DNA of 64,000 nucleotides, taken from Streptoverticillium olivoreticuli subsp. olivoreticuli (lineage in GTDB: Bacteria; Actinomycetota; Actinomycetes; Streptomycetales; Streptomycetaceae). Made by a program: the position numbers and the translations under genes. The stretch lies in assembly GCF_003391135.1 (NCBI RefSeq), contig NZ_CP031455.1, positions 8,211,501 through 8,275,500 of the forward strand, written 5' to 3'. How positions within the stretch are numbered: position 1 is the stretch's first letter; every line of letters begins with the position of its first letter. The notes below the pieces were generated by a model. That model worked only from the letters and a program-made list of their open reading frames with translations. It did no database searches and was not told the DNA's origin. Positions 1 to 64,000 of this stretch are shown piece by piece.

Positions 1-1
1 G

Positions 2-568
2 GGCGGCATCCCCGTCGCCGTGGTCTCCGACGAGGAGCGGGCCCGCTACTGCCGCGAGCTCGGCGCCCAAGGCACCATCAACCGCCTCGACTTCGACCAC
101 TGGGGGCGGCTGCCCGACATCGGCGACCACGAGGCGATGGGCCGCTGGACCGAGGGCGTACGGGCCTTCGGCCGGCGCTTCTGGGAAGTGCTGGGCGAGC
201 GCAGGGCCCCACGCGTCGTCCTGGAGCACAGCGGCCAGGACACCATCCCGACCTCCATGTACCTGTGCGACAACGCGGGAATGGTCGTCATCTGCGGCGG
301 CACCACCGGCTACAACGCCGACATCGACCTGCGCTTCTTGTGGATGCGGCAAAAGCGCCTGCAGGGCTCGCACTTCGCCAACCTCCGCCAGTGCCGCGAC
401 GTCATCCACATGGTCGCCACCGGACAGCTCGACCCGTGCCTCTCCTGGACCGGCGGCTTCGACGACATCGGCAAGGCGCACCAGCTGATGCACGACAACC
501 AGCACCCCCAGGGCAACCAGGCCGTCCTGGTCAACGCGCCGCGCACCGGCCTGACCACGCTGTCCTGA
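2..568 (+). CDS. ccr: crotonyl-CoA carboxylase/reductase, C-terminal part (5' end outside window)
   Basis: The reading frame is open from base 2, so the gene starts upstream; only about 188 C-terminal residues are present. Enzymes of this medium-chain dehydrogenase family use NADPH and CO2 to turn crotonyl-CoA or longer 2-enoyl-CoA esters into ethylmalonyl-type extender units for polyketide synthases. The segments RFLWMRQKRLQGSHFAN, VATGQLDPCLSWTG, KAHQLMHDNQHPQGN and AVLVNAP match the family's usual C-terminal end closely. It lies 92 bp upstream of an NTF2-like gene and a P450 pair on the same strand, which fits a precursor-supply gene inside a biosynthetic cluster. Substrate chain length cannot be read from this fragment. 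Confidence 0.85.
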   Translation, partial: GGIPVAVVSDEERARYCRELGAQGTINRLDFDHWGRLPDIGDHEAMGRWTEGVRAFGRRFWEVLGERRAPRVVLEHSGQDTIPTSMYLCDNAGMVVICGGTTGYNADIDLRFLWMRQKRLQGSHFANLRQCRDVIHMVATGQLDPCLSWTGGFDDIGKAHQLMHDNQHPQGNQAVLVNAPRTGLTTLS

Positions 569-660
569 ACGACCTCCTGAACGCCCTTTTGAATCCCGGC
601 CGTTCACCGGCCCGGGCGTGCCCGGAAAACCCCGAGAAACAGCGAACCGAGGAGATCACC

Positions 661-1191
661 ATGGACCAGCTCGACATCCTGTGGAGCGAGCGCGAGATCC
701 GTGCCGTGCTGCAGCGCTATTGCCGCGGGCTCGACCGCCTCGACGAGGAACTGCTCAAGTCCGCCTACCACGAGGACGCGTACGACGACCGCGGCGTCAT
801 CCGCGGCAACGCCCACGACTTCGCCAAGCAGATCGTCCCGCTCCTCCGCGAGGCGTACACCGGCACCTTCCACACCCTGCACGGCAGCACGATCGAGATC
901 GACGGCGACACCGCGGGCGTGGAGACGTACTGCACCGCGTACCACTACCGCGACGGCGACGGCGTCCGGCGGGTGGAGCAGTATCCCGGGCGCTATGTCG
1001 ACCGGTTCGAGCGTCGCGACGGCGTCTGGAAGATCGCCCGCCGGATCGTGCTGAACGAGCCGAGCCTCGTCCAGGAGGTGCCGCTCGACCCGGCCGAGGC
1101 CCAGGCCGGCTTCAACCCCTCCCGCCGTGACCCCAGTGACGCCAGCTACCAGGTGCTGCCGCTGCGCGGCCCGGACGCCCCCACGCTCTGA
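661..1191 (+). CDS. NTF2/SnoaL-like polyketide-tailoring protein
   Basis: A 176-residue soluble protein. ATG at 661 follows a GAGGAG ribosome site at 650-655. The N-terminal helix pattern (WSEREIRAVLQRYCRGLDRLD), the central FHTLHGSTIEIDGDTAGVE region and the C-terminal RYVDRFERRDGVWKIARR strands are typical of SnoaL-like, NTF2-fold proteins of about 150 residues. In polyketide clusters such proteins act as cyclases, dehydratases or hydroxylases. Its place between the CCR gene and the P450 pair suggests a tailoring role, but the reaction cannot be predicted from sequence. An open frame extends upstream to 265, but only 661 has a good ribosome site. Confidence 0.75.
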   Translation: MDQLDILWSEREIRAVLQRYCRGLDRLDEELLKSAYHEDAYDDRGVIRGNAHDFAKQIVPLLREAYTGTFHTLHGSTIEIDGDTAGVETYCTAYHYRDGDGVRRVEQYPGRYVDRFERRDGVWKIARRIVLNEPSLVQEVPLDPAEAQAGFNPSRRDPSDASYQVLPLRGPDAPTL

Positions 1192-1230
1192 GCAGCACCA
1201 ACCCGCCCCGCACCGCAAGGAGTTACCACC

Positions 1231-2457
1231 GTGTCCGACACCGAGCAGCAGCCTGCGCCCACGCTGCCGCGGCAGCGCACCTGCCCCTTCTCGCCGCCCC
1301 CCGAGCTGGAGAAGCTGCGCGGCGCCGATCCCATCAGCCGGATGCGGTTCGCCGACGACTCCGGCGGATGGCTGCTGACCCGTCACGCCGACGTCCGCGC
1401 CGCGCTCGCCGACCCGCGCGTCAGCTCGCACCCGGGCAAGGCGCCCCAGCCGTGGCGGAACCTGGCACCGGAGATGCGCGCCGAGCACTATCTGCCGGGC
1501 TTCCTGATCTTCATGGACCCGCCGGACCACACCCGCTACCGCCGCCTGCTCACCAAGTGGTTCACCATGCGGGCCATCCGCAAGCTGGAGCCCAGGATCG
1601 AGCAGATCGTCTCCGACGCGCTCGACGCCATGGAGGCCGGCGGCGGCCCCACCGACCTCGTCCAGTCCTTCGCGCTGCCGATCCCGCTGCTGGTCATCTG
1701 CGAGCTGATGGGCATCCGCTACGAGGAGCGGGAGGAGTTCATGGACATGGTCCTGCGACTCCAGGCCCTCGACGCCACCCCCGAGGAGCTCGGGGCCCTC
1801 GGCGCCAGGATGAACGAGTTCATGATGAGCCTGGCCGCCGCCAAGCGGAAGAACCCCGGCGACGACCTGCTCAGCCACCTCGCCCACGACCCCGACGCCG
1901 ACCCGGCGCTGACGGACCTGGAGATCGCCGGCATCGGCGTGCTCATGCTGATCGCGGGGCACGAGACCTCCGCCAACATGCTGGGCATCGGCACCTACAC
2001 GCTGCTCCAGAACCTCGACCAGTGGGCCCTGCTCCGCGAGGACATCGGCCTGATCGACCGGGCCGTGGAGGAACTGCTGCGGCACCAGACCATCGTCCAG
2101 CAGGGCCTGCCGCGCGGCGTCACCCAGGACATGGAGATCGCCGGCCACCAGGTGCGGGCCGGGGAAGCCCTGCTGGCCTCGCTGCCGGCGGCCAACCGCG
2201 ACCCCGAGGTCTTCCCCGACCCCGACCGCCTCGACATCACGCGCGAGCACAACCCGCACGTCGCCTTCGGGCACGGCATCCACCTGTGCCTGGGCATGGA
2301 ACTGGCCCGGGTGGAGATGCGCCAGGCCTGGCGCGGCCTCGTCACGCGCTTCCCCACCCTGCGCATGGCGGCGGAGCCCGAGGAGATCCGCTGGCGTGAC
2401 GACCAGATCGTGTACGGGGTGTACAACCTCCCGGTGACATGGGACGGCGCCCAGTGA
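1231..2457 (+). CDS. cytochrome P450 (first of a coupled pair)
   Basis: A 408-residue soluble bacterial class I P450, the usual length. The I-helix oxygen-activation motif reads AGHETSAN (about residue 237), the K-helix ExxR motif is EELLR (about residue 275), and the heme-ligand loop is FGHGIHLCLGMELAR (about residue 345) with the axial cysteine present. GTG at 1231 follows AAGGAG at 1217-1222. It needs ferredoxin partners that are not encoded nearby. The stop codon overlaps the next P450 start as GTGA, so the two are probably translated together and may carry out successive oxidations of one product. Substrate is unknown. Confidence 0.93.
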   Translation: MSDTEQQPAPTLPRQRTCPFSPPPELEKLRGADPISRMRFADDSGGWLLTRHADVRAALADPRVSSHPGKAPQPWRNLAPEMRAEHYLPGFLIFMDPPDHTRYRRLLTKWFTMRAIRKLEPRIEQIVSDALDAMEAGGGPTDLVQSFALPIPLLVICELMGIRYEEREEFMDMVLRLQALDATPEELGALGARMNEFMMSLAAAKRKNPGDDLLSHLAHDPDADPALTDLEIAGIGVLMLIAGHETSANMLGIGTYTLLQNLDQWALLREDIGLIDRAVEELLRHQTIVQQGLPRGVTQDMEIAGHQVRAGEALLASLPAANRDPEVFPDPDRLDITREHNPHVAFGHGIHLCLGMELARVEMRQAWRGLVTRFPTLRMAAEPEEIRWRDDQIVYGVYNLPVTWDGAQ

Positions 2458-3686
2458 CCGGGCCGGAGGCCGGCGTGCGCGCGTGCCCCTTCGGCGCCGG
2501 CGAGGCCCCCGCGTACCCCTTCCACGCCCCCGACCGGCTGGAGCCGGACCCGTACTGGGAGCCGCTGCGCCGCGAGCAGCCGCTGCAACGCGTCACGCTG
2601 CCCTACGGCGGCGAGGCCTGGCTGGCCACCCGCTATCAGGACGTGCGCACGGTCTTCGCGGACCGCAGGTTCTCCCGGCAGCTCGCCGTCGCGCCCGGCG
2701 CCCCCCGGTTCCTCCCGCACCAGCCGCCGCCCGACGCCGTCCTGAGCGTCGAGGGCCCCGACCACGCGCGGCTGCGCCGTCTGGTGGGGAAGGTCTTCAC
2801 ACCCCGCCGCGTGGAGGACATGCGGCCCCTCATCCAGCGCACCGCCGACGGGCTGCTCGACGCCATGGAGGAGATCGGGCCGCCCGCGGACCTGGTCGAG
2901 GACTTCTCCCTGCCCTTCGCCGTGTCCATGATCTGCGAGCTGCTCGGCGTGCCGCCCGAGGACCGCAAGCGGTTCTGCGCCTGGTCGGACGCGCTGCTGA
3001 CGACCACCGCGCACACCCCCGCCCAGGTGCGCGACTACATGATGCAGATGCACGACTACCTCGGCGGGCTCGTCGCGCAGCGGCGGGTGCGGCCCACCGA
3101 GGACCTGATCGGCTCCCTGGTGACCGCGCGGGACGAGGAGGACAAGCTGACCGAGGGCGAACTGGTCCGGCTGGCCGAGGCCATCCTCATCGCCGGATAC
3201 GAGACCTCCGCCAGCCAGATCCCCAACTTCCTCTACATCCTCTTCCGCCACCCGCACCTGCTGGAGCGGCTCAGGAACGACCACGACCTGATCCCCGACG
3301 CTGTCGAGGAACTGCTGCGCTTCGTGCCCATCGGCACCGTCGACGGATTCCCCCGGACGGCCACCGAGGACGTCGAGCTCGGGGGAGTCCTGGTCAAGGC
3401 CGGGGAGACGGTCGTGCCCTCGATGGGCGCGGCCAACCGCGACCCGGCCCTGTTCACCGACCCGGACGAGCTGGACCTCGCGCGGCGGCCCAACCAGCAC
3501 CTGGGCTTCGGCGCCGGCCCGCACCACTGCCTGGGCGCCCAACTGGCCCGGGTGGAACTCCAGATCACGCTGACCACGCTGTTCCGCAGGTACCCCGGCC
3601 TGCGGCTGGCCGTGCCGGAGGAGAGCCTGTCGTGGAAGGAGGGGCTGATGGTCCGCGGCATGCACACCATGCCGGTCACGTGGTGA
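2454..3686 (+). CDS. cytochrome P450 (second of a coupled pair)
   Basis: A 410-residue P450 with AGYETSAS in the I helix, EELLR in the K helix and the heme loop FGAGPHHCLGAQLAR with the axial cysteine. I place the start at GTG 2454, which overlaps the TGA of the first P450 by four bases; an in-frame ATG at 2439 lacks a ribosome site and gives five more residues. The N-terminus MTGPEAGVRACPFG resembles P450s of the CYP105/107 type. The two P450s are clearly different in sequence, so this is not a recent duplication. They probably hydroxylate or epoxidise the cluster's product in turn. Confidence 0.93.
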   Translation: MTGPEAGVRACPFGAGEAPAYPFHAPDRLEPDPYWEPLRREQPLQRVTLPYGGEAWLATRYQDVRTVFADRRFSRQLAVAPGAPRFLPHQPPPDAVLSVEGPDHARLRRLVGKVFTPRRVEDMRPLIQRTADGLLDAMEEIGPPADLVEDFSLPFAVSMICELLGVPPEDRKRFCAWSDALLTTTAHTPAQVRDYMMQMHDYLGGLVAQRRVRPTEDLIGSLVTARDEEDKLTEGELVRLAEAILIAGYETSASQIPNFLYILFRHPHLLERLRNDHDLIPDAVEELLRFVPIGTVDGFPRTATEDVELGGVLVKAGETVVPSMGAANRDPALFTDPDELDLARRPNQHLGFGAGPHHCLGAQLARVELQITLTTLFRRYPGLRLAVPEESLSWKEGLMVRGMHTMPVTW

Positions 3687-3756
3687 GGACACCGACGTCC
3701 TCATGAAGTCCCCGGCAGCCTTCCGACACCAGCGCACAGAGGGTGAAGAGACCGCA

Positions 3757-4863
3757 ATGAACGCCATCGACGAATGGGAACACAGCACGAAGGAAGCGGG
3801 CATGGACCCCGCGGCCCTGAAACGGCTGACCGATGTGGTGCGGGCCAGGGGCGGCGCGGCGCAGCTGTGCGTCATGCGGCGGGGCACCGTGGTCCTGGAC
3901 CGCTCGTTCGGCTGCTCCCCCGACTCCCTCTTCCTCGTCTACGCGGCCACCAAGCCCGTCGCCGCCCTCGCCGTGCACGCGCTCGCTGAGCGGGGCCTGA
4001 TCGGGCTGGACGAGCCGGTGGCCGCGTACTGGCCGCGGTTCGCCCAGTACGGCAAGGGCGGGGTGACCGTCCGTCACGTCCTCCAGCACCGGGCCGGGGT
4101 GCCGGTCGGCCGTGGCATCGTGCGCACGATGCGCACCGCCGGTGACTGGGAGCGCTCGGTGCGCGACCTCGAACAGTCCCGGCCCAAGTGGCCGGGCGGC
4201 AAGGTCGCCGCCTACCACTTCATGAGTTTCGGGTTCATTCTCGGCGAACTCGTACAGCGTGTCACCGGGCGGTCGTTCCGAGATTTCGTGACTTCCGAGC
4301 TCTTCGCCCCACTTGGGCTGAATGATTTGCACATGGGATTGCCCGACGACGCCTGGGACCGGCATGTGCCTGCGCGGGCCGCCCATCCGTCCGAATGGCC
4401 CAACCAATGGATGAGCAACCGCCGCGGGTACCGCCAGGCCGTCATTCCCTCCGCGGGGCTTTCCGGAACTGCCGCACAAATGGCCCGTTTTTATCAGATG
4501 CTTATGGAAGGCGGATCGCTCGACGGTGTCCGCGTACTGCGGTCCGAAACTGTCGCGGAGGCCAGAAAACCGTCCAATGACGGCGGAATCGACGCTTCCC
4601 TCAAGCGTCCGGTCCGTTGGTCCCATGGATTCATGCTGGGCGGGCCGAGCCCGGAGCCGCGGGATCTGTCCAATGTGCTGGGCGGCGCGAGCGACGCGAG
4701 TGCCTTCGGGCACGCGGGCACCACGTCCAGCGTCGTATGGGCCGACCCCACGCGTGACCTGGTGTTCTCTTACCTGTCCAACATCCAGCCCGAGTTCGGG
4801 GCGGGCATCGGGCGGCTCCGCGAGGTCAGCGACCTCGCGCTCGGCGCCTGCGAGGCGGGCTGA
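3757..4863 (+). CDS. beta-lactamase/CubicO-fold protein with altered SxxK motif
   Basis: A 368-residue protein of the class C beta-lactamase/esterase superfamily. ATG 3757 follows GGTGAAGAG. Family landmarks are the helix after the active-site motif (ALAVHALAERGLIGLDEPV), VRHVLQHRAGVP, the second-motif region AAYHFMSFGFILGELVQRVTG and the C-terminal FGHAGTTSSVVWADP. Where active members carry Ser-x-x-Lys, this reads Ala63-Ala-Thr-Lys66 (DNA gcggccaccaag), so the nucleophilic serine is missing while Lys66 and the tyrosine of YHF are kept. No signal peptide is seen, so it is probably cytoplasmic. It may bind rather than hydrolyse an ester, or use another mechanism. It sits last in the P450 operon. 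Confidence 0.8.
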   Translation: MNAIDEWEHSTKEAGMDPAALKRLTDVVRARGGAAQLCVMRRGTVVLDRSFGCSPDSLFLVYAATKPVAALAVHALAERGLIGLDEPVAAYWPRFAQYGKGGVTVRHVLQHRAGVPVGRGIVRTMRTAGDWERSVRDLEQSRPKWPGGKVAAYHFMSFGFILGELVQRVTGRSFRDFVTSELFAPLGLNDLHMGLPDDAWDRHVPARAAHPSEWPNQWMSNRRGYRQAVIPSAGLSGTAAQMARFYQMLMEGGSLDGVRVLRSETVAEARKPSNDGGIDASLKRPVRWSHGFMLGGPSPEPRDLSNVLGGASDASAFGHAGTTSSVVWADPTRDLVFSYLSNIQPEFGAGIGRLREVSDLALGACEAG

Positions 4864-4880
4864 GCCTCGCCGCCGCCGGA

Positions 4881-4918
4881 CCGTGCGGGGACGGACCTCC
4901 TCCGGCGTCCCCGCACGG
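4881..4918 (+). terminator. hairpin after the biosynthetic operon
   Basis: A perfect 12-bp inverted repeat (4881-4892 with 4907-4918, CCGTGCGGGGAC) starts 17 bp after the stop of the beta-lactamase-fold gene. There is no T tract, as is common in streptomycetes. It separates the tailoring operon from the SARP gene. Confidence 0.7.
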
Positions 4919-5067
4919 CCCTCGCGCGAAACCGGGCCGAACCGCGGCCGATCGCCCGGCGCGGCCGGTTATCGGCGAATGGTGTGAAACGTTCTTAACA
5001 GCCGGGTGCTCGGTGGCGGGTGATCTACCGCACAGCGCGGGGGCGCGTTTTCGGCAGTATCTTGATC

Positions 5068-5098
5068 TTGACGGGTGCCAATGCAAGCGGGTTATCCG
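5068..5098 (+). promoter_or_regulatory. possible promoter of the SARP gene
   Basis: TTGACG (5068-5073) lies 18-19 bp before a weak -10 like sequence around TTATCC/TATCCG (5092-5098), about 50 bp upstream of the SARP start. The flanking 280 bp (4864-5145) is less GC-rich than the coding DNA around it. This is a pattern match only. Confidence 0.3.
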
Positions 5099-5145
5099 TC
5101 ATGGTTTTCCGTACTGTCGGAGCAGGTGACCCCGGAGGAGGGCCA

Positions 5146-5994
5146 GTGCTGAAATCGCCCAAAGGGATGGAATGCATAATTCCGCATTCTCCGCCCCAGG
5201 TGGGAATACTCGGCCCCTTGGAAGTCCGTTCCGCCGGAGATGCCGGAACGGGAGTATCGGTAAGCGGCATTCGGGTACGCGCATTGCTGGCCGCATTGAC
5301 CGCGCGGATCGGGCAGGCAATGCCGACCGAGCGCATTCTCAAGGAAGTCTGGGCCGACAACCCGCCCGCCACCGACCGCAAGGCGGTGGCCGTGGCCGTC
5401 CTGCGGCTGCGCCGGGTCCTCGGTGACCACGAAGGGCGGTGGCTGCTCACCCGTCCCTCCGGGTACGTCCTGGACATCCCGCCGGACCACCTCGACGCCG
5501 TACGGGCGGAACGCCTGGTGCGGGAGGGGAAGGCGGCCCTGGCCGCGGGCAACCCGCGCACCGCCTCCCGGTATCTCACGCGCGCGCTCGCCCAGTGGCG
5601 GGGAGAGCCCTACGCGGACGCCAACGCCACCTCGAGCGTGGCCCAGCGCATCACCGAACTGGAAAGCCTCAAGTCCGAGGCCGTCCAGGCCCGCATCGAC
5701 GCCAAACTCGAATTGGGCTACCACCAGGAGCTGATCGGGGAACTGCGCTCACTGACCGCCGCGAACCCTCTGCACGAGCCGCACTGGCTGCAGTTGATGC
5801 TCGCCCTCTACCGGTCCGGCAAGCAGGCCGAGGCGCTGGCCGCCTATATGAAGCTGAGGCAGGGCCTGGCCGAGAACCTGGGAGTCGACCCGGGCCGGCA
5901 GCTGCAGGAGCTGCACCTGCGCATCCTGCGTGCCGACGCCGGGCTGCTGACCCGGCCCACCGCCCGGTTCGACGCACCCCTCCCCGCGGTCTGA
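5146..5994 (+). CDS. SARP-family transcriptional activator
   Basis: A 282-residue regulator of the size of small SARPs such as ActII-4. An OmpR-type winged helix (about residues 15-105, VGILGPLEV through RPSGYVLDI) precedes a bacterial transcriptional activation domain of helical repeats (about residues 110-260, ending ENLGVDPGRQLQELHLRILR). No ATPase domain follows. I choose GTG 5146 because GGAGGAG at 5134-5140 lies just upstream; the frame is open further back to 5020 without a ribosome site. SARPs bind direct heptamer repeats and switch on antibiotic clusters, so it probably activates the CCR/P450 genes upstream. No TTA codon was seen in the reading frame. Confidence 0.9.
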   Translation: MLKSPKGMECIIPHSPPQVGILGPLEVRSAGDAGTGVSVSGIRVRALLAALTARIGQAMPTERILKEVWADNPPATDRKAVAVAVLRLRRVLGDHEGRWLLTRPSGYVLDIPPDHLDAVRAERLVREGKAALAAGNPRTASRYLTRALAQWRGEPYADANATSSVAQRITELESLKSEAVQARIDAKLELGYHQELIGELRSLTAANPLHEPHWLQLMLALYRSGKQAEALAAYMKLRQGLAENLGVDPGRQLQELHLRILRADAGLLTRPTARFDAPLPAV

Positions 5995-6264
5995 GCCCCT
6001 CGGGCGACTGTCGCCGGATGCGCTGCACGCGGATCGGCCACCTCGGGCTCTCCGGGACCGTCCGGAGTTCGCCACGGGAGGCACCCGGGTGTGCGAAGGC
6101 AGAACTGACGTGGTGCAAGATACGTTCGCGCTGGCCCACTTCCGGGGCCCGGCGCGATCGCGATCCGTCGGGACAGGCAGGTACAAGGTGATGAAGCGAT
6201 ACTCCGGGCTTCCGGCGGCGTGGGACGCCGTCGCCCCGCTCTCCGGAGGAGAGGGAGGACGCCG

Positions 6265-7362
6265 GTGAGTCGGGCTCTGACGCTGCACGACGTCATCGTC
6301 GCCGGCATCGCGGTGGCCGCCGGCCTGGCGGCGGCCCTCGTGCTGCGGGTGGTCCTGCGCTGGCTCGGCGAACGGGCCCGCAGGACCCGGTGGATCGGGG
6401 ACGACATCATCGTCGACGTGCTGCGCACCCTCGCCCCCTGGGGTGCCGTGGCGGCCGGCGTGGCCGCGGCGGCCGCGACCCTTCCGCTGACCCGGCCGGT
6501 CGGACACGTCGTCAACGAGGTTCTGACGGCGTTCGTCATTCTGACCGCGACGTTCACCGCTGCCCGTGTCGTCAGCGGGCTGGTGCAGTCGGTGGCGCAG
6601 GCCAGGTCCGGAGTGGCCGCGTCGGCCACGATATTCGTCAACATCACGCGCATCGCGGTCCTGGCGATGGGCTTCCTCGTCATCCTGCAGACCCTCGGCA
6701 TATCCATCGCGCCCCTGCTCACCGCCCTCGGCGTGGGCGGTCTGGCGATCGCCCTGGCCCTGAAGGACACGCTGGCCAACCTCTTCGCGGGCGTGCACAT
6801 CCTGGTGTCGAAGACGGTCCAGCCCGGTGATTACATCCGGCTCAGCGGCGGTGAGGAGGGCTATGTCGTCGACGTCAACTGGCGCAACACGGTGGTGGAA
6901 CAGCTCTCGAACAACCTGGTCATCATCCCGAACGCCAAGCTCGCCGGCACGAACATGACCAACTTCAGCCGGCCCGAGCAGAAGCTGTCCGTCACCGTGC
7001 AGGTGGGCGTCGGCTACGACAGCGACTTGGAACACGTCGAACGGATCACCATCGAGGTCGCCGAGACGGTGATGAGGGACGTCAGCGGAGCCGTTCCCGA
7101 CCACGAGCCGGTCGTCCGGTTCCACACGTTCGGGGACTCACGGATCGGCTTCACGGTGGTCCTCGGAGTCGGCGAATTCAGCGACAAATACCGCATCAAG
7201 CACGAGTTCATCAAGCGACTGCATCAGCGGTACCGCGCCGAAGGCGTCCGGATCCCCGCTCCCGCGCGGACCGTCTCGCTGCAGCAGGGCGCGGAGGCGG
7301 TGATCCCGCACCCCCGCACGTCCCTCGACGCCCTGCCGGACCGCCCCGGCATCCCGGGCTGA
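6265..7362 (+). CDS. MscS-family small-conductance mechanosensitive channel
   Basis: A 365-residue membrane protein. N-terminal membrane helices (about residues 8-30, 50-75, 85-105) are followed by the pore helix and its glycine/alanine-rich continuation (LLTALGVGGLAIALALKD) and the MscS beta domain (VQPGDYIRL, VVDVNWRNTVVEQLSNN, VIIPNAKL). A C-terminal alpha/beta domain contains VGVGYDSDLEHVE. It opens under membrane tension to release solutes during osmotic downshock. GTG 6265 is preceded by a long GGAGGAGAGGGAGGA site. It lies 270 bp after the SARP gene and is probably not part of the biosynthetic cluster. Confidence 0.92.
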   Translation: MSRALTLHDVIVAGIAVAAGLAAALVLRVVLRWLGERARRTRWIGDDIIVDVLRTLAPWGAVAAGVAAAAATLPLTRPVGHVVNEVLTAFVILTATFTAARVVSGLVQSVAQARSGVAASATIFVNITRIAVLAMGFLVILQTLGISIAPLLTALGVGGLAIALALKDTLANLFAGVHILVSKTVQPGDYIRLSGGEEGYVVDVNWRNTVVEQLSNNLVIIPNAKLAGTNMTNFSRPEQKLSVTVQVGVGYDSDLEHVERITIEVAETVMRDVSGAVPDHEPVVRFHTFGDSRIGFTVVLGVGEFSDKYRIKHEFIKRLHQRYRAEGVRIPAPARTVSLQQGAEAVIPHPRTSLDALPDRPGIPG

Positions 7363-7426
7363 GTCCCGCCCCGGTTGCCGCGGGGCCGATCGTGCGCCCG
7401 CTGCTGCCCGGCAGGCGCGACCGGGC

Positions 7427-7432
7427 TACGTT
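7427..7432 (+). promoter_or_regulatory. -10 element of a probable leaderless pirin promoter
   Basis: TACGTT lies six bases before the pirin ATG at 7439, with no ribosome site between. This spacing puts transcription initiation at or next to the start codon, as in leaderless Streptomyces messages. Confidence 0.4.
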
Positions 7433-7438
7433 GTGACC

Positions 7439-8404
7439 ATGAGCAATCTCGATCGTCAGGCCACGCTCTCCGCGTGCGGCGGCCGCGGCTTCGTCGCCGC
7501 GGAGCCGGTGCGCGAACTCCTCACCCCGCGTCATGTCCGGCTCGGCGAGTCGACCGAGGTGCGCAGGCTGCTTCCCAACCTCGGCCGCCGCATGATCGGA
7601 GCGTGGGCCTTCGTCGACCACTACGGCCCCGACGACATCGCCGACGAGCCCGGCATGCAGGTGCCGCCGCATCCGCACATGGGGCTGCAGACCGTCAGCT
7701 GGCTGCACGACGGCGAGGTGCTGCACCGCGACAGCCTCGGCAGCCTCCGGACGATCCGCCCCCGCGAGCTCGGCCTGATGACGTCGGGCCGGGCGATCTC
7801 CCACTCGGAGGAGAGCCCGAAACCTCACGCGCGCTACCTGCACGGCGCGCAGCTCTGGGTCGCCCTGCCCGACGCGCACCGGAACGTGGAGCCGCACTTC
7901 GAGCACCACGCGAACCTGCCGACGGTCACCGCACCGGGCTTCACCGCGACGGTGATCCTGGGCGAGCTCGACGGCGCCCTCTCGCCCGGCACCGCCTACA
8001 GCCCGATCGTCGGCGCCGACCTGGCACTCGCCCACGGCACCGAGGCGAGCCTGCCGCTCGACCCCGACTTCGAGTACGCCGTGCTCTCCATGTCGGGCGA
8101 GGCCCATGTCGACGGCGTTCCGGTCACCCCGGGAACGATGCTGTACCTCGGCTGCGGACGCACCGAGCTGCCGCTGCGCGGCGAGTCGGACGCGGGCCTG
8201 ATGCTGCTGGGCGGCGAGCCCTTCGAGGAGGAGATCCTCATGTGGTGGAATTTCGTGGGCCGTTCGCAGGAGGAGATCGAGCAGGCCCGGAGCGACTGGA
8301 CGGAGGGCTCCCGCTTCGGCGAGGTGAAGGGCTACGGCGGCGCCCGACTGCCCGCTCCCCAGCTGCCGCCGGTGCCCATGAAGCCGCGAGGGCGGTTGCG
8401 CTGA
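7439..8404 (+). CDS. pirin family protein
   Basis: A 321-residue bicupin. The N-terminal cupin holds the metal-site signature PPHPHMGLQTVSW with further histidine at EVLHRDS, and the block LMTSGRAISHSE before HGAQLWVALP; the C-terminal cupin ends with MWWNFVGRSQEEIEQAR, typical of pirins. Bacterial pirins bind Fe(II) or other metals and include quercetin dioxygenases and metabolic regulators; the role here is unknown. An in-frame GTG at 7433 is an alternative start. It stands alone, closed by a strong hairpin at 8451-8480, just before an insertion sequence. Confidence 0.93.
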   Translation: MSNLDRQATLSACGGRGFVAAEPVRELLTPRHVRLGESTEVRRLLPNLGRRMIGAWAFVDHYGPDDIADEPGMQVPPHPHMGLQTVSWLHDGEVLHRDSLGSLRTIRPRELGLMTSGRAISHSEESPKPHARYLHGAQLWVALPDAHRNVEPHFEHHANLPTVTAPGFTATVILGELDGALSPGTAYSPIVGADLALAHGTEASLPLDPDFEYAVLSMSGEAHVDGVPVTPGTMLYLGCGRTELPLRGESDAGLMLLGGEPFEEEILMWWNFVGRSQEEIEQARSDWTEGSRFGEVKGYGGARLPAPQLPPVPMKPRGRLR

Positions 8405-8450
8405 GCTGGGCGAACACTCTCGGGACAAGGTGTTCGGTCACCACGGTACT

Positions 8451-8480
8451 TCGGCCCGGCTCCTCGTCGAGCCGGGCCGA
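8451..8480 (+). terminator. hairpin terminator after pirin gene
   Basis: An 11-bp perfect stem (TCGGCCCGGCT at 8451-8461 with 8470-8480) and an eight-base loop begin 47 bp after the pirin stop codon. Confidence 0.7.
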
Positions 8481-8547
8481 GTGCCCCGTAGCTCGACAGC
8501 CGAATCAGGGACGACCTGCCTCCAAAGCTTGGCCATCTGTGGACACC

Positions 8548-8568
8548 CTTAGCCCTGATCCACCGACG
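8548..8568. repeat. IS1380 element left inverted repeat
   Basis: Reads CTTAGCCCTGATCCACCGAC(G). It matches the reverse complement of 10221-10241 at 18 of 21 positions. Confidence 0.8.
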
Positions 8569-8722
8569 TGGTTTGGGGAGTGATCTTGTGACCGGTTTCG
8601 AGCCGGTTTGAGGTCGGTGGTTGGGCATGGGCAGGTTGTAGTCGCTGGTCTGCCCAGCTTTTCCACGGGTTCGGTTCCGGTTGGGCCCTGGCGGTGGGCG
8701 GGTCGGGTAGGGGCTGGTCGTG

Positions 8723-10114
8723 TCAGCCGGGTGGGCCGTGGACGGTGTCGAAGAGGTGTGTCCAGGCATGCTGCCAGGGCCAGTTGTGCGGCAGGTGCAG
8801 GGTGATGCGTCGTGCGGAGCGGGCGATCCGGGCCGGAACCTGGACCAGGTGGGTGCGGAGAGTGGCGGTGGTGGCCTTGGCGTGGAAGGCGGAGGCCAGT
8901 GCGCCGGCCGCCCGCAGCAGGTTGCAGGTCATCGCCCACAGGGTCAGCCAGGCGGAGTTGGCATGGAAGTGTCCCGAGGGCAGGTGGGCCAGGGCGGAGG
9001 CTTTGCTGTCGGCGATGACCTGTTCGACGACGGCGTGGTGGCGGTGTTCTTGCTCGGCCTGGAGGGTCCGGGCGGGATTGTCGGTGAAGAACGGGTGGTA
9101 GCGCCAGACGGGGAACAACTCGCCCTGCTCGCCCACGGTGGCGGGTTTGGCGAGGTCACGGACCCGGCGCACGATCAGCCGGGCCGTGACCCGCGAGGCT
9201 TTCCTGCGGCTGACGAAGGCGGCGTAGACGGGTATCTCGGCGACTTCGGCGTCCGGGATGAGGTCGCCGGTCTCCGGGTCGGGCACTGCGGTCGGGTAGG
9301 TGATCTGCTGCCAGGCGGTGTCGGGGATGCTGTGGATGGCCCGTTTGATGGAGGGGTTCATGCCGGTGGTGACCGAGAAGTGGGCGCCGGCCCGGCGGCA
9401 GGCGGCGATGACACCGGCGTTGTAGAACTGCGAGTCCGCGCGCAGGATGCGCATGCCGGTGCAGCCGGCCTCGACGGCGGTGGCCAGGGCCTCGCTGACG
9501 AGTTTCGGGGCGCCGCGGGAGTCGGCGGCTTTGCCGCGGCGCATCCGCACGGTGGCGATCACCGGCCGGGAGGCGGGGGTGCAGATCGTGGCGAGCAGGG
9601 GGTGCAGGGTGCGGATGCCTTTGAACCGGCCGTACTCGGCACCCTGCTTGGCCCGGCCGTAGACGCGTTTGTGGGTGGAATCGACATCGATGAATGCCTT
9701 CTCGTCGGAGCCGGGCAGCAGCGGGGTGTGCGCGGCCAGTTCCGCGAGGAACCTGCGGTGGACAGCGTGGAGTTGGAGGGCATGGCCATGGGTGAAGGAG
9801 CGGAGGAAGGTGCCCAGGGTGGACGGGGCACGGATCCCTCGGAACACGGTCGGCATCGCGCCGTGGCGCAGCGCGCCCAGGTCGTCGATGCTGTCGGCCC
9901 CTGCGGCCATGCCGGCCACGATGCTGGTGACCTTGGCGTCCGCCGCCGCACCCGCGCCGTTCTTCGCCCCGGTCAGCCTCACCTTCTCCGTCACCAGCCG
10001 GGGCAGACCGCACCGCCCGGCCAGTCGCATCACCGGGACCAGCCCGGCATGCGCGATCAGATTCGGGTCATCGAACACGGCGGAGACCGCCGCTGGCGTG
10101 TGGGAAACTTGCAT
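8723..10114 (-). CDS. IS1380 family transposase
   Basis: A 463-residue DDE transposase. The N-terminus MQVSHTPAAVSAVFDDPNL and the block VAGMAAGADSIDDLGALRHG are typical of the family. The catalytic core includes KAFIDVDSTHKRVYG (first Asp), LRADSQFYN (second Asp) and the C-terminal HHAVVEQVIADSKASALAHLP with the acidic residue, then AWLTLWAMTCNLLRA. The frame is intact, so it may be active. The frame extends to a start at 10168; I prefer 10114 because family members begin there, though neither start has a strong ribosome site. Confidence 0.92.
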   Translation of the reverse strand: MQVSHTPAAVSAVFDDPNLIAHAGLVPVMRLAGRCGLPRLVTEKVRLTGAKNGAGAAADAKVTSIVAGMAAGADSIDDLGALRHGAMPTVFRGIRAPSTLGTFLRSFTHGHALQLHAVHRRFLAELAAHTPLLPGSDEKAFIDVDSTHKRVYGRAKQGAEYGRFKGIRTLHPLLATICTPASRPVIATVRMRRGKAADSRGAPKLVSEALATAVEAGCTGMRILRADSQFYNAGVIAACRRAGAHFSVTTGMNPSIKRAIHSIPDTAWQQITYPTAVPDPETGDLIPDAEVAEIPVYAAFVSRRKASRVTARLIVRRVRDLAKPATVGEQGELFPVWRYHPFFTDNPARTLQAEQEHRHHAVVEQVIADSKASALAHLPSGHFHANSAWLTLWAMTCNLLRAAGALASAFHAKATTATLRTHLVQVPARIARSARRITLHLPHNWPWQHAWTHLFDTVHGPPG

Positions 10115-10220
10115 CTCGGAAGTGCCTTGCTGATTATGCGTGCTGGAAGCCTGAAGAACTCCCATCATTGCAGGTCACAAGGCACTTTCTTGTTTTCCAA
10201 GACGTTATCCACAAGGCGTC

Positions 10221-10241
10221 CGGCGGTGGATCAAGGCTTAG
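10221..10241. repeat. IS1380 element right inverted repeat
   Basis: Reverse complement reads CTAAGCCTTGATCCACCGCC(G) and pairs with the left repeat at 8548. It lies about 107 bp upstream of the transposase start, so the gene's promoter is inside the element. Confidence 0.8.
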
Positions 10242-10684
10242 TCATCCTGATGCTGACCCAATGCTGACTTTTCTGACAGTGTGTCAGAATCTTGCCCAGT
10301 GCCGCATCCGGCGATCGAGCACTCTCGCGATGATCTGGCTGGAGGGCATGCCGCCACTGTCGGCAGGCACGCGTGAAGGCGGGTGTAATGGGCGACTTCG
10401 CAACGCTGGAGGGGTCGACTGCGGAGAGGTCTAGTTGTGCAAGGGCCACAATGAGCCACCCCTGGCGCTAGCGACGGCAGCCGACCCGGAGACGAAGCTG
10501 GCGCAGGCGGCCTCCGGTGCGCTTCAGCACGCGCCCTCTGGCTCCTGCCCCATACGCAACCTTGCTCCCACTGCCTGAACAGCGTTTTCGGTGCCCAAGT
10601 CGGGCCGAAGCTGCCCACGTGCAGCATTTCCGCACATTTAATTTCCGAGCCTGCTTGGGGTGCTATGCAGTGCAGGCCCTGCAC
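10242..10684. other. non-coding stretch between IS and excisionase-like gene
   Basis: About 440 bp with no open frame that looks like a gene. It is noticeably less GC-rich than the surrounding chromosome. A short palindromic run, CTGACAGTGTGTCAG, lies at 10270-10284 and may be an operator or a remnant of the mobile element. Nothing else was recognised. Confidence 0.5.
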
Positions 10685-10701
10685 TAAGGAAATGACTGGC
10701 C

Positions 10702-10884
10702 ATGTCAACACGGTTCATGAATGTAAAGCAGGCGGCCGAGTATCTCAACATGTCCGTGGCGTGGATGTACAGAAATGCTCCCCAAGTCGGCCTGATTCCC
10801 TACAAGTTTGGCGCGGGACGCAACGCGAAGATTCAGTTCAAGGTGTCGGAGGTTCAAGCTTGGATCAAGCAGCAAAGAGGATAA
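10702..10884 (+). CDS. excisionase-like helix-turn-helix protein
   Basis: A 60-residue DNA-binding protein. MNVKQAAEYLNMSVAWMYRN forms a MerR/HTH_17-type helix-turn-helix and FKVSEVQAWIKQQRG closes the winged domain. ATG 10702 follows AAGGAAA at 10685-10691. It is directly upstream of an integrase remnant, the usual xis-int order of actinobacterial integrative elements and phages. Base composition is lower in GC than the chromosome, which agrees with transfer. It could instead be a plain regulator, but position and size favour an excisionase. Confidence 0.75.
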   Translation: MSTRFMNVKQAAEYLNMSVAWMYRNAPQVGLIPYKFGAGRNAKIQFKVSEVQAWIKQQRG

Positions 10885-10978
10885 GCGGTGGACTAGAAGG
10901 TCTGCCATCCAGGTTTGCCGCCTCCGGCATTGAATTTCATCACAGATCCCTCTTCTGAACTTGTAGGCATTACTGCAC

Positions 10979-11429
10979 ATGGCGATCAAGTCTTTGCCAC
11001 GGGGTATGGGTTCGTTTTTCAAGGAGTGTGAGCACCCTCAGTAGAGGTGGTCGAAGTGTCCGCACCTGTTACAAGGTCAGGTATCGGGCTGTGTCGGGGA
11101 GGCAGGTGGAGGAGTCCGGGTTCGCGACCCAGGACGCGGCCATCGGGCGGCTGGCGGATGTCTACAACGAGAAGAAGGCGGCTCCCCGGAACCAGGCGAG
11201 GGCGGAGCGGATCGCGAAGTACGGGGGGATGCGGTTCGGGGAGTACGCCGCTGAGTGGAGGGCCGGCCAGCGGCACCTGGCCGAGGGCTCGCTGTGTCAC
11301 CTCGACTCATTGCTGGAGAACCATCTCTTCTCGGCGATTGTTGCCGGGCGGGACGATGACAGGGCGGGGTCTCCGCCGCCGGCCTCGGAGGGGGCGGAGC
11401 GGTCGGGCACGGCCGGGCCCCGCCGGTAG
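10979..11429 (+). pseudogene. int: tyrosine-type integrase, broken and truncated
   Basis: ATG 10979 begins MAIKSLPRGMGSFFKECEHP, but a TAG at 11042-11044 stops the frame after 21 codons. Coding sense resumes in the +1 frame from 11070 (YKVRYRAVSGRQVEESGFAT) as if one base had been inserted near 11069. The rest gives the AP2-like arm-binding and core-binding region (MRFGEYAAEWRAGQRHLAEG, LENHLFSA) and then jumps to a short tail ending at 11429. The whole catalytic domain with the R-H-R-Y residues is missing. It has one nonsense change, one frameshift and one internal deletion, so it cannot work. Confidence 0.8.
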
Positions 11430-11442
11430 TCGCTTCACGCGG

Positions 11443-11475
11443 AAGCCCCCGCCAGGCAGTACCTGGCGGGGGCTT
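11443..11475 (+). terminator. Rho-independent terminator after integrase remnant
   Basis: A perfect 14-bp stem (AAGCCCCCGCCAGG, 11443-11456 with 11462-11475), a five-base loop and a following CATTTTG. It is one of the few hairpins here with a T tract. It lies 13 bp after the remnant's stop. Confidence 0.8.
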
Positions 11476-11567
11476 CATTTTGATGACGCTATCGGCAGAT
11501 TTTTCGGAATCCAGTCATCGGGATATTCCATCGCACGGAACCCGACAAGGGTTGGGAATGTGACACG

Positions 11568-12110
11568 CTATCCCAACATTCGATCCTCATCGAACCCGAG
11601 TTCCTCTTCGATTCCCAGCTCGGCAGCCGCATGCCATCGGACAGCGTCAGGCCATGGCGGGGCGGTCATCTGGCGAGTCAGTTCGAATGCCTCCGGTGTG
11701 CCGATCTCACCCAGGGAGGAGATCACTTTTTGGCACAGCCAGTACGCTGGTGCATCCTTGCTGACTGAGCGTTCTGCCACGCGAAGCAGGCAGGCTGCTG
11801 CGTCTGCCTCCTGGATCTCTCCCAAGATATCGACGAGATCTTCTGCGTTGTATCCCAGAGCATCTGAATCAAGGATCTCTTGCAGGGCCATACCAAGGCC
11901 GACCACCCGCAGAGAGGCGGCCAAGTTGGCGAACTTTTCAACCCTGGGCCAGTTTCCTGTACGAGCCGCTTCGCGAATCCAGGGAACAATGGCGTCGATG
12001 ATCTCGGGGTGCCGGTCTGTGATGGACCTGGCATCCGCCTCTGTGAGGAACCCGTCCACGAGCGATTCCACCAGATCAGCTCGATGGATTTCATGTTCGG
12101 AGAAGGTCAC
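11568..12110 (-). CDS. probable immunity protein of the Rhs toxin (HEAT-like helical)
   Basis: A 180-residue acidic, soluble, all-helical protein. Regular helix pairs (AIVPWIREAARTGNWPRVEK, LVDILGEIQEADAAACLLR, AYWLCQKVISSLGEIGTPEA, AVRWHAAAELGIEEELGFDE) resemble HEAT-like repeats found in immunity proteins. Its ATG overlaps the TGA of the giant Rhs gene as ATGA, so toxin and antidote are translated together. No signal peptide is present, as expected for a protein guarding the producer's cytoplasm. The gene is visibly poorer in G+C than the Rhs body, like the toxin-coding end. Function rests on position and fold pattern, not on a recognised family. Confidence 0.7.
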   Translation of the reverse strand: MTFSEHEIHRADLVESLVDGFLTEADARSITDRHPEIIDAIVPWIREAARTGNWPRVEKFANLAASLRVVGLGMALQEILDSDALGYNAEDLVDILGEIQEADAAACLLRVAERSVSKDAPAYWLCQKVISSLGEIGTPEAFELTRQMTAPPWPDAVRWHAAAELGIEEELGFDEDRMLG

Positions 12111-15100
12111 CAGTCGTTCACCCTTCCGAATTTGGTGATTCTTGAATTGAACACTCCGACTGACCCGGGCCTCAAGCCGAAGGTGTCGGCGCCACGTTCC
12201 GACTTCAGGTGCACGGCGTTGATGTCCTTGCCGATTTCGCCAGGGGTCTTGCCTGCCGAAATCAATGCATCGCGGGTCCCTGATTGCATTTCAAAACGGA
12301 CCAGAATGGTGTATTTTTCGGCATTCCTGCCTCCCTTTCTGGCGGTCCTGCCTCTCAGGCCCTCAAGGTAGTCACGGGACTGAGTGACAAAATTCTCCGT
12401 ACCCTTGACAGTGATCTCACCGTTCGGCCCCAGCTGGTTGAATTCCTTCTCGCTCATTGCGCGATAGAAGGATTCGCCGTCGCAGTTGTTGTGTGCCAGG
12501 ACCGGAGCGGCCCCTGCCTGCACATAGTACGTGTGGATCCCGCCGACCGAGAGGTTGAACACCTGCTGGACGGCGGTCCAGGCCCGCGTCGCGAGAACCT
12601 TGACCCATGTACCGGCTGAAGTGCGCAGAAGCGCGCCCGGCTTGATCTCGTTGGCCTTTACCCAGGTGTGCTGGTCCTCCAGCCAGAACGGGTGGCCTTC
12701 GGTCGCGGTGATGGTGTCGGTAGCGTCGCCCTTGTCGCCGTCGGTGTCGATGGTGAGGCGTACGAGGTGCTTCTCGCCGTTGCCGACGATGACGTCTTCC
12801 ACCGGACGGGCTTCGGTTCTGCCCGTTGTCGGGTCTGTCGCAAGGACCTTTTCACCGATCTGGATGTCCTTGATCGGCTTTGTCGTTCCGTCGGCCATCA
12901 CCACCAGGGTTTCCGGGGTGAAGCTGTTGATCTTGCAGGCGGTCCCAGCAGCTTCCTCGACCTTCTCGGCCGCCTTGCTGCCCTTGGCGAAGTGCTCCAC
13001 CTTTCCGGCCATCCGCGCGGCCTTGGCCCCGCGCACGGCCGCCGTGGACCCCGGAACGAAGACGCTCGCGACCGTGACCGCCGTCCACAGGCATGCCTCG
13101 ACGTCACCCTTGGTCGCGCATTTGATCGCGTCGTTGACGCCGGTGACCTCGGCGGCGAACTCCAGCCCCGCCTTCAGATACGGCGCGGCGGTCTGGGCGA
13201 ACTCGGACACCGCCGTGATCGCCGTGTCGACGGCCGAGACCATCTGGGCGCTCACATCGGCCACGATCTTCGCGACCTCGGTGGCGACCTTGGCCACGTC
13301 CTGGACGAAGTGCTTGGTCTCCTGGACGATTGCCGCCGGGATATTGACCGCGATCTGTACGGCCGTCTTCATGCCGGCGTAGACCGGGCGAAGTGCCTGG
13401 GCCAGCACGGGAATCGGGTTGTGCGTCGCGATGTACTTCTTCGCGGCGCGTGCCTTGTCGCTGATGTACTGCTTGCTCTCGCGGTAGATCTGCGCCGCGG
13501 ACTTGTAGACCCGGGTGGACTGGTTGCGTACGTAGTTGGCACCGGACGAGATCTTGTTGCCGAGCCACCGGGCACCGGACGAGATCTTGCTGGACACCCA
13601 GCTGACGCCGGACGAGATCTGGTTGCCGACCCATCTCGCGCCGGACACGACCTTGTCGGCGACCCACTTGGCACCGGATGAGACCTTGTCGGCGACCCAC
13701 TTGGCGCCGGACGAGACCTTGTTGCCCACCCACTTGGCACCGGACGAGACCTTGCTCGCCGCCTTCTTGATCCACTTGGGCCAGTGGCCCGTCGGGTCCG
13801 TGTGGTTCAGCGGATCCGCGTTGCCGTACGTGTAGCGGTTCGCTTCCACGGACGGGGTCGGGTCGAGTGCGTAGCTGTCACGTGACGTGAAGGAGCCCGT
13901 TCCGGAGTCGTACCAGCGTGCGGCCATGCTGACCTGCTGGGTCTTCGGGTCGGTCCAGTCGCCCTGGTAGCCGATGGAGACCTGCTCACCGGCCGTCGCC
14001 GTCGTCCTGCCGAACGGGTCGAAGCCGGCCGACGAAGCCAGCGACTTCGGGTCGGTGTCCTTCGCGTCGACGGTGCCGACGACATCGCCGTGACGGTCGT
14101 CCATCGCCAGGCGGGTCGTGCCGCCCTGGGTGACGGAGATCAGCTCGCCGGTCAGACCGCGGCTGTAGACACCGCGCCCGTCGGTGACGACGTCGTCACC
14201 CAGACCCGAGTAGGTGTGCTGGGTGCCGTCGCGGTCGACGAGGCGGCCGAAGGCGTCGTACTCGTACGACGTCTCGCCCTGCTTGGCCAGCTGGCCGAAG
14301 GCGTCGAAGCGGCTCTCCTCCACCAGACCCGACGTGGACGACGTCTTGCGGGTGCCCCGCGGGGAGTAGGTGTAGGTCGAGTCGCCGTCCGACATGAGCT
14401 GGTTGCGTGCGTCGTACGCGGCCCTGCGGTCGCCCGACTGGACGCGGTTGCCGGAGTCGTCCCACCCGTAGGCGGTGGTCTTGCCGGCCCTGTCGGTCCA
14501 GGAGGTCAGACGTCCGGCGTCGTCGTAGCCGTACTTCTGCTCGCCCGCGTCAGCGGTACCGGTCGTTTTCTTCGATATCAGGCGGTCGTTGTCGTCGAAG
14601 CGGTACTCGGCCGTGGCCAGCACCGTCCCCGACCCCACGGACTTGGTGACATCCGAGGTCTGACGGCCCAGCGCGTCGTAGCCGAAGCTGCGGTCGACGC
14701 CGGGGGAGTCGATGCCTTCCAGGGCGCCGGTCTTGTCGTAGCGGTAGCTGAACAGCTGCTGCGACTGGGCGTCCTTGACGGACTTCAGCCGCCCCTTCTC
14801 GTAGCCGAACACCGCGGTGCCGGCGGCGTCGACGCGGGTGAGCAGGCGCCCGTCCTCGTCGTAGCCGAAGGTCGCGTCACCGGAGCCGCCACGGGCCGCG
14901 GTCAGCAGACCGCGGTCGTCGTACTCGTAGGTGTTCACGCCCTTCGGCGCGGTGGCGGAGACCATGCGGCCGTTGGCGTCGTACGCGTAGACGCGGTCCG
15001 GGGTGGAGACCTCCGCGCCGCTGCCGGTCTCGCGCAGCAGCAGACCCGACGGGTCGTACGTGCGCAGGTGCTCGACCTTGCCGGGCTCGGTCAGCTTGAC

Positions 15101-18100
15101 CGGGTTGCCGGCGGCGTCGTAGCTCGTGGTCCAGGTGCGGTCGGTGGCGGTCGGGTACTCCTTCGTCTGCGGTTCGATCGTCGACTCGGGCAGGCCGAGG
15201 GCGTTGAAGGTGTAGCGGGTGGTGTTGCCGCGGCCGTCGGTGTAACGCGTGCGGTTGCCGTTCGCGTCGTAACCGAAGGTTGTGGTGATCGTCTTGCCGG
15301 AGGCGACCGGCTCCATCTGCTGGACGAGCTGATTCTGCGCGTCGAAGGTGAAGCCGGTGGTCTTGCCCTTGGCGTCGGTGGAGGAGACGAGGTTGCCCGC
15401 GGCGTCGTAGCGGAAGCTGCGGTCGCGCAGCGGGTTGTCGTCCTTGTCCAGCCACAGCTGGCCGGTCATCCGGCCCGCCTGGTCGTAGGTCTGCCGCACC
15501 TGACGGCCCAGCGCGTCGGAGTTGCTGATGACGCGACCGGACATGTCGTAGCCGGTACGGGTCTTCACACCCGCCGGGTCCTCAGTGCCGGTCAACTGCC
15601 CCAGCGCGTCGTAGGCGTAGCGCGTCGTCTCACCGGAGGGCGTGGTCTGTGCGACCATGCGGTCGGCGTCGTCGTAGGTGAAGGTGGACGTGAAGTACCG
15701 GGTCTGCCCGGACTTCCGCTCCACCTGCGTCGTCGTCGCCGACCGGCCCAGACCGTCATAGGTGCTCTCGGTACGCGCGCCCGTCGGGTCGGTCTCCGTG
15801 AGCTGTTCGCCGGTGCGGCTGTAGGTGTACGACCACACGGCGCCCGCGCCCGACGGCACGGTCTTGCCCGGCTCGGTCACCAGACCCAGCAGCTTCGAAG
15901 TGCGCGGCTCCTCCCGCTGCACCATTCGGCCCAGCTGGTCGTAGCGGAAGCGCTTGGTGTTGCCGAGCGCGTCAGTGGTTGCGGTGATACGGCCCGCCGA
16001 GTCGTACTCGTTGCGGCTGATCGGGGTGATCGGCTCCGAGGCGCCCGGCGGGGTGTACGACGGGGACGCGCTCGTCGTCGGCTGTCCGGCCTTGTTGAAG
16101 TCGACCGAGGTCAGCCTGCCCTGCGGGTCCTTGGACTGCGTGGCCTCGTCGAAGACGTTGTAGCCGGTGACCGTGGTCGGACGGGTCTTCACCGGCTTGC
16201 CGGCGTCGCCCTCCTGCCCGGTCTCCACGTCCGCTGCCGGCTCGGTCACCGAGATCCGGCGGCCCAGCGCGTCATAGGCGTAGGTAGTGGTGTAGTCCTC
16301 CGGCTTCGCGCCCTCGGCGTTGCCGCGCGGCTCGGTCTCGGCGAGCAGCAGACCGCGCTGATCCCACTGGAAGGTGGTCGTCAGACGCTGCTTGCCGTTC
16401 TGGGTGGTCTCGCTCAGCTCACGGCCGACAGCGTCGTACGTGTAGTCGACGATCTCGGAATTGCTGCTGCTGAACGGGATGTTGGAGGACCGGCCGGTGT
16501 GTACGACACGGGTCACGTTGTCCGCGTCGTCGTAGCTGTAGGCGACCTTGCGGTCCAGCTTGCCCGGGTCCGAGGTGATGCTCTGCGTACGGCCGGAAAG
16601 GTCGTAGCCGTACTCGGTGACGAGCGAGCCGTTGCCGGTCGTCCTGCGGACGACGCTGCCGAGCGCGTCGTACTCGTTGCGCTCCAGCTCGATGTCCCGC
16701 GTCGAGCCGTCCGGCTGCGGCACGTCCAGCGCGCGCACGGATTTCTGCAGGCCGTCGTCGTAGTAGCTGAACGCCCGCGTCCGGCCCATGGCGTCGGTGT
16801 GCCTGGTCAGTCGGCCGGCCATGTCGTAGGCGTAGGAGTCGGTCACCAGGACCTTTTCGTCGCCCGGACCGTCCGTGCCGTCCTTGGGGGCTTCCTGCGG
16901 GTCGCCCTTCCAGTCCCGCACTCGCACCTCGGCGACGCTGTTGCGCGGCGTGTAGGCGGTCTCCGTCCGGGTGCCGCTCGGGTCGACCTCCCAGACCCGG
17001 TTGCCCAGCACGTCGTAGCCGTAGCTGGTCTCGGCGCCCTCGGCGTCCGTCACCCGCACCGGGCGCGCCGAGTCGTCGTACTCGGTACGGGTCTCGCGCG
17101 CCGGGTCGCCCCCGGTGAGGTCGGTGACCTCCGAGCGCGTCTGCAGACCGTCCTTGTCGTACTCGACGGTCGTGCGCTGGGTGTGCGTGACGTCCGTGAC
17201 CTTGTTCTTCACTCCGGGCTTGGTCGTGGTGACCACCCGGTTGGCACCGTCGTAGGTGAAGGAGACGGTCACGCCCTGCGGCTGGGAGTCGCTGACGTCG
17301 GTCTCGGTGAGCTTGCGGCCCAGCCGGTCGTACGTGTAGCGCGTGGTCAGCCCCGCCGGGTCGGTGGTCTCGGCGAGATCACCGCCGGCGGAGTAGCCGT
17401 ACCGGGTCGTCTTGCCCTTGGCGTCGGTCATCGACGCCAGCAGCCCGGCGGGCATCGTGCCCTTGCCGTCGGACGCCGGCTCGCTGCCCGTGGTGAAGGT
17501 GCGGACCGCCTTGCGGCCGTCCGGCGCCGTCTGCTCGGTCAGCTCGCCCCGGGCGTCGTAGGAGTACGTCGTCCGGTAGGTGTTGTCCGAAGCGTTCTTC
17601 GACCGCGCGTCACGGGACTCGGTCAGCTTGCCGTTGCGCGGATCGACCGGGTTCTTCTCGTCGAACCAGTAGCTGTAGTAGGTGGTCTGGCAGTCGCCCT
17701 TGTCGCGGCAGTTGGTGCGTGTGGCGACGTTGCCCTGGCCGTCGTACGTCATGTCGAGCGCGTGGCCGTTCTCGTCCACGACGTGGTTCTGCATGCCCCG
17801 CTCGTCGTAGCCGAAGCCGCGCACGCCCATGGCGTTCACGACGCCACCGACGAACTCGGGGTCCGGGTAGTCGACCGGGGGCTGGCCGGTGCCCGTCGCA
17901 CCGCCCTCGAACAGGCCGCCCTCGGCGATACCGGGCGACGCGGAGACGCTCGGCTTCGGCTTCTCGGCGTCCTTGGGCCTGTCGCGCAGCGGCGAGACGT
18001 AGCGGATCAGCCGGCCCGCGAGCGGGTCGTAGTCGTAGAAGTGCCGGCGGTCCTTCGGATCCGTCACCTGGACGGTGCGGATGAGCTCCTTGCCCCACAG

Positions 18101-21100
18101 GCCCGTGACCGGGGTGCCGAGCTTCCACTGGCCGCCGTTGACGTCGGTCAGCTTGCCGACGCGGTCCACGTTCGTGTCGTACGTGACCTCGACGGCGGTA
18201 CGGCCGCTGGGCGTCGTCACCTTGACGAGCTGGTCGGCCTGCGCGCGCGCCGCGTACAGCGACTGCGCGGCCGCGGTGCCGAGCGGCTTGTGGTGGACGG
18301 CGACCTCGCCGATGTCGCCCTTGAAGTACGCGGTGCCCTTGGACGGAGCGGACGGCCACATGTACGCCCAGCCGGTGCCGATCTCGGCGAACCGCTGGAT
18401 GCTGTGGTCGACCGGCGCGTCGAGGCTGCCGCTGTTCCTGCCGTCGACGAAGAGGGTCTGCCGCGCGCCGTCCGAACTGAGCACGGCGTGGTGCCAGTTA
18501 CCGTCGTTGACGGGTGCGGCGGCGGTGATGGGCGTGATGCCGCCGGTGCGGAACTGACCGCGCAGCTTGCCGTCGGCGCCCACGTACAGCACGGGGGCGC
18601 TGGAGCCGGCCGCGGAGTCGGAGTGCTTGTCCGAGCGGTAGTTCAGCAGTACACCGCTGCCGGTGGTGCGGAACCACATGCTGACCGCGAGGTTGCGCTG
18701 CAGGTTCAGCAGGTTCTCGGGCAGGCCGACGCGCGAGGAGGTACCGTTGAACGTCGCCGCGTTCACGTCCGTGCCGCTGAGCGGGCCGGTCGCGTCGTGG
18801 CCGACGTCGACGTACTGTGCCTGGTCCTTCCCCTGGTTGACGGTGACCTGGCTGACGGCGTCGTCGCCGGAGTCCTCGCCGAAGCGCCAGTAGGCGTACG
18901 GTCCGGAGTCCAGGGCCACGCTGCGGTAGTGCGAGCCGGCGGTGTAGTCGTAGGTGGTGCAGGTCTTCTCGGGCGAGCAGACCTTGGTCAGCTTGTCGCC
19001 CTCGTACTCGTACGTCCACGTCAGCGGCTTGGTGCCCAGCGGGTCCGTGCCGACCGCGGTGACGTGGGCGCCCGACCACTGGAAGTACAGGCTTCGCTTG
19101 CTGGTGTCGTTGGTGACCTGGACGAGCTTGCCGTCCACGTAGGTGAGCGTCTGCGTCAGGCCGCTCGTGTCCGTGATCCGGGCGAGGCGACCGTCGGCGC
19201 GGAAGGCGTAGCGCACGCCGTTCTTGTCGGTGAGCTCCCAGCCGCCGTCCTTGACGGATGTGAAGACGGCGTCGCGGCCCTGCGGCGGCGCGAAGGAACC
19301 GTTGGCATTGCGGCCGAAACGGACCTGCTGCCCGTCGGGGTAGCCGATGACGACGTTGCCGGTGCCGTCGTCGTCGGGGGTCACGCGCATGTCGAGGCGC
19401 GAGGCCCAGCCGGCGCCGAAGATCCGGCCGGTGACCGGGTCGAGGCTGTTGTAGGTCCGGGTCACGGTGAGGTCCGGACCGACGGTGGGTACCGAGGCGT
19501 CGACGGCCGAGGTGGCGAAGTTGCCGACCTGCGGGTCGAAGGGCTTGTCGGAAGAGCCGTAGGGCGAGCCGGCCAGGTGCGAGGTGACGACCGGCTGCGG
19601 GACCGTCGTCAGGAAGGTGGTGTAGGGCAGCTCGGGGCTGGTGGCGGCGTTGTCCTTGCTCCAGGGGCGCCACAGATACGTCTTGGACCAGGAGAGCTTG
19701 CCGGCGGGTACGACCCAGCTGCGGTCGGGGGACCAGTCGGAGAAGAAGCAGTCCTTGGGCTTGTTGTCCTTGCCGGCCTCGCAGACCTCGTAGCGGTACT
19801 GCAGCTTCTGGCCGGTGTTGTCCATGTCCCGGGCGTTGGCCCACAGTTCGGGCGAGAGCGTCTGGGACTGGTGGCCGTTGGCCGGGTGGAAGGCGTCGAC
19901 GACCGGCGGGATGGCCACCACGTTCAGCTGCAGCCGCACCGGCGGGATGCCCTCGTCGGTGAAGACGGCCTTGCCCTTGCGGACCATGGAGAAGTCGAAG
20001 AGGTACTGGCCCGCGTCCGCTTTGTGGACCACGGCGTCGAGGGAGACGCTCGCACCCCGGGGCACGTCCTTGGGCAGCTGAGCGGCGACCGCCTGCTTGA
20101 CCAGCTTGCCGTCCTTGTAGGCCCGGTAGCCCAGTTCATAGGTGTTGGGCGTCCAGGTCTCGGCACCGAGGTTGGTGACCTTGATCTTGACCTTGCCGTC
20201 CGTGCCGCGGCTGACCGGCGGCTGCGGCGCGGAGCGCTCGACCGTGTACTTGGCGTTGTACGGGGTGTGCGTCACGTACAGCGACGGGGGGTTGGAGCTG
20301 CTGGTGCTGGAGAACTTCTTCCAGTTCATCGACTCGGAGTCCGAGCCGCGCAGCGTCAGACCGTAGTTCGGGCGGGTGCCGTCGGTCCAGCCCTCGACCA
20401 GGTCGCGGCCCTTGGTGCCGAGGTCGATGGCCTCCCAGGCCGCCGGGCACGCCGAGCTCGACTCGCCCTCGGCGATGAAGCCGTGCGCGAAGGAGGAACC
20501 GGCGATCTTGGCACCGTACTTGGGGCCGGGGTAGGTGTGGCCCTTGCCCGCGGTCCATGCCTCGGTGACCGGGTGGACGTTCACCTCGCGCGGGCGGCAA
20601 GAGGCCGACCAGTAGTTCAGCACGGTGAGCGAGGCGCCGAAGATCTTGTGATTGCGCAGCTTGGACGCCACGCCGGGGAAGGCCAGATAGGTCGCGGCCT
20701 GGCTGGTGGTACCGCCATCGGTGACCGAGCCCAGCTTCAGGGTGTCTTCGGAGGCCGAACTCCAGTTGTTGCCGCCGGACTTCTCCACGTACATGCTGGA
20801 GGAAGCCCCGACGGGCTCGACCATGGGCGGGTCGACGCGCACGGGGAAGGCACGCCCGGGCGCGGAGAGCCAGTCGCGGTCGAGCTCCACGCGCAGCGCC
20901 TGGCCGCCGCCCTGCTCGACGATGCGGTAGTCGACCCCGGTCGAGATCGCGCCGTCACCGGACTCGGGGTTGACCTTCGAGTCCTCCATATAGCCGTGCG
21001 GGATCCGGACGCGCTCCTTGCCGCCCGTGTCCTTCAGGACCACGTCGCCGTTGTCGACGGAGGCCGTCAGTCCCTTGGTCCGCAGCGGGAAGGTCCAGCC

Positions 21101-21946
21101 GCGCGGGGCGTTCGCCGAGCGCAGCACCATGACCTCCTTCAGACCGCCGGGCCTGGAGATCAGCTCCAGGTCGGCGTCCTTGAGGACGTCGGGGTAGGTG
21201 ACGGCGGAAGGATTCTTCTCCTCGATGCGGCCGGCCGAGGGCTGGGCGCCCTCGAGGCCGAAGGACACCTCGTGGTCGCCGTCCACGACGAGCCGGGCCA
21301 GGTCCCTGGCGTCGGCCCGGGCCGCGAGGCTGATGCCCAGGCTGTCGGCGGCATTGCGCCAGCCGCCCGCGCCCTTGTCGCCGCTGGGGACCAGACGGGC
21401 GTCGATGGGCTGCCAGCTGCCGTCCCCGGCCCGGTAGTTCAGCCGCTCCTTGGAGAACTGAGTGGTCTGCGAACCATCCTGGTTGGTGAAGGTTCGCTGG
21501 AATTCATCCCGTTTATCGGGGGTTTCGGTGCTGCTCTTGGGGTCGTAGCCCTTGACGTCCTTGGCCGGAGCCTCCTTGACCTCGGCCTCGTTGTGGGCAT
21601 CCGGGACGGAGGTGTCCGGGTGTTCCACGGCGTACTTGCCGTGCAGCGTCTGCGGGCCATCGGCCTTGACGGGCTTGGCGCTGCCGTCGAGGTGGTCCAG
21701 TCCGGCGGCGCTGCCCCAGCGCTGGCCGTCCGGGCGTTTCGTGTGCCCCTTGACGCCGGGCAGCCCGGGCCCGGAATCGGGCCGTTCAACGGCCTCGGAG
21801 GGTGCAGTGCCGGCGAACACCAGCATGGCTGCGGTCAGCGCGACGGCCCGGCGCAGGCCGGGCCGTCGACTGAACAAGGCGCGATGTCTGAAGACACCGC
21901 GGCGGCGGAGCGCACCGGGTCCGGCGCGCCGACTGCCAGGTATCAC
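12107..21946 (-). CDS. giant secreted Rhs/YD-repeat polymorphic toxin with Hint domain
   Basis: About 3279 residues. Layout: Arg-rich signal peptide (hydrophobic AVALTAAMLVFAGTAPSEAV, residues about 32-55); DNRLRE-like beta domain (about 375-555); YD/RHS region opening at DPQVGNFATSAVDAS (about 805); a LamG domain inserted at about 1015-1230; dense YD repeats to the Rhs core end YTYGNADPLNHTDPTGHW (about 2710); seven 11-residue repeats (about 2725-2802); a helical spacer; a Hint autoprotease (about 3000-3155, NSFTPETLVVMADGTTKPI to VLAHNN); and a 122-residue toxin (3158-3279). The toxin starts FYRAMSEKEF and is not a family I can name with confidence; an ADP-ribosyltransferase-like fold is possible. 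I prefer GTG 21946 (GGAG eight bases before); starts at 21961 and 22024 lack ribosome sites. The Hint domain probably cuts off the toxin inside the Rhs shell. Confidence 0.9.
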   Translation of the reverse strand: MIPGSRRAGPGALRRRGVFRHRALFSRRPGLRRAVALTAAMLVFAGTAPSEAVERPDSGPGLPGVKGHTKRPDGQRWGSAAGLDHLDGSAKPVKADGPQTLHGKYAVEHPDTSVPDAHNEAEVKEAPAKDVKGYDPKSSTETPDKRDEFQRTFTNQDGSQTTQFSKERLNYRAGDGSWQPIDARLVPSGDKGAGGWRNAADSLGISLAARADARDLARLVVDGDHEVSFGLEGAQPSAGRIEEKNPSAVTYPDVLKDADLELISRPGGLKEVMVLRSANAPRGWTFPLRTKGLTASVDNGDVVLKDTGGKERVRIPHGYMEDSKVNPESGDGAISTGVDYRIVEQGGGQALRVELDRDWLSAPGRAFPVRVDPPMVEPVGASSSMYVEKSGGNNWSSASEDTLKLGSVTDGGTTSQAATYLAFPGVASKLRNHKIFGASLTVLNYWSASCRPREVNVHPVTEAWTAGKGHTYPGPKYGAKIAGSSFAHGFIAEGESSSACPAAWEAIDLGTKGRDLVEGWTDGTRPNYGLTLRGSDSESMNWKKFSSTSSSNPPSLYVTHTPYNAKYTVERSAPQPPVSRGTDGKVKIKVTNLGAETWTPNTYELGYRAYKDGKLVKQAVAAQLPKDVPRGASVSLDAVVHKADAGQYLFDFSMVRKGKAVFTDEGIPPVRLQLNVVAIPPVVDAFHPANGHQSQTLSPELWANARDMDNTGQKLQYRYEVCEAGKDNKPKDCFFSDWSPDRSWVVPAGKLSWSKTYLWRPWSKDNAATSPELPYTTFLTTVPQPVVTSHLAGSPYGSSDKPFDPQVGNFATSAVDASVPTVGPDLTVTRTYNSLDPVTGRIFGAGWASRLDMRVTPDDDGTGNVVIGYPDGQQVRFGRNANGSFAPPQGRDAVFTSVKDGGWELTDKNGVRYAFRADGRLARITDTSGLTQTLTYVDGKLVQVTNDTSKRSLYFQWSGAHVTAVGTDPLGTKPLTWTYEYEGDKLTKVCSPEKTCTTYDYTAGSHYRSVALDSGPYAYWRFGEDSGDDAVSQVTVNQGKDQAQYVDVGHDATGPLSGTDVNAATFNGTSSRVGLPENLLNLQRNLAVSMWFRTTGSGVLLNYRSDKHSDSAAGSSAPVLYVGADGKLRGQFRTGGITPITAAAPVNDGNWHHAVLSSDGARQTLFVDGRNSGSLDAPVDHSIQRFAEIGTGWAYMWPSAPSKGTAYFKGDIGEVAVHHKPLGTAAAQSLYAARAQADQLVKVTTPSGRTAVEVTYDTNVDRVGKLTDVNGGQWKLGTPVTGLWGKELIRTVQVTDPKDRRHFYDYDPLAGRLIRYVSPLRDRPKDAEKPKPSVSASPGIAEGGLFEGGATGTGQPPVDYPDPEFVGGVVNAMGVRGFGYDERGMQNHVVDENGHALDMTYDGQGNVATRTNCRDKGDCQTTYYSYWFDEKNPVDPRNGKLTESRDARSKNASDNTYRTTYSYDARGELTEQTAPDGRKAVRTFTTGSEPASDGKGTMPAGLLASMTDAKGKTTRYGYSAGGDLAETTDPAGLTTRYTYDRLGRKLTETDVSDSQPQGVTVSFTYDGANRVVTTTKPGVKNKVTDVTHTQRTTVEYDKDGLQTRSEVTDLTGGDPARETRTEYDDSARPVRVTDAEGAETSYGYDVLGNRVWEVDPSGTRTETAYTPRNSVAEVRVRDWKGDPQEAPKDGTDGPGDEKVLVTDSYAYDMAGRLTRHTDAMGRTRAFSYYDDGLQKSVRALDVPQPDGSTRDIELERNEYDALGSVVRRTTGNGSLVTEYGYDLSGRTQSITSDPGKLDRKVAYSYDDADNVTRVVHTGRSSNIPFSSSNSEIVDYTYDAVGRELSETTQNGKQRLTTTFQWDQRGLLLAETEPRGNAEGAKPEDYTTTYAYDALGRRISVTEPAADVETGQEGDAGKPVKTRPTTVTGYNVFDEATQSKDPQGRLTSVDFNKAGQPTTSASPSYTPPGASEPITPISRNEYDSAGRITATTDALGNTKRFRYDQLGRMVQREEPRTSKLLGLVTEPGKTVPSGAGAVWSYTYSRTGEQLTETDPTGARTESTYDGLGRSATTTQVERKSGQTRYFTSTFTYDDADRMVAQTTPSGETTRYAYDALGQLTGTEDPAGVKTRTGYDMSGRVISNSDALGRQVRQTYDQAGRMTGQLWLDKDDNPLRDRSFRYDAAGNLVSSTDAKGKTTGFTFDAQNQLVQQMEPVASGKTITTTFGYDANGNRTRYTDGRGNTTRYTFNALGLPESTIEPQTKEYPTATDRTWTTSYDAAGNPVKLTEPGKVEHLRTYDPSGLLLRETGSGAEVSTPDRVYAYDANGRMVSATAPKGVNTYEYDDRGLLTAARGGSGDATFGYDEDGRLLTRVDAAGTAVFGYEKGRLKSVKDAQSQQLFSYRYDKTGALEGIDSPGVDRSFGYDALGRQTSDVTKSVGSGTVLATAEYRFDDNDRLISKKTTGTADAGEQKYGYDDAGRLTSWTDRAGKTTAYGWDDSGNRVQSGDRRAAYDARNQLMSDGDSTYTYSPRGTRKTSSTSGLVEESRFDAFGQLAKQGETSYEYDAFGRLVDRDGTQHTYSGLGDDVVTDGRGVYSRGLTGELISVTQGGTTRLAMDDRHGDVVGTVDAKDTDPKSLASSAGFDPFGRTTATAGEQVSIGYQGDWTDPKTQQVSMAARWYDSGTGSFTSRDSYALDPTPSVEANRYTYGNADPLNHTDPTGHWPKWIKKAASKVSSGAKWVGNKVSSGAKWVADKVSSGAKWVADKVVSGARWVGNQISSGVSWVSSKISSGARWLGNKISSGANYVRNQSTRVYKSAAQIYRESKQYISDKARAAKKYIATHNPIPVLAQALRPVYAGMKTAVQIAVNIPAAIVQETKHFVQDVAKVATEVAKIVADVSAQMVSAVDTAITAVSEFAQTAAPYLKAGLEFAAEVTGVNDAIKCATKGDVEACLWTAVTVASVFVPGSTAAVRGAKAARMAGKVEHFAKGSKAAEKVEEAAGTACKINSFTPETLVVMADGTTKPIKDIQIGEKVLATDPTTGRTEARPVEDVIVGNGEKHLVRLTIDTDGDKGDATDTITATEGHPFWLEDQHTWVKANEIKPGALLRTSAGTWVKVLATRAWTAVQQVFNLSVGGIHTYYVQAGAAPVLAHNNCDGESFYRAMSEKEFNQLGPNGEITVKGTENFVTQSRDYLEGLRGRTARKGGRNAEKYTILVRFEMQSGTRDALISAGKTPGEIGKDINAVHLKSERGADTFGLRPGSVGVFNSRITKFGRVNDW
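13538..13768 (-). repeat. seven tandem 33-bp repeats inside the Rhs gene
   Basis: Seven consecutive in-frame units of exactly 33 bp encode the 11-residue motif SSGAKWVGNKV and variants (AKWVADKV, ARWVGNQI, VSWVSSKI, ARWLGNKI). They lie between the Rhs core and the Hint domain and predict an amphipathic helical linker with a Trp in each unit. Copies nearest the Rhs core are most alike; those toward the Hint domain are more diverged. Confidence 0.9.
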
Positions 21947-22315
21947 GAAGAATCTCCACATCGGGAATCGTCCGGAAACGCGACTAAACCCCCGCGAATG
22001 GCAGGGGTTGCCGCAGATGTCCACAACCAGTCAGATGGCGGGCATCGGTCGATGTTGTATCCGAATAAAGATCGATATTGCAAAACCTTGAGGTGGATGC
22101 GGTGAACAGTTGGGCTTGCCAGCACGGAACCTTGAATTCCATGTATCACATGACATCGCATGTAGCCTTTTGTCCGAAATGTCGGTGGATCCTGGGTAAT
22201 TCCCACGTCAGTTGGAGGTAAAGATGCGGTTAACATGCATGTCGCCCGGCCTGCTTCTCGGCCGGACCTCGGGTCGTGACCGGCCCTTGTCGCCCTGTCA
22301 TGAAAGCGCTCCCGC
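21947..22315. other. divergent regulatory region between Rhs toxin and lectin genes
   Basis: About 370 bp, relatively AT-rich, that must hold the promoters of both genes. It contains GGAGG at 22215-22219 five bases before ATG 22225, opening a 46-codon frame (see separate entry). No clear -35/-10 pair could be fixed for either direction. Confidence 0.5.
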
Positions 22316-22365
22316 ATGCCGAAGAGCCGTTTCCGTCCGTCTGCCTCCCGCGCGGCAGCCCTGAC
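22225..22365 (+). CDS. possible small upstream ORF overlapping the lectin start
   Basis: ATG 22225 has the best ribosome site in the region (GGAGG, five-base spacing) and opens a 46-residue frame starting MRLTCMSPGLLLGRTSG, with a TTA leucine codon at position 3. It overlaps the first 50 bp of the lectin gene in another frame. The lectin's own ATG has only a weak site. It could be a leader that controls lectin translation, or chance. No similarity to known leader peptides is evident. Confidence 0.25.
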
Positions 22366-24418
22366 CCTGGCCGCCGTCACGGCTCTGCCCCTGGGGCTGG
22401 TGTGCGCGCCCACCGCCTCGGCGGACCCGATACCGGAGAAGCCCGCCACGTCCACCCAGCTGAGCTGCCGCCCGCAGACCGAGCTGTACGGAGCGGCCAC
22501 CGACGGCCCGCTGAAGTACTACGCGCACGCCGATCCGGCCAACGGTTCGTTCAACTGGCCCGTGATCAACAAGCAGATCGGCAGCGGTGGCTGGCAGGCT
22601 CCTCGCCTCACCCTCGGCGGGGCGGGTGGCTGGTTCTACAGCATCAACTCCGAGGGCAACCTCTTCCGCTACCGCTACGATCCGGCCGCCAACAGCTGGG
22701 AGCGCGACCGTGGCGAGAAGATCGACGACGGCTGGGGTGCCTTCATCGTCCCTGCCCGGCGCAACCGCGTCACCGTCGACGACCGCGGCAACATCTTCGC
22801 CGTCTTCGACGACGGCACCCTGCGCTTCTACCAGTACGACCAGAAGACGGGAGCGGTCCTGCCCGGCCGCGGCCGCATCATCGACCCGAACGGCTGGGGT
22901 GAGTACGACCTCATCGTCGCCGCGGGCGACGGTCTGATCTTCGCCCGCAAGGGCGGCGATCTCTACCGCTACCGCTACGACGTCGACCGGCAGCAGTGGC
23001 TGGACGTGAAGGTCCCTGCGTGGGCGGTCGGCTGGCAGAACCTGCGGGAGATCCGCTCGGCCGGTGGTGGCACCCTCTACGCCCTGCATCAGGACGGCAC
23101 GCTCTACTGGTACCGCTGGGACCAGAACGCCGGCGCCTGGGTGGACACCAGCCGCCGCAAGAGCGGGTGGGGCTTCCAGGTGTTCCAGGGCATCGCCATG
23201 CGCACGGACGCCTGCCATGCTCCCGCGCAGCCGGAGCCGGCCCCCGTCACCCCGCGCCCCCGCATTCCCGCCGCCGTGCGCCAGGGCAAGGACCAGCTCA
23301 TCCAGCAGTTCTACGTCGACGAGCGCGGCTGGCTCATCCAGGGCACACAGCGTGAGATCAACGACATCGGCACCGTGGTGTACAGCGTCGTGCCGGGCGC
23401 GCAGAACATGGTCGACCAGCCCGTCGTCACCGAGCAGGCGGACGGCACCCCGATGGCCTTCGTCCTGGGCAAGGACGGCCACATCTACATGACCAAGCGC
23501 CAGCCGGGCGCGACCTGGTCCCCGCTCACGGACCTCGGCGGGAACTTCGCCGCCGCCCCGACCGTCCTGCGCAACTCCAAGGGCATGGTGGCGGTGCACG
23601 CCTTCGGCCGCGACGGCAAGCTCTGGTACTTGAACCAGCGCGCCGCCAACAGCGAGGACTTCATCCCGTGGCGGACCCAGGACGCCTATTCCCCCGTGGC
23701 CGCCGGCTATGAGCAGGCGACGTTCGCCGGGGCGAGCCAGGCGAGCGCGGTGGACGGGGAGGGCGACCGTCCGTTCGTCCTGGGGATCGACAAGCAGGGC
23801 CGTCTCGGCGTGAACCGCGCCGATGACCAGCGCAACGGCTGGTGGGTATGGGGCGTCTCCGACGTCACCGGGCTCACCGGCACCCCCGTCGCGGCCCGTG
23901 GCGCGGACGGCAGGATGATGGCCTTCGCCCGGAACAAGGACGGGGAGATCTGGGCGGCGAACGAGTCCGCCCGTTCGTCCGGCGGCAAGACCCTCAACGG
24001 CTTCTTCGGCGACGGGGCCGTGATCCCCGGTGTGAAGACCGACGGGTCCCCCGTGGTCGTCGTCAACAAGGACAAGACGCTCGGTGTCCTCGTCCGCGAC
24101 GACAAGGGCTACATCCGCTACTCCGCCCAGCGCCCTGACGGCTCCTTCGGCAACTGGGCCATGGTCTGGTCCGGGAAGGCCGCCACCGACCCGTCGGCCG
24201 TACAGCTCGCCGACGGCCGCTGGGGCGTCTTCTTCCTCGACACCGAGGGCGTGGAGCGCATGTACTGGCTCACCCCGGCCAACGGGTCGGCGGCCATGGC
24301 GGCCCCGAACACCCGGATGAAGCGCAGCATCGCGCCGGAGTCGGCGCCGGAGTCGCTGTTCACCGGCGGCCCGACGGCCAGGTCCGGCGCGAAGCCGACC
24401 GCGCCCGCGGCCAAGTAG
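22316..24418 (+). CDS. secreted two-domain beta-propeller lectin (tachylectin-like)
   Basis: A 700-residue exported protein. Residues 1-37 form a signal peptide (RRAAALTLAAVTALPLGL-type core, cleavage near PTASA-DP). Residues about 45-300 hold tachylectin-2-like repeats built on W/Y-rich units (GGWFYSINSEGNLFRYRYD, GTLYALHQDGTLYWYRWD). Residues about 320-670 form a second propeller of the PLL/fucose-lectin type (FVLGKDGHIYMTKRQPG, FGRDGKLWYLNQ, FARNKDGEIWAANE, FFLDTEGVERMYW). A low-complexity tail follows. It should bind sugars outside the cell. It is divergent from the Rhs toxin gene and may share its control; a helper role in toxin delivery is only a guess. Confidence 0.8.
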   Translation: MPKSRFRPSASRAAALTLAAVTALPLGLVCAPTASADPIPEKPATSTQLSCRPQTELYGAATDGPLKYYAHADPANGSFNWPVINKQIGSGGWQAPRLTLGGAGGWFYSINSEGNLFRYRYDPAANSWERDRGEKIDDGWGAFIVPARRNRVTVDDRGNIFAVFDDGTLRFYQYDQKTGAVLPGRGRIIDPNGWGEYDLIVAAGDGLIFARKGGDLYRYRYDVDRQQWLDVKVPAWAVGWQNLREIRSAGGGTLYALHQDGTLYWYRWDQNAGAWVDTSRRKSGWGFQVFQGIAMRTDACHAPAQPEPAPVTPRPRIPAAVRQGKDQLIQQFYVDERGWLIQGTQREINDIGTVVYSVVPGAQNMVDQPVVTEQADGTPMAFVLGKDGHIYMTKRQPGATWSPLTDLGGNFAAAPTVLRNSKGMVAVHAFGRDGKLWYLNQRAANSEDFIPWRTQDAYSPVAAGYEQATFAGASQASAVDGEGDRPFVLGIDKQGRLGVNRADDQRNGWWVWGVSDVTGLTGTPVAARGADGRMMAFARNKDGEIWAANESARSSGGKTLNGFFGDGAVIPGVKTDGSPVVVVNKDKTLGVLVRDDKGYIRYSAQRPDGSFGNWAMVWSGKAATDPSAVQLADGRWGVFFLDTEGVERMYWLTPANGSAAMAAPNTRMKRSIAPESAPESLFTGGPTARSGAKPTAPAAK

Positions 24419-24614
24419 CCCTGCCCGAAGGGCTGTCGAGTCCTCGCGGCGGGGCCGTGACCGCGTGAGGACGACGAGGGTGGCGGGGCTCGGGCGCCGC
24501 CACCCGGGCCGCATGTGGCCGACCGTGTCACGGACGTATCAGACGTGCCGGGTTCAGCCGAGTCCGGCCGAGTGCAGCCGGGTTCAACGGCCAGGCCAAG
24601 AGGAGCGGAAGAGC

Positions 24615-25151
24615 ATGCCGGATCAGCTGGGATCCTCCCCTGCCGGACAGACGACACGGACGACCGGGCAGCGCCTGGCCCAGGTCGCACACCACCTGGG
24701 CACCCGGCTGTGGTCGTCACGCCGGCGCCGACTGTCGACGCTGGTGGCATCGGCCGTACTGCTCGCGTCGGCTGTCGCCGGGGGCACATACCTGTGGTGG
24801 TTCCAGGACCCCGGCGCCCAGCCGGGCGGGAAGGGCGCCCGCAAACTGGTCATCGCCTACATCGACGCACTCGCCGACGGTGACATGAACGAGGCGTGCA
24901 AACTGCTGCACCCGCGCGTGACCACCTCCATGGGCCAGGCGGAAGGCGGCTGCCCGGGAGCCATGCGTGCCCAGATCGGCGACCGGTTGAGCCGCAAGGA
25001 CCGCGGCCGGGTCGCCGGCATCGACGTGGGGGAGGCCACGGTCGAGGGCAGGACCGCCCGGGTCGAGGTGAGCTCGGGGAGCAGTGCCGCGAAGAAGAGC
25101 ACGGTGATCGTGGAGCGGGTCGACGGGCGCTGGCGGGTGCTGGAGGACTGA
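24615..25151 (+). CDS. membrane-anchored protein with NTF2-like extracellular domain
   Basis: A 178-residue protein. An Arg-rich cytoplasmic N-terminus (about 1-38) is followed by one membrane helix (about 40-62, TLVASAVLLASAVAGGTYLWW). An outer domain then begins KLVIAYIDALADGDMNEACKL and ends VIVERVDGRWRVLED, the pattern of DUF4878/SnoaL-like lipoprotein domains. ATG 24615 follows AGGAG at 24601-24605. Function is unknown. It is in the same direction as the lectin, 196 bp downstream, and could be co-transcribed. Confidence 0.65.
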   Translation: MPDQLGSSPAGQTTRTTGQRLAQVAHHLGTRLWSSRRRRLSTLVASAVLLASAVAGGTYLWWFQDPGAQPGGKGARKLVIAYIDALADGDMNEACKLLHPRVTTSMGQAEGGCPGAMRAQIGDRLSRKDRGRVAGIDVGEATVEGRTARVEVSSGSSAAKKSTVIVERVDGRWRVLED

Positions 25152-25241
25152 ACGGGCCGCATGAGCGGGTGGCGGGGACATACCCTGAGGATGTGCCGCC
25201 GCCACCTGGGCCGAATGTCCCATGCGACGGTCGGCCGGTGC

Positions 25242-26171
25242 CAAGCGGTCTTGGTGATGTGTGATGTGGTTTGGGTATCTGTCATGCCAGGAGGGGGTTG
25301 GCATGGCGGGACCGTTGTGGGTGGAGCTCTCGTCGGAGCAGGAGGCGGAGCTGGGGCGGCGGTTGCGGGCCCGGGACCTGACGACGAACGAGCGGATGCG
25401 TCCGGAGTGTGTGCGTCTGTCGGTGCGGGGCTGGACGGCACCCGAGATCGCGTCGGTCGTCGACCGGCATGTCGTCACCGTGCGCAAGGCACTGCACCGG
25501 TTCTCCGACGGCGGCCTGGCGGCCCTGGCGGATGCGCCACGTGCGGGGCCGTCCGCCACGCTGGACGTGCGAGGATCTGGACGCACTGGAAGAGATGCCG
25601 GACGCCGCGGCGGCCGAGGGGATCACCTGGACGCTGCCGGCACTGGCCGAGTGGCTGCGGCGCGAGCGTGATGTGGACCTCGAATCCTCGTGGCTGTCCG
25701 TACGGCTGCACCGGGACGGCTTCCGCTGGAAACGCTCGGCGCGCTGGACGGGACGGGTCCCGAGCCCGAACTGCTGTCGACCACAGGATCGACGCACCGA
25801 TGGTCCTCGACTTCGTCTGCACCCACATCGCCCGGCTGCCCGGAGGCGCGAACCGCCTCACCCAGCCCCCGCCCGGCTGGAAACGGCACCGGCTCTGCAC
25901 CATCGTGCTGGACAACGCCTCCATCCACCACGGAAAGCTCTTCAAAGGGCGGTGTGGCGAGCTGGAGGCCATCGGGGTCCATCTGCTCTACCTCCCTCCC
26001 AGATCTCCGGAGCTGAACCGCATCGAGCGCGTGTGGCGCTCGGTCAAATACCAGGACATGCCTGTCCGCGCCTACACCAGCACCCAGGAACTGCACACCG
26101 CCGTCGACCGCGCGATGACACGACGAGCGACGGCCCTGACAACCACAGCCGACTTACTCAAGATCGCTTAG
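25242..26171 (+). mobile_element. degenerate IS630-family element
   Basis: A transposase remnant is bracketed by a short inverted repeat: AAGCGGTCTTGG at about 25243-25254 against the reverse complement of 26158-26169 (AAGCGATCTTGA), 10 of 12 matching. The right repeat includes the transposase's last codons and stop. No TA target duplication is clear at the left end. The element is dead because the transposase is broken. Confidence 0.6.
25303..26171 (+). pseudogene. IS630 family transposase, frameshifted with internal deletion
   Basis: ATG 25303 (site AGGAGGGGG) starts MAGPLWVELSSEQEAELGRR and a helix-turn-helix (APEIASVVDRHVVTVRKALH). Near 25560 sense moves to another frame (ALEEMPDAAAAEGITWTLPA, VRLHRDGFRWKRSARW). 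Near 25780 it moves again, into MVLDFVCTHIARLPGGANR, IVLDNASIHHGK (second Asp) and LPPRSPELNRIERVWRSVKY (Glu). The stretch that normally holds the first catalytic Asp is missing. Two frame changes plus a deletion make it non-functional. A TTA codon lies near its end. Confidence 0.8.
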
Positions 26172-27118
26172 GCGCGCGCGTTGACCTCGCTCGCCGTGCG
26201 GACGACGCCCTGGAGGGTTCGGCGGTCCTCGGCCAGGGCGGCCGCGTTCTGCTGGATGTACCCGCGCTGGATCCTGGTCTCGGCCTCGTGCCACACCTCG
26301 GCGACCTTGTAGGTGTCGCGGCAGGTCAGGTCGGCGAGGGCCGTGGAGATCTCCAGCTGTGCGATTCCCCCGGGGTGAGGCCGGAAGCGGGGGTTGTCAT
26401 TGGCTTCCATGGGAGCCGCGTAGGTGAAGCCCCTCGCCCGCATGCAGGCGGACCAGCGGGTGAACACGGTCTTGACCTGAGGGTCGTTCTGCGATTCCCC
26501 GTACGACGCGTTGGTCAGCTTCTGTACGAGAGGGGAGACGCCGTGGGTCGCGCTGCCCAGGTTCCGGCGCGCCTCGCCGAAGCAGCCGCCGGGCGGCAGC
26601 TTCCGGCCCGCCGACGTGCCGTGCCTGACCTCGGTGCTCGCCCGGTCCAGCACATCGGCGGGCATGTCCGTGCCGCCGAGGACGACCTGTGTGTCGACGG
26701 ACAGGGCGGGCCTGGTGGACCGGTCGCGTACGGCGGCGCTGTAGCGGGCCTCTTGCGCGGCGTCGGGCTGGTAGCCGCGCTTCGCGGTGAGCTCCGGGTC
26801 GTGGATGCCGTAGCGCCAGTCGAGCAGGTTCTTGGGGCCGATCTGCGGCAGGTCGGGCTCGGGCTCCCAGTCGACCCCGAACCCCTTCATGCACTGCCGG
26901 ACCAGCCTGGTCTCGGCGGTGGCGATGCTCTTGTCCTGTTGCTGGGTCGGCCGGTACGCGAGCATCGGCAGGGTCCAGGTCGAGGGGTCGGCGCCGGGGC
27001 CGAGGGAGGGGGCGGGTCGCGCCTGCGTGTCCTCGCCCTGTGAACACCCCGAGAGCGCAAGGACCATAAGGGCCAGAACGGCGCCTGCCCGGCAGGCATT
27101 TCGATGGGCACTTCGCAT
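26168..27118 (-). CDS. secreted lipoprotein of unknown function
   Basis: A 316-residue exported lipoprotein: MRSAHRNACRAGAVLALMVL and lipobox ALSGC give a lipidated Cys at about residue 25. The mature part has four further Cys (RQCMKGFG, GGCFGEARR, SACMRARGF, LTCRDTYK), a pattern common in conserved actinobacterial lipoproteins. ATG 27118 follows AGAGGA. The stop codon is formed inside the right end of the IS630 remnant, so the true C-terminus may have been altered by that insertion. No enzymatic motif was recognised. Confidence 0.75.
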   Translation of the reverse strand: MRSAHRNACRAGAVLALMVLALSGCSQGEDTQARPAPSLGPGADPSTWTLPMLAYRPTQQQDKSIATAETRLVRQCMKGFGVDWEPEPDLPQIGPKNLLDWRYGIHDPELTAKRGYQPDAAQEARYSAAVRDRSTRPALSVDTQVVLGGTDMPADVLDRASTEVRHGTSAGRKLPPGGCFGEARRNLGSATHGVSPLVQKLTNASYGESQNDPQVKTVFTRWSACMRARGFTYAAPMEANDNPRFRPHPGGIAQLEISTALADLTCRDTYKVAEVWHEAETRIQRGYIQQNAAALAEDRRTLQGVVRTASEVNARA

Positions 27119-27185
27119 GCGTCGTTCCTCTTCGTGCGCAACTGGACGCCAATCCCGGCAGTGTTGACCAGGGCCTGGGCGGCGA

Positions 27186-27695
27186 TTACCAGCAGTGGTT
27201 GAAGTTGATGGACCGGTTGTTGTTCCTGGTGCTGTTCAGATTGCCGCCGCTACGGCTGGAGATGGTGTCCTTGGGGCCCCGGTACCCGGCGCTGTAGTAG
27301 ATGTTCGCGCAGTAGCCGTCGAACCAGTTGTAAGCAGACGCCGCGTTGTTGGCGACCTGCTGCCCGGCACCGTCACCGGTGCCCTCGCAGAATCGCAGCG
27401 GCGGGTAGGAGTTGCCGGCGCCGACGTTGATGGACTTCAGGTCGTAGACGGGGTGGCCGACGAACACCAACGCGCCCTTGTAGTCGGAGTGGTAGTAGAA
27501 CGCGAAGCGGAACCGGTCCTGGTGCCCGTCGCACCTGTCGGGTGACTCGATGGTGTCGTCGCCGTTCGCGTCCGAGAAGGCCGTCGGGTCCCCTTCGGCG
27601 TACGCGGGGGCGGCAAGGGACAGCGCTGCGGCGGCCACCGCCCCAGTGAGGGCGGCGGCGAAGCGCCTGCGGTTCTTGACGAGCACGCTCTTCAT
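27186..27695 (-). CDS. secreted protein resembling I36-family peptidase inhibitors
   Basis: A 169-residue secreted protein. Signal peptide MKSVLVKNRRRFAAALTGAV to PAYA-EG (cleavage near residue 33). The mature part has repeated Tyr/Gly strands (FAFYYHSDYKGALVFVG; CANIYYSAGYRGPKDTISS) and NNAASAYNW, resembling the beta/gamma-crystallin-like fold of I36 inhibitors, with four cysteines that can form two disulfides. DANGDDTIESPD near the N-terminus looks like a Ca-binding loop. It is 67 bp upstream of the lipoprotein start on the same strand, so the two may be co-transcribed. Confidence 0.6.
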   Translation of the reverse strand: MKSVLVKNRRRFAAALTGAVAAAALSLAAPAYAEGDPTAFSDANGDDTIESPDRCDGHQDRFRFAFYYHSDYKGALVFVGHPVYDLKSINVGAGNSYPPLRFCEGTGDGAGQQVANNAASAYNWFDGYCANIYYSAGYRGPKDTISSRSGGNLNSTRNNNRSINFNHCW

Positions 27696-28243
27696 CGGCG
27701 TGGTTCTTCTCGGGATCGAAGGTCATCGCACGCTAGCCCTGTGACCAGCGGTTATGAGCGTCCCAAACGTCCCTTGGGCACCTCCGGGACCCGCTGGGAC
27801 ATCTGAGGGCGACCGGACCGGATCCCGGCGGCGGCAACCGGAGCGCCGGACCGCCGGCTCGCCGGACCGGCCGGACCGCGCGCCGGCCGTCACCAGCAGG
27901 GGCGGAGGCCGACGGGACTGCTCTGGGACGCGCGTTGCACACGCGTGACGTTTGCGTGGGAAAGAACGGCAAAGGGGGACGCCGCATGCGCGGGGCAGAA
28001 CAGACTACGGGCGCCAACTCGTCCTACTGGAACGGTTCCTGACGGAGATACGACGGATCAGGACGACCTTGTCCGGTATCAGGAGCCGGGGACCGGGCGC
28101 CCGATCACCGTCCGACAGTGGAAGCGGTTCACCACCGGCCGCCCGGGCCGCTGGCCGGAACGGCCCTTACCCGGCCCGGCAGGGCTTCCTAGGTTGACAG
28201 GGACACGGCTGTTCCCCGAAGCACTCGCCCCTCTGGAGGCGCC
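27696..28243. other. gene-free stretch upstream of yjbQ
   Basis: About 550 bp holding the divergent promoters of the I36-like gene and yjbQ. Short open frames here have no ribosome sites and no protein-like composition. TTGACA at 28194-28199 is a possible -35 for yjbQ, but no matching -10 was found. Confidence 0.5.
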
Positions 28244-28795
28244 ATGACGACCGTATCGGGTACCCGAGTCGACGTGGTATCGCGCGATGTCCTGCCACCG
28301 CACAGTTCGATCGTGGTATCCGCCCGCCTCGCCGTGACCGTGGACGGTCCCGAAGGCGTCGTGGACCTGACCGGTGAACTGCGCCGGATCGTCGCCGACT
28401 CGGGCACCGCCGAGGGCTCCCTGCACATCTACTGCGGCCACACCACGTGCGGCCTGGTCGTCAACGAGCGTGACGGCGGGCTGGACCTGGACATGAGCGA
28501 AGTGCTGGAGCGCATCGCACCGCACAGCGGCAAGCACCACTACGCCCACGACAAGCTGCGCACCCCCGCCGAACGGCTGGTCCACGGCGAACGCGACAAC
28601 GGCCACTCCCACGCCCGCGCCATGGTCGCCACGCACCCGGAGCTGAACATCCCGATCACCTCCGGCACGCTCTACCTGGGCCGGTGGCAGGCGGTCATGC
28701 TGGCGGAGTTCGACGGGCCGCGCACCCGCGAGCTCCTCGTCCGCGTCCATACCGCTCTGCCACCGACCGCGACAGGCACCACGGCCCACGCCTAG
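28244..28795 (+). CDS. yjbQ: YjbQ/UPF0047 family protein
   Basis: A 183-residue soluble protein of the YjbQ family, slightly longer than the usual 130-140 residues at both ends. Family signatures are present: GSLHIYCGHTTCGLVVNERD, GHSHARAMVATHPELNIPI and SGTLYLGRWQAVMLAEFDG, with the conserved histidines. Members have weak thiamine-phosphate synthase activity that can rescue thiE mutants, but the physiological role is unsettled. GGAGG lies four bases before the ATG. The 3' end overlaps the convergent TPR gene by four bases. Confidence 0.9.
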   Translation: MTTVSGTRVDVVSRDVLPPHSSIVVSARLAVTVDGPEGVVDLTGELRRIVADSGTAEGSLHIYCGHTTCGLVVNERDGGLDLDMSEVLERIAPHSGKHHYAHDKLRTPAERLVHGERDNGHSHARAMVATHPELNIPITSGTLYLGRWQAVMLAEFDGPRTRELLVRVHTALPPTATGTTAHA

Positions 28796-29166
28796 CTCCC
28801 GGCGTACTCACCGTTCATCGCGGCGGCCAGCCGGAGGTGGGGTGCCGCCTCGGCGTCCCGGTTCTGCCGTTCCAGCGTGCGCCCCAGCAGCAGATGCGCG
28901 TACGCCTCCGCGGGGGCGCGGTCCAGGACGCGACGCGCCTCGGCCTCGGCCCGGTTCAGCTGGGCGGAGTGGTAGTACGACCGGGCGAGCAGCAGGCGGG
29001 CCGCCAGGTGGCCCGGTTCCGCCTCGACGACGGGCACGAGGATGCGGGCGGCCTCGGCGTAGTCCTTCGCCTCGAAGAAGAGCTGCGCGCGCTCGTACTC
29101 GTCGGCCAGCGGGTGCGGCGACGCCGGCACGGCGGCGGTGGGGGAGAACGGGATGAAAGCGGTCAT
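28792..29166 (-). CDS. tetratricopeptide repeat protein
   Basis: A 124-residue protein made of about three TPR units (DEYERAQLFFEAKDYAEAAR; HLAARLLLARSYYHSAQLNR; YAHLLLGRTLERQNRDAEAA). It probably serves as a small protein-protein adaptor. ATG 29166 follows AAGGAG. No signal peptide or membrane segment is seen. Confidence 0.85.
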   Translation of the reverse strand: MTAFIPFSPTAAVPASPHPLADEYERAQLFFEAKDYAEAARILVPVVEAEPGHLAARLLLARSYYHSAQLNRAEAEARRVLDRAPAEAYAHLLLGRTLERQNRDAEAAPHLRLAAAMNGEYAGS

Positions 29167-29208
29167 GGATCGCTCCTTTCGCCCCCACCAACATAAATGA
29201 AGCTTGAA

Positions 29209-29928
29209 CTATTTCCGGGTGTCCTCCCGCCCGCCCCCCGCTTCGCCGGGCCGCACCACCACCGTGTCGTACGCCCATGCCGAACCCGCCACGAGCGCCG
29301 CGCCCAGCAGGCAGCCGCCCACCACGTCGGACAGCCAGTGCACCCCGAGATACAGCCGGGTGAAGCCCACCCCGACCACCGACACCGCCCCCACCACCAG
29401 TGCGGTACGGATGCCCGCAGGGCGTACGCGGCGCAGCCACAGCAGCCACACCACCAGCCCGCACGTCACGGTGGCGGTCAGCGCGTGGCCCGACGGGAAC
29501 GCCTGGTAGCCCGCGACGGCCACCGGGTCCGGCCAGTGCGGGCGGTCCCGGTCGACGGCGGCCTTGAGGAGCTGCTGCACGGCCGTCCCGAGGGCGGAGG
29601 TCCCCGCGACCCAGGCCACGAGCAGCCACTCGCGCCGCCGCAGCAGCCACAGGGCGGCCACTGCGAGGACGGCACGCATGGTCCACGGGTCCCACAACCG
29701 GTCCGACAGCCAGTGGACGAACCGCGTCCAGCCGTGGTGCCCGACGGCGACCGGATGGAGCCCGTCGGCGACCCACCGGTCCAGGGATACGAGCGGCCCC
29801 CACTTACAGGCGACCAGCGCCAGCAGTGCGAGGAACAGGGCGCAGAGGACGGCACCGGCGCGCTTCCCAGCGGTGTGGGTGAGGCGGGGCGGAACGGCGG
29901 GCGCGGCGGGGCGCGTCGGAACGTGCAT
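29209..29928 (-). CDS. PAP2-family membrane phosphatase
   Basis: A 239-residue integral membrane protein with about six hydrophobic helices. The three PAP2 phosphatase motifs are complete: KAAVDRDRP (about residue 117), PSGH (about 145) and RLYLGVHWLSDVVGG (about 190), giving the conserved Lys, His and Asp residues. Members dephosphorylate undecaprenyl pyrophosphate or phosphatidic acid on the outer face of the membrane; the substrate here is not determined. The Arg/Glu-rich tail is unusual only in composition. Confidence 0.92.
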   Translation of the reverse strand: MHVPTRPAAPAVPPRLTHTAGKRAGAVLCALFLALLALVACKWGPLVSLDRWVADGLHPVAVGHHGWTRFVHWLSDRLWDPWTMRAVLAVAALWLLRRREWLLVAWVAGTSALGTAVQQLLKAAVDRDRPHWPDPVAVAGYQAFPSGHALTATVTCGLVVWLLWLRRVRPAGIRTALVVGAVSVVGVGFTRLYLGVHWLSDVVGGCLLGAALVAGSAWAYDTVVVRPGEAGGGREDTRK

Positions 29929-29997
29929 GGCCGGATCCTCGCCGAAGCCCCGACCGCGGCGCCACCCTTTCCGTCCGGCGAAATCCCGTTCCGGGGC

Positions 29998-30936
29998 CTA
30001 CCCCAGCGCGCTCAGCCCGGGGACGAAGGTCACCAGCAACGGCACCGCCGGTACCAGCGCCGCGGCCGCCGACAGCCGGAGCCGCCGCGCCGCGGTCAGG
30101 CGCGGCGCGGGCGCCAGCAACCGGTCCACCCGGCCCGGCACCTGGGACAGCTGGGCCGGGCAAGGGCCGAAAACGCCACGGTCCTCGTTCAGTTCGACCA
30201 GGGCCAGTGCCGTCGTCATCCGGCCGAACCGCCGCGAGGCGGCGTCATCGGCCGCCAGCTCGACCAGACGGTGCACCTGGTCGCGGAAAGCCGCGAACAC
30301 CGGCACCTGTGGGAATCCGGTCGCCAGCGCCGACGAGCAGTGCAGCAGCCAGTCGTGCCGCGCCCGCGCGTGCCCCTGCTCGTGGGCCAGCACCGCGTCC
30401 AGCTGGGAGTCCGAGAGCCGGCGCAGCGCGCCCGTGGTGACGACCAGCTGCGGAACCGTCCCGCCGCGCAGCCACCACGCGTCCGGCCGCTCGCCCTCCA
30501 GCACCACGAGCCGGTCCGCGCCCGGCACCTCGCCGGGCAACTGCGGTGCGCGGACGAGCAGATCGGTGCGGCGCCGCCGACGGCGGGCCCGCGCCAGGCG
30601 GATCTCGCGGGTGAGCATCGCGGCGGTCCACACCGCTCCGAAGCCCAGGGCCACGGCCAGCGGGGCCGCCCATGGGCGGTACGAGGCGAGGCCGTACGCC
30701 TCCACGACCCCGTGCGGCGCGGGCGCGAACACATGGCCGCGCACCGCTTCCCAGGCCGCCGCCGCACTCAGGGCCATGGCGAGGGCACAGCACAGCAGCA
30801 CGGCCGCCACCGCGCACTGCCATACCCACAGGGCCACGACGGGCTCACGGTCGGGCCAGTCGGAACGGGTCAGCAAGCGCGGCGCCATCGCCGCGACCAG
30901 TCCACCGAGGACCAGCAGCACGAGCGGGACCATCAT
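29998..30936 (-). CDS. M56-family membrane zinc metallopeptidase
   Basis: A 312-residue membrane protein. N-terminal helices (about 4-22, 38-62, 92-112) precede the catalytic zinc motif HEQGH (about residue 187, in LDAVLAHEQGHARARHDWLL), and a further acidic zinc ligand is likely in VELAADDAASRRFG. C-terminal hydrophobic segments follow. Such peptidases often pair with a BlaI-type repressor, but none is adjacent here; the next gene upstream encodes DUF5134. No ribosome site precedes ATG 30936. Instead TAGGCT lies six bases upstream on the coding strand, which suggests a leaderless message. Confidence 0.88.
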   Translation of the reverse strand: MMVPLVLLVLGGLVAAMAPRLLTRSDWPDREPVVALWVWQCAVAAVLLCCALAMALSAAAAWEAVRGHVFAPAPHGVVEAYGLASYRPWAAPLAVALGFGAVWTAAMLTREIRLARARRRRRRTDLLVRAPQLPGEVPGADRLVVLEGERPDAWWLRGGTVPQLVVTTGALRRLSDSQLDAVLAHEQGHARARHDWLLHCSSALATGFPQVPVFAAFRDQVHRLVELAADDAASRRFGRMTTALALVELNEDRGVFGPCPAQLSQVPGRVDRLLAPAPRLTAARRLRLSAAAALVPAVPLLVTFVPGLSALG

Positions 30937-31061
30937 GGCGGCAGCCTATGAGCGCGACGCCGCGCGCGGGTACGGTCCCGGGTGTGAAGTGACGCATTCC
31001 ACGGCCCCGGAGAAGCCCCGCGGGCCGGCAGCCGGACCTCCGGAGCATCCGTGGGGCGGGC

Positions 31062-31655
31062 TCAGAGGGTGAGCAGCATCGCCAGCATGCCGATGCCCAT
31101 GGACAGCCGGCACGCGTTGGTGAGGTTGGGGCGGCCCGGCCAGACCGCCTCCCCGGAGGTGACGGCGACCACCGGAACGAGCGCCGCCACCGTCCGTACG
31201 ACGTACACCGCGAAATACACCAGCAGCAGGCCCGTCAGCAGTGGTGTTCCCGCGGGAACATGCCCTTCGACGTGCCCGGTCCCGGTCCCGGCGTGACCGG
31301 AGTGGCCGCTCGCTGGGGCACCCGCCATCGCCAGCGCCATATAGACCATCGCGAACGCGCCGACCGCGTGGTGGAGATGGTGCAGATGCGGTCCTTCCAT
31401 GCGGCCGCGCGCCACCAGGAGCGAGCGCAGCCCCGCCGCGCCGAAGACGATCGCGAACACGGGAGCCCCCCACGGGCGGGTGTTCAGGACGGCGGTCGGT
31501 ATGGCCATCACCGCCATGCCCAGCCCCATCAGGGCGTCACCACCTGTGGCCCGGGCCTCCGTCGCGGTGCCCGCCCCCGTCCTCGTGAGGCAATACGCGC
31601 CGGTCGCGGCGCACAGCACCACCAACAGCCAGCCGACGAGCGGCGGTCCGTGCAC
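31062..31655 (-). CDS. DUF5134-like polytopic membrane protein
   Basis: A 197-residue membrane protein with about six helices and a histidine-rich loop (PHLHHLHHAVGAFAMVYMALA) plus a second His/Gly loop (SGHSGHAGTGTGHVEGH). This matches the actinobacterial DUF5134 family of unknown function; the histidines hint at metal binding. I choose GTG 31655 because GGGGAGGT lies just upstream; the frame is open back to 31763 without a ribosome site. Confidence 0.75.
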   Translation of the reverse strand: MHGPPLVGWLLVVLCAATGAYCLTRTGAGTATEARATGGDALMGLGMAVMAIPTAVLNTRPWGAPVFAIVFGAAGLRSLLVARGRMEGPHLHHLHHAVGAFAMVYMALAMAGAPASGHSGHAGTGTGHVEGHVPAGTPLLTGLLLVYFAVYVVRTVAALVPVVAVTSGEAVWPGRPNLTNACRLSMGIGMLAMLLTL

Positions 31656-31902
31656 TGCACACCTCCCCGAACGGGCAGACCTACCCCCGGAGGATGCCCG
31701 CTCCAGTTGCATCACATGGGAGCGCACGGGCGCAGAAGGGGAGCACTTCGGGGCGCACGGCACGCCCGCGCACGCGCGGTGGCACAGGGGCGCACCGGAG
31801 CCGTGGACCGGCGCACGGGAGGAGCGCGACAGCCGCCCGAAGGCCGGAGAGAAAAAAGATCTTGCATCGGGTGCCCTGTTCGGGAGAGAGTAAGGGCACC
31901 GA

Positions 31903-31976
31903 AGGGGCGTAGCTCAGCTGGCCAGAGCAGCGGACTCCAAACCCGCTAGTCGCAGGTTCGAATCCTGTCGCCCCTG
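31903..31976 (+). tRNA. tRNA-Trp (anticodon CCA)
   Basis: A 74-nt cloverleaf: acceptor AGGGGCG pairs with CGCCCCT and discriminator G follows; D stem GCTC/GAGC; anticodon loop CTCCAAA; T arm GCAGG-TTCGAAT-CCTGT. CCA is not encoded. The anticodon stem GCGGA/CCCGC has an A-C mismatch next to the loop (positions 31-39). In Streptomyces the usual tRNA-Trp gene lies next to secE-nusG, which are absent here, so this may be an extra copy. Confidence 0.88.
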
Positions 31977-32023
31977 CTGATGGCCACTCAGGTTCAGTGC
32001 TTCTGACCTGCGTGGACGCGTGG

Positions 32024-32058
32024 GGCGGGGCTGTCGCGATGGATGCGACAGCCCCGCC
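32024..32058 (+). terminator. terminator after tRNA-Trp
   Basis: A perfect 14-bp stem (GGCGGGGCTGTCGC, 32024-32037 with 32045-32058) and a seven-base loop, 47 bp after the tRNA. Confidence 0.75.
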
Positions 32059-32129
32059 GCCGTTTTCGGGTTCAGCGGTTGGGAACGGTGGGAACACCGA
32101 CTGCCCCGTCAGAGCCGTATCGTCACGTC

Positions 32130-33179
32130 ATGACGAACATCGTTGAGCGGCCCAAGGCCGACGAATCGGATACTCGGAGCGACGGCGCAACTCTCTTCCA
32201 AGGGGGTGATATCGCGGAGCTGTACGCGTTGGTCAGTTCTGAATTCGCGCCTCATCGATTTCGTGTGACGGGCCGCCGTCAGGCTTCCGATGCCCAGTTC
32301 CGGCGCATTTGGCGAAGAGGGATCTCCGTATATGAACTTGGATACGGAAGGGATGTCGCTGTCGTTCCCGGAGAGTTACCCGACTTTTACCATGTGCACA
32401 TACCCGTGGCCGGCACCGGTGTGGTCACGGTGGACGGCGAGGAACTCGACTCGCCGCTGAGCGTCGTCGGGCCAGGTCAGCATCTGGCCATGTCCTGGAG
32501 CGATGACAGTCTCACCCGCATCCTCCACATCTCCCGTCGGTCCATGGAGCAAGCCCTGGCTGTACGCCTCGGCGATCTTCCGAATGAGATCGTTCGGTTC
32601 TCGTCGGCCTTTCACGAGAAAGCCGACCCGGTCCAGGCATGGCTGGCCATCGCACAGACCTATGCCCAAGCTGCCGAAACCGGCCTGCTGACCCGGTCCC
32701 CGCTGGCCCTGGGGCACTTCGAGCAATTGCTGATCCACGGCCTCCTCGACACGCAGCCGAACACGCTCGCCCGCTCTCTGCGCGAAGGCTCGGCGGTGCC
32801 CTCTGCGGCCATAAGAAGAGCTACTGCGTTCTGCGCCGAGCATGCCCACGAGCCGATCTCGGTAGCCGACATCGCCCATGCCGTCAAGGTCAGCGTCCGT
32901 GCTCTGTGGATGGGCTTCCGCACCCATCTGAGTACCACTCCGCTCAGCTACCTCCGCCGCATTCGATTGGAGCGAGCCCACCACGACCTGCTGGCCATCG
33001 CTCATGGCGAGGTGAGCGGTAACGTCACCAGCGTGGCGTTGCGCTGGGGGTTCACGCACCTGAGCAGGTTCGCGGAAGCGCACCGGAGGGTCTACGGGAT
33101 GACGCCTTCGCAGGTCCTGCACGAAGCCGCGCCAGGCGCTATCCGGAAAGCGTCACCGGCCACGGTCGTCTCTGGATAG
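32130..33179 (+). CDS. AraC-family transcriptional regulator with a TTA codon
   Basis: A 349-residue regulator. The N-terminal half (about 30-210, with FYHVHIPVAGTGVVTVDGEE) is an AraC_binding_2 cupin-like sensor. The C-terminal half (about 240-335) is the double helix-turn-helix, with ISVADIAHAVKVSVRALWMG and SVALRWGFTHLSRFAEAHRR followed by GMTPSQV. Codon 83 (32376-32378) is TTA, so full translation should need the bldA tRNA and be tied to development. TATCGT ends six bases before ATG 32130 and there is no ribosome site, suggesting a leaderless message. It lies upstream of a DUF6355 gene in the same direction. Confidence 0.9.
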   Translation: MTNIVERPKADESDTRSDGATLFQGGDIAELYALVSSEFAPHRFRVTGRRQASDAQFRRIWRRGISVYELGYGRDVAVVPGELPDFYHVHIPVAGTGVVTVDGEELDSPLSVVGPGQHLAMSWSDDSLTRILHISRRSMEQALAVRLGDLPNEIVRFSSAFHEKADPVQAWLAIAQTYAQAAETGLLTRSPLALGHFEQLLIHGLLDTQPNTLARSLREGSAVPSAAIRRATAFCAEHAHEPISVADIAHAVKVSVRALWMGFRTHLSTTPLSYLRRIRLERAHHDLLAIAHGEVSGNVTSVALRWGFTHLSRFAEAHRRVYGMTPSQVLHEAAPGAIRKASPATVVSG

Positions 33180-33301
33180 CTTCGTCAATTCGTATGGATG
33201 AGACTGATCTTGCGTCCGCGGCAAGGGCCGTCTTGCCTTGTGCCATGCGAGGGCGGGATCCTTCCCGGGGTCCCTTGAGTGTCGATGACCAGGAGGAATT
33301 C

Positions 33302-33613
33302 ATGCGATCACGTTGGGCAAGAGCCGCAGTTGCCGTATGCGCCATGGCCACGCTCGGTGGCGTGGCCACAACGGCTCATGCAGCGCAGGAGATTTCGAGC
33401 CCCTCGGCCGGACTGCGTGCGTGCGGCTGGGACCCGGACGGGGCATCGGGACGTGCCTACTACAACCACTGCACCGGAGACGGGAGCTCGATCTGGATCC
33501 GCGTCGAAAGGCAAAACGCCGGCGGATACGACCAGTGCGTCGGACCCAACCGGACCTACTTGGGCCCTACCTCCGTCATCAAGTACGCGTGGTACAAGGG
33601 TGGGACCTGCTGA
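33302..33613 (+). CDS. small secreted DUF6355 protein
   Basis: A 103-residue exported protein. ATG 33302 follows AGGAGGAATTC, a strong site. Signal peptide about 1-29 (RAAVAVCAMATLGGVATTAHA). The mature part has four cysteines (ACGWDPDG, YNHCTGDGS, YDQCVGPN, final GGTC), and YYNHCTGDGSSIWIRVER and CVGPNRTYLG match the DUF6355 family. That family is listed among natural-product-associated proteins in actinomycetes, with unknown activity. It is 122 bp downstream of the TTA-containing AraC gene, which may control it. Confidence 0.8.
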   Translation: MRSRWARAAVAVCAMATLGGVATTAHAAQEISSPSAGLRACGWDPDGASGRAYYNHCTGDGSSIWIRVERQNAGGYDQCVGPNRTYLGPTSVIKYAWYKGGTC

Positions 33614-33682
33614 CTTGACCTCTCCGGGCGCCGAAAGCTGATCCGACTCGGTCTTCGGATTGCATCGCACATCACCTCGGTC

Positions 33683-33720
33683 AATGTGCTCCCGCCCGGC
33701 TTTCGGGACGGGAGCACATT
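33683..33720. terminator. bidirectional hairpin between convergent genes
   Basis: A perfect 12-bp stem (AATGTGCTCCCG, 33683-33694 with 33709-33720), extended inside by a CCCG/CGGG pairing. It lies between DUF6355 (plus) and DUF805 (minus). Confidence 0.8.
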
Positions 33721-33805
33721 GGTGACCCCACTGCATGCGGCGCACAGTCGGCGCGTGGCACCGACGGTCGGCGGAAGGCCGCGCCGTCGGCAGGCCCTTC
33801 GAGGC

Positions 33806-34159
33806 TCAGTACGTCGGCTGCTTGGGGCTGGAACCGTAGTTGTTGTGGCCCGGCGTGCTGTCGAGGCACATGAACACCAGCATGACGATCCAGCCCACGA
33901 TCGGTACAAGACCTATCAGGAACCACCACCCCGAACGATCGGTGTCGTGCAGCCGCCGGACAGTGACGGCAATCATGGGCAGGAGCAGGGCCAGGGTGTA
34001 CACGGCCTCGATGATCTCGCCCGTACCGAGCACGGTGTCAGCAATGGCCAGCACGATGCTGATGACGGTACTGATCAGGGTGAACATCCAGTACTCCTGG
34101 CGCCGCGCCCGGCCGCTGAACACCGCGTATTTCTTGAGTACATCCACGAACCAGTGCAC
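33806..34159 (-). CDS. DUF805 family membrane protein
   Basis: A 117-residue membrane protein matching DUF805. The N-terminal signature MHWFVDVLKKYAVFSGRARR with RRQEYWMF is followed by four hydrophobic helices and the RRLHDTDRSGWWFLIGLVPI block. The function of the family is unknown. I choose GTG 34159, which follows GGGAG at 34165-34169; a TTG at 34171 is an alternative. The ribosome site sits directly after a terminator-like hairpin (34178-34193). Confidence 0.88.
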   Translation of the reverse strand: MHWFVDVLKKYAVFSGRARRQEYWMFTLISTVISIVLAIADTVLGTGEIIEAVYTLALLLPMIAVTVRRLHDTDRSGWWFLIGLVPIVGWIVMLVFMCLDSTPGHNNYGSSPKQPTY

Positions 34160-34177
34160 TGGGTCTCCCAAAACAAA

Positions 34178-34193
34178 GGGCCCCGAAGGGCCC
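34178..34193 (-). terminator. terminator-like hairpin just upstream of DUF805 ribosome site
   Basis: On the minus strand GGGCCC-TTCG-GGGCCC is followed by TTTGTTTT and then GGGAG and the GTG start. It has the form of an intrinsic terminator placed inside the leader, so it may stop read-through from upstream or act as an attenuator. Confidence 0.55.
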
Positions 34194-34219
34194 GTTTCTC
34201 ACACGTAAAGGCAAGGTAA

Positions 34220-34882
34220 AAACTACATCATGTTGGAGGGGCGCGTGGCCCGCAGGACCCTGGCGCCGCATCGAGCGGCCGCGTGTGGACCGCACAGGAC
34301 GACGTGGTCGAGGTTCCCGAGGAACTGGGCGCGGAACTGCGGTCCATCCCCGGCGCCAGGTTCGCTGAGGCCGGTGCCCCCGCAGCAACACCAGCCGCCG
34401 TGTTCCTGCGGGAAGGGATGACGGGCCCGCGAGCGTGAAGCGGCGCGGCCTTCACCGTGGATCCGCGCACCAAGTCCGCAGCCAGACCCGCGTGCCCCTG
34501 CGCGTAGGCCGGCGGCTACGACTGCCGCCACGGCGGCGAAAACGGCCACCACACCCGCCTTCGCAACGTAGGGGCCGACCGGGTCTCCGATGCTCTGCGG
34601 ATCCCAGGTCGGCGTCGATGAGCTTCTTGCCCGGCTGGGGAGCCGATCTTCCAACTCGGCTTTGGTGAGCACCGCCTTCTTACCGTCGCGCCGTCGCCGT
34701 CGAGACAGTCTTCCGGCAGGCCGGGATCGACAGCGCCGTCATCGCCCAACCGCCGTACGGCTGGTACTACGCCCCGGTACCCCCGGGAACCGGAGGCGCC
34801 CCACGACCGCGCAGGCGGATGACATCGCGCACCACACCCTCGTCGGCGTGCGCCGATACGGCCGACCTGCGCGGTCACGGCA
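34220..34882. other. probable decayed coding DNA, no intact gene
   Basis: About 660 bp without a gene I can support. On the plus strand, pieces read like protein in shifting frames: DVVEVPEELGAELRSIPGAR near 34300; VDELLARLGSRSSNSALVST near 34610; VETVFRQAGIDSAVIAQPP then YGWYYAPVPPGTGG near 34705-34800; DDIAHHTLVGVRRYGRP near 34825. This looks like a gene or genes broken by several frameshifts. The minus-strand frame 34223-34672 has a plausible start but no recognisable domain. Confidence 0.4.
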
Positions 34883-35275
34883 TCAGACGCCCGGGCGGTA
34901 GCGGATCGGGTGTCCCTCCGGGACTTCCACCACCGCGATCCGCACCCCGTCCGGGTCCGCGATCCACATCTCGACCAGCCCCCAGGGCCTGGTCTCCGGC
35001 GGCTCCAGCACCACGACGCCCTGGCGGACGAACTCCTCGTGGGCCGCCGCCGCGTCCGCGACCTGGAACCACAGCTCCAGGCCGGGGCCCGGCGGCGTGT
35101 CGGCGCGGCCGGAGACCTCCAGGAACCCGCCGCCCAGGAAATAGACCGTGCCCCGCTCCGGGCCGGTTCCGAACTCCCGGTAGACCGCGAGCCCCAGTGC
35201 CCGGCCGTAGAAGTCCCGGGACCGCTCCGGATCGGTGGGCCGCAGTAGCACCCTGCTGCTCAGTACATGCACCAT
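34883..35275 (-). CDS. VOC (glyoxalase/bleomycin-resistance) family protein
   Basis: A 130-residue protein with the paired beta-alpha-beta-beta-beta units of the vicinal oxygen chelate fold: SSRVLLRPTDPERSRDFYGR in the first half, and LELWFQVADAAAAHEEFVRQ and MWIADPDGVRIAVVEVPEG in the second. Members bind a divalent metal or small aromatic compounds. ATG 35275 is the start; the ligand cannot be inferred. Confidence 0.85.
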   Translation of the reverse strand: MVHVLSSRVLLRPTDPERSRDFYGRALGLAVYREFGTGPERGTVYFLGGGFLEVSGRADTPPGPGLELWFQVADAAAAHEEFVRQGVVVLEPPETRPWGLVEMWIADPDGVRIAVVEVPEGHPIRYRPGV

Positions 35276-35353
35276 GACCGCGACTGTACGCAGAGCTGAT
35301 CGGGTTAGTGTTCGTATGCAGCCAAAGCGTACGGAGAGGATCACACGGAGACC

Positions 35354-35902
35354 ATGGAGACAGCCAGCAGCCGCACCGCAGAGCCGGTTTTCCGGGCAGC
35401 GACCATCGCCGACGTGCCCGACCTCGTGGCGCTCGTCGAGTCGGCCTACCGCGGTGACGACAGCCGTGCCGGGTGGACGACCGAGGCGGATCTGCTGGAC
35501 GGCCAGCGGACCGACCCCGAGGGCGTCAAGGCCGTGGTGACGGACGAGAACAGCCGACTTCTGGTGGTGGAGTGCGAGGGCGAGACCGTCGCCTGCTGCC
35601 AGCTCGAACACCGGGGCACGCACGCCTACTTCGGGATGTTCGCGGTCCGTCCGACGATGCAGGGCGCCGGGCTCGGCAAGGTGGTCATCGCCGAGGCCGA
35701 GCGGGTCGTGCGCGCCGAGTGGGGCGCACGTGAGATGCACATGACCGTCATCCGGCAGCGTGACGACCTGATCGCCTGGTACGAGCGCCGCGGCTACCGC
35801 CGCACCGGTCAGATGTCCCCCTTCCCGTACGGTGACGAGCGCTTCGGCATCCCGCAGCGCGACGACCTCGAATTCGAGCTGCTCGTCAAGGAACTGCCGT
35901 AA
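35354..35902 (+). CDS. GNAT family N-acetyltransferase
   Basis: A 182-residue acetyl-CoA-dependent transferase. The acetyl-CoA loop is FAVRPTMQGAGLGKVVIAEA (Q-G-A-G-L-G, about residue 105), followed by MHMTVIRQRDDLIAWYERRG and YRRTGQ, the usual motif B region. GGAG precedes the ATG. It is divergent from the VOC gene and closed by a perfect palindrome. The substrate is unknown. Confidence 0.88.
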   Translation: METASSRTAEPVFRAATIADVPDLVALVESAYRGDDSRAGWTTEADLLDGQRTDPEGVKAVVTDENSRLLVVECEGETVACCQLEHRGTHAYFGMFAVRPTMQGAGLGKVVIAEAERVVRAEWGAREMHMTVIRQRDDLIAWYERRGYRRTGQMSPFPYGDERFGIPQRDDLEFELLVKELP

Positions 35903-35918
35903 CGCGGCAGATGCGATG

Positions 35919-35950
35919 TAAGGGGCGTCGACCCGGGTCGACGCCCCTTA
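35919..35950. terminator. 32-bp perfect palindrome between convergent genes
   Basis: TAAGGGGCGTCGACCC and its exact complement (35919-35950) form an uninterrupted palindrome that ends both the GNAT gene and the converging ABC operon. Confidence 0.8.
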
Positions 35951-35970
35951 CTCATCGGCTCCTCGCGCGG

Positions 35971-36735
35971 CTACAGCCGGCCCGCCTCGACCAGCCGCCG
36001 CAGGAAGCGCCGCGTGCGCTCCTCCCGCGGCTCGCCGAAGACCTCGGCGGGCGTGCCGCGCTCCAGCACCACACCGCCGTCCAGGAAACACACCTGGTCG
36101 GCGACGTCCCGGGCGAACCCCATCTCGTGCGTGGCGAGAACCATGGTCATGCCCTCCTCCTTGAGATCGCGCACGACGCCCAGCACCTCACCGACCAGTT
36201 CCGGGTCGAGGGCGGCGGTGATCTCGTCGAGCAGCAGCAGCCGGGGCCGCCCCGCAAGGGCCCGTACGATCGCCACACGCTGCTGCTGGCCGCCGCTGAG
36301 CCGGTCCGGGTACTCATCCGCCCTGCCGCCCAGGCCGAGCCGCTCCAGGAGCTCCCGCGCCCGCTCCTCGGCCTCGGCGCGCGGCACACCGTGCACCCTG
36401 CGCGGGGCGAGCGTGATGTTGTCGAGCACGGTCATGTGGGGGAAGAGGTTGTAGGCCTGGAAGACCACACCGATCCGGCGGCGCACCGTGTCCGGGTCCA
36501 CGCGCGGGTCGGTGATCTCCTCGCCGTCGAGGAAGATCGCGCCGTCGTCGATCTCCTCCAGGAGGTTCGCGCAGCGCAGCAGGGTCGACTTGCCCGATCC
36601 GGATGCCCCGATCAGAGCGGTCACGGTGTGCGGGGCGACCTCCAGGTCGACGTCGCGCAGCACGACCGAGCGGCCGAAGGTCTTGCGTACGGCCTCCAGC
36701 CGCAGCACGGCCGCCGACGGTTCCGCGGTGCTCAT
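35971..36735 (-). CDS. polar amino-acid ABC transporter ATP-binding protein
   Basis: A 254-residue ATPase with Walker A GASGSGKST (about residue 43), Q-loop GVVFQAYNLF, signature LSGGQQQR, Walker B LLLLDE and switch His in VLATHEMGF. Family features (LRCANLLEEIDDGAIFLDGE, FLRRLVEAGRL) match GlnQ/HisP-type importers. Its ATG overlaps the permease stop as ATGA. It is the last gene of a three-gene operon with permease and binding protein. Confidence 0.93.
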   Translation of the reverse strand: MSTAEPSAAVLRLEAVRKTFGRSVVLRDVDLEVAPHTVTALIGASGSGKSTLLRCANLLEEIDDGAIFLDGEEITDPRVDPDTVRRRIGVVFQAYNLFPHMTVLDNITLAPRRVHGVPRAEAEERARELLERLGLGGRADEYPDRLSGGQQQRVAIVRALAGRPRLLLLDEITAALDPELVGEVLGVVRDLKEEGMTMVLATHEMGFARDVADQVCFLDGGVVLERGTPAEVFGEPREERTRRFLRRLVEAGRL

Positions 36736-37676
36736 ACGATCCCTCCCTGGGCCCGTCGGCGGTCCATCCGCGCGGTGATCCAGTCCGTGAACCGTGTCAT
36801 CGGGATGGTGAGGGCCACGAAGACGAGCCCGGCGACCACGTAGGGCGTGTAGTTGAAGCTCTTGGCGGCGACGATCTGCGCCGCGTAGACCGCGTCGACG
36901 GCGCCCGCGATGGAGACGAGCCCGGTGTCCTTCTGGAGCGAGACCAGGTCGTTCAGGAGCGGCGGGACGACACGGCGCACGGCCTGCGGCAGGACGACGT
37001 GGCGCAGCGTCTGTGGTCCGGAGAGCCCCAGTGAGCGGGCGGCGGCCCGCTGGCTGGGGTGCACGGACTCGATGCCCGCGCGGAACACCTCGGCGACGTA
37101 GGCCGAGTACGTGAGCACCAGCGCCGTACCGCCCAGCAGCACCGGGTCCGTCGTCACGCCCTGCAGCCGCAGTGCCGGCACGCCGAAGACGACCATCAGG
37201 AGGCAGATGACGAGCGGCAGGCCGCGGAAGAAGTCGGTGTAGGCGGTGGCGAGGGCCCGCAGGGGGAAGAAGACCGGGCCGCGCAGCGTACGGGCGATCG
37301 CTATCAGCAGGCCGAGCACGAGGACCGCCGCCCCGCAGACGGCCAGCAGCCGGAGGTTGAGCAGCAGCCCGTCGAGCACCTTGGGCAGCGCCTCGCGGGC
37401 GTAGTGCGCGTTGAAGAAGGTCTCCCGGGTGCGTGACCAGCCGGGGGAGTTGACGATTGCGAGGAACAGCGCGGTGCCGGTGACCAGTGTGCTGACGGCG
37501 GCAATGGCGGTGGTCCGACGCGCACGCACACGTTTGATCCGTTCGCGCTCCAGACGTCGTGCGGAAGGAATATATGCGTCCTGGGTGGTGGCGTCCTGAG
37601 CGGTTCCGTCCTGGCCCGCGGGCGTCTTCCGCAGGGCGTCCCGGGGCGCGTCGGCCGCCGCGTCCTCGGCCGTCAC
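36732..37676 (-). CDS. polar amino-acid ABC transporter permease
   Basis: A 314-residue membrane protein. A charged cytoplasmic tail of about 60 residues (unusually long, containing TAQDATTQDAYIPSARR) precedes the membrane helices. The permease loop SVHPSQRAAARSLGLSGPQT with the EAA-type pattern and DFFRGLPLVICLLMVVFG are typical of HisM/GlnP-type subunits. GTG 37676 overlaps the binding-protein stop as GTGA, and its own stop overlaps the ATPase start, so all three are translationally coupled. Confidence 0.9.
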   Translation of the reverse strand: MTAEDAAADAPRDALRKTPAGQDGTAQDATTQDAYIPSARRLERERIKRVRARRTTAIAAVSTLVTGTALFLAIVNSPGWSRTRETFFNAHYAREALPKVLDGLLLNLRLLAVCGAAVLVLGLLIAIARTLRGPVFFPLRALATAYTDFFRGLPLVICLLMVVFGVPALRLQGVTTDPVLLGGTALVLTYSAYVAEVFRAGIESVHPSQRAAARSLGLSGPQTLRHVVLPQAVRRVVPPLLNDLVSLQKDTGLVSIAGAVDAVYAAQIVAAKSFNYTPYVVAGLVFVALTIPMTRFTDWITARMDRRRAQGGIV

Positions 37677-38644
37677 TTGAGCACCGGCGCGTCGACGGCC
37701 TCGGAGAGCCAGGTCTTCTCCAGGCGGGCGAGCGTGCCGTCCTTGCGCAGGGAGTCGACGGCGGCGCTGACGCAGCCGGTGAGCTTGCTTCCCTTGTCGA
37801 GGACGAGCCCGAACTGCTCGGCCCGGCTGCCGGTGGCCTCGAACTGCCCGACGATCTTCGCGTCCTGGATCTCGGCGGAGGTGATGTAGAAGGCCGTGGG
37901 CAGGTCGACGACGATCGCGTCCACCTGGCCGTTCTTCAGCGCGGTCTTGGCGTAGTCGTTCTTCTGGAAGACGGCGGGCTGCCGGTCGGGCCGGATGACG
38001 CTGTTGACGACGTCCAGGCTCGTCGTGCCCACCTGCGCGCCCAGTTTCACGTGCTTGAGGGCGTCGGTCGTTGTGGCCTTGGCGGCGGGCGAGCTCTTGA
38101 GCGCGATGACGGCCTGCCGCACGTCGTAGTAGCCCGAGGAGAAGTCGACCGCCCGGCGCCGCTCGTCGCTGATGGAGACCTGGTTCAGGTCGAAGTCGAA
38201 TCTCTTCTTCCCCGGTGCGACGGCCGAGTTGAAGGGCACGGTCTGCCAGACCACGTCGGATGCGGCGTAGCCGAGCCGGTCGGCGACGGCGTAGGCGACG
38301 GCCGACTCGAAGCCCTTGCCACTGGCCGGATCGTCGTTCTGGAACCACGGGGCGTAGGCGGGCTTGTCGGTGCCCACGGTCAGCTTGCCCGCGGCCTCGG
38401 TCGCCAGCCGCCCCTTGGCGCAGGCGGCCGCGGGCGGCGCCGCGGAGGGTTTCGCGGAGTCGCCGTCGTCCTGCGGGGCACAGGCGACGGCCGCGGTCAG
38501 CAGCACGGCGAGGGCGGCACCGAGGCGCGGCAGGCGGCCGGAGCGGCGGGGAGCGGCGGGGCCCGAGGGCCGGCCGCGGAGGGCGGCGGCGAGGGCGGCG
38601 GGACGGGAAGTCGTGCGGCGTGTGCGCTGGTTGGCGACGGGCAT
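37673..38644 (-). CDS. ABC transporter substrate-binding protein (amino-acid type)
   Basis: A 323-residue exported protein of the SBP_bac_3 family. A long Arg-rich leader leads to a hydrophobic segment and a probable lipobox (TAAVAC), so it is likely a lipoprotein. The fold is shown by KLTVGTDKPAYAPWFQND, GKGFESAVAYAVADRLGY, FDFDLNQVSISDERRRAVDF, and GAQVGTTSLDVV with DAIVVDLPTAFY. It captures a polar amino acid or similar solute for the downstream permease and ATPase. No ribosome site is clear at ATG 38644. Confidence 0.88.
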   Translation of the reverse strand: MPVANQRTRRTTSRPAALAAALRGRPSGPAAPRRSGRLPRLGAALAVLLTAAVACAPQDDGDSAKPSAAPPAAACAKGRLATEAAGKLTVGTDKPAYAPWFQNDDPASGKGFESAVAYAVADRLGYAASDVVWQTVPFNSAVAPGKKRFDFDLNQVSISDERRRAVDFSSGYYDVRQAVIALKSSPAAKATTTDALKHVKLGAQVGTTSLDVVNSVIRPDRQPAVFQKNDYAKTALKNGQVDAIVVDLPTAFYITSAEIQDAKIVGQFEATGSRAEQFGLVLDKGSKLTGCVSAAVDSLRKDGTLARLEKTWLSEAVDAPVLK

Positions 38645-38983
38645 GGCGGGAGCGTGGCAGTGCCCGATGGGATCTGTCCAGGTCAGGCCATGGACCGTCC
38701 GAATAGCGGAAGACTGTTGCCGATTCATGAATTCTTGGCGCCCCCGGCGGGTAGCCATGAGGAAGCGCCCGCCAATGGCTGGAACCGGTCTAGGGAAGCA
38801 GCGGGCCGCATGCGCCGGACACGATGACGTGAGGCGCTTGAGACCGCCCGAGTGAACGCCGACAGGAAAAACGGCGGCGCGACCAGGGGGTCGGCAGGAT
38901 AATTTATGGCTGTCCCCCTTGAGCTGAAGAACCGCACACAGATACGGTGTCTTAACGCCAAGTTCTCCTGAGGAGGGGCAGTC
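38645..38983. other. divergent promoter region, ABC operon / DUF6421 operon
   Basis: About 340 bp containing the promoters of both operons. No gene, riboswitch or clear operator was recognised. GATAATTTATGG (38897-38908) is an AT-rich island that could hold a -10. Confidence 0.4.
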
Positions 38984-40381
38984 ATGACGGAAATCCTTGC
39001 GTCGACGGCGATAGCGACCGACGAAACGGCGGTGGGCCGGGTGATCGATCACCCGGCTTGGGCCACGCTCAAGGACGCCGTGGAAACGATCCGGCCGTGG
39101 CAGTCCCCGGACGGATCCATCGACCTCGAAGCGGAGGGCGCACCGCCGGGTGAGGCCGTCCGCGCCGAGATCGGCCGGGTCGTCACGGCCGTCGAGCAGC
39201 TCTCGGCGCTCCTGCCGCATGACGCCGCGTACCACCGGGCGCTCGTCGCGGACCTGCGCCGCTGGGCGGACGGCGGGTTCGCCGTGCCCGACTTCCTCGA
39301 CTCGCTGCTGGCCTTCCAGCCCGCCGCGCAGCGCGCCGACGACCTCCAGCACCTCGTCGTCTTCCCGATGTACACGCAGAACGGCAACCCCGACCGCAAT
39401 TTCGAAGCGGTCGTGCTGCGCGTCGTATGGCCGGAATGGCTCGCCGAGCTGGAGCGCACCCGCTACGACAACCCCCTCTTCCTCGGCATCACCTTCGAGG
39501 ACTTCACCGCCGGCTACGACACGAACTCCGCGGTCCTCTTCCCGGAGACCATCGCCGTCCGCGAGGCCCCCGAGCGCTTCACCTGGGGCGGCATCTTCTG
39601 TGACCGCGAGGCGGCCCGCTTCCGCCGGGTCACCGAGGCGGCCGTCGCCACGCTCGGCCTGGAGCTGCCCGCCGACATCCAGGAGATGATCGGCGACCAG
39701 CACCGCTGCCAGCAGGCGTTCGTCCTGTGGGACATGGTCCACGACCGCACCCACAGCCACGGCGACCTGCCGTTCGACCCCTTCATGATCAAGCAGCGGC
39801 AGCCGTTCTGGATGTACGGCCTGGAGGAGCTGCGCTGCGACCTCACGGCCTTCAAGGAGGCCGTGAAGCTGGAGGCCGACGGCTACTCCCAGGGCCGCGA
39901 CGTGCAGTACGCCGTCCTCTTCGACCGGATGTTCCGCTTCCCGGTCACCGGCGAGCGCGTGCGCAACTACGACGGCCTCGGCGGGCAGCTGCTCTTCGCC
40001 TACCTCCACCAGCACGACGTCGTACGCTGGACGGACAACACCCTGCACATCGACTGGGACCGCGCCCCGCAGGTCACCAACCAGCTGTGCGGCGAGATCG
40101 AGAAGCTCTACCGCGACGGGATCGACCGCCCCAAGCTCGTGCACTGGTTCGCCGCCTACGAGCTGGTCTCGACCTACCTCGCACCGCACCCCGGCTCCGT
40201 GTGGGCCAAGGGCCCCGACGCCCTCGACCTGACCCAGCCCCCGCGCAAGCTCGTGGACGACGTGCTTCCGGACGAGTTCCCGCTCAGCATGTTCTACGAG
40301 GCCCTTGCCAAGAAGCTGCGCAGCGTGATCGCCTCGACCAAGGGGATCACCGCGGCGAGCGAGGGGCAGGCGGCCGCGTGA
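38984..40381 (+). CDS. DUF6421 family protein
   Basis: A 465-residue soluble protein of a family conserved in streptomycetes but uncharacterised. It contains a histidine-rich block WDMVHDRTHSHGDLPFDPF (about residue 250) reminiscent of a metal site, and aromatic-rich regions (KQRQPFWMYGLEELRCD). ATG follows TGAGGAGGGGCAG, a strong site. It is followed at once by an SDR and a threonine aldolase, with a four-base GTGA overlap available, so it is the first gene of an operon probably concerned with a small metabolite. Confidence 0.8.
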   Translation: MTEILASTAIATDETAVGRVIDHPAWATLKDAVETIRPWQSPDGSIDLEAEGAPPGEAVRAEIGRVVTAVEQLSALLPHDAAYHRALVADLRRWADGGFAVPDFLDSLLAFQPAAQRADDLQHLVVFPMYTQNGNPDRNFEAVVLRVVWPEWLAELERTRYDNPLFLGITFEDFTAGYDTNSAVLFPETIAVREAPERFTWGGIFCDREAARFRRVTEAAVATLGLELPADIQEMIGDQHRCQQAFVLWDMVHDRTHSHGDLPFDPFMIKQRQPFWMYGLEELRCDLTAFKEAVKLEADGYSQGRDVQYAVLFDRMFRFPVTGERVRNYDGLGGQLLFAYLHQHDVVRWTDNTLHIDWDRAPQVTNQLCGEIEKLYRDGIDRPKLVHWFAAYELVSTYLAPHPGSVWAKGPDALDLTQPPRKLVDDVLPDEFPLSMFYEALAKKLRSVIASTKGITAASEGQAAA

Positions 40382-40407
40382 GCAAGCGTGAGAAGGAGGC
40401 GACGATC

Positions 40408-41169
40408 ATGAGCACAGCGACGAACGGCGACGGCCGGCTGGACGGCGCAGTCGTGGCGGTGGCGGGTGCGGCCGGACCGGCCGGGCGCGCGACCCTGCTG
40501 CGACTGGCCGAGGCCGGGGCGACGGTCGTCGCCTCCGACGCGGACGCGGCCCGGCTCGCCGAGGCCGTCGACGCCGCCCGCTACGCCCACGGGGGCGCCA
40601 CGGTCACCGGCGACATCGTGGACCTGCTCGACCTGGAGGCGACCCGCAACTGGGTGGACCGCACCGAGAAGGAATTCGGCAGGGTCGACGGCCTGGTGCA
40701 CCTGGTGGGCGGCTGGCGTGGCTCGGCGACGTTCGCCGAGACCGACCTGGCGGACTGGGAGCTGCTGGAGAAGCTGCTCATCCGTACCGTCCAGCACACC
40801 TCGCTCGCCTTCGAGGCCCCGCTCCAGCGCAGCGGCAACGGCCGCTATCTGCTCGTCAGCGCCGCCGGTGCCTCCAAGCCCACCGCGGGCAACGCCGCGT
40901 ACGCCGCCTCCAAGGCCGCCGCCGAGGCATGGACGCTCGCGCTCGCCGACGCCTTCCGCAAGGCGGGGGGCGAGAGCGGCCCCCAGGCCGCCGCCGCCAT
41001 CCTGGTGGTCAAGGCCCTGGTGCACGACGCCATGCGCGCCGAGCGCCCGAACGCGAAGTTCGCGGGATTCACAGACGTCAAGGACCTGGCCGAGGCCATC
41101 GTCGGCATCTGGGAGAAGCCCGCCCAAGAAGTGAACGGAACCCGTCAGTGGCTGACTCCGCAACCGTGA
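40408..41169 (+). CDS. short-chain dehydrogenase/reductase family protein
   Basis: A 253-residue Rossmann-fold protein. The nucleotide-binding loop is unusual, VAGAAGPAGRAT in place of TGxxxGIG; the catalytic YxxxK is present in AYAASKAAAE, preceded by LLVSAAGAS. ATG 40408 follows AAGGAGG; GTG 40378, overlapping the DUF6421 stop, is an in-frame alternative. It probably oxidises or reduces a small alcohol/ketone linked to the neighbouring threonine aldolase reaction. Confidence 0.85.
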   Translation: MSTATNGDGRLDGAVVAVAGAAGPAGRATLLRLAEAGATVVASDADAARLAEAVDAARYAHGGATVTGDIVDLLDLEATRNWVDRTEKEFGRVDGLVHLVGGWRGSATFAETDLADWELLEKLLIRTVQHTSLAFEAPLQRSGNGRYLLVSAAGASKPTAGNAAYAASKAAAEAWTLALADAFRKAGGESGPQAAAAILVVKALVHDAMRAERPNAKFAGFTDVKDLAEAIVGIWEKPAQEVNGTRQWLTPQP

Positions 41170-42239
41170 CCGCGACGACCGACGCCGTACGACGGCACGA
41201 CCCCGAGTCGCGCGGTTTCGCCAGCGACAACTACGCCGGGGCGCACCCCGAGATCCTGGCGGCCCTCGCCCTCGCCAACGGCGGCCACCAGGTCGCCTAT
41301 GGGGAGGACGACTACACCGCGCACCTCCAGGAGGTGATGCGCGGTCACTTCGGCCCGACCGCCGAGGCGTTCCCGGTCTTCAACGGCACCGGCGCCAACG
41401 TGGTCGCCCTCCAGGCGGCCACGGAGCGGTGGGGCGCGGTGATCTGCGCTGCCACGGCGCACATCCACGTCGACGAGGGCGGGGCGCCCGAGCGGGTCGG
41501 CGGGCTCAAGCTGCTGACCGTGCCGACCGAGCACGGCAAGCTCACCCCCGAGCTCATCGACCGGGAGGCGTGGGGCTGGGACGACGAGCACCGGGCGCAG
41601 CCGCAGATCGTCTCGATCGCCCAGACCACCGAACTCGGCACCTGCTACACGCCGGAGGAGATCCGGGAGATCTGCGACCACGCCCATGAGCGGGGCATGA
41701 AGGTCCACCTCGACGGCGCGCGCATCGCCAACGCCGCGGCGACGCTCGGCGTCCCGCTGCGGGCGTTCACGACCGACGCCGGTGTGGACCTGCTGTCCTT
41801 CGGCGGCACCAAGAACGGGATGCTGTTCGGCGAGTGCGTCGTCGTGCTGAACCCGGACGCGGTGCGGGCCATGAAGCACCTGCGCAAGCTGTCCATGCAG
41901 CTGGCGTCCAAGATGCGCTTCGTCTCCGCCCAGTTCGAGGCCCTGCTCGCCGGGGATCTCTGGCTGCGCAGCGCCTCGCACGCCAACGCCATGGCCGCCC
42001 GCCTGGCCGAGGGCGTACGGACGGTCGACGGCGTGGAGGTCCTGCACCCGGTGCAGTCCAACGCCATCTTCGCGCGGCTGCCGCACGATGTGAGCGAGCG
42101 CCTCCAGAAGAGCTACCGCTTCTACTTCTGGGACGAGGCGGCCGGCGACGTCCGCTGGATGTGCTCGTTCGACACCACCGAGGCCGACGTGGACGCCTTT
42201 GTCGCGTCGCTCTCGGCGGAGATGGGCAAACAGAAGTAG
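41148..42239 (+). CDS. low-specificity threonine aldolase (beta-eliminating lyase family)
   Basis: A 363-residue PLP enzyme of fold type I. Landmarks are FASDNYAGAHPEILAAL at the N-terminus, VFNGTGANVVALQAATERW, the PLP-binding Asp in VHLDGARIANA, and the Schiff-base lysine in LLSFGGTKNGMLFG. It cleaves threonine/allo-threonine to glycine and acetaldehyde. I use GTG 41148, which has GGAA upstream; GTG 41166 overlaps the SDR stop as GTGA and is equally possible. It ends the DUF6421 operon, before a perfect hairpin. Confidence 0.9.
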   Translation: MADSATVTATTDAVRRHDPESRGFASDNYAGAHPEILAALALANGGHQVAYGEDDYTAHLQEVMRGHFGPTAEAFPVFNGTGANVVALQAATERWGAVICAATAHIHVDEGGAPERVGGLKLLTVPTEHGKLTPELIDREAWGWDDEHRAQPQIVSIAQTTELGTCYTPEEIREICDHAHERGMKVHLDGARIANAAATLGVPLRAFTTDAGVDLLSFGGTKNGMLFGECVVVLNPDAVRAMKHLRKLSMQLASKMRFVSAQFEALLAGDLWLRSASHANAMAARLAEGVRTVDGVEVLHPVQSNAIFARLPHDVSERLQKSYRFYFWDEAAGDVRWMCSFDTTEADVDAFVASLSAEMGKQK

Positions 42240-42263
42240 GCGCAGAGGATCACGTATGGATAT

Positions 42264-42302
42264 GCGTCCGGCCGCAATGTCAATGACATCGCGGCCGGAC
42301 GC
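42264..42302. terminator. terminator between threonine aldolase and plsC-like gene
   Basis: A perfect 12-bp stem (GCGTCCGGCCGC, 42264-42275 with 42291-42302) between convergent genes. Confidence 0.75.
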
Positions 42303-42356
42303 GTCATTACGTTTCGCGATCTTGGAGCGGATCGAGGGGAGCCCCGATCCGGCCGG

Positions 42357-43085
42357 TCAGCGCCGCTCGAGGGCCGCGGCCTCCGCCGGGGTCGGCGCCG
42401 TGCCGCCGAGGTGGGCGGGGATCCACCAGGTGTCGTCCGGACCCTTGGGGCGGACCGGATAGGCCCGCTGAGCCGCCTCCAGCAGCTCCTGGACACGCCC
42501 CCGCACCCGCTCGGTGACGGTGTCCGCGTGCTCGGCCGGATCGGCGGCCATCGGCTCGCCCACCCGCATGGTGATCGGGATGTGATTGCGGCCCAGCTCC
42601 CGCTTGTGGCCCTTGGTCCACAGCCGCTGGGTGCCCCACAGCGCCATCGGGAGCAGCGGCACGCCCGCCTCCTGGGCGAGCCGGGCCGCGCCCGACTTGA
42701 AGTTCTTCAGCGTGAACGACTGGGAGATCGTCGCCTCAGGGAAGACGCCGATGATCTCGCCCGAGCGCAGCGCGGACAGCGCGTGCTTGTAGGCGTCCAT
42801 GCCGGCCGCGCGGTCCACGGGGATGTGCTTCATCGCGCGCATCAGCGGCCCCGACACCTTGTGCCGGAAGACGGACTCCTTCGCCATGAAGCGCACCAGC
42901 CGCTTGGCGGGCCGGGCGGCCAGCCCGCAGAAGATGAAGTCGAGGTAGCCGATGTGGTTGCTCACCAGGACCGCCCCGCCGCGCTGCGGCACGTGCTCGG
43001 TGCCCTGGATGTCGAAGCGCAGATCGAGCGCCTTGAACATGGAGCGGGCGGCACCGATCACCGGGGGGTAGACGAGTTCTGCCAT
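42357..43085 (-). CDS. 1-acyl-sn-glycerol-3-phosphate acyltransferase (PlsC-like)
   Basis: A 242-residue membrane-associated acyltransferase. The NHx4D motif is SNHIGYLDF (about residue 42) and the glycerophosphate-binding motif is the variant FPEATIS in place of FPEGTRS. It should convert lysophosphatidate to phosphatidate or acylate a related lipid. ATG 43085 gives MAELVYPPVIGAARSMFKAL, the usual N-terminus of the streptomycete form. Confidence 0.9.
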   Translation of the reverse strand: MAELVYPPVIGAARSMFKALDLRFDIQGTEHVPQRGGAVLVSNHIGYLDFIFCGLAARPAKRLVRFMAKESVFRHKVSGPLMRAMKHIPVDRAAGMDAYKHALSALRSGEIIGVFPEATISQSFTLKNFKSGAARLAQEAGVPLLPMALWGTQRLWTKGHKRELGRNHIPITMRVGEPMAADPAEHADTVTERVRGRVQELLEAAQRAYPVRPKGPDDTWWIPAHLGGTAPTPAEAAALERR

Positions 43086-43437
43086 ATCGGGGAAATCCTT
43101 CTGGGCCTGGGGAGGGTTCTCCCGGCTGAAGTTACGCGGCCGTAGGTTCTCGGCTCCCGGCCGATCGTGCCTGATCGCCCGGCCCGTGGACCAGCGAGGA
43201 CGCCCCGCGGGCCAGGAGATTCTCGTCACGTCGGCCCGCGGCGCGGGACGCTTTCCGGTACCGCCGAAGGTACACCGCGCACCCCGGACAGATCCGGGCA
43301 GACCCCCGCGGGAGCCGGCCGGGGGCGCGTTCGAGGGCGCGGCGGGAAATTTCTGCGGCCCCGGCGGCGCTGCAATCGGCGGAATACCATGGGTCCGCAG
43401 CGGCCCCGTGGACGTGGACGACCGCGGAGGGGCGAGC
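43086..43437. other. non-coding stretch upstream of thioredoxin gene
   Basis: About 350 bp. The thioredoxin frame stays open back to 43186, but without a ribosome site or conserved sequence, so I leave it out. Nothing else was recognised. Confidence 0.4.
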
Positions 43438-43764
43438 GTGCCGGTGCGGGACGAAGTGATGCGGCTGGATGCCGCCGAGCTCGGTGCGGAGCTGGGGGAG
43501 CGGGCCACTCTCCTGCAGTTCTCCAGTGCCTTCTGCCAGCCGTGCCGGGCGACCAGGCGCACTCTGGCGGAGGTCGCGGCCATGGTCGAGGGCGTCGCGC
43601 ACGTCGAGATCGACGCGGAGGCGAGACTCGGTCTCGTCCGGGCCCTGGGCATCAGCGCCACCCCGACCGTGCTGGTCCTCGACGCGTCCGGCCGAGTCGT
43701 GCGCCGGGCGGCCGGGCAGCCCCGCAAGGCCGACGTCATCGTGGCGCTCGGCGCGGCGATATGA
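43438..43764 (+). CDS. thioredoxin family protein
   Basis: A 108-residue thioredoxin-fold protein with active site AFCQPCRATRR (CQPC in place of CGPC) and the cis-Pro loop ISATPTVLVLD. GTG 43438 follows GGAGGGG at 43426-43432. A disulfide reductase role is likely. The non-standard CQPC centre should shift its redox potential. It is followed 205 bp later by a flavin reductase gene in the same direction. Confidence 0.88.
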   Translation: MPVRDEVMRLDAAELGAELGERATLLQFSSAFCQPCRATRRTLAEVAAMVEGVAHVEIDAEARLGLVRALGISATPTVLVLDASGRVVRRAAGQPRKADVIVALGAAI

Positions 43765-43969
43765 CGCACCGTGATCCATCTCCCATCTACCCGGCCGTAC
43801 TTGACGGTGTACACGCCAGATCGTCAGTGTGACGTTATGTGGCCTGGACTGCTTCTCTACGGACGCGTGCACGTCGATCTGCTGCGGACTGCCAGTGCGC
43901 GCTGTCCGGGGGGATGAGCACCCGAGACCGTACAGCCCCCGGTTGGACCTCCACCAGAAGGACAGATCG

Positions 43970-44476
43970 ATGACGGCCACGCCCGGACTCGGCACGCCCC
44001 ATCTCGCCACTCCCGAACTGCTCCGCTCCGTCTTCCGCCGGCACGCCTCGGGCGTCGCCGTGATCACCGCGCACGGCACCCACCCGGTCGGCTTCACCGC
44101 CACCTCGCTCACCTCCGTCGCCGCCGAACCACCGCTCGTCTCCTTCGGCGTCGGCACCGGTTCCTCCAGCTGGCCCGTGCTGGCCGAGGCCGAGCACATC
44201 GGCGTCCACATACTCGGCGAGCACCAGCGGGAGCTGGCCGGCACCTTCGCGCGCAGCGGCGCCGACCGCTTCGCGTCGCCCACCAGCTGGCGGACGGGCC
44301 CCGAAGGGGTGCCGCTGCTCGACGGCGTCCTGGCCTGGCTGGTGTGCCGGGTGGTCGCCCGGGTCCCCGCCGGGGACCACCGGCTGGTGCTCGCGGAGGC
44401 CGTCGCGGGCGACCCCGAAGGAGTGGGCCGTCCGCTGGTCTACCACCAGGGGCGCTTCAACGGTCTGCGGGACTGA
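43970..44476 (+). CDS. flavin reductase-like FMN-binding protein
   Basis: A 168-residue protein of the flavin reductase/DIM6-NTAB family: FRRHASGVAVITAHGTHPVG, FTATSLTSVAAEPPLVSFGV and IGVHILGEHQRELAGTFA are the typical FMN-binding blocks. It supplies reduced FMN to a monooxygenase or is a flavin-dependent enzyme itself. ATG 43970 follows AGAAGGA. Confidence 0.9.
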   Translation: MTATPGLGTPHLATPELLRSVFRRHASGVAVITAHGTHPVGFTATSLTSVAAEPPLVSFGVGTGSSSWPVLAEAEHIGVHILGEHQRELAGTFARSGADRFASPTSWRTGPEGVPLLDGVLAWLVCRVVARVPAGDHRLVLAEAVAGDPEGVGRPLVYHQGRFNGLRD

Positions 44477-44665
44477 GACGTCCCTGTTCGACCGCGTTGG
44501 CCAGATCACAGTTGACGTGCCTTGCTTTCGTGGAACGCGCTGGGTGTACTGACGAGTAACATTCCGTTCGGGGCGTTGCCCGGTCCGAACGGGATACGCC
44601 CCACAAGGCGCCTATGCTGCCTGCACAAGGCAGCTACGAAGAGACGATGCAGTAGGAGAGCCGGC

Positions 44666-45451
44666 GTGAGCTTGAGGATCGTTGTCTGTGTGAAGTACGT
44701 GCCCGACGCCACCGGCGACCGGCACTTCGCCGAAGACCTGACCGTCGACCGTGACGACGTGGACGGCCTGCTCTCGGAGCTCGACGAGTACGCGGTCGAG
44801 CAGGCGCTGCAGATCGCCGACGAGGCGGACGACGCCGAGATCACCGTGCTGACCGTGGGCCCCGAGGACGCCAAGGACGCGCTGCGCAAGGCGCTGTCCA
44901 TGGGCGCCCACAAGGCCGTCCACGTCGAGGACGACGACCTGCACGGCACCGACGCGCTGGGCACGTCGCTGGTGCTGGCCAAGGCTCTCGAGCACGTGGG
45001 CTACGACCTGGTCATCTCCGGCATGGCCTCCACCGACGGTGGCATGGGCGTGGTCCCGGCCATGCTCGCCGAGCGCCTGGGCGTGCCGCAGGTGACGCTG
45101 CTGTCCGAGGTCGCCGTGGCCGACGGCAAGGTGACCGGCCGCCGTGACGGCGACGCCGCGAGCGAGCAGCTGGAGGCGTCCCTCCCGGCCGTCGTGTCCG
45201 TCACCGACCAGTCCGGCGAGGCCCGTTACCCGTCCTTCAAGGGCATCATGGCCGCCAAGAAGAAGCCGGTGGAGTCCCTGGACCTGACCGACCTCGGCCT
45301 CGAGGCGGAAGAGGTCGGTCTCGAAGGCGCCTGGACCAAGGTCGACGAGGCCACCGAGCGCCCGGCCCGCACGGCCGGCACCGTGGTCAAGGACGAGGGC
45401 GAGGGTGGCAAGCAGCTCGCCGGGTTCCTCGCGGGCCAGAAGTTCATCTAG
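44666..45451 (+). CDS. etfB: electron transfer flavoprotein beta subunit
   Basis: A 261-residue protein beginning MSLRIVVCVKYVPDATGDRH, with the AMP-binding/ETF-beta signature VISGMASTDGGMGVVPAMLA and VSVTDQSGEARYPSFKGIMA. Together with EtfA it passes electrons from acyl-CoA and other dehydrogenases to the quinone pool. GTG 44666 follows GGAG. etfA follows after 118 bp. Confidence 0.95.
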   Translation: MSLRIVVCVKYVPDATGDRHFAEDLTVDRDDVDGLLSELDEYAVEQALQIADEADDAEITVLTVGPEDAKDALRKALSMGAHKAVHVEDDDLHGTDALGTSLVLAKALEHVGYDLVISGMASTDGGMGVVPAMLAERLGVPQVTLLSEVAVADGKVTGRRDGDAASEQLEASLPAVVSVTDQSGEARYPSFKGIMAAKKKPVESLDLTDLGLEAEEVGLEGAWTKVDEATERPARTAGTVVKDEGEGGKQLAGFLAGQKFI

Positions 45452-45569
45452 CGGCGGCTCCGGACCCCGCGGCGCGTCCGCGAAGGCTCCCGGTCCCCAC
45501 CGCGGCTGAGCTTCCGTCAGCCCGTACGAACCGTCATCCGCCCCTTTTTCTGCGCAGGAGTCCCATCCC

Positions 45570-46532
45570 ATGGCTGAAGTTCTCGTCTACGTCGACCACG
45601 CGGACGGTGCCGTCCGCAAGCCCACCCTCGAACTGCTCACCCTCGCCCGCCGCATCGGCGAGCCCGTCGCCGTGCACCTGGGCGCCGGTGCCGACGCCGC
45701 CGCGCAGACGCTCGGCGAGTACGGCGCGGTGAAGGTCCTCACGGCCGACGCGTCCGAGTTCTCCGACTACCTCATCGCGCCCAAGGTGGACGCCCTGGAG
45801 GCCGCGTACAAGGCCGTCTCCCCGGTCGCCGTGCTCGTCCCGTCCTCCGCGGAGGGCAAGGAGATCGCGGCCCGCCTCGCGGTCCGCATCGGCTCGGGCA
45901 TCATCACCGACGCCGTCGACCTGGAGGCCGGTGCCGAGGGCCCGGTGGCCACGCAGTCCGTCTTCGCGGCCTCGTACTCCACCAAGTCGCGCGTCACCAA
46001 GGGCACGCCGGTCATCACCGTCAAGCCCAACTCGGCCGCCCCGGAGGCCGCGGCGGCCGCCGGTACGGTCGAGCAGCTCGCCGTCTCCTTCGGCGAGAAG
46101 TCGACCGGCACCAAGGTCGTCTCCCGCACCCCGCGCGAGTCGACCGGCCGCCCCGAGCTGACCGAGGCCGCGATCGTGGTCTCCGGTGGCCGTGGTGTCA
46201 ACGGCGCCGAGAACTTCTCGCTGATCGAGGGCCTGGCCGACTCGCTCGGCGCGGCCGTCGGCGCCTCGCGCGCCGCCGTCGACGCCGGCTGGTACCCGCA
46301 CACCAACCAGGTCGGCCAGACCGGCAAGTCGGTCTCGCCGCAGCTGTACATCGCGGCGGGCATCTCCGGCGCGATCCAGCACCGGGCCGGCATGCAGACC
46401 TCGAAGACGATCGTCGCCATCAACAAGGACGCCGAGGCCCCGATCTTCGACCTGGTCGACTACGGCGTGGTCGGCGACCTCTTCGAGGTCGTCCCGCAGC
46501 TCACCGAGGAGGTCAAGTCCCGCAAGGGCTGA
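45570..46532 (+). CDS. etfA: electron transfer flavoprotein alpha subunit
   Basis: A 320-residue partner of EtfB. The FAD-binding C-terminal domain contains ELTEAAIVVSGGRGVNGAEN, VGQTGKSVSPQLYIAAGISG and AIQHRAGMQTSKTIVAINKD. ATG 45570 follows AGGAG. The pair ends at a strong 17-bp hairpin. Confidence 0.95.
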   Translation: MAEVLVYVDHADGAVRKPTLELLTLARRIGEPVAVHLGAGADAAAQTLGEYGAVKVLTADASEFSDYLIAPKVDALEAAYKAVSPVAVLVPSSAEGKEIAARLAVRIGSGIITDAVDLEAGAEGPVATQSVFAASYSTKSRVTKGTPVITVKPNSAAPEAAAAAGTVEQLAVSFGEKSTGTKVVSRTPRESTGRPELTEAAIVVSGGRGVNGAENFSLIEGLADSLGAAVGASRAAVDAGWYPHTNQVGQTGKSVSPQLYIAAGISGAIQHRAGMQTSKTIVAINKDAEAPIFDLVDYGVVGDLFEVVPQLTEEVKSRKG

Positions 46533-46543
46533 CCCCGTCCACC

Positions 46544-46581
46544 CGTGAGGCCCCGTACGCGCAGGCGTACGGGGCCTCACG
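46544..46581 (+). terminator. terminator after etfA
   Basis: A perfect 17-bp stem (46544-46560 with 46565-46581, starting CGTGAGGCCCCGTACG) and a four-base loop, 12 bp after the stop codon. Confidence 0.85.
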
Positions 46582-46692
46582 GCGTCTCCGGCGCCGAGAT
46601 CTCCGGCTGGGCTGTTGACCTTCCGCCGGGCCGTCGCTAACTTCGCTGCACGGACAGGGAATTCCGGTCAGCGGAAATGTGGAGGGCGGCGC

Positions 46693-47967
46693 ATGGGGCA
46701 GCACCGGACGGTCGCGACAACCTTCGACGAGGCGCTGAAGGGACGCATCGGGGCCTCCCTGGCCGACGTCGACGCCGACCTCGCGCGCCGCTATCCCGGT
46801 GACCCGGGCACCCGTCAGCCCGTCCACACGGTCTATGTCCCCGCCGACGCCTTCGCCCCCGACACCGTGCGTTCCTGGGGCGATCAGGCGCTCGCGGCTC
46901 TCGACGCCCACGCCCCCGACGCCGCCGCGCTCGCCGCCGTCCTCGGGATACCCGCCGGCCTCGCCGGACCCGTGTACGAGCGCGTACGGGCCAAGCTGGA
47001 GCGCGAGCCCGTGGAGGACCTGCGCATAGACTTCGAGGACGGCTACGGGCCGCGCCCGGACGCCGAGGAGGACGCGGCCGCCGCGCGGGCGGCGCGGCTG
47101 GTGGCGCGGGCGTACGAGAACGGCACGGCGGCCCCGTACATGGGCATCCGCATGAAGTGCATGGAAGCGGCCGTGCGCGACCGGGGCATCCGCACCCTCG
47201 ACATCTTCCTCACCGGGCTGATGGAGGCGGGCGGGCTGCCCGCGGGGCTGGTGCTCACCCTCCCCAAGATCGCCTACGCCGAGCAGGTCACGGCGATGGT
47301 CCGGCTGGCCGAGGAGTTCGAGAAGGCGCGGGGCCTCGCGGCCGGGCGGATCCGCTTCGAGATCCAGATCGAGACCACGCAGGCGGTCCTGGGCGCCGAC
47401 GGCCGGGCCACCGTCGCCCGGATGATCGACGCCGCCGGGGGCCGCGCGACCTCGCTGCACTACGGCACGTTCGACTACAGCGCCTCCTGCGGGGTGGGCG
47501 CGGCGCAACAGTCGCCCGACCACCCGGTGGCCGACCACGCCAAGGCCGTCATGCAGGTCGCGGCCGCGGGCACCGGGGTCCGGCTCTCCGACGGCTCGAC
47601 GAACGTCCTGCCCGTCGGCCCGACGCGACAGGTGCACTACGCCTGGCGGCTCCACCACGGGCTCGTACGCCGGGCACTGGAGCGTGCGTACTACCAGGGC
47701 TGGGACATGCATCCGGGCCATCTGCCGACCCGCTACGCGGCCGTGTATGCCTTCTACCGCGAGGGGCTTGCACAGGCTGCCGCGCGACTGACGGCATATA
47801 TGCAACGCGTGGGTGGCTCCGTACTGGATGAACCCGCCACGGCCAGGGCACTCAGCGGCTATCTGCTGCGGGGGCTGGACTGCGGAGCGATCGACAGCGC
47901 CGAAGTCACCGGGCCGACCGGGCTGACGCGCGTGGACCTCGACCTGCTGGCGGGCCGGGCAGGATAG
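46693..47967 (+). CDS. DUF6986 aldolase/citrate-lyase-like protein
   Basis: A 424-residue protein related to the HpcH/HpaI aldolase and malate-synthase TIM-barrel superfamily. Likely metal and phosphoenolate sites are seen in LRIDFEDGYGPRPDAEEDAA, RIRFEIQIETTQAVLGADG and SLHYGTFDYSASCGVG. ATG 46693 follows GGAGGGCGG. The substrate is not known. The stop lies three bases from the convergent LacI regulator's stop, so transcripts must overlap. Confidence 0.8.
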   Translation: MGQHRTVATTFDEALKGRIGASLADVDADLARRYPGDPGTRQPVHTVYVPADAFAPDTVRSWGDQALAALDAHAPDAAALAAVLGIPAGLAGPVYERVRAKLEREPVEDLRIDFEDGYGPRPDAEEDAAAARAARLVARAYENGTAAPYMGIRMKCMEAAVRDRGIRTLDIFLTGLMEAGGLPAGLVLTLPKIAYAEQVTAMVRLAEEFEKARGLAAGRIRFEIQIETTQAVLGADGRATVARMIDAAGGRATSLHYGTFDYSASCGVGAAQQSPDHPVADHAKAVMQVAAAGTGVRLSDGSTNVLPVGPTRQVHYAWRLHHGLVRRALERAYYQGWDMHPGHLPTRYAAVYAFYREGLAQAAARLTAYMQRVGGSVLDEPATARALSGYLLRGLDCGAIDSAEVTGPTGLTRVDLDLLAGRAG

Positions 47968-47970
47968 CGA

Positions 47971-49005
47971 TCAGCTCTCGGCGGGCGGCAGTTCGCCGGA
48001 GCCGCGCACGATCAGGCGGGTGGGGAGCTCCACCCGCCGCGGCGCCTCCACCACTCCGTCCAGCCGGCGGAACAGCCGCTCCGCCGCGGTGCGTCCGAGC
48101 CGCGCCGCGTCCTGGGCGACGACGGTGACGCCGGGGGAGAGGAGGTCGGCGAGCTCGAAGTCGTCGAAGCCGACGAGGGCGACCGGGCGGGCCGCCGCGG
48201 CGATGACGCGCACGGCGGTGACCGTCACACGGTTGTTGCCCGCGAACAGGGCGGTCACCGGCCGCGGTCCGCAGAGCATGGCCTCCGCCGCCGCCCGGAC
48301 GCGCTCGGGGGCGGTCGGGCCGAGCGACACCCAGCTCTCGTCCACGGGCAGCCCGGCGGCCCCCATGGCGGCGCGGTAGCCGCGCAGCCGCTCGGTGGCG
48401 GTGTGGATGTGCGGCTGGTCGCCGATGAAGCCGATGCGGCGGTGGCCGTGGGCGACGAGGTGGGCGACGCCGTCGCGGGCGCCGCCGAAGCTGTCGGAGA
48501 GCACGACGTCCGCGGCCGTCCGCCCGGCCGGGCGGTCCACGAAGACGGTGGCGATGCCCGCCGCTATCTCGGGTTCCAGATAGCGGTGGTCGTCGCCCGC
48601 GGGAATGATGATCAGGCCGTCGACGCGGCGGGCGCAGAAGGCGAGCGCCAACTCCCGCTCGCGGTCGGGGTCCTCGGCGCTTGAGCCGTTGATGAGGAGG
48701 GCGCCGTGGGCGCGGGCGACCTCCTCGACGGCGCGGTTGAGCGGCGCGTAGAAGGGGTCGGCGAGATCCTCGAGAACCAGTCCGATGGACGCCGTACGGC
48801 CCTTGCGGAGGATGCGGGCGCTGTCGTTGCGGCGGAAGCCGAGCGCGGTGATCGCGTCCTGCACGCGCCGCTCGGTGTCCGGGGTGACGCCCGGCTCGCC
48901 GTTCACCACCCGGGAGACGGTCTTGAGGCCCACCCCCGCGCGCGCCGCCACGTCCTTCATGGTCGGGCGGTTGCCGTAGCGGTACTGCGGGCTGGTCTGG
49001 GCCAC
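47971..49005 (-). CDS. LacI-family transcriptional repressor
   Basis: A 344-residue regulator. The helix-turn-helix and hinge (TMKDVAARAGVGLKTVSRVV, ITALGFRRNDSARILRKGRT) are followed by a periplasmic-binding-protein-like sugar-binding domain (VDGLIIIPAGDDHRYLEPE, ALVGFDDFELADLLSPGVTV). ATG 49005 starts it. A perfect LacI-type palindrome lies 69 bp upstream, between it and a divergent ROK kinase, so it probably represses both. Confidence 0.93.
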   Translation of the reverse strand: MAQTSPQYRYGNRPTMKDVAARAGVGLKTVSRVVNGEPGVTPDTERRVQDAITALGFRRNDSARILRKGRTASIGLVLEDLADPFYAPLNRAVEEVARAHGALLINGSSAEDPDRERELALAFCARRVDGLIIIPAGDDHRYLEPEIAAGIATVFVDRPAGRTAADVVLSDSFGGARDGVAHLVAHGHRRIGFIGDQPHIHTATERLRGYRAAMGAAGLPVDESWVSLGPTAPERVRAAAEAMLCGPRPVTALFAGNNRVTVTAVRVIAAAARPVALVGFDDFELADLLSPGVTVVAQDAARLGRTAAERLFRRLDGVVEAPRRVELPTRLIVRGSGELPPAES

Positions 49006-49073
49006 GATGGCTCGTTCCTTTGTGTGTCACGGCTGGCGTCGAAGCGTGGGGGTGACGTCGAGCATAGAGCCTG

Positions 49074-49085
49074 GACAACGTTGTC
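49074..49085. promoter_or_regulatory. probable LacI-family operator
   Basis: GACAACGTTGTC is a 12-bp perfect palindrome with the central CG typical of LacI-family sites, lying between the divergent LacI and ROK genes. Confidence 0.75.
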
Positions 49086-49150
49086 AACTCTGGGGAGACT
49101 GGCGTCCGCACACCCTTTCGCCGCTTGTGGATCAGGAGATACCGCACCAA

Positions 49151-50116
49151 ATGCACACCGATCGCTCCGGCCTCGTCGCGGCTCTCGACATCGGCGGCAC
49201 CAAGATCGCGGGAGCGCTGGTGGACGACGGCGGGCGCCTGGTCGTCCGCGCCCAGCGGCCGACGCCCGCACGGGAGGACGCCGCGACGGTGATGGGTGCC
49301 GTGGCGCAGGTGCTGGAGGAACTCGTGCGCGCCGCCGAGTGGCCGCGGGTACTGGCGGTGGGCATCGGCAGCGCGGGCCCCGTCGACGCCTCCCGCGGCA
49401 CGGTCAGCCCGGTCAACGTGCCGGGCTGGCGCGCCTTCCCACTGGTCGCCGAGGTGCGCGAGCGGGCGGGTGGGCTGCCGGTGGTGCTGGTGGGCGACGG
49501 TGTCGCCATGACCGCGGCCGAGCACTGGCAGGGCGCCGCACGTGGCCGCGCCAACGCCCTGTGCATGGTCGTGTCCACCGGAGTCGGCGGCGGTCTGGTC
49601 CTCAACGGACGCCTCCACACCGGACCCACGGGCAACGCGGGCCACATCGGGCACATCAGCGTCGACCTCGACGGCGACGCCTGCCCCTGCGGGGCGCGCG
49701 GCTGCGTGGAGCGCATCGCCAGCGGCCCCAACATCGCCCGCCGCGCGCTCGACACGGGCTGGCGTCCGGACCCGGGCGGCGACCGGAGCGCGGCCGCCGT
49801 CGCGGCGGCCGCCCGCGCGGGGGACGCGGTGGCACGCGCCTCCTTCGAACGGGCCGCGCAGGCTCTCGCGGCCGGCATCGCGGCGACGGCCACCCTGGTC
49901 GAGATCGAGGTGGCGGTCATAGGCGGCGGTGTCGCGGGGGCCGGGGACGTCCTCTTCGCCCCGCTCCGCGAGCGCCTGCGGGACTACGCGACGTTGTCCT
50001 TCGCGTCGGGGGTCGAGGTGCTCCCGGCCCGGCTCGGCTCCGACGCGGGGCTGGTGGGCGCGGCGGCCGCCGCGGCGCAGGAACTGGGGCTCTGGACGCC
50101 GCCCACGAGAGGCTGA
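49151..50116 (+). CDS. ROK-family sugar kinase
   Basis: A 321-residue kinase. ATP-binding ALDIGGTKIAGALVDDGG is at the N-terminus; the ROK signature is STGVGGGLVLNGRLHTGPTG with GNAGHIGH; and the zinc-binding CPCGARGCVE is intact. No DNA-binding domain is present, so it is an enzyme and not a regulator. It probably phosphorylates a hexose under control of the divergent LacI repressor. AGGAG lies 12 bases before ATG 49151. Confidence 0.9.
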   Translation: MHTDRSGLVAALDIGGTKIAGALVDDGGRLVVRAQRPTPAREDAATVMGAVAQVLEELVRAAEWPRVLAVGIGSAGPVDASRGTVSPVNVPGWRAFPLVAEVRERAGGLPVVLVGDGVAMTAAEHWQGAARGRANALCMVVSTGVGGGLVLNGRLHTGPTGNAGHIGHISVDLDGDACPCGARGCVERIASGPNIARRALDTGWRPDPGGDRSAAAVAAAARAGDAVARASFERAAQALAAGIAATATLVEIEVAVIGGGVAGAGDVLFAPLRERLRDYATLSFASGVEVLPARLGSDAGLVGAAAAAAQELGLWTPPTRG

Positions 50117-50398
50117 CACCCAGGGGTGGAAGTCCGGCGCGGGGGTATGCGCGGGAAGCGGTGCCGGGGACGCGGGCCGGCCGTGCGAAGCGTGAACCCG
50201 GCCGGGCCGGCGCGGTGGTGACACCGGGGAGGCGGTGGGCTGCGGCCGGACTGACCGGCGCGGCCGAGGGTGCGTAACGGGCGGAATCCGGCCTTCAGTG
50301 GCCGACCGGGGGCCGGGCGCCGCACCATGCCGCTCGCACGCGTTTCCGTGGCAAGGTGTTCCGGGCACTTCACAGGGGTCTACGGAGAAGGGGGAACC

Positions 50399-51436
50399 GT
50401 GATCGTCTGGCTGAACGGCGCGTTCAGTACGGGGAAGACCAGCACGGCGAGAGAGCTGACCGAGCTGATTCCCGGCAGCACCCTCTACGACCCTGAGGTG
50501 ATCGGCGGAGCCCTGCGCCATCTGGTGCCGCCGAAGAGGATGGGCGAGGTCGGCGACTACCAGGACCTGCCGATCTGGCGGCGGCTGGTCGTGGACGCGG
50601 CGGCGGCCCTGCTCGCCGAGGTCGGCGGGGTGCTCGTGGTCCCCATGACCCTGCTGCGACAGGAGTACCGGGATGAGATCTTCGGAGCCCTCGCCTCTCG
50701 TCGCATCTCTGTTCGGCATGTGCTGCTGACGGTTGACGAAACGATACTTCGGGCGCGTATCGCGAACCGTGAGGAGTACGAGGACGACCCGGAGCGCAGC
50801 GAGAGCGTCCGGCGCTGGGCGCTGGACCACATCGCCCCCTACCACGCGGCGCTGCCCTGGCTCCGCGCCGACGCCTTCGCCGTGGACACCGGCGGGCTGA
50901 CACCGCGCCAGGTCGCCGAGCAGGTCGCGGAGGCCGTACGCGGCGGCAGCGCCGCCGCCTGCGAGATCGTCCAGACCCCTGAACCCACGGCCGAGACCCT
51001 CGCCGCCGGGGTGCTGCTCTTCGACGAGGAGGACCGGGTGCTCCTCGTCGACCCCACCTACAAACCGGGCTGGGAATTCCCCGGCGGGGTGGTCGAACCG
51101 GGCGAGGCGCCCGCCCGCGCCGGGATGCGCGAGGTGGCCGAGGAGATCGGCATCGAACTCCCCGAGGTGCCAAGGCTGTTGGTCGTCGACTGGGAGCCGC
51201 CGAAGCCGCCCGGCTACGGCGGCCTGCGGTTCCTCTTCGACGGCGGACGGCTGGCGGCGGCCGAGGCGCACCGGCTCCTGCTGCCCGGCTCCGAACTGCG
51301 CGGCTGGCGCTTCGTCACCGAGAGCGAGGCGGCGACCCTGCTGCCGCCCGTGCGGCTGAGCAGACTCCGGTGGGCGCTGCGCGCCCGAGAACAGGGGCGC
51401 CCGCTCAATCTCGAAGCGGGCGTCCCCGTCGGCTGA
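50399..51436 (+). CDS. AAA/P-loop kinase fused to a Nudix hydrolase
   Basis: A 345-residue two-domain protein. Residues about 1-185 form a P-loop kinase-like domain with Walker A NGAFSTGKTST and a lid region with ARIANREEYEDDPERSE. Residues about 200-330 form a Nudix hydrolase with a complete Nudix box (GGVVEPGEAPARAGMREVAE continuing EIGI). GTG 50399 follows GAAGGGGGAAC. The union suggests one protein that phosphorylates and clears a nucleotide-like or alarmone-like compound, but the substrates are unknown. Confidence 0.85.
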   Translation: MIVWLNGAFSTGKTSTARELTELIPGSTLYDPEVIGGALRHLVPPKRMGEVGDYQDLPIWRRLVVDAAAALLAEVGGVLVVPMTLLRQEYRDEIFGALASRRISVRHVLLTVDETILRARIANREEYEDDPERSESVRRWALDHIAPYHAALPWLRADAFAVDTGGLTPRQVAEQVAEAVRGGSAAACEIVQTPEPTAETLAAGVLLFDEEDRVLLVDPTYKPGWEFPGGVVEPGEAPARAGMREVAEEIGIELPEVPRLLVVDWEPPKPPGYGGLRFLFDGGRLAAAEAHRLLLPGSELRGWRFVTESEAATLLPPVRLSRLRWALRAREQGRPLNLEAGVPVG

Positions 51437-51458
51437 CGGCCCATGGTCCGCCAGGGCG

Positions 51459-52850
51459 TCAGCGCTTGCCGGCCGCGTAGTTGACGAGGAAGAGGGCCTC
51501 GGTCAGGGAGAGCCGCTCCAGCTCCTCCGGGGAGACGCTCTCGTTCACCGCGTGGATCTGGGCCTCCGGCTCGCTCAGCCCGATCAGCAGCATCTCCGCC
51601 TCCGGGTAGAGGGAGGTGAGGGTGTTGCACAGCGGGATCGAGCCGCCCATGCCGGAGATCTGCATCTCCTCGCCCGGGTAGGCGACGCGCATCGCCTCGG
51701 CCATCGACGCGTACGCCGGGCTCTCGGTGTCGGCGCGGAACGGCTGGCCGTGGCCGACCTGCTCGACCGAGACCCGCACCCCCCACGGCGCGGCCGCGAC
51801 CAGGTGCGCGGTCAGCAGCTTCGCGGCCGTGGCCTCGTCCGTGCCCGGCGGGACCCGCAGGTTCAGCAGCGCCTTGGCGCTCGCCTGCACGGACGACGTG
51901 GCGCCGACCACGGACGGGCAGTCGATGCCCAGGACCGTGACGGCCGGGCGCGCCCAGACGCGGTCGGCCACCGTGCCGGAGCCGATCAGCTGTACACCGT
52001 CGAGGACCTTGGCGTCCTTGCGGAAGTCCTCTTCCGGATACTGCAGTCCCTCCCAGCGGGCCTCCGCGTCCAGGCCGTTGATGACCGTCGAGCCGTCCTC
52101 CGCGCGCAGCGAGTCCAGGATGCGGATCAGCGCCGCCAGCGCGTCCGGCGCGGCCCCGCCGAACTGGCCGGAGTGCAGATTGCCCTCGAGCGTGTCGACC
52201 TGGACCACCAGGTTCGACAGGCCGCGCAGCGTGGCGGTGACGGTCGGCAGGCCCACCCGGAAGTTGCCCGCGTCGCCGATGACGACGGCGTCGGCGGCCA
52301 GCAGCTCCGGGTGCGCCTCCGCGTACCGCTCCAGGCCGCCGGTGCCCTGCTCCTCCGAGCCCTCGACGATCACCTTCACGGTGACCGGGACACCGCCGTG
52401 CGCCTTCAGCGCCCGCAGTGCGGTGAGGTGCATGACCACGCCGCCCTTGCAGTCGGCGGCACCGCGCCCGTACCAGCGCCCGTCGCGCTCGGTCAGCTCG
52501 AACGGCGGCGAGAGCCAGGCGGCCTCGTTCAGCGGCGGCTGCACGTCGTAGTGCGCGTAGAGCAGCACGGTGGGGGCACCCGCCGGGCCCGGCAGGCAGC
52601 CGTAGACGGACTGGGTGCCGTCCGGGGTGTCGAGGAGGGCCACATCCTCCAGGCCCTCGGCGCGCAGGGCGTCGGCCACCCAGTTCGCCGCGGCCTCGCA
52701 CTCGCTGCGGGGGAACTGGGCCTCGTCCGCGACCGACTTGAAGGCCACCAGCTCGGCCAGCTCGGCCCTGGCGCGGGACTGCAGTGAGGCGACGGTCGCC
52801 GCCAGCGCGGCCGGGGCCGGCCGGTGCTGGCGGGTCGAGGGCTGCTCCAT
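51459..52850 (-). CDS. M20-family dipeptidase
   Basis: A 463-residue di-zinc peptidase. Metal ligands and catalytic residues are seen at LLYAHYDVQP (His, Asp), GRGAADCKGG (Asp), VIVEGSEEQGTGG (Glu-Glu), VIGDAGN (Asp) and QIHAVNE (His). The NLHSGQFGGAAPDALAALIR block is the dimerisation domain. It hydrolyses dipeptides or N-acyl amino acids in the cytoplasm. It converges with the kinase-Nudix gene, with only 22 bp between. Confidence 0.93.
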   Translation of the reverse strand: MEQPSTRQHRPAPAALAATVASLQSRARAELAELVAFKSVADEAQFPRSECEAAANWVADALRAEGLEDVALLDTPDGTQSVYGCLPGPAGAPTVLLYAHYDVQPPLNEAAWLSPPFELTERDGRWYGRGAADCKGGVVMHLTALRALKAHGGVPVTVKVIVEGSEEQGTGGLERYAEAHPELLAADAVVIGDAGNFRVGLPTVTATLRGLSNLVVQVDTLEGNLHSGQFGGAAPDALAALIRILDSLRAEDGSTVINGLDAEARWEGLQYPEEDFRKDAKVLDGVQLIGSGTVADRVWARPAVTVLGIDCPSVVGATSSVQASAKALLNLRVPPGTDEATAAKLLTAHLVAAAPWGVRVSVEQVGHGQPFRADTESPAYASMAEAMRVAYPGEEMQISGMGGSIPLCNTLTSLYPEAEMLLIGLSEPEAQIHAVNESVSPEELERLSLTEALFLVNYAAGKR

Positions 52851-53025
52851 GGAACGCTCCTTGGGGGCGCGGCGTTATCCGTACATACAGGCGATTGCGC
52901 TGCTGATCCTCCCACGGCCACCGCCGGACGTGCCCGCGGCCTTCCCGCGGCAGGGCGGCCGAGCGGCGGGCCGTAGGATGCGGACGGTAGCCGTAACCGG
53001 TGATCGAGCGGGAGTAACAGCACAG

Positions 53026-54273
53026 GTGAGCAGCGACAACGCAGCCCAGGACGCGGGGCGGGACGCAGCCGAGGGCCAGGAGCCGGTGTGGGACGTCGTG
53101 GTGGTGGGCGCGGGGCCCGCGGGGGCTTCGGCGGCCCACGCGGCAGCTTCCGCGGGCCGCCGCGTGCTGCTCCTGGAGAAGGCCGAACTGCCGCGCTACA
53201 AGACCTGCGGCGGAGGCATCATCGGCCCCTCGCGTGACGCGCTGCCGCCGGGCTTCGAACTGCCGCTGCGCGAGCGTGTGCATGCCGTCACCTTCTCTCT
53301 GAACGGGAAGCTTTCGCGCACCCGCCGTTCCAAGCGGATGCTCTTCGGGCTCATCAACCGGCCCGAGTTCGACGCCGGCCTGGTCGAGGCCGCGAAGAAC
53401 GCGGGCGCCGAGGTGCGCACGGGCGTGACCGTCTCCCGGGTGGAGCAGCACGGCCCCGCGGTGCCCGACCGGCGCACCGTCGCCGTCGTGCTCGGCGACG
53501 GGCGGACCGTCCTGGCCCGCGCGGTCGTCGGCGCCGACGGAAGCGCCGGGCGGATAGGGGCTCATGTCGGGGTCGAGCTGGAGCAGGTCGACCTCGGCCT
53601 GGAGGCCGAGATCCCGGTGCCCCCGACGGTCGCCGAGGACTGGGCGGGCCGGGTGCTCATCGACTGGGGGCCGATTCCCGGGAGTTACGGCTGGGTCTTC
53701 CCCAAGGGCGACACCCTGACGGTCGGTGTGATCTCGGAGCGGGGCGACGGCTCGGGCACCAAGCGCTATCTGGAGGACTTCATCGCCCGCCTCGGCCTGG
53801 CGGGCTTCGAACCGAGCATCTCCTCCGGGCATCTGACCCGCTGCCGCTCGGACGACTCGCCGCTCTCCCGCGGCCGGGTGATCGTGTGCGGCGACGCGGC
53901 GGGACTGCTGGAGCCGTGGACCCGCGAGGGCATCTCCTTCGCCCTGCGCTCTGGCCGTCTGGCGGGGGAGTGGGCCGTCCGCATCGGCGAGGCGCAGGAC
54001 GCGGTCGACGCCCGTCGCCAGGCGCTCAACTACGCCTTCGCCATCAAGGCCGGCCTGGGTGTGGAGATGGGCGTCGGGCGCCGGATGCTCGCCCTCTACA
54101 AGCGGCGCCCCGGGCTCGTCCACGCCGCCATAACGGGCTTCCGCCCGGCGTGGCAGGCGTTCGCGAGGATCACCCGTGGCACGACCACGCTCGCCGAGAT
54201 CGTGCGCACGCACCCGATGGCGCGACGCGTTCTGTCCTCGGTCGACCGCGCCGGGGCCCCGACCGCCCGCTGA
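53026..54273 (+). CDS. geranylgeranyl reductase family FAD-dependent enzyme
   Basis: A 415-residue flavoenzyme with N-terminal FAD loop VVVGAGPAGASAAHAAASAG, the conserved RYKTCGGGIIGPSR motif, the middle GADGSAGRIG and the second FAD motif RVIVCGDAAGLLEPWTREGI. This family reduces isoprenoid double bonds, for instance in menaquinone or archaeal-type lipids; in Streptomyces its copy often lies near respiratory genes. GTG 53026 follows GGGAG at 53010-53014. Confidence 0.9.
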   Translation: MSSDNAAQDAGRDAAEGQEPVWDVVVVGAGPAGASAAHAAASAGRRVLLLEKAELPRYKTCGGGIIGPSRDALPPGFELPLRERVHAVTFSLNGKLSRTRRSKRMLFGLINRPEFDAGLVEAAKNAGAEVRTGVTVSRVEQHGPAVPDRRTVAVVLGDGRTVLARAVVGADGSAGRIGAHVGVELEQVDLGLEAEIPVPPTVAEDWAGRVLIDWGPIPGSYGWVFPKGDTLTVGVISERGDGSGTKRYLEDFIARLGLAGFEPSISSGHLTRCRSDDSPLSRGRVIVCGDAAGLLEPWTREGISFALRSGRLAGEWAVRIGEAQDAVDARRQALNYAFAIKAGLGVEMGVGRRMLALYKRRPGLVHAAITGFRPAWQAFARITRGTTTLAEIVRTHPMARRVLSSVDRAGAPTAR

Positions 54274-54292
54274 CGACGCTCGCGGGGTGTGA

Positions 54293-54340
54293 GCCGGGCA
54301 GGCCGACGCGGTCTGCCCGGCGGACCGGGACCGGTCCGCC
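54293..54340 (+). terminator. double hairpin after geranylgeranyl reductase gene
   Basis: Two adjoining stems: GCCGGGCAG (54293-54301 with 54313-54321) and GGCGGACCG (54319-54327 with 54332-54340). Confidence 0.6.
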
Positions 54341-54379
54341 TCCACGTGGCGGCGTGCCGGGTGCGCCCCCGCCCCCTGC

Positions 54380-54844
54380 TCACCCCCGTGTGCCCACCCC
54401 CGGCGTCGTCGTTATGCGGAAGACGGGGTGCCGTGGGGCGATCCGCCGGATCTCCTCGTCGGGGGACTTCGCGGTCACCCCGTCGAAGAACCGGCCGACC
54501 TCCCAGCCCCAGCGGCTCAAGTAGGCCCGCAGCAGCGGGACTTTCTCCTCGTCGGGCACCTCCACCGCGGTGAAGGACGAGGTGCTGCGCCCGACGCGGA
54601 GCCGCCCGTCGCCCGCGGCCCGCAGATTGCGCACCCACTGCCCGTCGCCACGCGCGGACACGAGGAAGCGCCCTCCCTCCGCGTCGAGCGGATTGACCGG
54701 GACCGTCCGCCACTCGCCGCTGCCGCGGCCCCGTACCGACAGCTCCGCCGACCCCGCCAGGCTCAGGCCCCGCCGTGCCAGCCAGCCGACGGTGCCGTTG
54801 ACGAGCCGTGCTTCCAGCCGTCCGGGCTTGATGTAGTGCGCCAT
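54380..54844 (-). CDS. F420-dependent nitroreductase/DDN-like deazaflavin protein
   Basis: A 154-residue protein of the deazaflavin-dependent nitroreductase (DUF385) family: LSVRGRGSGEWRTVPVNPLD, GRFLVSARGDGQWVRNLRAA and EEKVPLLRAYLSRWGWEVGR are the usual split-barrel blocks. It probably uses F420H2 to reduce a quinone or xenobiotic. It diverges from a TetR repressor with two matching operators between, so it is likely induced by that regulator's ligand. Confidence 0.85.
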   Translation of the reverse strand: MAHYIKPGRLEARLVNGTVGWLARRGLSLAGSAELSVRGRGSGEWRTVPVNPLDAEGGRFLVSARGDGQWVRNLRAAGDGRLRVGRSTSSFTAVEVPDEEKVPLLRAYLSRWGWEVGRFFDGVTAKSPDEEIRRIAPRHPVFRITTTPGVGTRG

Positions 54845-54874
54845 GGGATACCCCCGGTCTCTCGGACCATTGTG

Positions 54875-54887
54875 AGAGCGGTGCTCT
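54875..54887. promoter_or_regulatory. TetR operator copy 1
   Basis: AGAGCGGTGCTCT, within the palindrome GAGAGC-GGT-GCTCTC, lies 31 bp upstream of the nitroreductase start. It differs from copy 2 in two central bases. Confidence 0.65.
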
Positions 54888-54926
54888 CGCTTGAGATCAG
54901 TGTGCGCGCTTCTTCGCATCGGCGCA

Positions 54927-54939
54927 AGAGCACTGCTCT
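54927..54939. promoter_or_regulatory. TetR operator copy 2
   Basis: AGAGCACTGCTCT, a perfect 6-1-6 palindrome 41 bp upstream of the TetR start. The two copies are 52 bp apart, about five helical turns. Confidence 0.65.
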
Positions 54940-54980
54940 CGTTTCTGGCTGTTGCTCCCGACGGCTGGCAGACTGGCCCC

Positions 54981-55712
54981 ATGAGTGCGATCAGAGGCGC
55001 CAGAGAGCGGGCCCGCAGCGAAATCACCGCCGCGATCAAGGACGAGGCGCGCCTCCAGCTCGCACGGGACGGCGCGGCCAAGCTGTCCCTGCGCGCCGTC
55101 GCCCGCGAGCTCGGCATGGTCTCCTCCGCGCTCTACCGCTACTTCCCGAGCCGCGACGACCTGCTGACCGCCCTCATCGTCGACGCGTACAACGCGGTGG
55201 GCGCCGCCGCCGAGACCGCTCTCGCCACCGCCGACAGCGACGACCCGACCGTCCGCTGGACGGCCGTCTGCCGCGCCGTCCGCACCTGGGCCCTCGCCCA
55301 CCCGCACGAGTACGCGCTGATCTACGGATCGCCCGTCCCCGGCTACACCGCCCCCCTGACCACCGTCGAGCCCGCCGGCCGGGTCGCGCTCGCCCTGCTG
55401 TCCATCGCCCGCGAGGCCCACGCCGACGGCAGGCTCGCCGTCCCGCCCGTCGACCCCCTGCCCCGCACCGTGCACACCGACGTCGAGCGGCTGGCCGCGG
55501 AGTTCGCCCCGGGGCTCCCCGCGCCGACGACGGCCGCGCTCGTCGCCGCCTGGGCCCAGCTCTTCGGGCTGATCGGCTTCGAACTCTTCGGGCAGTTCAA
55601 TCAGGTCGTCGAGGCCCGCGACGCGTTCTTCGCGCACGCCGTCCGCGGTCTGGCCCACCAGGTGGGGCTCACTACTCCCCAGGAAGCAGACGCGGTCACC
55701 ACGCGCGGCTGA
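54981..55712 (+). CDS. TetR-family transcriptional regulator
   Basis: A 243-residue regulator. The helix-turn-helix is LSLRAVARELGMVSSALYRY with FPSRDDLLTALIVDAYNAVG, and the C-terminal ligand domain has TWALAHPHEYALIYGSPVPG and WAQLFGLIGFELFGQFNQVV, matching TetR_C_13-like forms. ATG 54981 has no ribosome site, so the message may be leaderless. It probably represses itself and the divergent nitroreductase through the twin palindromes. Confidence 0.92.
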   Translation: MSAIRGARERARSEITAAIKDEARLQLARDGAAKLSLRAVARELGMVSSALYRYFPSRDDLLTALIVDAYNAVGAAAETALATADSDDPTVRWTAVCRAVRTWALAHPHEYALIYGSPVPGYTAPLTTVEPAGRVALALLSIAREAHADGRLAVPPVDPLPRTVHTDVERLAAEFAPGLPAPTTAALVAAWAQLFGLIGFELFGQFNQVVEARDAFFAHAVRGLAHQVGLTTPQEADAVTTRG

Positions 55713-55746
55713 CGCCGCGCGCCCCACCGCCGACCAGCTTGGCCGT

Positions 55747-56452
55747 ATGGGCAGTGAGGGACGGGCGCCGTGGGCGCGGGAGCGCGGCGCGGGATCGCCC
55801 TGGGAGCGCTGGTTCGCCCGCTCGACGCGGCGCCTGCCCTGGCGCTCCACCCTCGCCGTCGCGGCCCTCCAGCAGATCGGCGGGCACTACGCCGCGCTGG
55901 ACCAGCCCGGCAGGGTGCCGCTCGACTCCCTCGCCCGGGTCCTGCTCACCGCCGGGCCCGCCTTCCTGCTGATCCGTCACCGCCACCCACGCGTCGCCGT
56001 CTTCGGCACCTCCCTCGTCACCCTGCTCCATCTCGGTGGCGGCTACCCCTACGGTCCCGTCTTCGCCAGTGTCGTCATCGCCTGCTTCACCGCGATCGTC
56101 GCCGGTCACCGCCGCGCCGCCTGGTACGCGGTCGGCCTGCTGTGGGCCGGTCATCTCCTCATCGCCCACTGGGGGCGTGACGCGCCGCCTCATCGCCGAA
56201 TTCGCCGCCCGCTCCAAGGAACCCTCGGCCGCCGTCGGCCTGTCGGAGCTGACCGACCGCGAGCGCGAGGTGATGACGCTCGTCGGCATCGGTCTGTCCA
56301 ATGACGAGATCGCCCGCCGCCTCGTCGTCAGCCCCCTCACCGCCAAGACCCACGTCAGCCGCGCCATGGTCAAGCTCGGGGCGCGGGACCGGGCCCAATT
56401 GGTCGTTCTCGCCTATGAGTCCGGACTGGTCCGCCCCGGCTGGCTGGGCTGA
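55747..56452 (+). pseudogene. collapsed two-component system: kinase N-terminus joined to response-regulator C-terminus
   Basis: Frame 1 from ATG 55747 codes for the membrane sensor part of a histidine kinase (PWRSTLAVAALQQIGGHYAA, VFGTSLVTLLHLGGGYPYG, AWYAVGLLWAGHLLIAHW). At about 56170 the sense passes out of frame to the end of a NarL/LuxR response regulator: VTRRLIAEFAARSKEPS, then the helix-turn-helix LTDREREVMTLVGIGLSNDE and AKTHVSRAMVKLGARDRAQL. Dimerisation, ATPase and receiver domains are all missing. One deletion of about 1.3 kb or more across an adjacent kinase-regulator pair would explain it. Neither part can signal. Confidence 0.75.
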
Positions 56453-56480
56453 ACGGCCCGTGGGGCACGCCGGGCGGGCG

Positions 56481-57374
56481 TCAGAACAGCGACTCCGGGC
56501 CGGCCGGATCCGGTATGCGCACCGACACCGTCGTCCTCGCCCCCGGTGCCGCCGCCAGCAGCGGCCAGCCCGCGAGCTGCCGGGCATCCACCAGCAGGAG
56601 CCGTCCGTCCGCCGCCTCCAGATACACATCCGGTCCGGCCACCGCGGCGACCGTGCCCGTCATCGTGCGCCCCGCGGACAGCTCCACCAGGCAGTGACCC
56701 GGGCCGATCCGGTCCAGGTGGAACGCCTCGTCGTGGTGCACCGGCGCGAAGGCCCGTACGGCCAGGGACTCCGGCAGGGTGCCGAGACCGCACGCCCGCT
56801 CGTGCAGCGCGGCCAGCTCCGCGGTCCGCTGCTCGCGCGGTGGCACCGGGTGGCGGGCGGCGCGCTTGGCCGCGTACGGAAAGCGGTCAGGTACCGCGAG
56901 CGCCGCGCCCAGCACGGCCTCCGCCCGGCGGGCGGCCATCAACGGGCCGCGCCCGAGCAGCGCGTAGGACAGCGCGGCCTGTTCGAGCAGCCGGACGCCT
57001 TCGCGCTCGGCGGCGGTGATACCGACCTTGATCAGCCGCGGCCCGAACCACGCCAGATAGACGTCGTACGGCCGGGGATCGTCGACGGCCGTGTCGGCGG
57101 CCACGGAGTGCGAACGGTCCAGCCGCGCGCACTGCGGGCACTGCGCCGAGACCGCCGCGCCGGGCACCTCCGCGTCCGTCGGGCACGGGGTGCGCCGACC
57201 GCCTCTGCGCACGCCGACGCACCGCCGCGCACCGCCCGTCGTGAACGCCAGCGGCCGTCCGGGCGGCAGGGGCGAGGAGCGCATCCCATGGACCGGATGC
57301 AGCCAGGCCAGCGAGGGTCCGGACGGTGCCCAGCGCAGCCCGGCGCACCGCCACTCGTCACGCACCTCGCCCAT
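56481..57374 (-). CDS. DUF2797 family protein
   Basis: A 297-residue protein. Four cysteines near the middle-N region (CPTDAEVPG, CPQCARLDRS with an upstream RRCVG) suggest a zinc site. The block YDVYLAWFGPRLIKVGITAA and ALSYALLGRGPLMAARRAE is the conserved DUF2797 core, with GIY-YIG-like features. The function of the family is not established. I use ATG 57374; an in-frame GTG at 57380 is possible. Confidence 0.8.
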   Translation of the reverse strand: MGEVRDEWRCAGLRWAPSGPSLAWLHPVHGMRSSPLPPGRPLAFTTGGARRCVGVRRGGRRTPCPTDAEVPGAAVSAQCPQCARLDRSHSVAADTAVDDPRPYDVYLAWFGPRLIKVGITAAEREGVRLLEQAALSYALLGRGPLMAARRAEAVLGAALAVPDRFPYAAKRAARHPVPPREQRTAELAALHERACGLGTLPESLAVRAFAPVHHDEAFHLDRIGPGHCLVELSAGRTMTGTVAAVAGPDVYLEAADGRLLLVDARQLAGWPLLAAAPGARTTVSVRIPDPAGPESLF

Positions 57375-57507
57375 GCCCACCCCGCCCTTTCCGTTCCCGG
57401 GCGGACGTCGCTCCCTGACGGCATCCGCACCCTCCGAGACCCGTCCGGCGCGCCCGGATGTCTCTCTTTCGGATTGTGTCAGCGACCACTGACAACGCCC
57501 CGCGCCG

Positions 57508-58733
57508 CTACCGCGCGGCGGCCCGCACCACGTTCCGCGTCCCGTACGCGATCACCGCCGCCGTGCCCGCGAGGCCCGCGACCGTGGTCAGGGCGAGCGG
57601 CAGGGACCAGGTGTCCGCGAGGAAGCCGATCGCCGGAGGGCCGAGCAGCATGCCGCCGTAGCCGAATGTGGAGGCGGTGGCGACCCCGCCGGGACCGGCC
57701 AGTTCCCCGGCCCGGCCGATCGCGACCGGGAAGATGTTGGCGAGGCCGAACCCGGTGACGGCGAACCCCACGAGGGCGGCCCAGACCGTCGGGGCCAGCG
57801 AGCCGAGCAGCATGCCCACGGCGGCGGCCGCGCCCCCCGCGACCAATGTCCTGGTCTGGCCGAGGCGTTCGAGGAGCACGGTGCCCGTGAGGCGTCCGAG
57901 GGCCATGGTGAGCGCGAAGACGGAGTAGCCGACGGCCGCGAGGCCGGCCCGGGCGCCGAGGTCCTGCTGGAGGTGGAGCGCGCCCCAGTCCGCGAGCGCG
58001 CCCTCGCCGTAGGCGTCGCACAGCGCGATCAGTCCGAAGACGGCGACCAGCCGGCGTCCGCGCCCCGCGCCGGAGCCGGGCGCGGACGCCGGGGCACGCC
58101 GCTCGGCGCGCGGTGCCGGGTGAGCGAGGAGAGCACGGCCCGCCGCCGCGCTGACGACCAGCCCGATCACGGTCAGGAGCAACAGGTGGCTGGTGGCGGA
58201 CAGCTGCCCCGCGACCAGCCCGCCCAGGCCCGCGCCCAGCATCCCGCCGAGGCTGAACGCGGCGTGGAAGCTGGGCATCACGGGCCTGCGGAGTGCCGCG
58301 ACGAGGTCGACGGCCGCGCTGTTCATGGCGACGTTGATGCCGCCGTAGGCCGCGCCGAAGACGAGGAGCACCAGCCCGAGTGCGAGCGCCGAGTGGGTGA
58401 GCGGCGGCAGGGCGATCCCCAGGGACAAGAGCACCCCGGCGGCGACCGTCACCGGGTGGCTGCCGAACCGGTGGCACAGCCCAGCCGGCCTGTCACGGTC
58501 ATGGTGGCGACCGCACCGGCGGACACCCCGAGCAGGGCCAGTCCGAGGTCGCCCGCGGAAGCGCCGGTCTGCTCCTTGATCGCGGGGATGCGGACCACCC
58601 AGCCGGCGAAGAGCAGGCCGTCGAGGGCGAAGAAAAGGGTCAGGGCGGTACGCAGGCTGCGGAGGGCGGGATCGACGGGTATCGGGTCCTGTCGGCCCCG
58701 AATGGCCGTCCGTATTTTGTTCAGCGTCGGCAC
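57508..58733 (-). pseudogene. MFS transporter, split by a frameshift
   Basis: The first part (GTG 58733; a TATTCT -10 lies seven bases upstream, suggesting a leaderless start) gives the first membrane helices, FFALDGLLFAGWVVRIPAIK and VTGRL. The second part, in another frame to 57508, continues LCHRFGSHPVTVAAGVLLSL through the remaining helices. The change happens at about 58480-58486 (CCCAGCC), as if one base were lost or two gained. Joined, it would be a typical 12-helix transporter of about 400 residues. It is either a true pseudogene or a sequencing error in a C-rich run. The neighbour is a ROK regulator. Confidence 0.7.
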
Positions 58734-58750
58734 AAAGTCAGAATAGGGGC

Positions 58751-59974
58751 GTGACCCAGACTCGGACAACACGTTTGGAACGGGGCCGCGGCGCCCTCGG
58801 CCCGGCCTTGGAGCTCGTGCACACCGGCCGCGCCCCCACGCGCGCCGTCCTCACCGCCGAACTCGGCGTGACCCGCGCGACCGCCGGCGCCGTCGCCGCC
58901 GAGCTGGAGGCCCTCGGCCTGATCCAGGTCGACGCGCGGCCCGGCGCGGCCGCCGGTTCCCAGGGGCGGCCCTCGCACCGGCTCGCCATCGCCCCCGGCG
59001 GCCCCGTCGTCCTCGCCGCGCAGATCCACGCCGACGGCTTCCGGGCCGCCCTCGTCGGGCTCGGCGGCCGGATGATCGCCACCGCTCCCGGCTGCATGAC
59101 CGTGCCCGCGGATCCGTCGCACATCATCGACGCCGTCGTCGAGGCCGGTGCCGGACTGCTGCGCGCGACGGGCCGCCGCTGCCTCGGCGCCGGACTCGCC
59201 GTCCCTTCGGCCGTCGCAGAACCGGAGGGCACGGCACTCAACCCGCTGCACCTGTCCTGGCCGGCCGGCGCCCCGGTCCGCACCCTCTTCACCGAGGCCC
59301 TCGCCAAGGCGGGCGTCCCCGGCGCCGGATCAGCCCCCGCCACCGGTGTCACCGGCAACGACGTCAACCTCGCCGCCCTCGCCGAACACCGCCACGGAGC
59401 CGGCCGTGGCGCCGAGCACCTGCTGTGCGTCGCCACCGGCCACCGCGGTGTCGGAGGCGCCCTCGTCCTCGACGGACGGCTGCACACCGGTAGTTCGGGC
59501 CTCGCCCTGGAGGTCGGCCACCTCACCGTCAACCCCGCTGGCATGCCCTGCCACTGCGGCAGCCGAGGCTGCCTCGACGTCGAGGCGGACCCGCTCGCCT
59601 TCCTCACCGCGGCCGGCCGCGCGCCCGGCCCCGAGGTCTCCCTGCTCCAGCAGTCCCGCGAGCTGCTCCGCACGGAGTACGCCGACCCGTCCGTACGCGC
59701 CGCCGCCGAGCTCCTCATCGACCGGCTCGGCCTCGGGCTCGCCGGACTGGTCAACATCCTCAACCCCGACCGCGTCATCCTCGGCGGACTCCACCGCGAA
59801 CTCCTCGACGCCGACCCCGAGCGCCTCCGCGCCGTCGTCGCCGACCGCAGCCTGTGGGGCCGCAGCGGCAGCGTGCCCATCCTGCCCTGCACCCTCGACC
59901 ACAACAGCCTCATCGGCGCGGCGGAAGCGGCCTGGCAGCCCGTGCTGGACGACCCCCTGGCGGCGCTCGACTGA
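58751..59974 (+). CDS. ROK-family transcriptional regulator
   Basis: A 407-residue regulator. An N-terminal winged helix-turn-helix (TRAVLTAELGVTRATAGAVA, ELEALGLIQVDARPG) precedes a ROK sugar-binding domain with ATGHRGVGGALVLDGRLHTG, LEVGHLTV and the zinc motif CHCGSRGCLD. It starts at GTG 58751 with no strong ribosome site, 17 bp from the divergent MFS start, so promoters overlap. It probably controls the neighbouring transporter, which is broken here. Confidence 0.9.
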   Translation: MTQTRTTRLERGRGALGPALELVHTGRAPTRAVLTAELGVTRATAGAVAAELEALGLIQVDARPGAAAGSQGRPSHRLAIAPGGPVVLAAQIHADGFRAALVGLGGRMIATAPGCMTVPADPSHIIDAVVEAGAGLLRATGRRCLGAGLAVPSAVAEPEGTALNPLHLSWPAGAPVRTLFTEALAKAGVPGAGSAPATGVTGNDVNLAALAEHRHGAGRGAEHLLCVATGHRGVGGALVLDGRLHTGSSGLALEVGHLTVNPAGMPCHCGSRGCLDVEADPLAFLTAAGRAPGPEVSLLQQSRELLRTEYADPSVRAAAELLIDRLGLGLAGLVNILNPDRVILGGLHRELLDADPERLRAVVADRSLWGRSGSVPILPCTLDHNSLIGAAEAAWQPVLDDPLAALD

Positions 59975-60027
59975 CCCTGTGCACGACCACGCGCGTGCGC
60001 GCACGCGTGGAGGGTCGAAAACGCGAA

Positions 60028-60065
60028 CGGGGGGAGTACGCGGCCCGCCGCCCGTACTCCCCCCG
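60028..60065 (+). terminator. terminator after ROK regulator
   Basis: A perfect 13-bp stem (CGGGGGGAGTACG, 60028-60040 with 60053-60065) and a 12-base loop. Confidence 0.8.
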
Positions 60066-60165
60066 AGGCAGGCCGGCGGCCGTCGGCCGTACGACGACGC
60101 GCGCGCCCGCCGCGAGCAGGCTCGGTGGTGACAAGGAACCGTCACCACCGAGGAGCTGAACCCTC

Positions 60166-60456
60166 ATGAACAACCTCGCGCAATCCTGGGCCGACGGCGG
60201 GCCCGGCCCCTGGATCCTCTTCTTCCCGCTGGTCTGGGCCGTCGTCGTGGTCGGCGTCGTCACCCTGCTGCGCCGCACCGTGTGGCGCGCCCGCCGCGCC
60301 CCCTGGCACGTCCGGCCGACAGCGGCCGAGAACTCGCCGACGGCCGTCCTGGGCCGCCGGTTCGCGGCAGGGGACATCGACGAGGACGAATACTGGCGCC
60401 GGATGTCCGTCCTGGAGGAACACTTCGGCATCGGTGGGAAGTCCGGCACACCATGA
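60166..60456 (+). CDS. small SHOCT-domain membrane protein
   Basis: A 96-residue protein with one membrane helix (about 15-35, PWILFFPLVWAVVVVGVVTL) and a C-terminal SHOCT motif (AVLGRRFAAGDIDEDEYWRR). Such proteins are often small scaffolds or regulators. ATG follows GAGGAG. Confidence 0.85.
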   Translation: MNNLAQSWADGGPGPWILFFPLVWAVVVVGVVTLLRRTVWRARRAPWHVRPTAAENSPTAVLGRRFAAGDIDEDEYWRRMSVLEEHFGIGGKSGTP

Positions 60457-60557
60457 TGGCCGCGCGAACGCGTCCGGCCGCCTCCTGCGGCGGGTCGGCC
60501 CATCTCCGTGGTGACGAGCGAGTTGCCGCTCCCGCTGGGGTGAGTGTCTGTGTCCTG

Positions 60558-61124
60558 TCAGCCGGGGACGGGAGAGCGGTCGTGCAGCGGCACCGTCCGG
60601 ACGGCCACCAGGGACTCGTCGAAGGCGGGTTCCCGGTGCACCGGGGCCTGGAGCGCGGGCAGTTCGAGGACGGGCTGCTCGAAGGCGATCGTCGTCCGGT
60701 CCGACTGCACCGGCCGGGTCGCGGGGGTGCCGGGCACGGGGAGCGTGAACCACACGACCTTGCCGCCGTCGTGACGTTCCTGCACGCCCCAGCTGGCACT
60801 GACCGCTGCGATCAGGGCGAGGCCCCGGCCATGGGTGCTGGCGGGGTCCGCGCTGCCGATGCGCGGCAGCCGGGGGTCGTGGTCGCGCACCGAGACCGTC
60901 AGCTGGTCCAGCACGAGGTCGATCTCGACCGTGCAGCGCTTGTCCGGCTCCGCGTGCTGGTGAACGTTGGTGAGCAGCTCGGTGACGCCGAGCGCGGCGG
61001 GGTCGATGAGCGGGTCGAGATGCCAGTAGCGCAATTGCGCAGATACGATTCTGCGGACCTGGCCGATCCGCGTCGGGAGAGCCTGTAGCTCTACGGTGCA
61101 GTGCTTGTTCGGTCGGCTGATCAC
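60558..61124 (-). CDS. HATPase_c_2 ATP-binding regulatory protein (RsbW-like)
   Basis: A 188-residue protein with a GHKL ATPase core: N box ALGVTELLTNVHQHAE, G1 region VSVRDHDPRLP and G2 box THGRGLALIAAVS. This type in streptomycetes acts as an anti-sigma factor kinase or a BldN/WhiG-pathway-like partner, but no antagonist or sigma gene is adjacent. The Pro-rich tail (about 130-188) is not part of the fold. I choose GTG 61124 because GGGAG precedes it; the frame is open to 61253. Confidence 0.85.
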   Translation of the reverse strand: MISRPNKHCTVELQALPTRIGQVRRIVSAQLRYWHLDPLIDPAALGVTELLTNVHQHAEPDKRCTVEIDLVLDQLTVSVRDHDPRLPRIGSADPASTHGRGLALIAAVSASWGVQERHDGGKVVWFTLPVPGTPATRPVQSDRTTIAFEQPVLELPALQAPVHREPAFDESLVAVRTVPLHDRSPVPG

Positions 61125-61321
61125 GGCTGCGACTCCCTGAAGAAGTAGGGCTAGCCTGATGCAGATAGGCGTTCTGAAACGCGCTGGGCGCCGGGCCGGC
61201 GAAGGCGGCTGCCGGACCGATCGACAGTGAGGATCCACAGCGTAACGGGCCATGAACCCTCGGTGATGCCGGTACGAGTCAAGGGTCGGCTCTGGCGGTC
61301 ACTTGCGCAACTTCTGGACCG

Positions 61322-61648
61322 TCAGTCCCCCGCGTCACTACCCCGGGCGGAGCGGACCGCCTCCAGGAAGCGGCGCACCGCGGACGGCCCCGACTCCTCG
61401 GCGGCCTGGTCCCGGCCGCCCAGCCTCAGGACGTAACGCGTCCCGTTCACCCGCGCCCGCGCCCGGTCCCGGGCGAACCACGGGCGGCCCGCCTGGACCG
61501 AGTCCACGGGGGCGCTGTCTATCTCCCTGCCATGGCTCGTCAGCAATTCGAGCCTGCCGTCCTTGATCTTCACCTGGCCGGCCCGGGTGAGAGAGCGCAG
61601 GGAGCGCTCGATCCGCACCCCGGTCGCGTTGAACTCCGGCTCCGCCAC
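61322..61648 (-). CDS. small conserved protein of unknown function
   Basis: A 108-residue basic protein, AEPEFNATGVRIERSLRSLT, KIKDGRLELLTSHGREIDSA then VDSVQAGRPWFARDRARARV, with a beta-rich pattern like a PH-type domain. GTG 61648 follows GGGGAGG. It diverges from the cysteine-synthase-like gene. No family was recognised with confidence. Confidence 0.65.
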   Translation of the reverse strand: MAEPEFNATGVRIERSLRSLTRAGQVKIKDGRLELLTSHGREIDSAPVDSVQAGRPWFARDRARARVNGTRYVLRLGGRDQAAEESGPSAVRRFLEAVRSARGSDAGD

Positions 61649-61783
61649 GGCAACCGCCTCCCCGGCTGAATCGTGTGCCCAGTGGGCAGTCTGCCTGTGA
61701 GGCGGCTCACGCACCAGTGCCCAATTATGATCGAAACGTCCGAGTGCTCCGCATGGGCCCGGATGAACTGCGTGAGGAGCGCC

Positions 61784-62944
61784 GTGAACAGCACCGTGCA
61801 ACCCGGGGCGACGGGCGCGGATCCCGGTTCCGCCACCCCCACCCCCACCCCCACCCTCGACGTGGACCGCAGCGACCCCGTCCACCGCGCCTGGCTCAAC
61901 GAGGCCGTCCGCAAGGTCCAGGCCGACGCGAACCGTTCCGCCGACACCCACCTGCTGCGCTTCCCGCTGCCGCCCGAATGGGGGATCGACCTCTACCTGA
62001 AGGACGAATCCACCCACCCCACCGGCAGCCTCAAACACCGCCTCGCCCGATCCCTTTTCCTCTACGGGCTGTGCAACGGCTGGATCCGCCCCGAGGCCCC
62101 CGTCATCGAGGCGTCCAGCGGCTCCACGGCCGTGTCCGAGGCGTACTTCGCCGGGCTCGTCGGCGTCCCGTTCATCGCCGTCATGCCCCGCACCACCAGC
62201 CGCGAGAAGTGCCGGCTGATCGAGTTCCACGGCGCGCGGTGCCACTTCGTCGACGACCCGCGGAAGATGTACGAGGAAGCGGCCGCCCTCGCCGAGCAGA
62301 CCGGCGGCCACTACATGGACCAGTTCACCTACGCCGAACGGGCCACCGACTGGCGCGGCAACAACAACATCGCCGAATCCGTCTACAGCCAGCTCCGGCT
62401 CGAACGCCACCCTGTGCCCACCTGGATCGTGGCCACCGCGGGCACCGGCGGCACCTCCGCGACCATCGCCCGCTATGTGCGCTACATGCAGCACGACACC
62501 CGCATCTGCGTCGCCGACCCCGAGAACTCCTGCTTCTTCGACGGCTGGAAGAACCGCGACCCCCACGCCACCAGCGACCGCGGCTCCCGCATCGAGGGCA
62601 TCGGCCGGCCGCGCATGGAACCCAGCTTCGTGGCCGGCGCCATCGACCGGATGATGAAGGTCCCCGACGCCGCGAGCGTCGCCGCCGTACGCGCCCTCGA
62701 CCGGGCCATCGGCCGCAAGGCGGGCGGCTCCACCGGCACCGGGCTGTGGAGCGCACTCAAGATCGTCGCCGAGATGGCGGACCAGGGCCGGCGGGGCAGC
62801 GTCGTCACCCTCATCTGCGACCCCGGCGAGCGCTACCTCGACAAGTACTACTCCGACGCCTGGCTCGCCGAACAGGGCCTGGACATCACCCCGTACGCCC
62901 GGGCCATCGACACCTTCCTGAGCTCCGGCCACTGGCCGGACTGA
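61784..62944 (+). CDS. PLP-dependent cysteine synthase-like protein
   Basis: A 386-residue fold type II PLP enzyme. The Schiff-base lysine is Lys84 in [10 protein letters not shown]; substrate-binding [14 protein letters not shown] and the phosphate-binding [12 protein letters not shown] follow; [15 protein letters not shown] and [14 protein letters not shown] are typical. It has an unusual N-terminal Thr/Pro stretch (PTPTPTLDV). GTG 61784 follows AGGAG. Members include cysteine synthase and related beta-replacing enzymes; the sequence is distant from CysK, so the substrate is uncertain. Confidence 0.85.
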
Positions 62945-62977
62945 GCCGGACACCGGCCCCGGCGGCCGCGCCCGGGC

Positions 62978-63472
62978 TCAGGTGCGACCACCGTGCATGG
63001 CTGCGAGACGCCGGTCGAGGCTGCGCACCGCGTCACGGAACGCATGCCCGAGGCCCGGCCTCCCCAGCGCGACCGCCAGACGCACCGGAGCGGGACCGTC
63101 TACCGCCACCATCCACCGGACGACCGTGCCCGTACCGGCGGGGAGCAACTGCCAGTCCTCCAGCAGGGCCCGGACACCCGGCGCGTTCGTGACGTCGACG
63201 CGGTACGCGTAACGCCGGGACGGCTCGTCGGCCAGGACCGTCTCCAGGAACCGCGCACCACCCAGCAGCCGGATCTCCCGGCCGTCGCCCCCGGCCCGCT
63301 CCACCCGCCGCGCCACCGTCACCGCGCGGAACCACCGCGCCCAGCCCGGCACATCCCCGGCCAGCGCGGCATGGACCCGCTCGGGCGGCGCCGCCATGCG
63401 CGCGACGAACACCAGCCGCAACGGCGCTGCCGCCACGAAGTCGAGCCCCACAGGGCGGAGTCTGCGCGCCAT
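62978..63472 (-). CDS. SRPBCC (START-like) family protein
   Basis: A 164-residue protein with the helix-grip pattern: MAAPPERVHAALAGDVPGWA, WFRAVTVARRVERAGG and VDGPAPVRLAVALGRPGLGH. The cavity should bind a hydrophobic ligand such as a lipid or polyketide. ATG 63472 follows GAGG; the frame is open to 63511. Confidence 0.8.
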   Translation of the reverse strand: MARRLRPVGLDFVAAAPLRLVFVARMAAPPERVHAALAGDVPGWARWFRAVTVARRVERAGGDGREIRLLGGARFLETVLADEPSRRYAYRVDVTNAPGVRALLEDWQLLPAGTGTVVRWMVAVDGPAPVRLAVALGRPGLGHAFRDAVRSLDRRLAAMHGGRT

Positions 63473-63559
63473 CGTGCACCTCATCGGATCGACCGGCCCA
63501 CCGCGCCGCACACCCTAACCCCCGCGGCCCCGGATGTCTGCGCCGCCCCCCGCCCGGCC

Positions 63560-64000
63560 TCAGGCCTCCGCGCTGCCCCGCGAACTCTCGGCCACCACCA
63601 GCTCCGGCAGCCGCTCGGCGATCTCCCGACGGGCCCCCGCGGGAAGCCCCGCGTCCGTGACCAACGCGTCCACCTCCTCCAGCGAGGCGAAGGAACTCAG
63701 GCCCACCGTGCCCCACTTGGTGTGGTCCGCGACCACCACGACACGCCGGGCGGAGCGCACGAAGTGCCGGTTCGTCTCCGCCTCCGCGAGATTCGGCGTC
63801 GACAGCCCCGCCTCCACGGATATGCCGTGCACCCCGATGAACAGCACATCGAAGTGCAGCGAGCGGATCGCCGCGTCCGCCACCGGCCCCACCAGCGTGT
63901 CCGACGGCGTACGGACCCCGCCCGTCAGCACCACCGTCGCCGCACCCGGACGCGGCGAGGGCCCCGCGGCCGTCATCGTGCGCTGGGCGCTGTGGAACAC
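63560..64000 (-). CDS. DeoR-family regulator, C-terminal part (5' end outside window)
   Basis: The frame runs off the window end, so the helix-turn-helix is not seen. The C-terminal sugar-phosphate sensor domain is clear: VLTGGVRTPSDTLVGPVADA, FDVLFIGVHGISVEAGLSTP, EAETNRHFVRSARRVVVVAD and HTKWGTVGLSSFASLEEVD. It probably represses a carbohydrate operon upstream of the window end. Confidence 0.9.
   Translation of the reverse strand: MFHSAQRTMTAAGPSPRPGAATVVLTGGVRTPSDTLVGPVADAAIRSLHFDVLFIGVHGISVEAGLSTPNLAEAETNRHFVRSARRVVVVADHTKWGTVGLSSFASLEEVDALVTDAGLPAGARREIAERLPELVVAESSRGSAEA

Follow-up and report, generated by a model that had tools for sequence, protein, structure and literature searches.

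Beta-lactamase-fold serine hydrolases are among the most studied of all enzymes, and their chemistry is held to depend on a single residue, the serine of the SxxK motif. What, then, might a protein of this fold be doing in a polyketide cluster when that serine is an alanine? The question is raised by one gene in a 64,000-nucleotide stretch of the Streptoverticillium olivoreticuli genome (hereafter the window). The fold itself, and its use by polyketide pathways, are already known; what is new is that a protein from such a cluster has lost the nucleophile naturally and that the loss is conserved. The literature searched, which comprised open-licence papers only, gave no precedent for beta-lactamase-fold proteins lacking the serine, and we know of no described case in which a Ser-less protein of this fold serves as a Tyr/Lys acid-base polyketide cyclase or isomerase. 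We favour, at a probability of roughly 0.6, the view that the retained site catalyses a reaction on the polyketide of the pathway with no covalent intermediate.

A serine hydrolase fold without its serine

The reading frame is open from position 3703, and the ATG at 3757, from which all residues are numbered here, agrees with the orthologues. Membership of the class C beta-lactamase fold is evident both from a match of the 368-aa product to the Pfam family Beta-lactamase (PF00144, E 2.5e-69) and from fold matches with Z up to 38.8. No signal peptide is apparent by eye, and the protein is presumably intracellular. Within window positions 3931-3975 the codons ttc ctc gtc tac GCG GCC acc aag ccc encode F59 L V Y62 A63 A64 T65 K66 P67. 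The original prediction had read AATK here in place of SxxK, with Lys66 and the tyrosine of the second motif retained, and its coordinates, numbering and codons are right. Alignment with EstA of Caulobacter (5gkv, E 4e-35) sets A63 on the catalytic serine (LFSTTK against VYAATK) and Y153 on the second-motif tyrosine. That alignment and those with the orthologues rule out an alignment error as the cause of Ala63.

The nucleophilic serine is missing from all five members of the group, each of which reads AATK, while Lys66, Tyr153 and His319 are invariant across them. The third motif of the superfamily (K-T-G, W-X-G or H-X-X) is present as H319-A-G, its glycine being absent in Streptomyces durbertensis alone, where it reads HPV. 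In a published motif table an H-X-X third motif marks subfamily VIII.3 of the family VIII esterases (PMC9795927), and the pairing of YXX with HXX points, at the level of motifs, to that subfamily, save for the missing serine. Because this defining residue has gone, the name ‘serine hydrolase’ does not suit the protein, despite its scaffold and descent.

A structure model built from eight sequences (five close orthologues and three distant relatives) reached moderate confidence (pLDDT 72.9, pTM 0.81), with the pocket loops 118-125 and 206-221 below 50; an earlier model from the five close orthologues alone (pLDDT 44) was not used. The model places residue 63 just ahead of the helix bearing Lys66, as in SxxK enzymes. 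Its best matches are family VIII-type carboxylesterases, led by 8j5v (Z 38.8, rmsd 2.2, 332 aligned) and followed by 5gmx (Z 38.3), 7y3z (38.2) and 5gkv (35.9). Below them come the macrolactin acyltransferase 6kjh (Z 34.3, 330 aligned, rmsd 3.1) and LovD (4lcl, Z 29.1, 320 aligned, rmsd 3.2). Comparison with class C and LovD-like proteins, proposed at the outset as a check on the missing serine, thus leaves alanine at the nucleophile position and identifies the family VIII carboxylesterases as nearest kin among solved structures. With these and similar enzymes (EstA of Caulobacter, 5gkv; EstZF172, 8j5v; FEH, 7y3z; 5gmx; EstA of Arthrobacter, 3zyt; EstB, 1ci8) the protein shares the fold (Z 31-39), some 22-30% identity, the SxxK lysine, the YXX tyrosine and a third motif, here of HXG type, but where they have a nucleophilic serine it has alanine, and it is encoded in a polyketide synthase (PKS) operon. 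In LovD and the macrolactin acyltransferase the serine serves as acyl carrier. The protein resembles them in fold, and LovD-like acyltransferases in being encoded in a polyketide cluster; polyketides are their substrates, but their nucleophilic serine is absent here.

Conservation and a single origin

Four orthologues, 74-83% identical and all with AATK, were found in GTDB genomes: S. xantholiticus (L013), Streptomyces sp. WZ.A104 (L014), NRRL S-118 (L015) and S. durbertensis (L016). A check on whether orthologues share the alanine had been proposed at the outset, and all four do. Residue 63 is encoded by GCG in the window, L013 and L015, by GCC in L014 and by GCT in L016; with three different alanine codons at the same position, and four independent assemblies besides that of the window, a base-call error is excluded.

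Pairwise dN/dS among the five proteins lies between 0.16 and 0.25, with dS up to 0.96; all reading frames are intact and 224 positions are invariant in the five species. Such values bear on the idea of a dying gene, which has lost a catalytic residue and has yet to decay in the rest. The S. durbertensis copy, lacking both the HXG glycine and the cluster, would fit and may be drifting, but dN/dS of about 0.2 over such divergence disfavours a pseudogene, and the alanine has been kept through synonymous change alongside those 224 positions, leaving decay the faintest of chances.

Maximum-likelihood phylogeny unites the five Ala proteins in one clade (100/100), which lies within a larger group (98/96) that includes Ser-bearing relatives. 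On that same branch lie the nearest other relatives (G120, G129 and G131, loci L010-L012; 44-47% identity), which differ in retaining serine, as SASK or SAGK, and in having no PKS genes within the surrounding 18-20 kb (gene calls, by eye). The Ala form thus has a single origin. At 61 positions the Ala clade carries a fixed residue that these three relatives lack, including A63 (S), A113 (S in all three), T322 (S), several within R119-A128, and F155-M156; the pattern suggests a refitted pocket rather than decay. The own genome holds 29 PF00144 matches, and the full-length paralogues that could be scored by the group profile all keep SxxK, which speaks against Ala63 being a chance finding; the count leaves out L050 and L053 (unscored by the profile) and L054 (a short, non-significant match).

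The gene and its cluster are rare. Of 393 genomes sampled from the genus, the own one alone had a Ser-less or a SnoaL orthologue, G120 supplying a 45% identical, Ser-bearing relative, and a sample of 396 genomes across the phylum gave no Ser-less orthologue. Relatives in the plasmid collection were all below 60% identity. One further scan gave no match, and two others returned only distant relatives, which served to deepen the alignment. Scans of viral contigs gave no orthologue. Viral-contig loci do include EstB-like relatives (L059:1501-2619, L060:1501-2619 and L061:819-1955) in which cysteine replaces the nucleophilic serine as CxxK. The CxxK reading comes from the translated motifs FCVIKP and YCTIKP of L059 and L061, two sequences that group apart from the others in the tree; L060 matched at the same coordinates as L059.

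The polyketide cluster and its predicted product

The gene stands in a run of genes (Table 1) whose PKS portion lies to the left of the window: five PKS genes, a thioesterase (TE), crotonyl-CoA carboxylase/reductase (CCR), a SnoaL_4 protein, two cytochromes P450, the Ser-less gene and a SARP regulator. This order is conserved in three orthologous clusters, with cross-cluster identities for the Ser-less protein (80-83%) much like those of the other enzymes (80-84% for SnoaL, 87-91% for the P450s and 77-83% for the PKS), and the modular PKS cluster is rare. Both P450s have normal heme and I-helix motifs; the best NCBIfam match of the second is pentalenolactone synthase, far under the cut-off of that model.

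Table 1. Features in and beside the window; positions are those of the window unless a locus is named
Feature	Position	Strand	Remarks
CCR, C-terminal part	1-568	+	gene start ~676 bases left of window
SnoaL-like (SnoaL_4) protein, candidate cyclase/dehydratase	748-1191	+	orthologues present
Cytochrome P450 (a)	1231-2457	+	87-89% in orthologous clusters
Cytochrome P450 (b)	2439-3686	+	89-91% in three orthologous clusters; C-terminal stub in S. durbertensis
Ser-less family VIII esterase / class C beta-lactamase-fold protein	3757-4863	+	368 aa, encoded by 3757-4860
AATK (A63-K66)	3943-3954	+	Ala for SxxK nucleophile, Lys kept; EstA 5gkv and orthologue alignments
Y153-H-F, second motif (YXX of family VIII)	4213-4221	+	catalytic Tyr kept; alignments
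H319-A-G, third motif (HXX/HXG)	4711-4719	+	orthologue comparison
SARP-family regulator	5020-5994	+	orthologues 3' of Ser-less gene in L013-L016
DDE transposase (DDE_Tnp_1_4)	8723-10168	-	~3 kb past SARP gene
3305-aa reading frame	12107-22024	-	many YD-type repeats, short C-terminal domain (by eye)
Luciferase-like flavin monooxygenase	L018:1064-2434	-	~37.6-38.9 kb left of window start

The flavin monooxygenase gene, which is divergent from the first of the PKS genes, may belong to the cluster. Beyond the SARP gene and the transposase, the 3305-aa reading frame looks, by eye, like an RHS-type polymorphic protein, with a Hint/intein-like segment near its end (CKINSFTPETLVVMADGT ... VLAHN).

Linkage of the Ser-less gene to P450 and SARP extends to all five genomes, one of them with a mere P450 stub. 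That one is S. durbertensis, where L016:5703-8107 comprises the extreme C-terminus of the second P450 (SLSWKAGLMVRGMHTMPVTW, then the stop), the Ser-less gene and the SARP gene; the SnoaL protein is absent from the genome and its best P450 is only 49% identical. We read this arrangement as a deletion relic of the cluster. Retention of the gene there despite loss of the PKS genes is what might be expected of self-protection, with the protein sequestering the finished compound inside its producer, but the third motif of that copy has decayed, and the SARP gene was retained as well, so that a deletion scar is the simpler account of the relic; self-protection is accordingly a slim prospect.

As to what the pathway makes, the loading module is KSQ-AT-ACP with a methylmalonyl-type AT (motif YASH). 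Module 1 (AT VASH, probably ethylmalonyl) and module 2 (AT YASH) each carry DH and KR, as do the malonyl modules 3 and 4; module 5 (AT with AAGH, probably ethylmalonyl) and the malonyl modules 6 and 7 carry out no reduction, and the TE is terminal. If YASH, VASH and AAGH carry the AT substrate meanings that we take them to have, the chain is predicted to be a tetraene that ends in a poly-keto acid, tetraene-CO-CH(Et)-CO-CH2-CO-CH2-COOH. No matching cluster emerged from the akaeolide/lorneic acid lead, from the aurafuron and actinofuranone leads or from further searches of open-licence papers.

From acyl-enzyme to acid-base chemistry?

Conserved natural loss of the serine, with Lys, Tyr and His kept under purifying selection in a P450-SARP-linked gene of single origin, probably signals a non-cutting role in making the compound. 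To this extent the original prediction of a non-hydrolytic function in a tailoring operon gains support. Its further suggestion of a different nucleophile fared worse, there being neither Ser nor Cys in place of Ser63 within the motif. Acyl-enzyme esterase activity would not be expected of such a site. A hydrolase or acyltransferase working through another group (T322, T323 or S324, which directly follow H319-A-G and are specific to the Ala clade, S157, or an activated water) could draw on invariant Ser/Thr near the motifs and invariant Ser/Thr/Cys elsewhere in the protein, and the CxxK members of the superfamily offer a parallel. It is nonetheless very unlikely: no Ser or Cys lies at or beside position 63, the nucleophile of this fold is found where the SxxK helix begins, and Ser-to-Ala forms serve to trap substrate in crystals (PMC9795927; structure entries).

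Those forms bear equally on a non-catalytic helper, in which the old pocket would hold or shield a reactive polyene or poly-ketone, or present substrate to the P450s, as ligand-binding protein or scaffold. PcEst S57A binds lovastatin (PMC9795927), and 6-aminohexanoate-dimer hydrolase S112A forms complexes with its substrate (titles of matched structure entries). In both the same change at the same position was engineered, whereas here it is natural and conserved. The place of the gene would also suit a helper, since in each of the five genomes it comes immediately behind the second P450 (behind its stub in one). Five-sequence conservation is compatible with catalysis, ligand binding or chaperoning alike, but under pure binding one would see less need for Lys66, Tyr153 and His319 to remain invariant. 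We regard a helper as unlikely, though it is the strongest of the competing readings.

It is the invariance of these residues that argues for continued use of the site, and, since the change from Ser to Ala spares Tyr, Lys and the pocket, non-covalent catalysis is the reading we favour. In family VIII the serine attacks the acyl group, while the tyrosine is the proposed general base and the lysine supports or sets it (PMC9795927); the Tyr153/Lys66 pair could thus still perform acid-base chemistry. That it does so is the specific form we would choose within this reading, possible though short of an even chance, the remainder being other non-covalent catalysis at the site. On this account a rare modular-PKS pathway of Streptomyces would have taken up a family VIII (EstA/EstB-type) esterase on a single occasion, Ser63 giving way to Ala with loss of acyl-enzyme chemistry while the fold, Lys66, Tyr153 and His319 were kept. 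The polyketide would be bound in the old acyl pocket, where Tyr153/Lys66 may enolise or protonate the unreduced poly-keto end and so guide a ring closure or isomerisation that comes late, around the oxidations by the two P450s, and Ala63 would prevent hydrolysis. The full proposal, that a family VIII esterase gave rise to a natural Ser-less cyclase or isomerase working by Tyr/Lys acid-base chemistry, is more tentative again; cyclisation could also be the work of the operon's SnoaL-like protein alone.

Implications

For this Ser-less protein the automatic annotation ‘serine hydrolase’ would be misleading. Natural, conserved loss of the serine within a biosynthetic operon offers a small and defined case in which to study how the scaffold of a hydrolase gains another role, and it flags a rare, orphan polyketide cluster for isolation of its product.
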